Assembly: GCA_017506865.1 (NCBI GenBank)
Contig: JAFCMP010000002.1
Location: 310,001 to 374,000, forward strand
Direction: 5' to 3'
Length of the DNA: 64,000 bases
Origin: Tribonema minus
Lineage: Eukaryota > Sar > Xanthophyceae > Tribonematales > Tribonemataceae
The notes beneath the pieces were generated by a model. That model was not told the DNA's origin, made no database searches, and saw only the letters and a program-made list of their open reading frames with translations. Every line of letters starts with the position of its first letter. The stretch's first letter is position 1. The translations under genes and the position numbers were made by a program. This document shows positions 1-64,000 of this stretch, piece by piece.

Positions 1-55
1 GAGTATATACCGAACACATCTAGGGTTAGCATCAGGGTAAGGGTTAGGGTGAGGG

Positions 56-192
56 CAAGCTCTCACCCTTGACTCCGCCAGCGCCTTGATACTACACGTC
101 ATCATGATTATCTACCATACATGTTTACTAGGGTTAGCATTAGCGCGAGGATTAGGGTAAACCCTCACCCTTGGCTCCGCCAGCGCCTTAGT
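56..192 (-). repeat. Tandem copy of the PDK1 3' coding edge
   Basis: Two near-identical blocks, about 56-91 and 157-192, both reading KALAE(P/S)R followed by a GTGAG donor-like sequence on the minus strand and flanked by TTAGGG-type repeats. The copy nearer the exon body (157-192) is the one in frame with the kinase. The other lies on its downstream side, as expected for an exon echo. Confidence 0.7.
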
Positions 193-3100
193 CCGGTGCA
201 AATAGTGCCTGACGGCCTCCCGGGCGTCCGGCCGCAGCCTCCCCACATCTACATGCGGCGGCAGCGCCTTGGGCACCAGCACCGCATTCATCGCCCACTC
301 CGAGACGTGGTCGCCGGTGGCGCGCACCGCCACCTCTGACAGTTTCGGAACGCGCACGGCCGGGCCTTCGAACGGCGATGGCACAAACGGATCACACCCA
401 TCGCCGCCGCAATCCATGTGCTGCTGCTGCGCCGCCGCTGCTGCAGGTGGTGCTGGCGGCGGCGGCGGCGCTGCTGCCGGCGGCTGAGGCGACTGCGCCG
501 CCGCTGCTGCTGTAGTTGCCTCGGGTGTCGACGGTGGTGGTGGCGGCGGCGGAGCTGAAGCTGAAGCTGCCGCCGCTGCTGCTGAATGTGACAGTGCCTC
601 ATGTTGTGCCTGTGAGTGTGACATGCTGCTGCTGGCTGCAAAGTAGGGGTGCGCCTTTAGGGCGGGGTAGCCACCGGTCTCGTCGCTGCCGAGCCGTGCC
701 GCGGGCTTCTTGCGGAGCAGCACTGTGATGAGGTCCACCGCTACTGGGGGTACGATCCTGCATGCACAGTCAATAATGTTACTTGCTGTCAACAGTGCGC
801 ATGTGTGTAGTCTCGTCAAATCCGCACGACATGGTGACATGCCAGAGCGTTGTGTCACCAGGTTGCAGGCACAGACGACAATGTTGCCTTGCTGTCAACA
901 TTGCGCATGTACACTCGGAGAACAGGCACATCAACAATGTTACGTGCTGTCGGCAATGTGCATATGTGTCGTTGAATTCAATTCTCATGACATGTTGGTA
1001 TGACAGTGCATTGCATCACACACCCTGCCAATGCGCACAGGTGCGCGCAAGATATGATGAAGTATTCACCATCAACAGAGCCCAGGTACAACCTCACTAA
1101 GTACGTACGACACACTTGGCAGTAAACAGACTTCACCATGACCTCCAACTTCAAAATGCTTGGCGCAGCAACTCAAATTGGCAACTTGGGGAACGTCACA
1201 GACGTCACAGAACCATCTCTACTCCTCAAGAAGCACCAAGAGGGCAAGGCTCAGGTACATCATCACCTCAAAGGTAATTCCTGAATTAAGTTCAGGTCAA
1301 CTGCCTGGCTCCCGATGATTACCTATCGACTTCAACTGGTTGGAGCCACAAGTCACACTTCTGACCTTAAAAGCAATTTCTTGTTTGCGATGCACATAGT
1401 CTAGAGGCAGCATTCCAAGCCAGAACCTCCAAGGTGATCAACAAGGCGATCAAGTGAAAACTGTTGAAAGTGAAACTGTTAGAAGTGCGACTGTTTTGCT
1501 GAGGGAAACAAACCAACACCATTGCTTCCATCCTGCCCCTCGAATAATGCAGAAAGGCGCTGGGTCTGACCCTATAGAACTAGCTTCATTGTGTCAAGTG
1601 GTACTTGACATCAAAAAATGGCTCACCTGGGAAACCGAACGGTACCCTTCTTGATCCTGAGAAAGCACAGGTAGGGGCTGGGGGCATGGAAAGGGGTCTG
1701 CCCCACCAGAAATTGGTAGATGCAGCACCCCACAGCCCATAGATCTGCTTCTCGGCCCTGCATAAGGTGAGGTTAGGGTTAGGGTTAAAGTTAGGAAAAA
1801 TACAACGAAACATTCTTAAAAGCAGGGCAAAGTAAGCAATACACAGAGGGGGTTCAGAGCTGAGTGGCGTTATTGCTCAGGTGTCACACTGTCAGCAGGG
1901 TTGCAGGATGGCATGCTGCTGTTGGCGAATACCAGCAAGCACCCTGTCCACCATTAAACAACCTTCTGTCAAAACAAAACCCAAGGTGTACGTCAATGTG
2001 TGAAGTGCATGGTTGTCGAAGTAAAATGCATACCTCGGGGCATGTATGTAGAAGCCTCCCGAACAATATAGTACGCATCACGTTCGTTGAGACCAGGCAT
2101 CAACGCTCAGCAGTGCCCGACACAAAATTAATGCAACACGCGCCACCCGGCGTCTGAATTCTGGCATAGACAATGGGTTACAAATGGGACACTTGCGTTT
2201 ACTGCTCTGCATACTTGTGGCTGTGAGATGCCACACCGCTTATGGGGCCATGCAATAACATGCGCGGTGCCAATAAACTGCAAACCCATGTAATCCGGCG
2301 GTGCTCAGCACAATCCAACAACATGCGTCCCGATGTTGGCATTACAGTAGGGGTAGGGCAAGGAGTATCGCACTCCATACGTATCTGTGGCTGGGCTGTC
2401 ACTGCTTGTGAGGTCATGCACTGAGCCGTGCCCACAAACTTCAAGACCATGTACTCAGTGCTCAGCACAATCATGCAACACGCGTCCCAATGTTACGCGC
2501 TAGGGGCAGGGTGAGGGTAAGGGGTATCAAGCACTCCATACATACCTGTGGTTGGGATGCCACGGCTTGTGGAGTCATGTACTGCGCCGTGCCTACAAAT
2601 TCAGGTCCATTCAGGTCTGGCTCCAGCAAGTCTTTGCAGGTGCCGAAGTCGACAATCTTGATGTGACCCGCAGCTGCGCAGCACAGGGGTATGTAGGTAT
2701 ACGTGAGGTGATCTGAGATATGAGTGTCATGAGATATGAGTGTCTGTCAGGTGTCATCCCATCAATGAGTCGTGCCTTGGACAGTAATAGTACTGTAATA
2801 CAAACCGGTATGGGGTTTCTTGTGTGCAAGCAGGGGCAGGTAGCGATTGTGGTGGCAGCTTCCTTCCAGGTTGCTGTTGGCGTACATGGGTGTTGACAGA
2901 CTGCCACTCATTGTAGCCCAGCAGTCAGGCCGATGTATTCACAAACTTTCATGCACTTCCAAGTATAAAGGCGTTGGCGGCCGGCATGCGTCAAGTGCTA
3001 CTATCAGTCTCCTCACTGCCTGCTCAAAACTGCTTGAAGTTTAAACGTCACTTTGCAGGAATCCGAGTGAGTGTACATTAGCCCCAACCCTAACATATCC

Positions 3101-3561
3101 CTAACCCTTAGCACCTGCACGAGTCGCTAGCTTGTGCAACACTGTAAACAATTCCGCAAGCCTGCTAGGCATACCATAGCATACCATACATACCGCATGA
3201 CGCAAGGTCAATATGGTCTCCCGTCGGCTGCGTATTTGCCAGCAGCAGCCTTGCTTTGCAAACTACAACGGTATGCTTACAGATGTGCAAACAATGAAGA
3301 CCACAGCTTCCGCGCCTACAAAACGACTGGCAGGTGTTGCGTCACTGTGAATCAGCTGATGGTATGTGAATGGGCTGCTGCTAGCGTGCTACCTGTCCTT
3401 CTGCAAGCGTATTACGGCTAAGATGACATTGATACATACAGACCGGTTTGATGAGTATGATTATTTCATCGACTGACGCTCCATTATGATGCAAAAAATC
3501 ATGTGCTCACTCATCATGTAGGGTAAGGCGAAGTGCTGCAGCACACCATGAGCTAACATGG

Positions 3562-3600
<39 letters not shown>

Positions 3601-5941
3601 CTGTTTGTCACGCATCGCCCACAAGAAGGGCATGGCGAATCACAGTTGGCCATCAGCATAAAGGCCACCAGCATTCCAGCACGATTGCGTCTACAACAGC
3701 AGACTTGGGCTTACTACTAGTCTAGTTGCGCACGCATCACAACCAGCGGATTGAAGTCTGGTGTTGTTGAAGCTCACCTGTGAGCAGTATGTTTTCGGGC
3801 TTGATGTCGCGGTGCACCTGCGTGCGCAGGTAGGTAGCAATGAAGTGCAATGAATAGCAATGCGTATGCCCGGCGTGAGTGACCTGAGCGCTGCCACTGA
3901 CACTTACAGCTGCACAAACACGTGACTCAGCCATTCTATCGCAAAACGCTATCAGGCATGCGGGGCACACTGCAAGATTGTCGAGTGATGCCTCCTTCAC
4001 GTAGGCGCAGTCAACGGATGAGAAGGTCATGTGCGGGGCTCGAGATGAATCTAGGTCTCCACAACTGAATGCCAGTGTCCATGTTCATGCAACTGCCATG
4101 GTCAGGTATTGAGTAGGAGCGCATCAGCATCAGCACACGCTCTGCGCGACGCGGATAGGAGGGCATCAAAAGTCGCCAGCTGCTCGTGCATTGATGGCGT
4201 GCTACGGATGCAAAGTACTACCTCGCAAACAGCAACGCACGATGGGGACGAGCTTTGATCGGGACGCCATGGTGTGAGAGAACAATGACATGAAATGATG
4301 TTTGTTGGCGAACATGGAAAAAATTGCCTTCTCTACAGAACTGAGGCAATGCGGCCATACTTAGGGCAAGCACAACGACGAGAACCAGATTCGGTTTGTT
4401 GTTTATAAATAAACGCGTTCAAGATCTTACGCACATGTGGCCGCCGTCGGCATGCTCGAGCTGCGCTAGCTCCGTATGCAGATGATGACACGAGGCCGTG
4501 CGTCATGCATGGACAGAGCACCAGCACTGCGCGTGTGGCGTGACTCGAACGCATGATAGCGTATGCACCGATTGCTAAGCGAAACGGCCATGCACAGACG
4601 CCAGTCTCTGTGCACAGACCGTTAGCCGCTCGCGTCAGATTATTGGTTGAAGCCTGCGCAGAGCCAAGATCCTTCGCAGCAGTGGCACAGCCTCGATACG
4701 ATCAGCAAAGGCAAGCCGCGATCCGGCAGGGGCCATCAGATTGTGACGACGGGAGTCCATATAGAGTGCAAGAGACCCGTGTTGTCAACAGCAATGCTGA
4801 TAGAAGTTGGCAACATGAACCGCGCCAACCGCACAAAAGGACCCCGGGCCGGCCGGTCTAGTCGCCTATGGCCGATCAAAACCGTCGGTTGGTGGTTGTC
4901 TGCGAATGAGGGTAGGTTCGTTGACAGAGAAAAGGCATTCTGTATACCATGCAAACTCTGGAAACGGAGGCAGTGCTTTGGCCCGGCATCCGTTCCGATA
5001 GCAACACAAACTTCAATCAACACAGACCCGCCTGGCGTCTTGAAAGAAATCATGGTGAGAAATCTGCATCGGGCCTGCTGACCTCAACTTTGTGCTGGCT
5101 CATCCTCCACAAAAATCACTTGTGAATGCTCACCATGCCCTTGCTGTGTATGTGCTCCAGCGCCAGCACCAGCTCTCGCGCCCAGAACCTGGCCAGACTG
5201 GGGTGCGCCCCCACCACCTTTGTTCCCACCATGAGAGCGGACCAGAGCTCCCCCCCTTCGCAAAGCTCCAACAGGTAGTAGAGGCTGCCAAAGTCTTGGA
5301 AAGTGGCGTGCAGGATGACTATGCCGGGGTGGCCGTGTAACTGTGGGCATTGAGACATTGGCAGGACTTGATGGAATTCATTTCATGTGCCGGAGTCAAG
5401 CTCTGGTGGGGCATGCTGGCACATGCTTCACTAAGATTGCATGCAGCAAAGTTTGCAAACAGTGTAGGCATGCCTCGGCAAAGATCGCAAGATGATGGCC
5501 TGTCAACAATCTGCTCCGCGCAGAAGTCACTGTGCGTGCTTCGAAAAGGCGGCATTTCAAACCGCAGTCTGCCTTAGAAACGTCGTGAACACTCAACAGA
5601 GCTTCTTCAAGTTTAAATCAGTTTTGCACTTGCACACGCCGGTGACCACGTGCTTCACCATGGTAATCTTGTGGATATTGGCATTGTTTCCAACTTCAAA
5701 ATCATCAAACTTGAAGTACAAACATGCTCCTCGCATACATGCATACCTTGGTGAGCGCGCGCTTCTCCATGTAGATCTCGTTGTAGATGTTGGGGTGGCG
5801 TCGCTTCATGCGGTTCGCCTCCGACTTGTCTATGACCTTCATCGCGTAGCGCTTGCCCGACTTCACATGCTCCACAGAATAGATGGTGCTGAAGTTGCCG
5901 GAGCCCAGCTCGCTGACGGTCTTGAAGTCGCGCACGGAAAC
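112..5941 (-). CDS. 3-phosphoinositide-dependent protein kinase (PDK1-like), six exons, partial
   Basis: AGC-family Ser/Thr kinase of the PDK1 type, which in known organisms phosphorylates the activation loop of other AGC kinases downstream of PI3K. Exons on the minus strand: 5941-5747, 5340-5134, 3817-3778, 2673-2546, 1757-1627, 757-112; phases join exactly and give 449 codons. Visible: glycine loop GSGNFSTIYS, catalytic lysine in YAMKVIDK, HRDIKPEN, DFGTCKDL, T-loop FVGTAQYM, ADLWAVGCC, and ARLGSDETGGYPALKAHPYF at the C-lobe end. A polyAla/Pro-rich stretch follows. The stop at 112-114 is reached only by reading through CCCTAA-like repeats. A good donor (GTGAGGG) lies near 169, so the true gene, perhaps with a PH domain, may continue off the left edge. 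The N-terminal exon above 5941 was not resolved. Oddities: Glu where PDK1 has the activation-loop Ser, and Gln in place of the APE glutamate. Family assignment is firm; the ends are not. Confidence 0.88.
2208..2610 (-). repeat. Three tandem versions of the PDK1 T-loop exon edge
   Basis: The functional exon end (2546-2610, FVGTAQYMTPQAV then GTATGT) is followed downstream by two decayed copies at about 2376-2445 (FVGTAQCMTSQAV) and 2208-2275, spaced about 165-170 bp. In the middle copy the donor GT has become AT, so it should not splice. Confidence 0.75.
3563..3599. repeat. (GT)n microsatellite
   Basis: Uninterrupted GT dinucleotide run of about 18 units inside a PDK1 intron. Confidence 0.95.
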
Positions 5942-7337
5942 CTGCGGCGCGGCATACGGCAGTTACAGCAGTTACAGCTGATCGAGTGAAGCACGCCTCA
6001 GCAGCGCAGGTAGCCACAGGGCCCTTGTTGCCGCCTTTGGAGAACCTGTGAGTTGCATCGTCCACTCACAGGACTTGGGAGTCATGGAGTGTTCACGCTA
6101 CTCGGTAACATCGCCGGAGAAGGCATGGCGCGTGGCGCACGATCAACAGTACACACGCGGTACACATGCAGGGTGTACAGCACATGCAGAACATGACAGT
6201 ACACATGCAGTACACATCATGCAGGGTGCGGTGCACTGTCAAACTTCCTTGGCAAACAATGAGCGTGCGACACTGAGCATACACCCGAGCTTGAACGTTC
6301 AGGATCCCTGCAGATCTGTCACCATATCTGGAAGAGAGGGAAAGGGTGGCCTGATTGTGTCCTGGGCCTTACTCAACTCCATGGCTCTGCGTTGGGTACA
6401 CCCAGCCTGAGTGTCACTTGCGACAGCAAGCTGAGCACGGTACATGATGATACTTCCGCAGATGCATGTGTCAGTCAATGCTGCACTTGTGAACTTCCGG
6501 TATGACACCATGATGAGCCCTCCGCCGTCAGCTGCAGTGCGCAGCCACGATTGCTCGCAGCAATATAAGCATGACTGCACTCACTGGCATTGGGTAAGGC
6601 GCCAACGAGCCACAGTTGCACCGCCTGCTTGCAGACTTGTTCTCATGGCGTACGTGGTCTCGACTCGACTCGTGAGTCATGACTCATGAGCGATCACGCC
6701 AATGAGCACAAGTGCAAAACATGCTGTGTGCACACCCAGCTCTGCCCATGCGCTGAACGGCAGCATCACGTCTGTCTAGCTGTTAAAACCCGCTCCAAAC
6801 TTCAACTGGAACATATCAGCCCCATATCATGAACATGGAAGCTGTTGATGGCTAAATGTGTGACCTGCCTACAAGCACTGGACAATGCCACAAAACGTGG
6901 TCCATGATGCGTGCAGGTCCAGTTCTTTGCATGCGCTGAGCTTGCGCCTTAGGGTCAGGGTTAGGGTTAAGGTGATGTTGTCTAGAGTGAACGGAGCTTT
7001 CTGCTGCCACATGACGTTGACAAGTGATCAGCCAGCAGTGCTGTATTTGAACAGCGCAAGCGTGATGCTGAATTGCGTACATCACCTACCTACACAGTCA
7101 ACTTGCGCAAGCAACTATGCAAGCCATCATAGGTGTTACAGTCTCAATTTAATGTGCCATCCTCACTGAGATCAAGCGCTCGCAATCGTCCACTGCCACA
7201 GTCTCCATGGTGCTGCAGCGGTGCTCTGTAGAGCTCAGAAAACACAATGTACATGTAGATTGCATGGTCGTACTTGGACTTGGACGCATATATCTGCAAC
7301 AGCATGTGTAGTATGTATGTATGTACCTTTGGTCGCA
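5942..7337. other. Spacer between the PDK1 5' side and the TPR gene 3' side
   Basis: No recognisable gene. It may hold the unresolved N-terminal PDK1 exon: a minus-strand open stretch at about 6065-5942 reads into the kinase exon. It also has degenerate ACATGCAG repeats near 6160-6230 and a TTAGGG-like run at about 6950-6970. A minus-strand open piece at 7290-7170 with flanking splice-like signals could be a further TPR-gene exon, but I could not join it in frame. Confidence 0.4.
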
Positions 7338-8586
7338 TCAGTTTAATGCCACGCGGCAAGCTCTCAAGGCGCGCTGCCCCTGCTGTGCAGTGGCATCATC
7401 TGGGTGAGTGAACTGCTGTCAGGTTAGGGTCAGGGGGGTGGCGCATCGCGCAGAGTTGTCTTGCACTAGAAGGGGCTATTGTTGACTTTGCAGCAGCGGG
7501 ACACTCCAAGTCTCTTGCGGGCTTCACCAGAGTACAACATATATACTATACACACATACCTACGTACCTTGGGAGCATCGCTCGCCTCCACTGCAGTGCT
7601 CTCAACCAACCCCCCACCTCCTTCCACCGCCGCAGCAGCCGTTGCCTCCAGCTTCTTGAACTGCTGCATGCTGCCAGCCTGGTCCTCAGGGTCTAACGAC
7701 ATACCCTTTCTCGCAGTTTCCAGCGCCGCTTCTGCATTTCCGCACTCCAGCTGTGCTTTTGCAAGTCGGAAGTGGCCCTTGACAAAGTCGGGTGACAGAC
7801 GCACTGCTTCCTCCGCATCCTGACAGTCGCATGACAACGAGGTGGGATACATCAGTGGACAGTGTTGAAGTGTGGTGTCTTGCAGACAGCCTTCGAGCTG
7901 CATGGCAGGAATGGCAGCAACCGTTGGTGTGCAGTTCGCAATTTCCACATGTCGCTGAAGACTCAACACTTCCTGAGTGCACTTCGTTTCTTGCTCGTCG
8001 GTAATCTGCAAGGTTGAAGACAGCGGCTGGCTCCAAAAGCTCGCCGCGTTTGTTATGAGCAGGTTTGAGGTTGACTGTAACCCGTATGTACGGGGTACAT
8101 GATGCATGCATACCTATGACTGCTGTGCCTAAAGCTGGTTCAGCATCAATGCCCCAATTTACCTCGATTGCCTTGCTGGCAGCAGTTGCACACTGGATGT
8201 ACTTCGGCGGTGAAATTTACTGACAGCTTTGCTCAACAGTAGCGCAATCTTGAAAACAGTGCAAAGCAGGTCCTATGAAAGATTTGCCAGAAAAAAATGC
8301 AAGATCGGGAGTCCGCATCCGTTGGCGCATACGTGGCAGCTGGTGGCAGATTTGTGCAGCTCACCGCCTGGCTCTCCGGCCAGTTTTGCATTGCACCATA
8401 CGCCATGCTCCTATTGCTCCACAGCAGATGATTGCTGGGGCACAAGCCGATTGCCTTGCTGTAATGACCCACAGCTTCCTGATAGCGCCCTGTCTTGAAC
8501 GCTGCATTGCCATGCTCCTTGTGAGCTTCTGCCTCTGCAGCATCTGTCACGACCTCAGGGCCTGGCGGATCTGAGGGGGTCGCCAT
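7338..8586 (-). CDS. Small TPR-repeat protein, three exons
   Basis: Tetratricopeptide-repeat protein; TPRs are helical hairpins used for protein binding, often to Hsp70/Hsp90 tails. Exons on the minus strand: 8586-8365 (74 aa), 7819-7568 (84 aa) and probably 7415-7338 (25 aa plus stop). The ATG at 8584-8586 (MATPSDPPG) is the first in-frame methionine. TPR units visible: AHKEHGNAAFKTGRYQEAV / HYSKAIGLCP, then the unit ending in AEEAVRLSP, then FVKGHFRLAKAQLECGNAEA. The first two exons join in phase 0 (ESQA-DAEEA) exactly inside a TPR helix, which supports them. The third exon is the weakest part. At about 183 aa it is shorter than STI1 or TTC4, and I cannot name the ortholog. A tail of AATAAAAVEGGGG type follows the repeats. 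Confidence 0.75.
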
Positions 8587-10293
8587 CAGGCAGGCACGCA
8601 GCTGGCTAGAGGTGTTTTTCCAGGTCAACCTTGTTGAAGTTATCAGTAACTGTCACATAAAATGTTCAGTCGCATGCATGGTACTGCTGATGGCCGGGAC
8701 TAAACTGGACTGCTAGGTGGTGTGATACTGCTAGCCTTGTGCGTTATTCTAGCGGGCAATAGTGGCTGGCCATGGCGGCGATCAGCGAGGAGTCGGCGCG
8801 ACCGAAACCCAGAGGTGAGACAGCAAGTTTGATCATGACATGTTTGGCAGCCGAGCACATGGGCTCGCCGGCAGATCCTATTTCGTGTCAACACCTCTAC
8901 GAGTATGGCTGGTGCCTCTCTCTGCAATCATAAATAAGTTAATGCTACGAGACGCGCGTGCGGTGCTGCGCAACGATGTGGTATTACTGCGACCGTCATT
9001 GTCACCACCTCTGGCTAATGCGCTTGTTCTAGTACTGCATTACGCGAATTGTGATGCTGGCCAAGCTAACGAAAGTACATGCTCAGATTCTAAGCATTTT
9101 TGTCACATTCAGCCAGTGGATTGCTATGATTGTCCCAAGAGCTTACTATCACTGATCTATACGCTGCGTGTGAATCAGTAGCACATGCACCCTGTAGGCA
9201 TTCCATGGCATCTGTCAGCATTATCAATGCGCGATTCTGGTGATGACCGAACATGCAGCACCGGACGCACTTCAAGCCACGCTGGCAGCATCTTGCAGTG
9301 ACGCCAAGAGGCCCGCTGCAACGAGCGCTGCGACAACTTGAAGTACGCATGATGTAATTTGCTCCAGTCACCACACGAGGCAGCGCAATGCAATCATGCT
9401 GGTGCTTTAGTGTCACCTCGCCACAAGTTTTGTAACAGATGCAGCAGTGCAATATTCATGACTCGCACACGAGATCGCTCACCGCCAATCAACGACAATA
9501 GCTGCGCCCCATGTGACCACTTACTGCTTGCGGGCTGTGCGACCAAATGGCACACATGTACCGCAAAGGGTGTCAACAAAGCCACACGGCCGGATGAGCC
9601 TGATTCAACTTTCTTGCTTCCTCAAACTCAGAGTGGGAAAGGGGCAGCGAAAGTTGTGCATTGCTGCATGTGCCTTCGCCCACCTGCCTGCTAATACAGC
9701 GGCAGTCAGTCACCAACGGACGACTTTTACACGCGTCGGTCTGACGGATGTGATGCTGCGGCAGTGCTCAGGCTTGCGCTATTTGCCATACTACTGCGGC
9801 CCCCACTCGAGGTTCACAGCCACTGCAGTAGCACTTGAACGCGCTATCCGTAACGCCGTATTGCTGTACATACATCACGCGGTCGACGACTGCGCATACT
9901 TAAGCTGCATTACACCCTATATATAGACCCCACAGGACGTCCGGCCTCCCTTGGGGCCTTTGTCTTACAAGTCCATCAAAACTGCACTCTGCGTCACAGG
10001 AGTCGACACCCTGCTGCTTTTGGATGCCTGACTCCGGCTCTGCTTCTGTCCCCCTGCTGCCCCCTGTTGCAGCGCTCATCCGCCGCAGAGCCCCCCCATG
10101 CGGGCGCCACCCCTACCTCGACAGCATTGTCACCATGCAGCCGCCGCGGCACAACGGCAGTGCAGGCCAGCCCTGCCAGTCACTGTGTTCGCAGCAGCGG
10201 GCGCATGCCCTGCTGCCTGATCTCAAGCACACGGGCGTGCGCGCGTGTCTGGGCAGCAGGTGAGCGCCGCTGCCGCGCTTCTCTAGGGCCGGG

Positions 10294-10760
10294 GCTTTAG
10301 GGCTAGGGTTAGGGTTAGGGTTAGGTTGCTTTCAGGTGCGTTGCCAGGGGCTAGGTCGGGCCAATGTTACATCGGCACCGCAGCAGTGCGAGAACGCATT
10401 GTGTGGTGCATCCGACTGCAGGCGAGCGGGTGTGCTGAGCCATGCTGCCTCCCCTCCAGTCTCATGCACACGGGAATGTGTACACACGGGGGTTAGGGTT
10501 AGGTTTAGGGTTAGCACACATTTACGCGTCGCTGAGCGCAGCGCTTGGGGCTAGGGTTACGGTAGGGTTTGAAGAAGGTAGATAGGGTTGCACCAGCACC
10601 GTGAAGCTATGGCGCATGCCACCTGCCCCTGCTACTTAAGGGTTAGGCTGAGGGCTAGGACTGGGGTTAAAATTAGGTAGCAGCTTGACCGCGTTCAATG
10701 ACGCCGTTCGTGGCCCAGTCCTCGAGCAACCCAATCACCAACCCTAGCCTCAGCCCTCAT
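10294..10760 (+). repeat. Cluster of interstitial telomere-like TTAGGG repeats
   Basis: At 10297-10324 there is GGGCTAGGG then (TTAGGG)3-like sequence, with further short runs at about 10490-10516, 10547-10575, 10640-10680 and 10738-10760 in both exact and degenerate form. This is the densest such cluster in the window and it lies between genes. Confidence 0.85.
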
Positions 10761-11020
10761 GCCAAGCCCAGTGCTTACTTCTCAAGCACGTGGGCTCACG
10801 AGCGCGTGCTGTTGACAGTGCAGCACGGTACTTGGGGGTAAGTCTTGTGCTAGGGTGCACGGCTCAGCAACACTTTCAGTATGGACACGCCCCCTCGTTG
10901 GCACCTCAGGGCCGTCGGTTACGGCGTGTGAAGGACCGCAATGCGATGGTGCATTCCCAGCACGCGTTTGCATGGCCCTCATTATGCGGCTCCTGCGCAT
11001 GTCCCAGGACTGCTGTTACT

Positions 11021-11099
11021 GGTATATGAAAAACGAATCAAAAGATTGTAGAGCTCTAGGAGACAAGGGACGGTTAGCCGCCAGTGCCTTCCACCAATG
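11021..11099 (+). repeat. Dispersed ~78-bp repeat, copy 1
   Basis: Closely resembles 25303-25383. Both contain TATATGAAAAACGAATCA-type sequence, then GTAGAGCTC, then GGTTAGCCGC and a CATTCCACCAA-like end. A third, short piece is at 54202-54228 within an AT-rich tract. Confidence 0.75.
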
Positions 11100-11253
11100 A
11101 CCGTGGTCGCCTAGTGCCCATGATTTGAGGAAACTTCATTGCTATCTTTGCGCATTTCGCTACTGAGATGGTGACCATAAATTATCAGATGTGCATTCTG
11201 ACAATAAACTTATTCGTTGTCTCTGCCCATTCATTTCCGTGTACGTTCCTCAG

Positions 11254-11459
11254 ACACGAGGCCTCCGAGGTAGCTGCAAGCGCACAGCTGAGCATCACCA
11301 TTCGAAACGCGTGGCACGGCGTTCCCCGACTTCCCCTTACTGACCCCGGCAACGTGGCGGCACGGGACTACGCGCGCGAGTGCCAGGGGGAGGGGCTCAG
11401 AGGGGGGACGGGGCTTGCGCGGTCTGTTCTCATGGAGCACATTAGCTGCATAGAAGCAG
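11254..11459 (+). CDS. Possible exon of an unidentified protein
   Basis: An open stretch bounded by a CCTCAG acceptor-like and a CAG|GTGAGA donor-like site. It encodes a charged, helix-prone peptide (for example NVAARDYARECQGEG and LMEHISCIEA). A further open stretch at 11720-11890 (LRSELDALSTTLRGM) could be a following exon. No family recognised and no start or stop established. It may be chance. Confidence 0.25.
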
Positions 11460-12370
11460 GTGAGATGTGTGCTACCTAAGATTCAGGTCCTTCACTTGTC
11501 GTTTGCATCCGAAGCCGTGGAGCACATGTGGAGGAGATGGACCAGAATTGGCTTCTTACCTGCAGGCATCGGTGCTGCAGCGCATGCGGAACATCAGCGA
11601 CACCTTCATCTAACCACAGGACTGTGCGCTCTTGATGCCAGCGGCAGCGCTGCGGCCCACTTCAATCATGAATGACACGCTTCGCTGACGCAATCTTGTG
11701 CGCTCCTGGTGCAGGCGGCGGCACGTGCAACTCTGGCAGCGTACTGTGCGCGCGCCGCGCTTCGAGCGCAGCGCTGCAGACACGGCTGCGCAGCGAGTTG
11801 GACGCGCTTTCCACAACGCTCAGGGGGATGACAAGGGGGTCGCCGGGCGTGCAAACCCCCCTCCTCTCTGACACCATCGACGCTTACACAGTGTGTGGTT
11901 CTATGGATTGCTACATGACGAGCGAGAGGTGCTGCCGCGGCAGCAGTGCTCAGCACGGAGTTGGCGTCAGAGCGAAGAGGCCGTACAGCACCGCGAGCAT
12001 GGTAGAGTGCCTCGTTTCATTCAACAGTGGTGCTTCGGTGGTGCAGCAGCGCGGTTGGGGAGAGTGGCAGGCACCTGCTGGCTGGGAGGCGCGAGGGCGA
12101 AGAGAGGGGTATGTAGGTAATGAGCGCCCCCTCACATCTTTGGCAGGAGGTGAAAGAAGGGGTAGCTGGGCTGACACCGGCACATGACGCGCAGAAAAAC
12201 CATTCTGCCGACTTGGTAGTCCAGATATTAAAATTTCATTACTCCGCGCTTGAAGTTGCAAACTTCTTTCTTTTGATTTGAAGTTCATAATGAATTGAAG
12301 TGACCATGACACAGATCCAGGAAGCGCAGGTTTGCAGATTGTGCAACTTGACCTGGCAGCCAGATTCAGT

Positions 12371-15300
12371 ATGCTGTGCGCTAGGATCCATCTTTTGAGC
12401 CGTGCGTCTCGCCTGGCAGTGTCCGTGCGAAGGACACCAAGAAGTGCCCAGCCGAGGGCGATATGGGCTCCGGTGATGCAGTTTTCTGGCATTGTTGCTC
12501 AGAAACCCGGACCCGAAGAACCTCTTACGCCGCGCCAGCAGCAGCTTCAGCCATCGGACGCTACGGAAGCCCTTGCAAAGCAGCACGGCATCGCCAGTAC
12601 CTCGCCTAGGGACAATCCCCGCAAACCGCCATCATCGATGGCTCAAGACATGCGCAAGTTGAGCAAAGAGGGGCGCTGGCGAGAAGCCATTGCCCTGTTC
12701 AAAACGATCAAAGCGCCCACTGCTCTGCAGGTGAGGGCGCTCATCCTCGAGAACGCGGCGTTCAACCACCACTCCACTGAAGCAGTGCTGGCACTGCAGA
12801 AACTGCGCGCGATGGACGCTGTAACTGTCAGGGTCTACGAACTAGTCATAATCGCCCACAAGTTCGCGGCTCGGGGAGCCCTGCAGTTCCTGGCTGAGAT
12901 GGATCGGGCGAGCTTCAGCTGGTCTCCCATTGCGTGCGGCGCCGCGCTGCAAGCGTGCGGCGTAGCGGGGCAGCTCGATGACGCGATGCAGCTCATGGGC
13001 AAGATGCGGGAGCGCGGCATCGCTGTCGATGCTGTGGACTTCCTGGTCCTTATTAAGGAGTGCGTTCGCGGCAAGGTTTCGAGTCGTGCGGGAGACAGCA
13101 GAGGCGGCGGCGCTCGGGCGCGGGAGCTGCTGCGGGTCATGGGAGAAATGGGTATTGCGCCTGATGTACGGCACTTCGGTGCTGCGATGTTGGTGTGCGC
13201 AACAGACGGCGACGGGGTGAGCGCCGCCGACATCTTCCAGCAGATGCGGGATAAGGTACGCAAGTCGTATGCTGATAGAAGTGAATGGGTTGTGGCCGTG
13301 CCACTACCTGCAAGTGTAACTGCCGTAACCGTCAAGCGTGCAGACAATGAGCATGTACCCATGTGAGCTGCAACAGTGTGCACTGCCTTTCCATAACAAG
13401 TTGCATCAGTGTAGCCGTTTGCCTACTGGAGGCAGCACAGCGCAATGCCTTCATATTGTGCATTGACATAGCTTTTCTCCTACTGTCATGATTCAAAGGT
13501 CCTCAGCCTACCTGCACATGACTGTCTTGGTGGAATGGGATACTTGCAGTAGAATACTTGAAGTAGGATGCTTTAAATAGGCGCTTTTTGCGGACAACAG
13601 CAGTGAGTAGCTGTCGGTCAGGGCTGCAATTTGTGGAGGATGATAAAATGATCTACCAACGCAAACGCAAAGCAGAGCTGCTTTCCTGCTGATGACAACA
13701 AACTCAACTGATGATGATATGACGGTGAGGATCAGCTCACATGCTACATTGCTGGCACAAAGCAAAGGGCATCTCGGCTTGTGTTCGATCACCAAAAGCG
13801 CACAGTACGCGGCATCGCGAGCATGCACTCTGTGCACCTCAGAACTGCACCTGCTCGTGATCTGAAGGTCGTAGATTCAAATACTGCTCACGTGTGCGCC
13901 ATTCTATGCTGTCTACGCCTCTCTCCAAGTGATTCTGCTGCAAATAAATTCTGCTGCAACCGTCAGCTCGTGCCGCGCCGCGCTCATCACCAGACACCAC
14001 CTGCATGACTCGCGCCGCAACCAAGTCAGCGCTGCGACCGGCGCCTTCCGTGTGCCACAGGGCATTACGCCGGACACACGAATGTGGAACATGCTGCTGA
14101 ACGCTATCGGAGCCGCGGGCGACATGGACCGCATGGTAGCAACGTACGAGGACATGATCGCAAGCGGCCAGCGCCCCAACCTGTACACCATAAACACCAT
14201 GCTAGCGCGCGCCGGCGCCGCGGGTCAGTGCTTAGTGGCAGAGGACCTCTGGAAGGAGAGTCACCGCTTGAAGTTGGTGCCCGATGCCATCGCCTTCAGC
14301 ACGTTTATGGACTGCTACGCGAGAGCGGGGCGGTTTGAGAGGGCAGAGGAGCTGCTACAGGAGATGAGCGCTGCTGCCATCGCGCCCGATGCTGCGGCCT
14401 ACAACTGGTGCGTGCGCGGTATGCATGCAGCAGGTCTTGTGGCACGTCAAAGAAAGCGCAGGTAGTGCAGAAAAGGGTTGTGATTCAAATGGAAAACGTT
14501 TTGGTGTAAAATGTTACGAAGGTCGTGTACTGTACTGACAGCAGGAAGTATTCTTGGCAGGCGTATGATACGCATTCTTTACTCTGATAAAGTATCTGGC
14601 AGTCGGTCCACTAGATGAGCAAGGCTGTCGCCACCGCACCTGATGCCAACCTTTAACTTCCTTCAACTTTGAAGTGTACATATGCTCCAGTTGTGAGCTC
14701 AGCTGCACGCATGTAGATGCAGATATTACTGCGTCCATGATAAGAACAGTGTGCTTCGAAGTGTCATGTGGTGCTCTTGTTTGGAATATTTATATCGCAC
14801 CCGATGCTGTGACCTGTTTTAAAGGCACCTGTACCAGCAAATTCTTGTTGCGTGTCCTGTGAGTGTGTGCAGATTGTGTCTTCATGAAGTCCGAAGTACT
14901 TGGCAGCCTCATATACAGACTTCCACATTGCAGACAACATGCAAACATGCACCTGCACATCCTGTGTACATCGAAACACGTACTTCAGAATTGTTTCAAA
15001 CATCAAGTATACCAATGTGTACATTGTGCATGTGTGACCACCCGTACGTGCACAGTGTCGTACCCTCCCCCCCCCCCCCACCACCACACACCCTAATTAT
15101 AGCCCGGACCCCAATCCTCGCCCCCCCCCCCAATCAGCTTGATGAAGGCATACATAGCGGCAGGGCAAGTAACCGCAGCCACATTCATCATCAACAGGAT
15201 GTGCGCTGCAAACATTCGTCCGAACCGGATAACCTGGTACCAGATCATCCACGCGACAGACGCAGCTGGCGATGAGCAAACGGCAGACGCCCTCTACGGC

Positions 15301-16321
15301 GATGCGCGGTTGTCAGGGGTACTTGAAGTGGAACAGCCGTGGCAACGCTCCGACAACATCAAACTTGAAGTTGCCTCCGGCGCCAAGGTGCTGACGCGGG
15401 GGACCAAAGTGAGTGAGTGAGTGAGTGGGTGTGGCACGATGTTCATTTGCTGTTGCGCCCTCAGTGCAGCTGCAGGATTAGGGTTAGGGTTAGAATTAGG
15501 GCTGAAAACTGGGGTGAGGAGCTGGGCGGGCCTTAAGTCCTTCTACATCAGTGCTCAGCAGTTTCCAGCACGTTTTGGCAAGGCCGCTGATGCTGAAGGC
15601 TTTTTGGAGGACCCGTGCTTGGGCCTGCGTTTTAAGATAGCGAGCAGTTAGCACCCGAACCTCAGGGTCACCCCACATGGACCTTGACTACCTGAGTGCT
15701 CAACAATTCCCGGCACCTTTACAAAGGCTGCTTGCATACCGGCAACGTCATCTTTGGACTTTTCGTACAGTTGCTACATGGACAGTTTTTGGTACCCTTG
15801 GCGTGACTGCTCGTTCAACATTACGACACAGTCTTTTCAGTGCAGTTGCATATCCTCAACGCTGCAAGGTGAAGTTGCATGGAAAACAGTGCATTGATGC
15901 ATTGTGTACTCCAAGGTGGCGTTTTTCCCCAGCACAGTTCATTTATGACAACTACACACACCATGTGGTCAACACCTTACACACACTGCCAACTGCAGAT
16001 TCGCAAGTGGCGTGTCTGAATTACAGCTTGCTGACCACTCCTTGCTTGCTGACCACTCCTTGCTCTCTCCATGTACCCCTGCCTCATCAGATCGTCCTGT
16101 TCAGACTGAACACAGGCACAGCCAAGGCTGCTCTGCGCTATGAGCTACAGCAGAGGCGAACGCAGCCAAGCAGACGCCAACTTCCTCTGTGCATAGTTAC
16201 TGGGACAGGCAGTAGCGTCTTGAAAAAGGCCGTGTCTGACTTACTGGCGTCCCAGGGAATCGCCACCTTGATGGACGCTTCGCGCGACAACGATCGCATC
16301 ATTGTCCCCCCGTCCCGTTGA
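12371..16321 (+). CDS. PPR-SMR protein, four exons
   Basis: Pentatricopeptide-repeat protein with a C-terminal Smr domain. Such proteins bind organellar RNA, and some Smr domains are endonucleases. Exons 12371-13255, 14061-14461, 15138-15408 and 16091-16321 join in phase for 595 aa. The first ATG in frame gives a basic, Ser/Arg-rich leader (MLCARIHLLSRASRLAVSVR) typical of mitochondrial or plastid targeting. PPR units run from about residue 95 to 470, for example TRMWNMLLNAIGAAGDMDRM and FSTFMDCYARAGRFERAEEL. The last exon carries the Smr core: LNTGTAKAALR, then IVTGTGSSVLKKAVSDLL. The usual Smr LDxH motif is LFRLNTG here, with Asp and His replaced, so nuclease activity is doubtful. GTGxG is present as GTGSS. 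The exon 2 donor is read as AG|GTAG so that frame is kept (KR-S-LMKAY). Confidence 0.88.
15540..15715 (+). repeat. Paired intronic repeat in the PPR-SMR gene
   Basis: Two related blocks, about 15540-15570 and 15680-15712, share TACATCAGTGCTCAGCAGTTTCC-like sequence. They lie in the intron before the Smr exon and carry the AGTGCTCAG word common in this window. Confidence 0.5.
16026..16066 (+). repeat. Direct duplication of a 19-bp unit
   Basis: GCTGACCACTCCTTGCTTGC is followed immediately by GCTGACCACTCCTTGCTCTC, just upstream of the Smr exon acceptor. Confidence 0.85.
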
Positions 16322-16339
16322 CCTAATAAGCGAGTAATA

Positions 16340-17870
16340 TCACGAATGCGGATGAATGGTGATGTGTGCATTCGTTTTCTTTTTTCCGTGTGTTGAAGTT
16401 ATTGTACATTCCTGAGCCATGCGGCATCTTGGCTGGTTGCGCCTAGGAGTTTCAGACAGTTCTCTGAAGTTCAAGCCCCCTATCTGGAAACTTTTTTTCT
16501 GTGTGTGTCGGTGGCAATGACAGACATCTGCAACAAAGTTCATGGCAAAGTCCCCAGCTCGTGGCACGCGCTTGATCAACGCTAATTTACTGAGCGTCGG
16601 GATAAAAAATGAATTATTCCCCAAGTACTGAGGTTCAAAACCTCCCACTGCATACAAGTACTCACTTGCTGCAGCCTCCACTCCAGTTGCGCCGGTTGCT
16701 GATTCTATGCATGTACTTTTTATTAATTCTCGCTCAGGGCGCGAAAAAGCCCAGATGATTGGCATCTAGCTGTAAGGAATCTACATGTCGTATGACAGTC
16801 TGAAAGTGTCGCAACGACAACCACTCAAACGCCGCCGCCGCCAAATGGCATCTCGGGGTCCTCCCCTACGTCCTCCTCCATGTGCCCCCCCCCCTGGATT
16901 CTGCCATGTGTGTCATGACACGGCCAGAGTACGCCATGTGGAGCGCTGCCGACAGTGCCGAGCGTAAGCGCGCCAGGGCGATGCCCTTGAGAGCTTTAGG
17001 GCGCGCTCCTCCGGGCACTGACATCCTGCTGGCATACTCCGTCGCCACAGCCTCCAGCAGCTTCCGCCCCTGCTCCCCGATGCTGCCAAATGACCCTATT
17101 GCCAATGTGGCAAGTTTGTAGCAATTCTGATCATAATGACCAGAATAGTGGGTAGTCTTGGCTATGCATGTACTTCTTGTTAATTCTCGCTCAGGGCGCA
17201 AAAAAGCCAACAGTGAATGGTATCTAAGCTTGCTGTCCGGAATCTACATGTTGTGTGACAGTCTGAACGTGTCTCAATGACAACCACTCAAACGATGCCG
17301 CCGCCGCCGCCAAATGGCATCTCGAGATCCCCCCTACGTCTAAGGTAGGCAGGTACCTTTTGTTGAAAGCATTGAAACTGCCAGCGCGAAACGGGCGCAC
17401 CCACCATGAGTGCGTACTCATGATACAAAAATGTTGAGGGCGGACCATATGGCTGCATACCGCTATTACACATCTACACAGATGCACCGATACATACAGG
17501 CGTCATGGTACAGCCATATGGCGATGTCGTTTAGAAGTGATCGGCGCGTTGAGACACTTTCAAGGTGTTCACAAAGGCACAATTAGATTCTGGTTGCAAG
17601 TCCATGGACATCCACCATCTGGGCTTTTGACGCCCTGAGCGAGAATCGATAAACTGTACAGGTACCCATGCGGGACAAGTGTGCCTCGCGGCTGGGCAAC
17701 CCTAAGTAGGGTTTGGTTGTGCGGTGTTGGTGGTAGTGTGAAGAGGGGGGAGCCTGTTTGCGTTTGAGTCTCTCTGCGGAGAAGGAATGTTGCATTTAGT
17801 GCACATCCAAAGAGAGGGCTTTTCGCGCCCCTTGCGAAGCGAAATTAACAAAAGTACCCATGCGTTGTAC
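16340..17870 (-). mobile_element. Fragmented retroelement-like sequence, at least four related pieces
   Basis: Minus-strand peptides at 16765-16600 (AFSRPERELIKSTCI) and 17210-16866 (FLRPERELTRSTCI) are clearly related, and about 175 bp of flanking DNA is shared (16704-16876 and 17161-17340). Two inverted, more decayed copies of the same end lie at about 17600-17665 and 17810-17860 (GFSRPLRSEINKST on plus). The longer copy continues as GSFGSIGEQGRKLLEAVATEY and then LRSALSAALHMAYSGRV. That resembles the C-terminal tail often found after reverse transcriptase domains in algal LINE-like elements (a hydrophobic Gly-rich helix, then an R-L-S-x-A-L-x-x-G motif). No RT catalytic domain is visible, so the identity is tentative. 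The copy at 16765-16600 seems to be an internal-deletion derivative. Confidence 0.4.
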
Positions 17871-20141
17871 CGACAACCCTGGGCACACAAATCAGATCCG
17901 TGCAGCACTACTTCAAGCGATCGACGACAACGCCGTTCGCTGGAAGTGTTGCTGGCTTCTCGCTGGGCAACATCCTGCTGTGTGCACTTGGGGGTGGCAA
18001 ATATCGCGTCGCTGCTTGCATGCATAGACTGCTGAGGGCGGTAATCGCTGCCGCCGCAGTCATCAGTGCTCAGCAAAACAGCACGGCTCCAGGGTCAACG
18101 GGCGGCGGCACAGAATTGTGGACATGGTGGGATGCCTGATAGCCGTGCAACAAATCTTGGTGGTGGAGGCACACCATGAAGCTGCTGGAAGACTGGCAGC
18201 GCGGCAGCCACGTATGTTGCAACGTACGTATGGACTTGTATTTATAAAGGCCCAAGGGAGGCCGGGTTGCCTATGCAATCGAAAAGCTTGCGTCAACGCA
18301 GCAGCCTAGTCTGCGCGTACCATGTGGAGTCATACAACGACAAGTATCTGAATATCAAAGCACCTAAGGTTGAAGTTGAATCGCCATGCACAAGCTTGAG
18401 TCGATGGGTCTGAGGGGCACAGTGAAACATCTCAGCACGGGTAAACGCCCCCAGCGGCAGCCGTCTCATAGAACCAATAGTTTTTCCACTTCGATTCGCC
18501 TGACCCATCCCGCATGCAACAACTTCAATGCGCTACGTGATGCAACAGGTGAGGCAGCATGCAAGCACACAACGACATGCTTATAGTCAGCACAGTGCAG
18601 GACAACATTGGCACAACATAACTTCAACTATATTACCCAGACCCCCCCGCAACATTCAACAGTGCTCAACCAAGGACCCAGAACGGCGAGCCCAAGCAAG
18701 TGCCCCAATACATATTGACCACCTAGGGATTCTAAACACACAGGGGTGATCCCAGGTGGGCCGCCAGTTGTCGAGCGCAAAACGACGCCTCGCAAACAGA
18801 TTGCCATGGCTGCTGCAACCCAACACCATGCCTGTGCCTGCGAATTGTCTTCTCTCCCAGCGCACTGGACTGAGACAGCTGCTGCCCTCATTCCCCATGC
18901 TGACAAAAATCCGCCCAGGCTCCCCCCCCCCCCCCCCCCCCCCCCCCCTTTCCCCCCCGCCCCTTCCCCTATACTGTCTGTCCCCCCCCACACCACACCA
19001 CACCACCCTTGTTCGTCTCTCTCAACATTTTCCATGCTACACACGCACCCTCCTGTGGTCTTGCAAGTTCAACTCCTGCCACATCGCCAGCACCCCCACT
19101 GGCTTCCCCCCTGAAATCCGACTTGCAGTTTCCTTCCATCTAACACAAAAGCCCCTCCTGCGTTTGCATCAGTTTGATGTTGTCTCTCATTCCGTTTTGC
19201 TGAGCTCACAAGCAACGAGCATCACTCGCTGTCTGCATTTTCATGATCATCGTCTGTGTTGCCGCACTGTCTCCCTCGCGCTGCTGGTGAAGGGCCGGCT
19301 CACCATTGAGGAGCGCCTGAATGTACAGACCAGATGAACACACAAGGCAAGATATCGGTGAGTGTTGACACGTCAATCATGTGATCCTATGGATATGCAT
19401 GTAACTCAAACCTTTACTTCAATCCACAGTATGCGGCAGCAGCAAATGCATAAACGCCAGCGTAGTACGTGTGCGCAACCTTCAATGGTTCAAGGTACTT
19501 TGGAGTATGGCTGGACACACGAATCATGCGCAGAGCGTTGCTCAACAATTGACTCAAACGGTTGCCTGCGCCACTGCCCGTGAACAACAGTCTCATTAGC
19601 TTCAGGTGATGACAGTGCAGCGGCTTGTGACAAAGCGCAAGTTGCGCTGCAGAAATACGCCAACGTGTTGCATCATTGCAGATGGCGACTTTCGGTGAGC
19701 ATGATGATTTCAACAGCAACCCACAGTGGAGCACTGCTGAACCATTATTGATGTTGCGTCAGCAAATTTTCTGGTGCATTGAAATGCAATGAATGCTCTT
19801 GAAAACTGTCAGCTTGTGCAGCACTCTAGATTTGTGATGCACTACACTGGTCCACATTACACAATCAATGTGCGGTGTGATCATAACTATGACCATGTCT
19901 CATGTTTTTGTGCAAATGACTCTGCTAAGATGCTTTGCCATTCATCTTTTCAGTACAGGATTACTACTTGCTGCCTGAACGCATACACACCCCATCCCCC
20001 ATCCCCCTCTCATGTGTGGCGCGAGCCAGCATTTTCACAGACCTCGACTTTTTGGCACATGTACAAACAGCAGCGTTGAGCACGCTGCCGTCAGTGTCAA
20101 CTCCCAGCACCTCTACACACGCATATTTCAAGTACATACTT
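17871..20141. other. Spacer without a supported gene
   Basis: No family recognised in any frame. It holds a 27-base poly-C tract (18922-18948) followed by C-rich sequence, and scattered AGTGCTCAG words. Plus-strand open frames across 18756-19337 run through the poly-C tract and look artefactual. Confidence 0.5.
18922..18948 (+). repeat. Poly-C tract
   Basis: 27 consecutive C. Similar long homopolymers in the window: C at 43432-43455, G at 44126-44148, G at 44742-44761, C-rich at 49027-49050 and C near 63978-63994. Confidence 0.95.
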
Positions 20142-21290
20142 CTACATGCATACTGACTCAGAGCCTTGAGAGTCAGACTCACCCCCCCTGCTCCGCGATC
20201 CCCCCGGCCCCCTGCGCCTGGTCTGCATCTGCTGCCCCCTCGCCGCCTGCGCTGCACCGCCGCTATCGCCCCACCGCTGCCCGCGTGCGGTCTGCGGCTG
20301 CTGCTGAGGTTGCGCCGCCTGCTGCCCCCCCCGCTCGTATGCACTGTTCTGCTGCTGCTGCTGCTGCTGCTGCGCAGGCGCTGCTGCCGCCGCCGCCGCT
20401 GCGGTCACCCCCTGCTGCAGCTGCGACAGGTGCTGCATGCGCTGCGGCTGCTGCTGCTGTTGCTGCTGCTGCTGATACAGCTGCTGGTGCTGCGACGGCG
20501 CTGGCGGCGGCGACGGCTGCGGCTGGTACTGTTGCTGGCTCTGCTGCTGCTGCTGCTGCGGCCACAGCATTGGCTGAGGCTGGTAATGCGGCTGCTGCTG
20601 GTACATAACCTCCGCCGGCTGCTGCTGCTGCTGGTGATGCTGCTGCTGCAGCTGGGGCTGCGGCAGCGACACTGACTGCTGCTGGTAGTACATCGCCTGC
20701 TGCTGCTGCTGTTGCTGCGGCTGCTGCTGCTGTTGCTGCTGTTGCTGTTGCAGCAGCAGCTGCTGCTGCTGCTGCTGCTGGTGCTGCTGCTGCTGCTGGA
20801 GGTGGAACTGCTGCTGCTGCTCCATGAAGTAGGCCTGCTGCTGCTGGAACGGCACTGCCGGCATCAGCTGCTGTGGCATGGCTCCATACATGTAGCCAAA
20901 CCCCTCCTGGCCCGCAACAGGCATCATCATCCCTCCGCCCGCGACATTCGTGTAGAAGGGCACATAGCCGCACCCCATGGCATCATACATCACCGGGGCT
21001 GCCTGCCCGACCATGGCAGCGTTGGGTGCGTTTGCAGCGGGGGCTGCATAGAAGTTCGCGCCGCTGACCTCGTTCTGCGATGCAGCGCCCGTAGTATCGG
21101 CAGCAGACGCCGCGTTGCCAGGCACTTGAAGGTTGGGCATCGCGGCGGTGGGCTGAGGGTAGTACACCGCACCGCCGATGTACACCGGCTGAACTGCAGG
21201 CCACATAGGCGCTGCAGCAGCGGGGCCTGTGTTTGTGCCATAGGTGCTGCCCTGAGGCACGTACATACCGCTACCGCCGCCGCCGCTGCT

Positions 21291-21321
<31 letters not shown>

Positions 21322-24300
21322 ATGTAGCCCTGAGAGCCGGCGCCGGTGCCGCTACAGCTGCCCATAGTGCCGCTGGTGTTGTAGGGAAGCTGGTACCGCT
21401 GCTGGTGGGGGCGGTGGTGCTGCTGCTGCTGCGGCGGCGGCGGCGAGTTGCGGCGCTGCGGTGGGGGCGACCGCTGAAGGCGCTGCTGCTGCTGCTGCTG
21501 CTGCTGCTGCGGCTGCTGCTGCTGCGGCTGCTGCTGCTGCTGCTGCGGCTGCTGCGGCTGCGGCTGCTGCTGCGGCAGCGCAGAGCACTGCTGCAGGTAC
21601 TGCTGCCCCGCAGCGAAGGCGTCGCGGCCTGAACCCGCAGACAGCACGCGCCGCGGCGGAGGCGGTGAGCGCTGCAGCCCTAGCGGATGCTGCTGCTGCA
21701 TAGCCCGCATCACCCTTGGGCTTGCATCGCTGTTCCTCCTGTAAGCCGCAATGTCATAGCTGCCATAACTGCCGCCGCCGCCGCCGCCGCCACGCCCTCT
21801 GCTGCTGTAGCCGCCGCTGCTGCGGCTGCTGCCCGCGTCATCACGGGTGCCCTCGAAGCGCCGCCTGACATCGCCGCTGCCGCCGCCGCCGCCGCCGCTG
21901 CCGCCGCCAAATCTGAATCCGACATCGCTGGCATCTGTCCTTGCTCCAGCGCTAGAGCGCGTGTCGACGGTGCGCTGCGCGTAGGGCATCTGCGGCGGGC
22001 TGCCACGGTATGTATGTACGGGAGTGGGCGTGCGCAGCGCCTGCATGCCAGCAGCGGCGGCGCCAGCGGCAGCGGCAGCGGCGGGGGGGTCTCTGACGGG
22101 GGTCGTAGGGCCCTCCGCTGGCGGCAGGCCTTTGATGAACAGGCGCGCAACGAGGTTGGTGGCAGCGTCTATTTGCGCGGGGGCGCCGCTGATGCGGAGT
22201 AGGTAGGTATCCCGTCCTGCTGACTCGCGCTGCAGCTGCGATGGCACACCCAACAAGTGCTTGAAGTTAGGGTTGAGGTTAGGATTAGACCGTGCGCTTT
22301 TCACTTTTCAGCGTGTGCAGTGACGCTCCGGCTGCTTGCAAACTTCAAGCAGGCAGTTGACATATATCATGGAAGTGTACTCTCTGGAATGCAATACTTC
22401 ACTGCATTACAATGAAGCCCCGCCCCCGCCCGCTAAATAAGTTGACGCGCTGTCAGCTGGCACATTAAGTATGTGCGCAACTGTAGTGTGGCACGTCACC
22501 CCTGGCACACTTAGAGTGCATCGTGCACAGCGCACATTGTAGTCACGCAAGGTATACCCACGGACGCGCACGCTCGCAAGAACCTGAACGTATGACATAA
22601 CTTCAACGTCACCTCCCCTCGCCCACCGATCGCATCGCCGTCGGGTCCCTCTCACACCGACTACGCGGCGATGCGGCACGTTACCTTGACACCTGAAGTA
22701 TTTTGACACACATGAAGCGCTCTGTAGCCACAAGGTATACATACCTGCAGTCGTGCGCTCGTGACGTCCTGTATGTACTCCATGACCTCCCCGCCCCTTC
22801 CCGCCAGCCGTATCGCCGCGCCGTTCGCAGGCACGTCGAATACGCGGCTGCCCTGATTCTCCGTGTCCCCCTGCTGCGTGCCCCCCCGCGCAGCCTCAAT
22901 CACCCTCACGGTGTGCTCCACATCAGCCGCCTTGCCTTTGATGGAGACTGGCGAGCAAGCACAGAGGCAAGGTTGTTGAGTACAATGTGCCATTGAAGGT
23001 GCAGATGCAAAGGTAGCGGCACGTACTCTTTTCATAGTATACGAAAGCTGCAGCTTTGATGAACGTGATGGTGTGTTCAACATCAGCCGCCTTGCCTTTG
23101 ATGGTGACTGGTGAGCAAGAACAGAGGCGAGGTTGAGTATGAGGTGCCGTTGAAGTTGAAGATGCAACTGGTAGCGGCACGTACCCTCCTCTTACAGTAG
23201 TATATGAAAGCTGCAGCCTCCATCACCTTCACGGTGTGCTCCACATCAGCTTCCTTGTCTTTGATCGAGACTGGCGAGTGCAAACAGAGGCAAGGTTGTT
23301 GAGTACAATGTGCCATTGAAGGTGAAGATGCAAGTAGCGACATGCACCTTTCTCTTGGTATACGAATGCGACAGCCTTTATCAGCTTCGTGGTGTGCTCA
23401 ACATCAGCCGCCTGGCCGTTGATGGAGACTGGCGAGCGTGAACAGAGGCGAGGTTGAGTAAAATGTGCTGTTGAAGTTGAAGGTGCAAAGGTAGCGGCAC
23501 GTACGCCTCTTAACAGATGAAAGCTGCGGCCTTAGTTGATCACCGTGACAGTGTGCTCAACAACGGCCGCCTTGCCTCGAGACTGACTATGCGCAGACAG
23601 ATGCGAGGTCAGCATCAGGTGCTGTTGAAGTTGTAACTGGTTTTTCAAGTATTCATTACACCATACCCTACTATCCAGGACGCTTAGACGCCAACACTAA
23701 CCATTATGGTGGCTCGACCCCTTCCCCCTCGACACAGAGATTTGGACGCTGGCACGCGTGTTCTGTGCACTGGCGCAAGGCACAGGCTATTGCTACCTTC
23801 TGCCGGCACCTTCCCCCCACAGATGGGCTTGCATGGTCTCACTGCAAGTAGGCATACTCATTGACGACCTGCTACCTACCCCTACTGAGTAGAGCATACC
23901 TGCCCCTAGTTCTAACCTTCAACCCTGGCCCTAATTCTAACCCTGGTCCTAACCCAAACCCTAGCCCTAATTCTAAACCTACGTTCAACCCTAGACTAGC
24001 GCTGACCTTGCATGATCTAAGGATCCGTGCTGTGTTCGAGGTTAATGACCGTGTCATAACCCTAACTCTAGCTACCCCTACTTCTAAACCGACAATCAAC
24101 CCTAGACTAGCTCTGACCTTGCATGATCTGAGGATCCGCGCTGTGTTCGAGGTTGATGGCAACTGCGTGCCAGTGCTCAAGCCGCTTGATGCCCATGCCA
24201 TAGTTCCCTATCAGCACTGCAGCCTGCAGGACAAGCGTGGGCATGAAACTGGTACATGAATTGGTTCATGAATCAGAGTGAATGTCATGTCATGCCATTA

Positions 24301-27300
24301 ATCCCTATCAGCAGCGCTCCCTGCACGGGAAGCGTACCCAAAGAGTGCATTTGAAACGAATGAAGAGATTTTTTTGGCAGCGCAAGTCTACATGTCACTC
24401 TTGATCATAAGCAAACAGGCAGTATGCACAGCCGCAACGGCCTAATTCATGAATCGGTCAATGATTTGAAGTCATGAACGTGAAGTCATGAACGTGCCGC
24501 TCTTCCCTGTGTACGCTGCAGCCTGCACGGCAAACATGCACAGAGATAGACACTGGTCAATGAATCACGAGTGTCTGGTTTGGTTGAAACACAAAGTGCC
24601 CAGTCTGCGCGCCTGACCCTAACAGAACCCCCTTCTTCTAACCCTAATCCTTCAACAAGTAAGCCCAGCAAGTCCCCTCCGCTGGAGTTCGGTCATACGT
24701 ACCAGCGCTCTACGAGGTTCCAAAACTCTGAGCTTGCTCAGGCCTGCATGAGGCATCGCACCCAACCCAACGCTCACCCAAACCCCAAACCTAAGACAAG
24801 CTGCACATCTGCAGTGTACTTTTTATTCAATGAAATTGAGGCCAGTGCTCCATATGGCGCTGGTGATGTGACGTTTCCGAGATGAACTAGGCTTCTAGAG
24901 TGAGCGTAGGGCGCGACCTGAACTACTCTCAAAAGTGAGCTTATTATTCAAAAGTGGGTTGTTCACTAGGATTCAAGAGTGAGCTGAGCCCGCAAGACAT
25001 TAGAAGAAGCATCTGTGAACTACATAGACCGCAGTGATGAAGTTCGCCTAATATTTTCTTGCATCCACGCTGCTTGAAGACAGGTTTCTGTATCGGTACT
25101 TTGACCTCACTAACGCACAGCACACAGTGCTGTACGACAACTTGCTTGCGAGCATGACACACATACCAACATACCCCCCTCACCTTCTCAGCAGGGCACA
25201 GCGCTCGGCGCAGCACAACGGCCGCGGTGGCGTCATCAGCGTCCTCGGATGGCAGCTCTGCGCCAGCAAGAACCTGGACAAAACACATAACGCAGGGATG
25301 GGTTAAGTATATGAAAACGAATCAGAAGATCGTAGAGCTCCAGGCGACAAGAGATGGTTAGCCGCAAGTGCATTCCACCAACATATGGTACTTCATTCAC
25401 AAGTACATGATGACAGCAGCGCTCAGGACTGGTGGGAATGTGCGAGCGAGCGCAGCGCATGCAGCATATATGCTTATGGGTGAGGTAAGATTCAAGCACT
25501 TTCAAGCATGCACCGTACCCGTCAATTCTGCAAATGCGAAACCGGCAGCTCAGAAAGCAACCACCTGGACGACTCACCGGCAGGCAGCGCTCAGCATCGG
25601 CAAATACTGCGAAAATGAATCACACAGTTTTAAGTATTTACTTCAAGTATGTTCGGTCCTTGAGACGCAAGGCGGCTTAGGATCGGATGGATCGTGGCTA
25701 CTGGTTTGCTGCAAAGCAGCCTGCCAACGTGGCACGGGACATTTCACACATGCAGGGAGAAGCTTATGTCATGCAGGGTTAAGCATACGACATGTACGGC
25801 AGCGTTCCTCATAAGTGGAACGCGCGAGCGAGTGCGTGCTGTATGTACACATCGGTGAGGTATGAACCGTGTACTTTTCCTTTTTTTCGCATCGTGTTCT
25901 TCAAGTTTCAAGTACTTGGACATCAATTCTTTCAACAAGAACAGGCAGCTCAACCCAGCGAGCACTTGGACAATCTTTTAGAAAAAAAAAGCACCGAGCA
26001 GTATATCACAGTCAGCGCTCAGCATCGGTGAACACACGCAACATATGGCGTATTTCGAAGTATGTAGCTGTTATACATCTTTTTAGGGCTAGGGCTAGGG
26101 TTAGGAGGAGGTAACGGAGCGAGCCCACATGAATCATGTATGATGTCAAGCTACTACAGGTTTATAAATACATGATACAGAGTATAATCTCACGCCAAAG
26201 AGTATTGATGCTCAATGACAATCATGTACTCATTGCTCACCCGATTGATGAAGTAGCGCGCGGCGGCAACAGCGCTCGGCGTGCCGATGAAGTTGATGAT
26301 GCGCGGCTCCGGTGACACTCCGCCGCGGCGCTCCACAATGCCCATGTAGCAGCCCGTCAGGCGCTGCAGCCTCCGGAGAGTCTGCAAAGTGCAGAATCAG
26401 AAACAAGAAGAGTCTGTGTTTGGAATATCATACTGAACGCATACGCCATATGATTGCGAGGTGCAGTGCACGCTGAGGATTCGGAGAGGTAGCGAAGCAG
26501 CCATGAATGATAACCTATGCTTATTTATAAATACATGTACTCCGAAGTACACCAAAAGTTGAGGTTGGGTCGCGTTTTGAGACAGGACCATGATGACGGC
26601 TGGCACCCTTGCGGTGTGGAGCCTCCTTCGTGGAGGGACATGTACACAAAGACCTTTGTGAGTCCCTTATGTTGCGGTTTGGGGACCCTCAAATCCGGCT
26701 TCTGGACAGTGAAACTTTTACGCACTTATGTATGCACATTGTTGCACGACTGACGGAGACAAACTGCGTTTGAATAACCGTAACGGAGTGTGTTGATGCA
26801 GGCATGCGCATATCACAGCAACAGTGTACCACAGTCACACAACAGTACACCTGCCGTACTGCATTTGAGCGCTATTGGTTCCGTAATCCGCACATCATCG
26901 CTCAGCTGATACATAGAAGTATATGTGTATACACACAATTCCACACTTTCTGCTGATGCCATCGTACAAACAGGGGCTCTTGCAACCTTCGCATGCAGTC
27001 GCAGCCAGCTTCTTCTTGACAGGGGCGGAGAAAGATGAGAGGGTAAACTGCAGGTACGCATCACATTGCCATGAGCCTCACGTGTATGCCAACATAATTT
27101 TGGTGCCCATCGCCGCGTACATGCTAGTCTACGTAGTACACTCATCCTACGTTACCAGCTGGCACATGAGCTTCCCAAGCAGGTCGCTGCAGGGCAGAGA
27201 CAACGATACCGAGCATATACACGCACTTACAATATGTATATAGAAGTACAAACATACCTTGCCAGCAGGCCCCATGAACTTGCCAAACATGTCCGTGGGG

Positions 27301-30127
27301 CACAGGTACTGAGCGCTGCTGCAGCTCTCAGAAGGCGCACCCTGCGCTGCCTCCGCCGCATCCCGGCCATTGCCGCCAACCGCCGCTCCTGACGCCTCCG
27401 CCGCTGCCTCAGATGCACTGTCTGCCGCCGCCGCAGCCGCTGCGATCAAGGGCGCCTCGGGCTCTGGTGACGGTGCTGTCGGTGCCATCGCATCTGTAAC
27501 TGCATCTGTAATTGTCCCTGTAACTGACGCGGCGGCCGCTGACGCCGGCGGCGGCAATGAGGCTGCTGCCGGTGCTGCTGCTGCGGCTGCTGGTGCCGCT
27601 GACAATGTGACGATGGACGCCACCGACTTTGCCACCGCGTCTAGCTGCGCAGGCCGCGTTGGCGATGGCGGCGGCGGCGGCGGCAGCGACGGCGACACAG
27701 GTGCTGAAGCTGCGACAGTTTGGGGCCCCGATGACGCGTCCGCTGCTGCCGCCCCTGTGGCCGATGCCGCTGTCACTGTTGTTGCCACCGCAGCTTCCGC
27801 CGCCGCCGCGGCGGCAGCAGCAGCAGCAGCATCAGCGGCAGCCACCGCCTCCGCCGCCGCCGCCGCGGCAGCAGCAGCCGCCGCTGCAGCCCTGGCCTTG
27901 CCGCTTCTACCCTTCGATTTCCCCCTGCCGCTGGAACGCGACGAAGCCCTGCTGCCGCCAGCTGGCGACGCCGCTGCCTCTGTTGTGGCAACATCGCCCC
28001 CCGCTGCATGCCCCTTTCTATCATCGCGCGCCGCTGCCTCCGTTGTAACGATTTCAATCCCTGCTCCTGAGGTTTTCCTAGCACCGCGCATCTCTGCCTT
28101 TGTCGCAGCGACATCGCTGACCTCTACAGAGTTCTTTCTAGCGCCGCGCGCCGCTGCCTCCGTTGTAGCGATATCAACCCCCGCTGCAGAGCCCTTCCTA
28201 GCACTTCGTGCCACTGCTTCCGTTTTAGTGACATCGCCCCCCTCTCCAGAGCCCTTTCTAGCACCGCGCGATGCTGCCTCCGTTGTGGCAAAACTGCCCC
28301 CCGCCCTAGAGCCCTTTCTAGCGCCGCGTGCCGTTGTCTCCGTTGTAGCAACATTGCCCCCCGCTCCAGAGCCCCCCGTAGCACCGCCCGCATGTCCAAC
28401 TGCGTCGCTGCCATGCGCAGGGGCGTTTGCAGTGCCTGACGTGAGGGGGGTTGCAGTGCCTGCTGTGTTGTCCGCTGCAGCTGATCCTCCTACAACATCG
28501 CCCTGCGGCGGCTCCGGCTCAGCGCTTTGAAGGTGCGCTGGTTGTGCGTAGCCGGCGCTGCCGCTGACGTCCTGTGCTGCGAGGCTGTGACTCTCCACGT
28601 GAGCGCTGCTGCTGCTGCTCTGCTGCTGCATGCTGCTCACGCTCTCCTGCCGAGCGCTGCCATCTGCAGTATCGAGTAATGCGCTGCTGCTGCTCCCCAG
28701 CGCAGCGCTGCCAGCAGCACTGTCGTCCTGAGCACCTCCGCTGCTGCTCTGCTGCTGAGCACTGCTGCCCTCCTGCCGCTCCTCCTGCTCCTGCGGCGTC
28801 GACGGCTTCTGGTTCCGGCGCTTCTTTGATGACGTTTTCTTCTGCAGCGCAGCCTTCCGGAGCGGCTCCTGCTGCGCTGTTTGAATCTGCTGCTGCTGAG
28901 CGAGCGGCGGCGCCTGCTGCACTGCCATGGCCTGCTTGGGCTGCTGCTTCTCTAGCTGCAAATTCTGCTTCTCTAGCTCCAGATTCTGCTGCGTCTTTTG
29001 CGTAAGCGCCTCGAGCTGCACAGCTGGCGCCTGCTTCGCCTGCTGCTCTCCCGCTGGCAGCTGCTGCTGCTCCTGCTGCGCATGCTGCCGTGACTGCTGC
29101 TGGGGCTGCGACAGCGGCAGAAGCGGCACCTGTGGAGCCGCCACAGGCTGAGCAGGCTCTGCCTGCTTGGTGGAGGCGACTGCGAGCCAGCTGCGGCCGG
29201 GCTGCCGCTGCGCGGGCTGCTGCTGCCGCCGTCGCCACTGCTGCTGCTGCTGCTGCTGCTGCTGTTGTATTGCCATGGCGCGTTCCAGTTCCGTTTCGCC
29301 TCCACCAATGCCATGTCCGCCTGGCAGTTCCGCACTGCTGCCGCCGATCCGTATGCCGCTTTTGCCACTAGGAGTGGGCCCCAATAATGTGTCCTCCGCC
29401 TTAAAGTCGTTGCTCTTGCTGCCGCGGCTGCTGATGCTGCTAGGAGATGATCAGCAGAACAAGAAAACCAGGGATGAGACTTGGCGCAATAATTGCAGTG
29501 CACCCATGTACTGATCTTAAATATTGAAATTCATGATAATTGTTGGCCTTACTTCTTATTGCGGTGGTGCAGCTGCTGGGAGGGCACTGCTGCCTCCATC
29601 ACGCGATTGCACCTGCGAGGCTCAAGTGGGTAATGCCTTCGCGATAACCAAATACACATGACACGTGCAGTACCAGAATGCTGCTTGATAATGCCGTACA
29701 ATAGTTGCCGTGGAAGCGCATACAGTGACTATGATGCTGGTGCTGTTCTCGATATCGCATACCACAAATTTGCACGACATCAGCACGAAATGCGCAACCA
29801 ACTGACGGGGCGAGGCATGCGAGCTTACCATTTTTCTGCGTAGCTGACGGCAGACCCACGTTCTGCGCCTCCACCGCCAGTGCCACCAGCAACAGCAGGG
29901 ACAGAGCCTGTGCTCGCAGGCGTGGGCCAGGCCTCTGGAGAGCTGTCTGTTGGTGCAACACCGCCCCATGCAGCGGCATTGGTTTCATGCGAAGGCGGCG
30001 GCCACCCACCGTCGTCATCTATGGCCACGCCACTGCCGTGGCGAGGCTTCTCGTCCTGCCTATGGCTCTGCTGTGGCGCTGGCCGACCTGGCTTGTCCCG
30101 GCAGTGATCGCCGGTAACCCAACTCAT
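20142..30127 (-). CDS. Large polyQ/polyA RNA-binding protein with three KH domains, seven exons
   Basis: Exons on the minus strand: 30127-29829, 29439-27258, 26381-26241, 25273-25184, 24223-24118, 22947-22745, 22235-20142. All phases join, giving 1,704 aa from the Met at 30127; the true start could be further up, since the frame is open to 30262. The N-terminal ~800 residues are low-complexity Gln, Ala and Ser, including imperfect repeats of about 20 residues (ARKGS-x-AGG-x(2)-A(T/K)TEA). Three KH folds follow with their GxxG loops. KH1: FGKFMGPAGKTLRRLQ to RIINFIGTPSAV. KH2: VLIGNYGMGIKRLEH to QVSIKGKAADVEHTV. KH3: AAIRLAGRGGEVMEYIQ to YLLRISGAPAQIDAA. The C-terminal ~600 residues are again polyQ, with Gly- and Arg-rich patches. 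The triple-KH core suits a post-transcriptional regulator binding single-stranded RNA. The Q-rich arms suggest condensate or granule behaviour (inference). KH1, KH2 and KH3 are each split across introns. The stop at 20142 could instead be bypassed by a GTATGC donor just before it. Confidence 0.85.
22410..22690 (-). repeat. Decayed copies downstream of the KH3 exon
   Basis: Below the functional exon edge (22745) two diverged copies of its end follow at about 22555-22690 and 22410-22475. They retain recognisable pieces (NVPADSASTYLAGGGG against DVPANGAAIRLAGRGG) but carry stops and shifts. Confidence 0.65.
23063..23585 (-). repeat. Four decayed copies upstream of the KH2/KH3 exon acceptor
   Basis: At about 158-bp spacing (near 23063, 23220, 23380, 23540) the intron repeats the acceptor plus exon start that encodes VSIKGKAADVEHTV, with the same flanking intron sequence. 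All lie upstream in gene orientation of the functional copy at 22947. Confidence 0.8.
23985..24060 (-). repeat. Copy of the KH2 core exon end
   Basis: Echo of 24086-24130: NLEHSTDP then a stop where the functional exon reads NLEHSADPQIMQ, followed by the same GTCAG donor context and CCCTAA-like repeats. Confidence 0.7.
25303..25383 (+). repeat. Dispersed ~78-bp repeat, copy 2
   Basis: Closely similar to 11021-11099; see that entry. It sits in a KH-gene intron, just upstream (gene orientation) of the 25273 exon. Confidence 0.75.
25420..26060 (+). repeat. Diverged tandem duplication inside a KH-gene intron
   Basis: Blocks about 25425-25625 and 25805-26035 share GCGAGCGAGYGC, GGTGAGGTA, CAGGCAGCTCA and CAGCGCTCAGCATCGG in the same order. 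A second pair with TTTATAAATACATG is at about 26086-26175 and 26475-26540. Confidence 0.55.
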
Positions 30128-30339
30128 GTCGTACTTCAAAGCCGTGACGTGCCGATTTCGGCCTTGCAGCTCGGGGGGTGATGATTGCTGTCTAGCGGCA
30201 GCCGCTTCGCTGCAGGAGGCCTCTATCTCTCGGCGATCAACACCTGGGGTCCGAGCCAGCAAGCTAGGGTTGGATCCAAGTGTGTGCAGTCATTGACGAG
30301 CAGGGAGCAGGCTGGATTGCTCTGAGCGCCGACGCGCCG

Positions 30340-30732
30340 TCAGGCAGCAACAGCGCGATTCAATCGCTTGAAGACTCCGCCCTCCTGCGCTAGTTGCTTC
30401 AGGTCATGTGCTGTGGCTTGTGCAAGCAGAGCAGGCGTTCTCGACAAATTCGTGCCAGCCAAACCTAGCAAAGAAGGCTGACCTATTGCTGTGATGCCCG
30501 CCCCCCTCGCCGCGACAGCTTCTGTCGCAGGCAGGCCGCCCCGACGCCTCCTGAGCCTCGCTGTCGTGTCGTACAGCACTAGAAGAGAGTGTGTTCGATC
30601 CAGGAAGGCAGGGGGAAAAAGGGGGAAGCTGTCGACACGCCAGGCAGGCGATGAGCGAGCTTTTGCGAGTTTTTTTCCCATCAATAAAGGGCTCCCTGCT
30701 ACTGCACTGGAAGCTTGATCTACCAAGGACAT
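30340..30732 (-). CDS. Hypothetical 130-aa frame upstream of the KH gene
   Basis: ATG at 30730-30732 opens a 130-codon frame, rich in Ala, Leu and Arg, ending HDLKQLAQEGGVFKRLNRAVAA-like just before TGA. No family recognised. It lies on the same strand, 0.2-0.6 kb upstream of the KH gene's first supported exon, so it could be an N-terminal exon of that gene, but I found no donor giving an in-phase join. It could also be a short independent gene or non-coding. Confidence 0.3.
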   Translation of the reverse strand: MSLVDQASSAVAGSPLLMGKKLAKARSSPAWRVDSFPLFPPAFLDRTHSLLVLYDTTARLRRRRGGLPATEAVAARGAGITAIGQPSLLGLAGTNLSRTPALLAQATAHDLKQLAQEGGVFKRLNRAVAA

Positions 30733-31422
30733 TAATCTGCAACAGCACTTGCTGTTGAGCAGCTAAACAAGTGCAGCTGTGAGCTCAGAACTTGGCATGG
30801 CAGCCTGTAGTCTGAGTGAATGTGATACTGTAGCTGGTAAAAAGAGTTCTCAGAACCGTGTGAACTTGGCATTGCTTCAGTACTCAACAAGCACTGGAAT
30901 CCTCTGATTGTCATCATTTGACAGACGACGAAATGTCAGTGGAAGAATCTTTCCTGTGTGCATCTGCAAAGGCAAAGTAAACGACTCGACCAGCCCGGCT
31001 CACGGCGTGATCCACATTGCCTCGTGCCAGTCTTGCTGCTTGGTATTAACATCCATCATTTCCTCCAGCAACCACAACGTGTCCTGCAAAGGCAATCTTG
31101 AGAAATCCATCAACAGTTGGTGCAGTAATCTGTTTGTCGTTGACAGCTAACGGCGTTGCACGATTATCGTACCTTGAACATCAATGCGCATTTTGTCAAC
31201 CAACATTCTGCACGCACGCTCAGGAGCCAATACCCAGCGGTGAACTGTGCTGTGTAGGTCGCACATGTGCTTGTAATCCATGAAACAGCAGCATACGAGA
31301 TAGTATTGAGAGAAAAAAGACGAGATGCTATTGAGATAACAAAGCTGTATTCTTTGTGTGGCAACGCGCGTCAGGTCTAGTTGTGGATTTTGACTGCATG
31401 ACTACTCTGTAGTATGGGCGTG
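30733..31422. other. Spacer between the KH gene region and the RNF32-like 3' end
   Basis: No gene seen. The RNF32-like gene ends at 31423 on the minus strand, so its terminator region should lie here. Confidence 0.5.
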
Positions 31423-34400
31423 TCAGCTGGAACAGCGTATGATGGTATGCACACTCATGCTCCGGTACCCCCCCCTACAGACGGGGCACAGCGGCACCTC
31501 GTAAATGTTAAAGGCCTCGAACGCGCGCAGACAGTGCTGGTGGAACGCGTGCGTGCAGCTACACACGGCCACAGCCTTCGCCGCCGCCGCAGCGCCAGCC
31601 TTGCCCACAGCATCTAGGCACATGTCATTCATGCAGATGGGGCACTCTGTGTCCCCCCTCCCCTGGGCAGTGCTCAGTATCAAGCCCCAGTCCGGTTGCG
31701 GCGGCTTGTTGTGAGGTGCCAGCTCTGCTAGTGTATCGGCGGCGGCGGCGGCGGTGGGGGATTCGGCGCCCGCGGGTGCAGCAGGAGGTCCAAACACCCT
31801 GGATGCGCAGGGGAGAGGGCAGCACGCGTCCTGTTTCAACTTAAAAGTATGGTGACCCCCAAAAAATAAAATCAGGGTATGTATGCCCCCTGTGCCCGTT
31901 CCGCTGAGCGCTGCTTTGGTGCTTCAGCATTTACAATCGTGGCGCAGCTCGTTTGCGACAGAGTCGCAGGGCACAATGGGTTCCTTCGCTGTGTTGGCAG
32001 CGCCTCAGAGCGGCTGCTGGTGCTGCGGCAGCGCCCAAATGCTTCCAGTCTGCATCATGCGCAGAGTCAGTCCTGCTGAGCATCCTCACAGGCAGTGAGG
32101 TAGGCAATGCCGCAATGTACCACGGCATTGTGTGCTGAAAGCTGGGCGGCCAGTCTGGACAGTGAAAAAGGTAGTTACAAAGAGCTGAAAATCAGTAACG
32201 ACTGCCCTCGGGCTGGTGGCCGCGCACACATTGGGTGACGCATAACAGACGGGGCACTCCAAGCGACGGTCCACATTTCCCAACAGTGAAGTATGCACGG
32301 CGACCGCGTACACAAAGGCCTGCTGCTGCTCTACAACAAGCACGTACTTGCATCCTGTTTGCCATTCCTATCTACTCACCAGTACGCCTTGGATCTTCAA
32401 CAATATATGTCGGCCACAACTTCCCAAAGAAGTGCTCCGTTGTCACAGTCGTCATTCTGAGCGCTGGCACATACTTGAAGTACATTGATACGGAAAGCAC
32501 TTCAAGTGTCTGCATGTGGGCTTGCTCTGTGTTTTAGAGGCTACAGTTCAGTAATTCATGCCCACCTGCAATTGTTCATGTCCGCTCGCAGTGACAGTTA
32601 CAGCGGTCCCAAAATAGAACTCATGTTTGCCGGCAATGCGCGCTGGTATTTTGGGGCAGCTCGAACTTCATTGGGCGTATGATTCTGGCGCTACTATGTA
32701 CCACTAGCTTACTGACACGCATTGTAATCAGCGCTGCCAACTCAGAGAGACCCCGCTAGTGCAACTGCAAGACAGTCTTGAACTCAAACTGCGAGCATGG
32801 CACACCACGTGGGCGCATACACCGGCCAGAGCACTGGCGCACTACACACTACGCTGCGCGGTCAATGAAAACTTCAATTGGTGACTTCAAGTAGTGACTC
32901 ACCCGCGACTGTAAGCGAGGCCCTGCTCCAGCTCCCCAAAGAGCGCCTCTATGTCGTCATCAGTGCTCCGCAGGGACTTCTCCAGCTTGCGCGTGCAGCT
33001 GCTCAGCTCGCAGGCCATGAACGTGCGGCGCCGCCGCGCATCGCCGCCGCCGCCTCTGAAGTGCTCCCGCAGCAGCGCTCGGAAGGATTGCCGCGCCAGG
33101 TATCCACGTGCCACGCACTGAGGAAAATGAGAATTTGCGCAGCGTGGTTGATGTTAGGTGGAAGCGGATGGCGCGGCTCTTTGAGAAAAGCGTAGTATTG
33201 CTTGCGTACTTCAAGTATCACGGCGTAGTGGTGCCGGTTGAAGATGCCTTGACGAAACCAAAGCAGCAGCGTGATTGAAGTTGAAGTTGTGAATTGTTAA
33301 GTGCAGCCGCTCGTGCACAACGCTCAGCTGCATCAGGTGCAAGACGAACACGCTCGCTACCCTCGTCTGCCACCCTCGGCTAACGCCCCAGCTGGTATGC
33401 CCAAATCAAGCAACCCTAACACAATTGATTCTACGTAGTTTGAATGGAGAGGGGACATGGCAGCTGCTCCTCACAAACACAGTGAAAACAAGCACCTGTT
33501 GGACACGCAGCAGGGGAGCGATCATCACACGTGCGACGCCGGCTGTCCAAGTGTAGGGCCTGCGAAGTTGTTTCGACTGCTGCTGCAGCGGTGCAGTACC
33601 TACCTACCCTTGCCGGCCATGTTGTCTGGACAGCCGAACCACCAGCAGTAGCTTTCACAGCCACCGAATCAGAGGATACCATGCTGGGATGGGCAGGACA
33701 GCAGCGATCAGCTCATCCTTGCTCAGCAATCTGAAGAACTTGTGCATTTGCAGCTCATCGCCACCGCAATTTGTATGAAGGCGAGTATGTATTGCCATGC
33801 CGGTAGAGGTACAATATCTAAGATAGTACACATGTACACGATGGCTTTGTAGCTATGGTCACCCTCTAGGCTAGGGTTCAAAGAAGTGACCAAACTTCAC
33901 CTGCATCTTCAACAAGCACTTCTGCCGCCACGCCTCGGCGCCGCGCTTGGAGACGCGCTTCCGGTAGTTGGCATGCCGGCACAAGGGACACACGCGCGCG
34001 CCGCCGCGCGCCCCGACAAACCGCTCAAAAGACAGCAAACACGCTGGGTGGAACACGTGGCTGCAGGAGAGCACCACCTGCCGCGCAGCGATTGGAAGGC
34101 ATGCACAAGGGGGGGGTGTCAGTTGTAGGTGCTGGTAGTACGTGGCACAAGGTGTTTGCTCTGGAGCTTGTACCTTTTAGGCGGGGAGCCTGTTGGATTG
34201 TGTAGAAGGGGTCATTGTATTCTGCAGAGGTTTCCTAGGTTTCCCTTGCAAGTTCTGGCACGTTCTTGCGTGTTCTGGGAAGTTCTAGTGCCTTCTGCTG
34301 TAGGGAAGCAATTCCACCACCTTGTGTCTTGTGCATCCTGTAAATACCTCACTTCCTTCGCATCCGCACAAGATGGAACTCTCTCCTGCCTCTGGTGCTC

Positions 34401-35582
34401 TGCAATCATGCCTGATCAACAAGATGTGCAACCCGAAGGTGAGGAGGAGAACATACTGCTTCCGCTGGCTGGCACTCTGGGCGGTGTTAGAAAGTCAACG
34501 AGCCAATTCAGATTGGGTGACGAGGAAAGGCATGTGGCTTGATGTCATTGCTGATGTACTTGAAGCGACAAGAAAGCGGGACTCAGCATGCGGCCGGCGC
34601 TCGTGCAAGCCGCTACTGTGTGACTCAGACTCGTGAAGTTCATCACAAACAGCTGAAGTCTTAAGCTGGTTTGCCAGATGTTGCACCCGTTACTGCTGCT
34701 GTTGTGCCACTTCATGTCCATCGGTGCGCAAGCGTTGCCGCCTGCAATGATGCCGTGCCCCACCGAGCAGCTTGTCGCATTTCTCACATGCGTTATCTGC
34801 TGTGGCGCAAGTTGTTGTGCTGTGCTCTTGCGCTCGTCGTCAACATAGGCGGCAGGTACAATGCAACATGCACGATCAGCCAATGTACTCATCATCCGTC
34901 CAGTGAATGTGCATGGCAAATGTGGCTGTTGGCGCACCTGCTTGCCGCACTTGAATGCCTCCATACATATCGGACATGTCGCATCGCCCCTCCTTTCTGC
35001 GGCGTCCTCCACCGCCCCCCACTCCTCAGGGGTCAACGGACTTGGCGGCTTTTCTTCCAGCCCGCGCATCTGTGCAAGTGTTAATGTTGGCCGTGCTCGA
35101 CGCCCTCCGAGCGGCTTGTAAAGCCGCTGCTGCCCTCGTGCGCAGTTCAAGCAGCCGGCAGGAGCCCCGGCGTTGCTGGCAGAGGAGCTCAGGCTGTTGA
35201 ACGAGCTGCACCTTTCGCATGACCGCTGACCTTGCGGTAGGTGCTGCCCTATGCTGGCACTGTCGCTGTGGCTCGGTGCGCGTGCCGCAGAGGTTCGTCC
35301 AGAATGTTGGTCAACAGTCGCGTGTGCAGGCACTGAGGAGTAGCCGTCAAAGCATGGGGCTAAAGAACGCGATTCAAGTCGATTTGAATCCAAGATCCCT
35401 CTGTGGCGCGGGAGTGTGCCGCCCCGCGTCAAGTTCAGTAAACTGCAGTTGGTCCTCATCAGTTTGTCTTGCAGCGCGCACGCATCCAGCACTGTGCAAG
35501 CGTCACGGGCAGCACTTGACGCCGAGGCAAAACTCTTTGCGACCCTTCCTCTGCCAGCGCTACCATCACCTACTCGACGCAT
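31423..35582 (-). CDS. RNF32-like protein: two RING fingers around an IQ motif, four exons
   Basis: Exons on the minus strand: 35582-34938, 34077-33901, 33117-32903, 31798-31423; phases join for 470 aa. RING 1 is split by intron 1: CPICMEAF then VVLSCSHVFHPACLLSFERF and CPLCRHANYRKR. An IQ-like motif spans intron 2 (KMQCVARGYLARQ), followed by a charged helix with DDDIEALFGELEQGLAYSR. RING 2 is in the last exon: CPICMNDM, CSCTHAFHQHCLRAFEAF, CPVCRGGY. The order RING-IQ-helix-RING, with W-x-x-x-L ahead of RING 2, matches animal RNF32, a putative ubiquitin ligase. In animals RNF32 is expressed mainly in testis; a ciliary or flagellar role here is inference. The N-terminal ~160 residues are Ser/Ala-rich and unconserved. 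RING 2 has a long Ala-rich insert (GAAAAAKAV) between its first two zinc pairs. Confidence 0.88.
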
Positions 35583-36941
35583 TGTGTTTCCACTGCACTG
35601 CTATCGAACACACACGCAGCAGCAAGTGTTTCTCTTTTTCTTCGTTACAGAATGGCGTGTCCACATTTGAACGTGTAATTGAAGTTTGGTTTGGCAGAGC
35701 TGAGAGACCCAAGGCGGCGCTGCGGTGATGGCCCGAAGGTGGTGCAAGGATGAAAGGCGCACTAAAATGGCTTGGTAGCGTGGAGTGGCCTGCAGAGGAC
35801 GCAAGAGCACTATCCAGGTGATCAAAGCACACCTCTTCAATCTGTGTGCTCATCATGAACATCAATCCGTGCGATACAACCTCATTTAATGGTCTATGTT
35901 AACGCGGATCGTTAATCTCTACTCGTGTTCAAGAATCACGCTCGAGCGCTTCAGATTCATGGAATCTACCCAAAGACACCTTACGGGCTCTTGCTACAAT
36001 GCGTACAGTGAGCAAGGACGCAGGGCACCTGAATGGCCGCAGTCACGCGCTCACATCATGAACTACCCTGCTCAATCAACACACACACCTAGATTAGTGA
36101 TCGAGGGGGGTGATCTTCTGTGCTGTGGCCGCTTGGGTTCAAGTTGAAACCATGGTACGCATTCTGAGCCAGCAACAGCCCATATGGAGTACAATGAGTA
36201 GGCACACTTAACTGACAGCAACATCTGATATCCTCTAATCCATGCCTTGCAAGCCGGGGAGCGTTGATATTTATGTTTATCACTCTGTGTAACCTCTACT
36301 GACCTCTTGCCATGCGCCGCTGACTGTGCCGCCATCCACTGCTCCTCTCGTTGCGTCTACATACTCGCACTGTGCGCGGCGGGGCGCCAGCTTGAAGTTC
36401 AGTATTCTGATAGGCGAACTACGTGACAGTGGTCTTGAGCACCCGTTTCGCAGCTTTCAAGATCAATTTGTACTTCAACTAACTCATTCTGTCTAGATGA
36501 GTAGGGCCTGCGTTTCAAGTCAGGCATCGTTTATGATCAACGCAGTATTGTCTGCAGGGCATGAGGCCGGCAGCTATGGCCAAGTGTGCCAGCACCTTTC
36601 AAGAGTGCAAGCAAGGTCAGCGAAGGCATCTTGCAGTCGATTACAGGAGCCCCGCCATGGTACTATTAGAGGTGTTCTTTCTTGCTCCTTCATGGGGTCA
36701 CCAAGTAGCGTCGAATCTAACTGTTGTTGTCTGCAGCACCGTTGGGATAAGGTCTGTGAACCAAAACGTCAGGGCTCTGGTCAGAATTCGCATTAGGGGT
36801 AGGGTTGGGCTTGTGGTTAGGGTCATCCCTGAATCTTCGAGAGCCACAGAGACACCCCACTATGTACATCTTTTTCATAACGTTGATGAAACTGTTATTT
36901 GTCATCCCTGACGCTTCTGTACACTGGCACACAGGGGCACA
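35583..36941. promoter_or_regulatory. Divergent intergenic region between RNF32-like and FYVE-myotubularin genes
   Basis: About 1.36 kb separates two start codons on opposite strands, so both promoters should lie here. I see no clear TATA box. A TTAGGG-like run lies at 36794-36825, about 120 bp before the myotubularin ATG. Short plus- and minus-strand frames here have no recognisable product. Confidence 0.45.
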
Positions 36942-39900
36942 ATGGCGGCAGCGGCGGCGGGCGACCGCATGGGCGACAGCCAGAGGTCCAGCGGCAGCGG
37001 GGCGAGCGCTGCAACTTCAAACTTGAAGTTCAAGGCCACGTGGATGGACGACAAGGACAGCGAGGTGTGCCTGCTGTGCGACCAGGTACGTATGTATGTG
37101 TGTATGCTCACGTCATGTCAAGCATACATACCTGCCAGGTATGTATGTATGCTCACGTTGAGCCCCTCAAAGAGCGTCACGGAGATGAGGTTTAGACCGC
37201 GACGTGAAGTTCAATTGCAGGGTGGTGGCAGGCCCTGTCTTTTATTTGTGAAGCTCAGTCAGCAGGCCATGCAACAGCACGTGCTGGGTAGTCTATCGCA
37301 ATCGAGGTGCGAAGGTGTAAAGTCAGCGCTCAGCGCGCCTGCAGTAGCGTTGTTGCGCACCTGCAAAAGCCTCTTACCGTCCCTGCATGCCGCATAATAC
37401 AGTCATTGCTGCACATCGTCACCTGACGGAGCAGAGCTCAGCACATATTGAGGCTGGGTCCGCGGTGAGCACTGCCACGCCACCACACAGGATTTGCATT
37501 GCGCTCCTAAGTCACCTTTCGGTTATCACACCTGCATGCGCACCTGCAAGCCGCATGACGCAACGGTCGCTGCACACGGACCATCGACAGAGGAGGGGTC
37601 AGCACATGTTCAGGCCGGGTCCTGGGTGCGCACTGACTTGCTACTTGAGACAGAGTTCGCACTGTTTTCGTAACTGAATAGGCTAATTCACTCCTCAATC
37701 GGCAGACGTGCGCTCATGAGCTGTGTCTGCTGGGTCACTTGCTCGTCCACCTCTAGCACGGCGGTAGCGCTATGTGCTGTCAGGTTACATATGTTGACCG
37801 AAGGGAGTTATATTGACAATTGATTAGCTCCATTTCTACAGCGCCAACTTCAACACCAGTTTCAACAGATGTCATGAGCAATGGCCGTAAGCTGCGTGGT
37901 CCAGCTGGACTGCGAACAAATGGTCCCGCCTTACAACTTCAACGCTTCTTGAAGTGCACAGCAGAGGCTGTCATCGTGACCCCTGTTGCAGATGTCACAC
38001 AAGGTCTGGCAACTTGAAGTGCAAGACATTGGCTGCCAGAATGTGCTCACTTGCTAGTGCGATGATGCAGTACCAGGCCTGCATGTTCACCGTGTCCCTT
38101 TTGTTGTGCAATTTCCTCTGGCATTTTGTGTGCATGCCACCAGGCCTTCACGTTCACCAACCGGCGACACCACTGCCGCTCCTGCTTTAAGCTCGTGTGC
38201 TCCAGCTGCAGCGGACAGTGAGTACATACCTACATGCATGACTTGGAGTACACGTACATGTACAAGCTGTGAATACATGCATACTTTGGAGTACGCATAC
38301 ATGCACGCCTAATCCGATTGTGTGCTCCAACTGCAGCGGACAGCGAGTACATACCTACATCCCTTGGAGTACACGTACATACATAGCTTACCATTGGCTC
38401 TTTTGTGCTCCAGCTACAGTGGACAGTGAGTACATGACTACATACCCTGTATGTACACGTGCATACATTGGTAGTGAGATGGTCTGCTCCAGCTACGGCG
38501 GACAGTGAATACATACGTATCTGCATATACAACCTTGCATCCAGTTCCCACATTGATACGTATAATGCCCATTGACATGTGGACCAAGCATGCCTATATA
38601 CCCGCATACATGATGTGGATTCCTTGCTCATACTTCTTTGTTGAAGTATCGACGATGGATGAAGAGTTACGGTTTGGTTGTGAACTGAAGTTCCGGGTGC
38701 GCTCTCGCTGATGGCCCCCAGAAATGCGCAATCATGCGCTGCATCGATGCTCAACCAGAGACAGCACGCCACAAGTTGCCCGCGCCAACAGCAGTGGTTT
38801 GCAACATGAAGGACAAGGCGTCACCAAAGTTGCCCGTGCGAACGTGCAACGAGCGTCTTGAGGAGGGGGGCGAGAGACGCTGCTCACGATGGGGTTCATT
38901 TGGGTTTCCTTTCTTGGCGGTTTATACTTGCTTCTAAGTACACTGTTGTGCTTGTTTACCAGTCTTTGCCCAGACAGTTCGGTGCATTACGGTTTGCAGC
39001 AGCTGCGCACTGTACCACGCACTGCGCCGTAGTCCGTAATGTCATTCGCTCGTACCTGCAGCGATATTGCACCGTCAACGAGCACCCCGAAGAGCGTTTA
39101 CTGCTGTGCTCTGTATTGCGCTGTACTGCACTGTACTGTCCGCAGCAAGTATGAACTGGGCGTTCAGTTGCCTCACACAGTGCACCCCTGCTCTGTACCG
39201 TACTGCACTGTACTGTACTGTACTGTACTGTACTGTCCGCAGCAAGTACAAGCTGGGCGTGCAGCAGTCGCCTCACACAATTAATCGCTGTATTCTGTAC
39301 CGCACTGCACTGTACTGCACTGTACTGCACTGTACAGTCCGCAGCAAGTTCTACGCTCAGTCTCCTTACACAGTTCACAGCTGTACACTGTACCGCACTG
39401 TACTGCTTTGTACTGCGTGCAGCAGTACGAGCTGGGCGTGCAGCAGTTGCCTCACACAATGCACCCCTGTACTCTGTACTGTACCGTACTGTACTGCAAC
39501 CACTGTCCTGCGTGCAGCAAGTACGAGCTGGGCGTGCAGCAGTCGCGGTCGGGGCGCGTCGCGAAGCAGCGCGTGTGCGACGAGTGTCACGCCAGCCTCG
39601 AGGCCACCAAGGAGGTGGACACAGGCCTGTGCGACCCCCGCACGATTGATCCCACACAGCAAATGCAGGTATGTATGCACTCATGTATGTTGCATACAGT
39701 ATGTGGTACACGCGCTCCGTGGTTGAGCACTGTGTCATTGGGCCTGTGCAACCCCTGCACGATCGATCCGGCCCAGCCAATGCAGGTACGTACTTCAGTA
39801 GTAGTCTGTATTTGCGTACACGCATAGCGTCGCTGAGCACTGTGTCAATGATTGGTGGACACACGGGCCTGTGCGACCCGCGCACGATCGATCCCGCCCA

Positions 39901-42900
39901 GCAAATGCAGGTACGTGTGTATCTGTGTGCAGGCGTGACTTGGGTGATTGAGCGCTGTGTCACTCTGTGACGATGATGACTGGTGGGCAAATGCATGCAT
40001 GTGTGTATCTGTGTACATGCGCAGCGTGGTCGGGCTCTGTGTTACTTGACGATGATAGGTGGGCTTGGGGCTGTGTGTCCCCGCACGATCAATTCCGCCC
40101 AGCAAATGCTAGTATTTTCACACACGCGTTGTGAAATGGGTGAGCACTGTGTCTCTGTGACGATGGTGGACACAGGCCTGTGCAACCCGCCGCACGGTTC
40201 ATCCCCACTCAACAAATGCAGGGGAGCATGTGTGTGTGTTGACACAAGTGCAGCATGCTTCAGCACCACTATGAAAAATTGTATGGATGTGCCGCACAAA
40301 AGTTCCCACCCAGCGACTGCAGGTGTACATTGGTGTTCCCTTCAACTCTCATGATTGGATTCCTGAGCATGTGCCACGCGGAGGGACAACGCTACTCCTT
40401 CCCTAACCCTAACCCTAGCCCTGAGCGGCGCCAGGCTCCAGGGCCCTAAGTGGTGTCCAATCAAGCCTTTCGTACTTGTCCTTGCCATCGAGCCGATGCA
40501 GATGCTCCTTGCCAGTTCTCTATTGCCAGGCAGCAAGCGGACGCGGGCAATCCATGCGCCTAACCCTAACCCTAACCCTAACCCTGTGCACACCGTTGTG
40601 CACCAATGGCGGGTGCTTGCAGCGCTGCCACTGCAGAATCCGGTCGTGCAGCCAGACCATTCACGCAATGCACATCTGCAAGGCACACGTGCTCGTTGCT
40701 GACGCTCAACAGACAATCTCAACAAAGTGACGCACCTTTCATACACTACGAACAAAGGTGCACATCGTGTCGGCGCATGGCCCGTGTCGCGTCTCCACAA
40801 CTTCAACCGTCAAACATACAACCTCAACAGAGTGACATTTCACCTTATTCAACACGCCATACATCCACAACCACCATCACAGGTGCGCATATACGTCATG
40901 TCGGCGTATGGCCTGTGTCGCGTCTCCACAACTTCAACTGCCAAACATCCAACCTCAATGAAGTGACGCATCTTTTTTCACACATCTTACATCTGTAACG
41001 ACCATCACAGGTGCGCGTGTACGTCATGTCGGCGCATGGCCTGGCCCCCTCACCACCCCCAAGCACCTCCCCCTCCTGGGAAAGCACCAATCTGGGGGGG
41101 TCGATGCTGGGGGGGCTGGCACAGGGGGGTGGGGGCACCCTAGGGGGATTGAGCCCTAAGAGGGGAGGGGAACCTGTAACAAGCCCCCTGAGAGATGGGG
41201 GGAGGAACCTGGCTCCCTACTGCCGCCTCACCGTTGCCAACAAACAGGTGGGGCATGCACTGGAAATCCTTGGAAGTTTGCGGTATTTGAGAGGTGATTG
41301 GCAGAGGCGCATGTTTGTGGTGTATGGTTTCATGTGGACAAGTCATTCATTCATGCAGTCAGTGATGTCGGGTGTTGCCCTACTGACGTAACCCTTACCC
41401 TAATCGTAAAAGTAAGAAAGTATGGGGTGGCTGGCGTGCATGTATGTGTTCAAAACGCACTCAAAGTTGCTTTGGGTGCATTGTCACTCCGCGTCAGGGT
41501 GCTGACCTAGTCTGGAAGCTTGCGAAGACCGCTCAACTTCAACATTGCTACATGCGTGCATTCACAAATTCTCAAGTACAATCTCGCTGTGCACAATGTG
41601 CATGCGGACCTTGACTCTTGTATGGAACTGTGCCAGGTTTGGCACGGTCAGGGTAAATGCAGCGCAAGAGCGCTCAGCGCCTGCGGAATGAGCTGATTCC
41701 ACCACCCGTGCCATGCATCATGCTTAAGTACCTTGCTGCAGAAGGCCTGCGAGGCAGTGTCATGACTCATAATCGTGCTGTGACTCTGACTTATGCCGTG
41801 ACTCGTGGTTGTGTGCGAGGCAGCTGCTCAGAGCTCAGAGTCAGGGTTAGCGTCACTCATGCCATGACGCGGGCACGAGCCATGGCAGTACACTTGTAGT
41901 GCATCTGGCAGTACACTTGTAGTGCATCTGTAGTTTCTGTGCGATACTTATCCAAAGCATTGCATGTGCCTACGAGCTCTCATCAGGCACACCACAGGAC
42001 CTAATATATTTAACCCCAACCCCTGTTCCTGACCCGATCAGGCGCATAAACAAGAGGCTCTGTCAGAAGTATCCTTGAACAGTACGTTATCAGCACAATT
42101 ACAAGGCCTCTTTTTGCAAACGTGCTGCTGGCTACACGCGTAGATCCCTAAGTCACTTCTGCCTCTGCGACTACCCCTGACTCTGAAGCAAAGTCGGTAC
42201 CCGACACCATCATGCATGGCTGTCTATCTGCCCACTCTGATTCTGAAGGACGCGCTGGCAGTGCGGCGCTATCACCGTGCAGCTACTTGCACGCGCACAA
42301 TGGCAAGACGCGCTTTTGCAGCCCAATTCTGACCCTGAACTTGAACCGGCAGGCGCTGATGCAACAGCCAGCGTTACTTTTTCGGTGCCACGACAACACC
42401 GTGCAATTCCTAACGTGCTGCTGATTGTACACGTACAGTAGGTTTAGCAAAGTGCGCTTCTGCAGCCTGAGTCTGAACCGCTAAACCGGCATGTGCTGAC
42501 CTGAAACCCAGCATTGGTTCTGATGTGCCACAATAAAACGGAGCGACATTGCAATCGTGTGCTGCCGCTTGTACGTGCAGGTTGGCAAGACGCGCAGCAT
42601 CGAGTCAACCGCGCCGCAGTGGGGTGAGATGTTTGCCTTCCGCGTGCGGCTGACGTGCCGCGTGGCGGACTACGTGGTGGTTCAAGTCTTCGACAAGCGG
42701 TCCAGGGTGAACAGGTAATGTACTGCAGGGAACTGGTGCTGTACTCGCCAGAAACCGCACGCATGTGCATCATGTGTAGCGCCATTTGAACGACACCGCC
42801 AGCAGCGGGATGCGGCACTCACCCCAGCGCTATCATATAGAAGGTGCTGCCTGGTGTGCAGCGTGTTGAGCTGTCGTGTTTAAGGATAGAGAAACCATAT

Positions 42901-45900
42901 CCCTGACCCTACTTCTTTCACGTGGCTCAGCAAATGTTCACTTCTCCCTTGTTGCTAAACTCCCGCATCACAAGCTGCGTGTACCACGCGGTGCATTGGA
43001 ACCCGAGCAGCTGCTAGGCTTCCTGTCAGCAATCCCCCTTCAATCGAGGGCATGACTGCCATGTGCTTCGCGACAGGTGTGCTCTCAGTAATGCAACTAG
43101 TGCTGCATGCATACACAGTATGCACACTCTGTACATACAGACCTATACCTATCTGGTCTTTTCCTATCGCAGCGACGACCTCGTGGGGCACTACCGCGTC
43201 CCCCTATACACCATGGCCCAGAACTCGTGCGCATCGCAGCGGCACGCAACTCACATACGTACACACGTACACAGTACACATACCCATACCTATTTTCCCC
43301 TCCGCTCTCATTGCTGCGGCGATCTCCTGGGGCACTGCCGCGTCCCGCTTTACACCATGGCCGAGTGCGTCGCAGTGGCAATTAACTCACATACATACAT
43401 ACGTATGCACACAGTCCCATACCCATACCTACCCCCCCCCCCCCCCCCCCCCCCCATACCTATCACTCTGCAGCGATGACCTCCTGGGCCACTGCCGCGT
43501 CCCGCTATACACCATGGCCGAGAACTCGCGCGCCTCGCAGTGGCACGCAGCTTACATACATACATACGCACACAGTGTACATGCCCATATCTACCCCCCC
43601 ACCGCTCTCATCGCAGTGATGACCTCCTGGGCCACTGCCGCGTCCCCCTATACACCATGGCCGAGAACTCGCGCGCATCGCAGTGGCACCGCCTGTACCA
43701 CCCCACCGCCATGGGCATCACTGAGGGGCGCGTTCACATCGTGGTGGAGAGGGGCAGGGGGGGTCCGCTGGTGCGACACGCGCTGCGCTGCGCGCTGCCG
43801 ATGGCCTCGCCTGTCGTTCCGCTGTCCCCTGGGAAGCGGTGCCGTGGCGGTGACCAACACCTCGAAAATGGTGCGTAGCGAGTGATCTCTGTCATAAGCT
43901 CGTAGTTCACCTGTCATTGTGCGGTGCGGCGATGCACAGGCGGGAGGGTATGCTGCCATAAACATGCGTTGTGCTGAGCGCTGCCGATGGCCTCGCCCAT
44001 CGTTCCGCTGTCGCCTGGAAGACGGTGCCACGGCGGAGAACAGCACCTCGAGAATGGTGCGTATTGATCGCTGTGCAATGGTAGATCGCACTTCGACTTT
44101 GCATGTCCCTGTGCAGTACGGCGGCGGGGGGGGGGGGGGGGGGGGGGGTACACTGCTGCTTATCATGCGTTCTGGTGAGCGCTGCCGATAGCCTCGCCTG
44201 TCGTCCCGCTGTCCCCTGGAAGGCGGTGCCGTGGCGGCGGTAACCAGCACCTCGAGAATTGTGCGTAGCGAGTGATCTCTGTCACAACACAAAAGTCAGT
44301 CTTGACCTGTCATGGTGGAGTGTGGCGATGCTCTTAGAGGGTATGCTGCGATAGAAACACGTTTTGCTGAGCTGCCAATGGTAATGGCAATGGCCTCGCC
44401 CGTTGGCCCGCAATCCCCGGCCACGCGCTGCTGCGGCGGCGACCAGCATCTCGAGAATGGTGCGTATTGATCACTGTCAAGCGGCAGGTTGCACGTCGCA
44501 TACACACTGAAGTTTCATTGCGCAGCACGGCAACGCAAACAGAGGCGCGAGGGTATGCTGCTGTGAACTCGCATTTTGCTGCACGCTGCCAATTGCGTCG
44601 CCCGTCGTTCGCTGTCCCCTGGAACGCACAGCTGCGGTGGCGGCCAGCACCGCAAGAACGGTGCATTGTCATATCACCGAGCAACAGCACGATCGGTCTT
44701 CAAACTCTGAGATGTCATCGTGCAGCACAGCTCATCGTACAGGGGGGGGGGGGGGGGGGGGCACTGCTGTGGGGCGATTCAACGCCGCCGCGCACAGCAG
44801 CAGGGTCAAAAGCTCCATTGCGGCAGGCACTCAGCTGAGCACTGCTGATGGCCAGGCCTATCGTACTGTGCCCCAGTCTTCCGGACGACAGCGCTGTGAG
44901 AACTTCGTCAAACAGCACATTGCGCAATCCTTGCATCTGCCGCCTTCGCTGCACGCACAATTCGGCTGGACCAAATCTCCTCGCCCCCCCCCCTCCTTCG
45001 GCCACCTTTTAGCAGAAAGCAGTCACCACATTCACCTCACCGTACCATCTTGGGGTACATGCACGCCACCAACTGTAAAAAACGACTGTTACTCTGTAAC
45101 AGCTGACTGTCATCGTGCGCCATCTGCACCTGCTGCCTTTGCAGTGCGACTGGACGAGATCTACCCCCCTGGACACCCCGTGCACCGCCGCCTCTTCCTA
45201 CGCGTGCGGCCTGGCACCTCGCGCGACGCCTTCGTCCCTTGCAACGAACGTCTGCTGGAGGCAAGTTGAAGATGCATTACCAACGTTTAGGGTTAGCGTT
45301 AGAGTAGTGCCGGTTGCAGGGCAAGGTTAGGGTTAGGCGTGCGACCCGGCACCTCTCGCAACGCCTTCATACTGCGCAACAAGCATCTGCTGGAGGCAAG
45401 TTGAAGATGCATTACCGCCATTTAGGGGCAGTTAGAGTAGTGTCGGTTGTAGGGCTAGGTTAGGGTTAGGATGCGGCCCGGTGGCTTGCGCAACGCCTTC
45501 GTCCCGTGCAATGAGCGTCTGCTGGAGGCAAGTGAGCAATGTAGTGCAACGTGTAGGTCTAGGGTGAGCATTGGAGCTAGGGTTGGGGTAATTTATGGTT
45601 TTAAGTGCGTGCCCCGGAACCTCACGCAACGCGTTTGTCCCGTGCAACCAGCATCTCCTGGAGGCAAGTCGAGCAATGTAGTGCAAGGGTCAGGTCTAGG
45701 GTGAGGCAGATTGGAGGTAGGGTTGAGGTAAGGTGAAAGTTGGGGTTATGCGCGCGCAACGGACCCTCACACAACGCTTTCATCCCGTGCAACGAGCGTC
45801 TGCTGGAGGCAAGTCGAGCGATGCAGTGCCAACAATGATGTAGATCAAGGTCAGGGGTGAGATTAGGGTGGGGGCCAGGGTAGGGTTACTCAGCAGCTTA

Positions 45901-48900
45901 CGATATTCGATCAGCGGTGGGCTGTCACACTGCAGCATGACCAGCAAGCCGCAGGCTGCAAGCACAAAACGTGCCTAAAATTTCATCCGCTTACATTCCC
46001 ACCACCAGTGACTTTGAACTTGAAGTGTTTAAAGCAGAGCACCCGCCCGCGCTTGCACCAGCTCACATTCCCCATCACTAGTTTCTCGTGTCATGACTGC
46101 AAACTTGAAGTGCCTGCACACAACGCCTGCCTGGCCCCTCCCCCCACCCTCTTCGCTGTGCATCGCCATCGCCCCTCCCCTATTGCTCCCAAATATCATG
46201 ATAAAAGCCTCGCCTGTGGCATTGCTATCATTTGCGCACGCGTTTGCCGCTTTTACTCGCATGTGACGTAAAGCGTCGCTCATGGCATCATCATCGTCTG
46301 CGCAGGCGTTTGCTGACGCGCGCATGCAGCATCAGCCTCTGGGGCGGCGGCGTGCTGAGCAGCTGACGCCCAAGCTCGACGGCAGCGGCCACACTTCAAC
46401 ATCAACTTCAAGCCTGAACCTCAACAGAAAGGGCGCCTTTCTGCTGACGACGCACCGCGTCATCTTCATCGCGACCGCTGCGCGCGAAGCGGCGGAGGGC
46501 GGGCCGCAAGGTGAAGTTGAAGTAGGCCACGTTTACCTACAGTAGGTTAGGTAGCAACAGTATCACTTGCATGTGCAACCTCACCACCGTGTGCCAGATA
46601 TGGACAGCGGAGGGCCCCGGGCTGGTGCAAGATCCGCGGCTAGTGCATGTGCTGCTACAAGTGGTCGTCAAGACCCAGCTCGCTACACCTGCAGATAACT
46701 TCAACTTGAACTGTCACAAGTCAGCAACCATCATGCGTGGGTCTGTCAAATGAGCAACCACCACCATTGCTGCGGTCCAAGCGACTGTAAATGCGCGCCA
46801 GCATGGCTCAGTGTTTCGTCTAGGCTTTATGCTCATCTAACTTCAGAGGTGAAGTTGGTGGAAACGTTGCAATTGTCATGACGAGAGCTTCATCTGCAAG
46901 CTGATTGGCTAGTCGCCGGAACAGCGTCTTTCATCGCACCGCAGCGCCGCCAACAGCCGCACCAAACCTCAGTCCTAACCCTAATCCTAACCCCCTACTT
47001 TCGAGGTGCAGGGGTATGGGGCGAGGAGTACCCGCCCTTTGACGTAGTTCAAGTGCCCATCGCCATGGTGGAGGAGACGAGTGTGAAGCGAAGGTGGCAG
47101 GAACACCTGGCGGCTATCGAGCTGCGCTGCCGCGACTGCAAGGTCTACCTCTTCGGTGAGTGCTTCCATAGGTTTATCTTCGATAGCCGTTGGCGTGTGG
47201 CATGACATACTTAATTAGAAGTATTGTACTTAGTAAGCAGTGACTGAACTGCAGTGACAGCAAGCATGGATTGCGGCAGGACCACCTAGCTGCTATTGAG
47301 CTATGCTGCCGTGGCTGCAAGCAAGGTATACCTCTTCGGTGGGTGTCACGGGTTTATTCTTGACAGCCATTGGCATATGGCACGACAGTTTTATTCATTG
47401 TAGTTGGCAGTGACTGACTTGCAGTGACTGCTAGCGTGAACTGTGGCAGCCCACTTGGCCACCATACAAGGTCTGCATCTCCGGTGGGTTTCGGTCATCC
47501 TTGAGTGCTTGCAGCCCTCACACTGATACACTTTGTGAAATTGAAATAGTCAGAAAACAATTGAGGATTGACATGCATGACCACCTGGCCGCTGTTGGTT
47601 TGCGCTGCGGCGGCGGCAATGTCTACCTCTTCAAGTTCACCGTTGTCAGTCGCTGTGGGCCCAAATTGATGCATGCTTCTTTGACCAGTTCGAGGTTCTT
47701 GTTCAGTTGTGCGCAGTGACTGACTTGAAGTGCAAACATAGTGCAGACGGCAGACCTGGCCACGACTGCAACACTCTCAACGCACAGAACATGCCAGAGA
47801 ATAGCTTGCACAGACGAGTGACGACATAATCGTGACTGCACCTACAAAGGCACTCCTGTTTGTGTGCAAGCGGCAGAGTAGTATGTAGCTAAAGGACATG
47901 AGCACCAACTAATAGGATTACGGTTAGGGTCAGGGCTAGATGAAATGTTGTAGCACGCAGCCGGCAGTGAGCAAGTGAAATGAAGGACAGTGAAGCTCAT
48001 GGCGAGCACAGCCGCCCGTGACAGCATCGAGGGCGGGCTGTGATGAGCGCAGTCAGCGCTCTCAGGGCAGTGCTCAATGCTCACCTTCACATCATGCATA
48101 CATACCTTACGTTTCTATAGTACAGGTATCGCCGCCAGCGACAGCGCTGAACAGGACCTGTGCCACATGTATGCCCCACAGTGCCTGGACGGCAAGCTTC
48201 ACCGCTGTCACTGTCTCTCTTCTGGAGGTAGCTTGACAGTATGCTGAGCCAAGGGCCCTGCCACAAACCCTTGATTTCCGCGCCGCAATACGTCCTCACA
48301 AACCCTTACATACCCCTACGCATCTACAGGCATCGCCGCCAGCGACAGCATCGAGCAGGACCTGCGCCACATGCAGGCGGCGCAGCGCCTCGAGGGCGAG
48401 CTCGCGTGGCTGCGGCGCGAAGACGGCTTCGCATCGCCGACCGACACCTCGCGCGCCGACGCCCCGCTGAGCAATGCTGCAGATCCGATGAGCGCTGCTG
48501 CAGAGGGGGTGCGCCCCCCTCCCCCCTCCATAGACCCCCCCCCTCCCCTCCCCGAGGAGGACTGGAGCGAGGGCCCGAGGCCTGGTAGTGGGGGGGGGAG
48601 GGGGAGCTGGGGTTTGAGGGGGGGGCGGGGTGGTATGACGCAAGGCGCGAGTTTGAGCGGCAGGGGGTGGGGGGGGGGAGCGGGTGGCGGGTCACGGAGC
48701 TCAACACGGGGTACAAGTGAGTACGTGCGTGTACTGTGCGTGTACTGTGTGTGTACGCGCATGAGCGCTGCAATGGTGCATGAGGTTGGGTTTGATGCAC
48801 AACGTTTGGTCTTTCGTGCAACTGCGATGTGCCGTGGAATAGGGAGCAGTGCACCTTTGAGTGAGAATTTGAGGCCTGTATACGATATGAAGGTCCACCT

Positions 48901-51900
48901 GTTGCGGCTCATGCGTCGTGCAAGTGTGCATGCACTCCAAAGCTCTAAGCCTTCGCTGCTCTTTATGATACCTCACCACTCTGCCATCAGTACCAGCAAG
49001 TGCAGCACAGCTCAATACACCTCTTGCCCCCCCCCCCCTCCCCCCCCCCTCGCACTTTGGGTATGTATCAGGCTCTGCCCTACCTACCCCCGCCTGCTGG
49101 TCGTTCCCGATGCCACCCCGGACGGCTCCTTCCTCTTCCGCGCGACGCAGTGGCGCATAATGGGCCGCATCCCAGTGCTGACGTGGCGCCACCCGGTGTC
49201 GGGGGCAGCGCTCGTACGGTCGTCGCAGCCCATGTGCGGAGTCTCCGGTCTCATCGGCGGCGGCAGCTGCCCCGAAGACGAACAGTCCCTGATAGCGATA
49301 CGGGAGACAGGTGCGAGGGCAGTCAGGGGGCCACTACTTGGGTGGGGTGGGGAGCTGTCTATTGGAGTATGTAGGGATGGTTTACTGTTGAGGGGGCAGC
49401 GCGCCTGTGCTCGCCGCAGCCCGTAGCGGCAGCAGCAGGTGCCGTGAGGACAAGCATGCGCATACTTTTATGCACATACATACACATGTATATATAGATT
49501 GCCACGGCAGCGGCGACCACAGTTATTGGTGGAAGACATTTGCGGCTAACCACCCCCTTGTCACCTAGAGCGCTATGATCTTGAATCGTTTCCATAGAAA
49601 TACAGGGTTGGGATGAGGTTGATGGTCAAATTATGGTCGACCTAAACTCAGCAAGGCAGGGCTAGCCTTAGGATCAGCACTGCGGGCCTCATGCAGGGCT
49701 AGGGTTGGGATCACAATCAGGGTGGCTTATGTCAACCTCACTTATCACTTCATGCAACTCTTCGCTGCCTCTGCAACATGCACCAAACAACATGACAACA
49801 GGCAAGCAGAAGGATTTCAGCCAGGTGCCCCCAAGGCCTACGCGTCCCGAAGAGCTGGTGGCACGCCTCCAGGCGCACCTCGCGCAGCAGCAGCAGCAGC
49901 AGCTGCTGCGGATGGCTGCCACTGATGGGCCGAGCGCCGATGGCTCTGGCAGCGGATGCTCAGCAAGTGGCATGGCGCCAGGTAGCCCTAATTGCGACCC
50001 GAACGCTAAGCGTGCAACGCGAGACTGTGACATGCAATTGTTGGGAGGTGATCGGGTGCATGCTTTGCAAAGGCAGCGCTCTATACACATTTCTGTACAC
50101 CAAAGTTTGAATTTGTGTGTGCGTGCGCGCTTGAACTCTGGTATTTGCCCCACCATTGTGTGGCGCACTGCTGATGCGTCAGGGTGGCAGGCATGCCTAG
50201 AGTTTGAATCAGGCTTAGGGCTAGAGCTGAGCTTTGCGTAGGGTTAGCTCTGTGATGCCCATGATTGTGCGCTTTGCTCTATCGGCGCACTGATTCGTGC
50301 CCGCTTGCATAGGCAGAGCATTGCGGCAGGGAGCACAGAGTGGATCACTATGTATGGAGTATACATACATAACTACATATAGGCCTCCTGATCATGAGTA
50401 AGGAAGTATGCAGTCTTGCGCATCCACACCCGCGCATCAAACACATCAATGGTTGACCACTGCTGTCTTGGATTACCGTGCTGACAGACAGTATGAAGGG
50501 GACTCTGCAATTATTGGGAAAACAGGGCTTTCTTGCACACCACCAACCTTCTCAACTGTCACCGCCGTTGGCAAAACAGGCGTTGTCATGTGGGCGAGCA
50601 CTGAGCTGGAAGGCCCTCTGCCGCTAAAAGCCAGGGCTTTATTGTACACTGTCGTACACGTCTGCAGCGCAGTTTCTTATCTGACACTGCGGCTCGCACA
50701 ACAGGTGGCGTCATGTGGGCGAGCACTGAGCTGGAGGGCCACCTGCCGCACTGCTGTTCTGAACTGTCGTCTCAGCAACTAAGGCTGCACTGACAGGCCA
50801 TATGAAGGGGACTCTTCAATGGTGTGGAAGGCCGGGCTTTGTTGCACACCAACCTCACTTTTGAATTTGAACTTCATCTGTGAACTTCATCTTTTATCGC
50901 GGATGGCGCAACAGGTGGCGTCATGTGGGCGAGCACTGAGCTGGAGGGCCCCCTGCCGCCAGTTCGCGGGCATCCGCGGCTACACATTGTGGACGCGCGC
51001 CCGCAGCTCAATGCCAAGTCGCACTCGCTGCTAGGGCGGGGACACGAGGTATGTATGTATGCAGTGACTGTATCCTCACATACATACCCTACATCATTGA
51101 GGAACACATGCTGACATGCACTACATCAGTGAGCAATTTTGCAGCTCAACGCCAAGTCGCACTTGCTGCTGGGGCGCGGGCAAGGGTGTGTATGTATATA
51201 TGGCCATGCTATACTCACATACCCTTGAAACAACACTCGCTGCTGGGGCGCGGGCATGAGGTATGTATGTATACGTGGCTGGCAACGCATTAGTCACATA
51301 CCCTTGAAGACGAACCTTGGATACCCTCCATCGGCTCCTGTAGCTCAACGCCAAGTCGCACTCGCTGCTGTTGCGCGGGCATGAGGTATGTAGTGGATGC
51401 ATCCCAACATACGTACCCTACTAATCCTACCCTAACACTAACCCCAAACCCCAAAGCTCACTGTGTGTATCCTGACATACGTACCCTACTCATCCCAACC
51501 CTAATCCTCACCCTATCTCTGACCCTAAACCTCACTGCGCGCATCCTCACATTCATACCCTGCATCGGCGAGGAACACATGCCTACATGCCCTATATCGG
51601 TGAATGCATCCGGAGCTCAAATGCGCAAGTTGTACTCTTCGCTGGTGCGTGGACGTGGGCTATGCGGTATGCATGCGCGCTTTATTCAGCAAAATGTGGG
51701 GCTTTGAACGCAGCGGTTTCTTGCCGTTGATAACCGTCAAGCGCCACCGTCGACTTCGCGCGCTCAATGCTGTGAGGCATACTTGCGTAGTTAAACAGTT
51801 GTAGTTAAACCGGATGCGTGCGTCGATTTAGGATCCCTATACGAGCCATTCTGTCATCGTATGGAAGTATGCTTCTCAAGATGTGCATACGCACGTGCTG

Positions 51901-54900
51901 ACAGCCTGCTAACAGCTGTGTTGATCGATGTGATCGCAGCATACTAGTTGCAGCCACTATTGTGTAATGCAGCATGCGCGTTTGTGCATGCCAGGTAGTG
52001 AGAAGTATGTACATCATGCCAAGCGGCTTCATCTACCACAATACGTTCTCTCTTCTCGACGTGTCTTTTTTGCTGCGTACAGGTTATCAGCCGCCTGGGG
52101 GGGTCTGAACGCACGACCCTGAGCTTCATGGAGATTGACAACATACACGTGATGAGGTGAACTCAATACGCTATGTGCGCATCAGCGACATGTACCTGTG
52201 TAACACTGATGTGCATGTGTATGTATACACGTGAAAACACACGACGTACTTGAAGGTATGTGTTGGCCTTTTTGACAAGAAAACACCAAGAAACACAATT
52301 GCTTTGGTGCACAAAGGGACGCAGTACATAGATGTGAATCGTGATTAGGATCTGCAAACCCTCATTCTTGAAGGTGTGCTGACAACCATTGGCGTGTCAT
52401 CTCACGTCTTTTCAGTGCAAGTGGCCCCTACATGTACTGGTACAGTACACTGTACTCTGCTGATGCAGTGCGTTGAAGCAGCTGATTTCCCAACCTGATG
52501 CGTCAGTGGCTATGCTCAGTAGATGGGGAGGGGGGGCTACATGAATACGCACAGAGATGCTCCACTGGGCATGACGCAATGCTTTCTTGAAGTGAGCGAA
52601 CTGTCGTTCACTTCAAGTGTGACATTGCTCATCGCAAAGTGACATGAGTATGTGCTGTGCAATCGAGTGCACATCGGCGCCGCACGTGACAGCGCTCATA
52701 CTGCCACACCGCACTTGAATATGTCATCAAAAAGCTTGCATAGGGCCACCAGCCTGACACGATTTCCGGTGCATTGCACAACCTCATTTATCTTCCAGGC
52801 AAACCTGCAGAGCATTCCCGTGCATCGCTGCATGCTCTGCCAGTATGTGTGCAGCTACATGGCCTGATTCTGTGTCTGCTGTTGAACATGAGTACATCTT
52901 GAAGTAGCTGAATGGCTTAGGTTGATTTTGATCCATTCTGCGGAGCACTCAGTGTAGACTATGTACACCGCATGCGAAGGCACTGGCATCGGAACGCCTC
53001 GCAAAACGGCACCAAAATGCGTGCTGTACCATCAACTGTAACGCCTGCAACTCATGACGTTTGGGGCCTCGCAACTCAAGGCTAGGTGCATTGGCAAGCG
53101 CGACAATCTGAGCTACTGAACACAATCAGGGGCTTCGGTACAGCAGAGTTAACTTCAGACGGGTGTACTTAATCCCTATAGTCACTGCTTCCAGTGTACC
53201 CTGTAGACATTTGCTGATCACTGCATGCGCACATTGTTGTCTTTGTTGCTGTGCTGTTGTTGTGTTGCGCGTGCGCAGGGAGAGCCAGGCGCACTGGGGC
53301 CACCTGACGCAATGTCATGGAAATGCTGCTGTAGCGCTATCATGGTCGAAAATGCCCGCTGTACCACTACCATGCCCACACTTGCAGAGCACTAAGTGCG
53401 CACCGTGTGCGCGCGAGGGTGGCCGAGAATGCCTGCTGCATCACTATCATGTCAACATTTGCTGAGCGCTGCTTTCGCATCGTGCGCGCGCGCAGGGAGA
53501 GCCAGGCGCACCTGGTGCGTGCTGCACGTGCCGCTGACGACGACAGCTGGTTCAACAGCCTGCACGTGTCGGGCTGGCTCACGCACGTGCGCAACATCCT
53601 CAGGTGCGTAGCTGTGGCAGTTTCAAATTTGACAGTTGCAAAGCGTGACAGTTGTGGAAAAGGAGATGGTGCGCAACATCCTCAGGTGCGCGGCTGCGAC
53701 ATTTACAAGTTTGACGATTACACATTCATAAAATCATGAAATGTGACAGTTGCGGAAGAGAGGTTGCAGGAGAAGCCTGCATGTGAGGGTGCTGATGGGT
53801 GCAGAAAAAGTGGGAGATAGGTTGGCTTGGCAGTGTCCAGTTGATGTTGCCCCTCACAAGGGGCAAGTAGCGGCAGCAGCGGCTGGGTCTACTGGTAGTG
53901 AGGAGCATTCAACAGTGTCGAGCATAGCGCATCACGAGGGGGGGGCGGTGAGTGAAACCAAGAATTAGGGTGTCAAAGGGGGCTGCATGTGTCGAGTAGA
54001 TTATTGCATGTGCGCAATGCAATCAGGAACACCTGCATGCAGCTAGGGCGAAACCCGTCAGCACCTCAACGAGATCGACAAGACAGCGCGCCGCCGCGCA
54101 CAGCAAGCATGTCGTGGAGACTTCGAAACAGCCAATAAAGTTTCAGGAAAGCTCCTCCGACCTCACGGTCAGGTCGCTCTTCAGACTCCGTTTTATATAT
54201 ATATGGAAACGAATCAAAAGATCGTAGATATATATATATATATATTTACATATATATCTAGACTGCCTCCACAAGAAGCCATCCTCTGACCAGGAGTCCC
54301 CCGCCGCGCGCTAGGGACTACGTGCACCTATTTGCGCCCGGCTTCGCATCCCACGTGTCCAGGTACAAGGCGGCGGGAAGTGGTCAGATCGCCGCCCGGC
54401 ACGCGCATCACAGACATCTGTGGCGGCTCGTGTCGATGGTGGGGCTGGCGCATTAGACGGGGCTGTTGCCTCAAAGGTCGAGCCACTGCCGCGAGTGCGA
54501 GCGCGAAGCTGTCAGGCACAGAGTCCGGGCTACACCGGCCCCTTCTGTCCCCCTCTGCGTCAGCCTGCGCCCCCCCCCCACTGTTAGCAGAGGCTTTCCC
54601 CCACTTATGGGGTCAGATGATGATGATTCCCCTACCCCCGCTCTTAACGTACATCGCTGCCAGGCTCACACTAAGAGTAGAGTGTCGTGTTGCTCGCTGT
54701 GATCCCTTTAGGCGTGCTTGATACCGCCGGGCGCCGTGGCAGTTGCACGCATGCTGAAACTCAGGCGATGCTGCACAAAGCTCAAAGTTGTAGTAGAGTG
54801 TTGCTGCACCATGACTGGCCCATTGCGGGCCCATTGGTGCGTGCCTGTCGTCGCAGGGGCGCCTTGGCAGTTGGACGTATTTGAGGCGGGCGTGACCCCG

Positions 54901-56919
54901 TGCTAAACAAAGCGTAAAGTTGAAGTAGCGTATCGTGCTGCAAACTTTTCTCTGACCCCATTGTGCACCTGTCATCGCATGCCTGGCGTCGCAGGGGCGC
55001 TGTGGCGGTTGCACGCATGCTAGAGGCGGGCGACCCGGTGCTGGTGCACTGCAGCGACGGCTGGGACCGGACCAGTCAGATCTGCTCGCTGGCGCAGCTG
55101 CTGCTAGGCAAGTCACCACTGGCGCGCTCATCTACCAGGAAAAAACACCAGTCACTGGCAGTCAGACCACGTTGCCGCTAGGCAGTTTGCGCCGTTTACA
55201 CCTGCATGCCGATGTGCAAAACCGACAGTGACATGCTCGCTGGCGCTGCCGCTAGGCATGTCGTAACAGCGTGCTCATGCGGAAAACACACCAGGTCAGC
55301 AATTGGCACCTGTAGGCGCAGGCACAAATAGTGCGGGCCAGATCTGGTCGATGGTGCACCTGCTGCCGAGCAAGTGGTGCCAGCACGTTTGCACTCAACA
55401 TGTTGGTGTACTGCACTTCAGAAGGGTACACAGAGAAATCGGCTGAGAATCGTGCAGGCTGCAAGTATGCAGTTGAAGTACAGTCCTTCATGCTTGACAA
55501 GCTGGATGCGAGCGCGCAATCTTACGGTGGAAAGATGCTTACACTTCAAGTCTTCACGAGTGTGCTTCATGTGCTGAACAGCACGGCCGAGCATGCGCCA
55601 CGTCCTTGTGCTACTTACACATGCAGTAGCAGTAGGCATTACTTGCTGTGTGGAAGACGTCACGTGTGGTTGAGAGCATTTTGAACGGCGCCAGTTCATG
55701 TTGATCGATCATATTACGGACAGTATTGCTCGTCTGTCGGCCTCTATGCGCTTCTGAGTGAAATTTGCCGGCAAGCACCATTCCCTGCAGCATCTCGTTG
55801 CAATGTCACAACAGCGTGCTCGTCTTCAACTCAGTGACCCCCCCCCCCTCCCTCTCCTTTCCCCCTGCAGACCCGTACTTCCGCACCATCGACGGCTTCC
55901 GCGTGCTCGTATCAAAAGACTGGGGCAGTTTCGGCCACCAGTTCGCAGCCCGATCCGGCTTCGGAATCTGCGAACCAGGGGACGCCTCCCCCATTTTCTC
56001 GCAGTTTCTGGACGCAGTTTGGCAGCTGCTGCAGCAGTTCCCCACCGAGTTTGAATTTGCGGAAGAGCTGCTGCACGTGCTGCTCGCCGCGTGGCACGCG
56101 CGCTGGTTCAGCGACTTCAACTTCAACAGCGAGCGCGAGCGGCGCCGCGAGCTGCGGCAGGAGGCGACACTCCTGCTGAGCGCTGAGCACGGCGGCGGAG
56201 CGTCACCTGCGCACTTCAACGCTGCCGCCGGCAACCCTGACGACACTCCTGATGGCGATGCTCATTGCGGCCTTGGTCAGAATGGCGGTGGCAGCGAGTT
56301 TATGGGTGTCCATGGAGGCGCCGATGCTTGTAGTGACTGCAGCAGACGCGGGAGTGGCGCGAGTGGCACCGATGATGATGACTGCGAGGCAGCATCATCC
56401 ATGCGCACCGCTAGCGTCTGGGAGCACGTGCGCTGCGAGCGACACCTATTTGCCAACCCTCTCTATGCGCTCGCGAGTGCGCCGTTTAGAGGCCCTGCTG
56501 CGAGCCTCCCACTCTCCTCGCAGTCTGCTGCCGGCGACGCTGCGGCAGTGGAGAGCAGCGCTGTGAACGGCTCGATGGACCAACCATCAACTTCGCCAGC
56601 CAGCAACATTGCAGCAGGTGCTGGTGCCACAAAAACTGGGCTAGCGCAGTCACTGGGAGGACGGCTTGAACCCATGTGCGACCTACGTGCATTGCGCGTC
56701 TGGACACGTGCCTACTGCGCCAGTGACTTGGGCGCAGGGCACAGGTTCGATGCAGCGGGGGGGGCGCGCGCGGCTGCGCTGGAGTGCATCGCTGCGTCCC
56801 AGCGGAGTCGCATCGCGCACCTGGAGCGCCAGCTGCAGCAAGCGCCGCAGCCACCGCAGCAGCCGCAGCAGCAGCAGCAGCCTTCGCCGCAGCAGCGGGC
56901 TGCGGTCGCCGCGGGGTAG
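36942..56919 (+). CDS. FYVE-C2-GRAM-myotubularin phosphoinositide 3-phosphatase, 17 exons
   Basis: Exons: 36942-37085, 38144-38217, 39518-39668, 41011-41247, 42581-42714, 43617-43870, 45145-45260, 46306-46510, 47012-47155, 48330-48716, 49072-49310, 49802-49981, 50915-51048, 52083-52156, 53496-53603, 54995-55107, 55871-56919; about 1,247 aa. FYVE (exons 1-3): [27 protein letters not shown], giving all eight zinc ligands and the PI3P-binding basic patch. C2 (exons 4-6): [48 protein letters not shown] (exons 8-9): [31 protein letters not shown]. Phosphatase (exons 10-17): [48 protein letters not shown], and HCSDGWDRT with the complete C-x5-R site, then [10 protein letters not shown]. It should remove the 3-phosphate from PI3P or PI(3,5)P2 on endosomes. 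Introns 7 and 16 have GC donors. Exon 10 needs one extra base or a micro-intron within poly-G to keep frame. The C-terminal tail is polyQ/Pro. Confidence 0.92.
38194..38520 (+). repeat. Donor-side echo array of FYVE exon 2 (four copies)
   Basis: The functional end GTGTGCTCCAGCTGCAGCGG + donor at 38194-38225 recurs at about 38316-38356, 38401-38440 and 38479-38516, each with its own GTGAGTACATAC-like or mutated donor. Copy 2 has GCGAGT and copy 4 has GTGAAT. Confidence 0.88.
39136..39545 (+). repeat. Acceptor-side echo array of FYVE exon 3 (five copies)
   Basis: GCAG|CAAGTACGAGCTGGGC-like copies at about 39136, 39234, 39337, 39415 and the functional 39507, spaced about 80-105 bp and separated by TGTACTGTACTG-rich filler. 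Only the last continues into the conserved zinc-binding sequence. Confidence 0.9.
39624..40228 (+). repeat. Donor-side echo array of exon 3 (five copies)
   Basis: The exon end encoding [15 protein letters not shown] plus donor (39624-39690) is echoed at about 39737-39795, 39858-39920, 40064-40115 and 40170-40228. Donor states vary: GTACGT, GTACGT, AGTATT and GGGAGC. Confidence 0.9.
40558..40585 (-). repeat. Interstitial telomere-like (CCCTAA)4
   Basis: Four perfect or near-perfect CCCTAA units in intron 3 of the myotubularin gene, with a related run at 40398-40425. Confidence 0.9.
40755..41060 (+). repeat. Acceptor-side echoes of C2 exon 4 (three copies)
   Basis: Copies at about 40755-40815 and 40875-40945 precede the functional 40998-41060. 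All contain GTGCGC(A/G)T, ATGTCGGCG(C/T)ATGGCC and, in the echoes, CGTCTCCACAACTTCAAC. Confidence 0.85.
42112..42610 (+). repeat. Acceptor-side echoes of C2 exon 5
   Basis: The segment TTGTACGTGCAGGTTGGCAAGACGCGC (functional, 42568-42594) has weaker relatives at 42416-42455, 42285-42315 and possibly 42125-42150. Confidence 0.6.
43168..43700 (+). repeat. Four copies of the C2 exon 6 acceptor and first ~70 bases
   Basis: Copies begin near 43168, 43313, 43471 and 43611 and each reads (S)DDL(V/L)GH(Y/C)RVPLYTMA in frame. Only the fourth continues into the rest of the exon. The spacing of about 140-158 bp includes repeated ACATACATAC and a poly-C tract. Confidence 0.92.
43797..44665 (+). repeat. 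Five copies of the exon 6 end and donor
   Basis: CTGCCGATGGCCTCGCC through the CACCTCGA(A/G)AATG|GTGCGTA donor recurs at about 43978-44062, 44183-44272, 44372-44466 and 44584-44665 after the functional copy at 43797-43880. Poly-G tracts lie inside the array. Confidence 0.88.
45205..45820 (+). repeat. Five copies of the exon 7 end with a GC donor
   Basis: The end encoding [10 protein letters not shown] plus GGAG|GCAAGT recurs at about 45338-45408, 45470-45535, 45605-45675 and 45750-45820, spaced about 135 bp, with TTAGGG-like sequence between. The non-canonical GCAAGT is conserved in all five. Confidence 0.9.
46222..46335 (+). repeat. Acceptor-side echo of GRAM exon 8
   Basis: Block 46222-46262 (ATTTGCGCACGCGTTTGCC...) mirrors the functional 46295-46335 (GTCTGCGCAGGCGTTTGCTG...). 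The AG has become AC in the echo. Confidence 0.7.
47090..47645 (+). repeat. Donor-side echoes of GRAM exon 9 (four copies)
   Basis: The functional [17 protein letters not shown] end (47090-47160) is followed by copies at about 47268-47350, 47448-47495 and 47572-47640. The first two carry GT-to-GG donor changes (CGGTGGGT) and the last keeps [17 protein letters not shown] coding sequence. Confidence 0.85.
48121..48385 (+). repeat. Acceptor-side echo of exon 10
   Basis: 48121-48185 repeats ACAGGYATCGCCGCCAGCGA and the following bases of the functional copy at 48326-48385, about 203 bp downstream. Confidence 0.85.
50573..51670 (+). repeat. Echoes on both sides of phosphatase exon 13
   Basis: Upstream: two acceptor copies (50573-50635, 50697-50750) of ACAGGTGGCGTCATGTGGGC. 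Downstream: four donor-side copies (51142-51190, 51229-51275, 51342-51395, 51612-51670) of AACGCCAAGTCGCACTCGCT plus GGTATGTATG. The functional exon (50915-51048) sits between. Confidence 0.9.
53272..53700 (+). repeat. Echoes flanking phosphatase exon 15
   Basis: 53272-53310 copies the acceptor and RESQAH start. 53668-53700 copies the end (GTGCGCAACATCCTCAG + GTGCG). Confidence 0.75.
54193..54262. repeat. (TA)n-rich tract with dispersed-repeat fragment
   Basis: Two TATATA runs flank GGAAACGAATCAAAAGATCG, the core of the dispersed repeat seen at 11021 and 25303. Confidence 0.85.
54725..55262 (+). repeat. Echoes flanking the catalytic exon 16
   Basis: Upstream copies of GCGCYGTGGCAGTTG-CACGCATG at 54725-54770 and 54850-54905. 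A downstream copy of TGCTCGCTGGCGC-CTAGGCA at 55224-55262. None contains the CSDGWDR codons. Confidence 0.8.
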
Positions 56920-58216
56920 CGGGTGACGAAGCGGATCAGGCACTTTCTTGGTAGGCAGGGATTTGTGACAAAGCACACCTGATGTAAATGACTGTACCAA
57001 CGCCATCCGTGACAAACATGTACTCGCCGCACACCCCTACTGTTGCTCCCACGCCACTTCGGAGATATGCGCGGCAAAATTTTTGACCCGAGAATAATTG
57101 TCTCCACGCGAACCTTGTGAGAGCCACCCACGCGGCGCGCAGTGTTGCAGTCTTGATGCACCTTCGTGGGTAGTTGGCGGCACAGACAGATGGTGTTTGC
57201 CAACTAGCTTTAGGCCCAAAATTCATGTGTGTACATACGGTACTGCGGATTGCACAATGAATGAGACCTTTTGGGAAAACAAAAACACGATGAAAAACAC
57301 GGAAACACGAAGGAGGTTTTTTTGCTGCATTCACGGCGACCTGGAGAGCCGCACGGTCGTATTGCACAAGATCAGCGCATGCGCGGCGCTGTAAACATGT
57401 CAGCATTCGATTGCACGCCTTGCTGCTGCGTTCTAGTGCTCTTTGCATGCCGGGCGGCTCAGCTGTGTGAAATTAACCCGGCCTCAAATGCTGCTCTTGA
57501 GTAAACACGCGCTGTGGGTCGTTTGGCGGCGCGCCATCCGCTGAGCACCAACAGAATGCATCATTCAACAGATTGTTGCACTCGGCGCTCGCTTACATAA
57601 GGTTTACAAGCAGCAATCTGTCCCCTACCATGCAGCTTCAAGTGTGTCTCTTCGGCTCGATTCTTGTTTTGCATTGTGTTTTCCATCGTGTTTTTCTTGT
57701 TTTTCATCGTGTTTTCTTGTTTTTGTTTTCCCAAAAGGTCGATGCATTTAAGGTTAATGCATTTTTCATTGTGAAATCCGCAGACTCCAACTTGACCGCC
57801 TCGCCGTGGGGGTACAACCACAAAAACAACAACGTGAGCTTCGTGTGTGTGGCAGCCGTCGGAGTTCAGGCCTGGGACAGGCTAGTCGACTGTGAAGTTA
57901 CCTCAATTCGTCACACGCGCTGGACCGGCCCGGTTTGCCGCGCTACATTGTGCATCATCAGAGACCCTCTCACGTCGAAAGACGCAGCGAGGCGTATTAC
58001 GCTGAAGACGAGCAAAGGCGCGAAGCGAGGCGTAGGGCATCCTGCAGCGCCGGAGACATTCAGGTGGCGTGCCGTTGCAGCGGCGCCTGCAGGTGCAGTC
58101 GGTGCGAGGCACCAGACAGCAGTTGGTGCGAGTCGTAGACTTTCACAGGCAGGCGGCAGCGGGAATACAGCTGTTGCGCAGCGTAGTCCTGCCGTGGTGC
58201 ACTCTCAGCAGCAAGC
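56920..58216. other. Spacer between the myotubularin gene and the PH exon
   Basis: Contains the inverted repeat described separately. Plus-strand open stretches at 57935-58060 (RPSHVERRSEAYYAEDEQRR) and 58070-58200 (RQQLVRVVDFHRQAAAGIQL) look protein-like and could be exons of the PH-MAPK gene or of another gene. I could not join them in phase: the PH frame has a TAG about 25 bases before its ATG. Confidence 0.35.
57243..57786. repeat. Long imperfect inverted repeat around ~360 bp
   Basis: The left arm (57243-57312: CTGCGGATTGCACAATGAAT, then CCTTTTGGGAAAACAAAAAC, then ACGATGAAAAACACGG) is the reverse complement of the right arm (about 57670-57786), with small insertions. It looks like a non-autonomous DNA element or a foldback. 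No target-site duplication was established. Confidence 0.65.

Positions 58217-64000
<5,784 letters not shown>

Follow-up and report, generated by a model that had tools for sequence, protein, structure and literature searches.

Local tandem echoes of exon edges in introns of the yellow-green alga Tribonema minus

A FYVE, C2 and myotubularin gene and its echoed exon edges

The window analysed here is a stretch of 64,000 nucleotides (contig C2, 310001–374000) from Tribonema minus, a yellow-green alga of the class Xanthophyceae with an assembly of 158 Mb in 554 contigs. Its main gene lies on the forward strand (36942–56919) and carries FYVE, C2 and myotubularin phosphatase domains, as identified by a domain search. 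The 17 exons and 16 introns of this gene were called by hand from reading frame, splice phase and homology. The introns measure 355–1391 nt, and their donors are GT in 14 cases and GC in two, those of exons 7 and 16. Two deposited T. minus proteins correspond to the gene (models P0241 and P0243). When the first half of the gene was searched in translation, one of them matched at 100% identity over 25% of the query; the second matches the gene at 98% over 29% of the query, and, among the matches listed, the two overlap 10 of the 17 hand-called exons. A deposited model joins exon 3 directly to exon 5; by eye, a counterpart of exon 4 is present in the relative P0242. Exon 10, which is rich in poly-G, shows a slip of the reading frame (48560–48690) that could be due to a homopolymer error or, alternatively, to an overlooked small intron. 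Runs of poly-G or poly-C of at least 9 nucleotides occur 17 times in the window.

Pfam found kinase domains in the six exons that were tried from the neighbouring kinase genes, which we take, on our own reading and not from a tool, to be PDK1 and a MAPK. The single exon of the putative KH gene that was tried gave no Pfam match. No match came from a search of the window against Rfam, from a query of plasmids with a piece of one exon or from a search of viral contigs for a relative.

To score echoes, the terminal exon sequence at all 32 exon edges of the main gene, of no more than 60 bases per edge, was compared by alignment with the intron next to it, with the remaining introns and with reverse complements. 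At 15 of the 32 edges, a score above 27 was obtained in the edge's own adjacent intron, and two further edges reached 26. Scores in the intron on the opposite side of the exon were at most 24 (30 edges), and no edge is echoed there. In the comparison with other introns, some 14 for each edge, one of the 32 edges exceeded 27, owing to a low-complexity stretch at the 3′ edge of exon 10. The 15 echoed edges have 39 copies in all, with one to five copies each; copies of a 3′ edge come after it and those of a 5′ edge before it. Steps between copies measure 80–200 bp in 30 of 39 cases, the arrays cross the splice junction, and 24 of the 39 alignments end at the exact exon edge. The echoing of exon edges in adjacent introns is confirmed. 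In effect, the original prediction had counted at least 13 borders of this gene as recopied in the adjacent intron, with copies that contain exon bases, the splice site and some intron bases, and it holds on both points.

All the arrays of the main gene are on the forward strand. The 3′ edge of exon 2 (38144–38217) is followed by three copies (38195–38526). Exon 3 (39518–39668) is echoed on both sides, with three copies upstream of its 5′ edge (39096–39546), the nearest of which is translated in P0241, and five downstream of its 3′ edge (39614–40323). The 5′ edge of exon 4 (41011–41247) has two copies (40762–41043), while exon 6 (43617–43870) has three of its 5′ edge (43166–43689) and three scored copies of its 3′ edge (43740–44769). 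Downstream of exon 7 (45145–45260) lie four copies of the 3′ edge (45199–45833), in each of which the GCAAGT donor is intact. Two copies are found for the 3′ edge of exon 9 (47012–47155; array 47096–47634), and one near-junction copy for the 5′ edge of exon 10, which starts at 48330 (48121–48402), with a weaker second match at 48006. Exon 13 (50915–51048) has two copies of its 5′ edge (50481–50959) and four of its 3′ edge (50997–51660), and the copy ending at 51385 corresponds to a 14-residue insertion in P0243. Each edge of exon 15 (53496–53603) is represented by a single copy (53279–53518 and 53587–53715, respectively). Finally, exon 16 (54995–55107) has two copies of its 5′ edge (54729–55042) and two weak copies of its 3′ edge, the one with a GC donor (55108–55370).

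The pattern had also been claimed for PDK1, the KH gene and the MAPK, and clusters of echoes are indeed present at the two kinase genes and at the putative KH gene. On the reverse strand, the kinase gene that is PDK1-like by our reading has an exon-edge array at 2234–2610, beside an exon called by eye and weakly predicted (2583–2673, score 3.8), and the 5′ edge of exon 22745–22935 of the putative KH gene is present in about 3.9 repeats (22890–23633). On the forward strand, exon 60918–61109 of the downstream kinase gene, which has a Pkinase domain, is accompanied by an echo of its 5′ edge (60745–60963) and by an echo of its 3′ edge that is 89% identical (61039–61353). A further array belongs to the 3′ edge of exon 62470–62652 (62622–63139).

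A self-comparison with exons masked had been proposed as a check of these claims: in the main gene, partners were found within introns for 61% of the probes inside echo zones (187 probes), versus 7 of 411 intron probes that lie more than 200 bp from those zones, which were set by the detected echoes. Comparison of echoes with echoes alone makes 10 of the 32 edges detectable. By a hand sum, the distances from edge to farthest echo in the 15 arrays amount to about 5.6 of 16.2 kb of intron. Introns with echoes have a mean length of 1136 nt (n = 11), compared with 748 nt for those without (n = 5; p = 0.057).

Some short motifs are also abundant in the window. ACTTCAA was counted 42 times and its complement, TTGAAGT, 44 times, versus about 3 expected for each, in introns and in some exons. 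CATACATAC and GTATGTATG are present 14 and 13 times, versus 0.2 and 0.1 expected, and by eye several of their copies lie directly beside splice sites in echo arrays. In addition, telomere-like TTAGGG and CCCTAA hexamers (34 and 27, versus 7.0 and 6.1 expected) are scattered over the window, introns included; for instance, at 10297–10325 and 40559–40585.

Exon edges in a wider genome sample

The survey was extended to a sample of 64 sources that includes the window and totals 326 kb, with 258 predicted exons. The sampled loci were picked by domain matches and are not random, and overlapping ones (L001–L004, L008, L017 and L023) were left out. Exons were predicted with a simple finder of our own, trained partly on the main gene and on Pfam-matched segments, and the predictions include false and antisense exons. 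Exons scoring below 10 and edges with low-complexity ends or short flanks were excluded from the edge counts.

Outward matches scoring at least 32 were found at 69 of 348 predicted edges, compared with 11 of 348 on the wrong side and 2 of 348 in the reverse complement. A count of adjacent matches against shuffled introns had been suggested as a further check; in this sample of 64 sources, matches to any of about 12 unrelated flanks occur at 8 of the 348 edges. In the 30 helicase loci alone, match ends scoring above 40 are on the expected side in 9 of 60 cases and on the wrong side in 1 of 60. The copies are local, in the same orientation and head to tail. Under permissive scoring, the alignment covers 0.8 or more of the offset in 59 of 96 pairs that span an edge. 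Echo alignments reach to within 3 bp of the junction in 93 of 112 cases, and splice dinucleotides are retained in 79 of the 112 echoes. A DNA search of the genome with exon 3 returned nothing beyond exon 3 itself and two echoes of it; the search is not exhaustive, since other echoes of this exon were missed.

Two small fragments that match the RuBisCO large subunit, with one stop codon each, were also observed (G000:C334:714136-714324 and C112:516888-517037). Perhaps these are plastid DNA inserted in the nucleus.

The placement of duplications relative to exon edges was assessed with clusters of local duplications, leaving out low-complexity pairs and, for the placement counts, also pairs that are almost wholly exonic. 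A confident exon edge is covered by 78 of 120 clusters, versus 33.7 by random placement inside the same loci (s.d. 4.6, maximum 50 in 400 placements). As exons are conserved, exon–echo pairs remain visible for longer, and the search was therefore repeated with exons masked. In this setting, 52 of 90 clusters span an edge, versus 26.7 expected (s.d. 4.1, maximum 41 in 400 placements). The first masked run, also like for like, had given 52 of 90 versus 29.0, and the value of 26.7 follows from a slightly different filter. When the best pair of a masked cluster is at least 90% identical, 8 of 16 are at edges, versus 3.2 expected. Clusters with a single noncoding pair are at edges in 20 of 47 cases versus 10.7 (10 of 37 versus 6.5 in an earlier grouping), and those with multiple pairs in 32 of 43 versus 16.1. 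Since single and multiple clusters are both in excess, no claim of unbiased founding duplications is made. The number of noncoding pairs per cluster is 2.42 at edges and 1.61 elsewhere (p = 0.0012).

Two earlier sets of figures were set aside: an unmasked value of 78 of 120 versus 30.0, in which any pair of a cluster had been compared with best pairs only, and a multi-copy value of 42 of 53 versus 18.2 together with a whole-exon expectation of 5.8, for which the comparison was not like for like. Copies of whole exons, with both splice sites, account for 3 of the 120 clusters, versus 6.6 by placement (s.d. 2.3), and for 2 of 90 with exons masked, versus 6.4 (s.d. 2.1). This hints that whole-exon duplications may be depleted.

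With exons masked, the rate of duplication is nearly flat up to 600 bp from exon edges, at 9–14% per probe, with 16% at exon ends. Among 10 complete arrays with more than 90% matches that were reported by a tandem repeat finder, 9 lie off predicted exon edges and 1 is inside an exon; 3 of the 10 are within 22 bp of an exon edge. Neither result shows specificity for edges, and both would be expected if duplications fell anywhere and those at edges were detectable for longer, since the exon copy is unchanged. Pairs of exon and echo would then diverge at d and pairs of intron copies at 2d, and the pairs that can be tested fit this relation (see below). Nevertheless, edges are still in excess once exons are masked, both in the full set of clusters and in the singles, and the intron probes of the main gene beyond 200 bp from echo zones rarely match their own intron (7 of 411). 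Thus, longer detectability as the entire explanation is conceivable but doubtful. The observations are read as widespread small tandem duplication, with greater retention or amplification of its products at exon edges. The original prediction had spoken of a repeated copying of splice junctions. The arrays it described are real at many loci, but a special process of junction copying is not needed, because neutral decay fits 31 pairs, the noncoding rate is nearly flat and the youngest complete tandem arrays do not overlap predicted edges.

Decay of the echoes

Relative to their exons, 93 echoes from 58 families have 592 differences in total, of which 269 (45%) are synonymous. Given the observed transition bias, a neutral echo of a constrained exon should show 41%, and constraint on both copies would give 70%; the observed share differs from the neutral expectation with p = 0.017. 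Among echoes with an identity of 88% or more, synonymous changes account for 107 of 189 differences, above the neutral prediction of 40% (p = 5 × 10−6), and in those below 88% the count of 162 of 403 fits the neutral prediction. The echoes also have indels, at 114 positions, and 7 stops. Two or more echoes are present in 24 families; here, a change common to all echoes of a family is placed on the exon branch, and such changes comprise 21 synonymous and 11 nonsynonymous ones. The echo-specific changes of these families (76 synonymous and 125 nonsynonymous, including 3 stops) are nearer to neutral. The nearest copy is the youngest in 15 families versus 9 (p = 0.31), with no clear trend.

The exon and intron parts of an echo can be compared through a formula of our own, which assumes a neutral echo and a constrained exon and predicts exon divergence as half the intron distance multiplied by 1.27. 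It was applied to 31 pairs, namely those of the 93 echoes with an alignable intron side, which were chosen for this alignability. The exon parts of these pairs show 180 differences over 1783 sites (10.1%), versus 175.4 (9.8%) predicted from the intron side. At p < 0.01, one of the 31 pairs is too similar and one too different. A kinesin exon edge at locus L069 (exon 4075–4266) has echoes at +233 and +533. The intron side of the +533 echo is about 21% diverged, and its exon part has 0 changes in 66 bases, versus 9.2 expected (p = 1 × 10−4), which makes this echo a candidate for gene conversion.

Conversion from exon to echo might also keep the cores of echoes young in general. In addition to the outlier at L069, identity is lost at the junction in several loci, and over all echoes the identity of the intron side is about 0.66 irrespective of exon identity. 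The latter decoupling was considered as a sign of conversion and dropped, given that alignable intron sides, with substitutions only, fit the neutral model; moreover, a constant intron-side identity may come from indels and unalignable flanks. As 29 of the 31 testable pairs are within neutral expectation and one alone is too similar, conversion has been abandoned as the main account, a role in which it now seems improbable. The synonymous excess in the best-preserved echoes and the identity at L069 could stem from conversion, allelic history or past use as exons.

That synonymous excess would also be expected if echoes were functional alternative exon ends under selection, as would the retained splice dinucleotides. 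The deposited models even make use of echoes: P0241 reads through the nearest exon 3 echo (by eye), and P0243 includes an exon 13 echo as its insertion of 14 residues. Nevertheless, this insertion is missing from the three aligned relatives (P0001, P0003 and P0242), the overall synonymous share is near the 41% of neutral echoes and far from the 70% expected if both copies were constrained, and the echoes have accumulated the indels and stops listed above. A functional role is, if anything, slightly less probable than general conversion.

An assembly artefact or false duplication is a very remote prospect. The frame slip in the poly-G of exon 10 does show that homopolymers may be misread; by contrast, the copies have their own substitutions, indels and flanks, are regularly spaced and occur on many contigs. 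The statement that they are individually diverged is upheld.

Origin of the arrays and their consequences

The reading that we favour, with a probability of about 0.7, is recurrent tandem duplication across splice junctions, in which the outermost copy is kept in use and the inner copies decay neutrally. Small noncoding stretches, mostly of 80–300 bp, would be tandemly duplicated over and over. Where the duplicated stretch lies over an exon–intron junction, homology suggests that the outermost junction (the first donor or the last acceptor) stays in use. The mRNA would consequently be unchanged, and the inner copy would become a neutral echo, which makes the intron longer and decays there. Such half exons, with a single splice site, are probably tolerated because they escape recognition as exons. 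The excess at edges, about two-fold, may arise because similarity between a constrained exon and its echoes outlasts that between two intron copies. Such lasting homology could, in turn, offer a template for unequal exchange and yield further copies: the exon copy cannot drift, so it would stay homologous to its echoes and prime new tandem copies. This exon-anchored ratchet, through which exon edges would seed intron growth outward from their own splice junctions in this lineage, is a hypothetical and tentative extension, and we consider it rather unlikely.

Intron growth is commonly attributed to insertions, those of transposons among them. Tandem exon duplication, for its part, concerns whole exons that are often used in splicing. 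The T. minus arrays resemble it as local duplications within genes, but consist mostly of half exons with one splice site. Among the matches listed in a literature search, no description of such echo arrays appears in titles or abstract openings. On the same basis, the nearest case is one potato gene, in which a tandem duplication across a splice junction, a single event, gave rise to a new intron (PMC4974935). There, as in T. minus, the duplication crosses the junction, and the copy takes over the splice signals of the parental structure; in contrast to that one gene, event and new intron, T. minus has repeated, decaying copies in existing introns at many edges. Direct repeats near intron borders, as outlined in the abstract of another report, are 4–30 bp long (mean 11.4), come from a comparison of the two borders and are read as insertion marks (PMC11782384). 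They are likewise close to splice sites, whereas the T. minus units, of about 80–300 bp, repeat one border only. Introners, as summarised for PMC9860276, also change intron content in a lineage-specific manner, but they are dispersed related elements, while the copies in T. minus are local to each exon edge. An origin from introner-like or other mobile elements, which would agree with introns that grow and with copies that carry splice sites, is hardly credible, since no shared element dispersed among genes was seen in the non-exhaustive exon 3 search, with its matches to exon 3 and two of its echoes alone, or in the comparison with about 12 unrelated flanks, any of which are matched by 8 of 348 edges.

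The arrays have consequences for annotation. The deposited T. minus models P0241 and P0243 cut the main gene in two, omit one exon and translate echo sequence, and other gene models of this genome may be affected. Gene models of T. minus that translate echoes are thus a warning, as illustrated by one protein with a 14-residue repeat that none of three relatives has.

At about one-fifth of the sampled predicted edges of this one genome (69 of 348), the echoes leave a visible record of another route of intron growth. Where both sides align, each array has its own clock, in the form of the exon part versus the intron part, and intron growth becomes measurable edge by edge. The arrays also raise a question for the spliceosome, namely how the outermost of several intact sites is picked. 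In general, junction-spanning duplications could help introns to grow, and they can mislead gene annotation.
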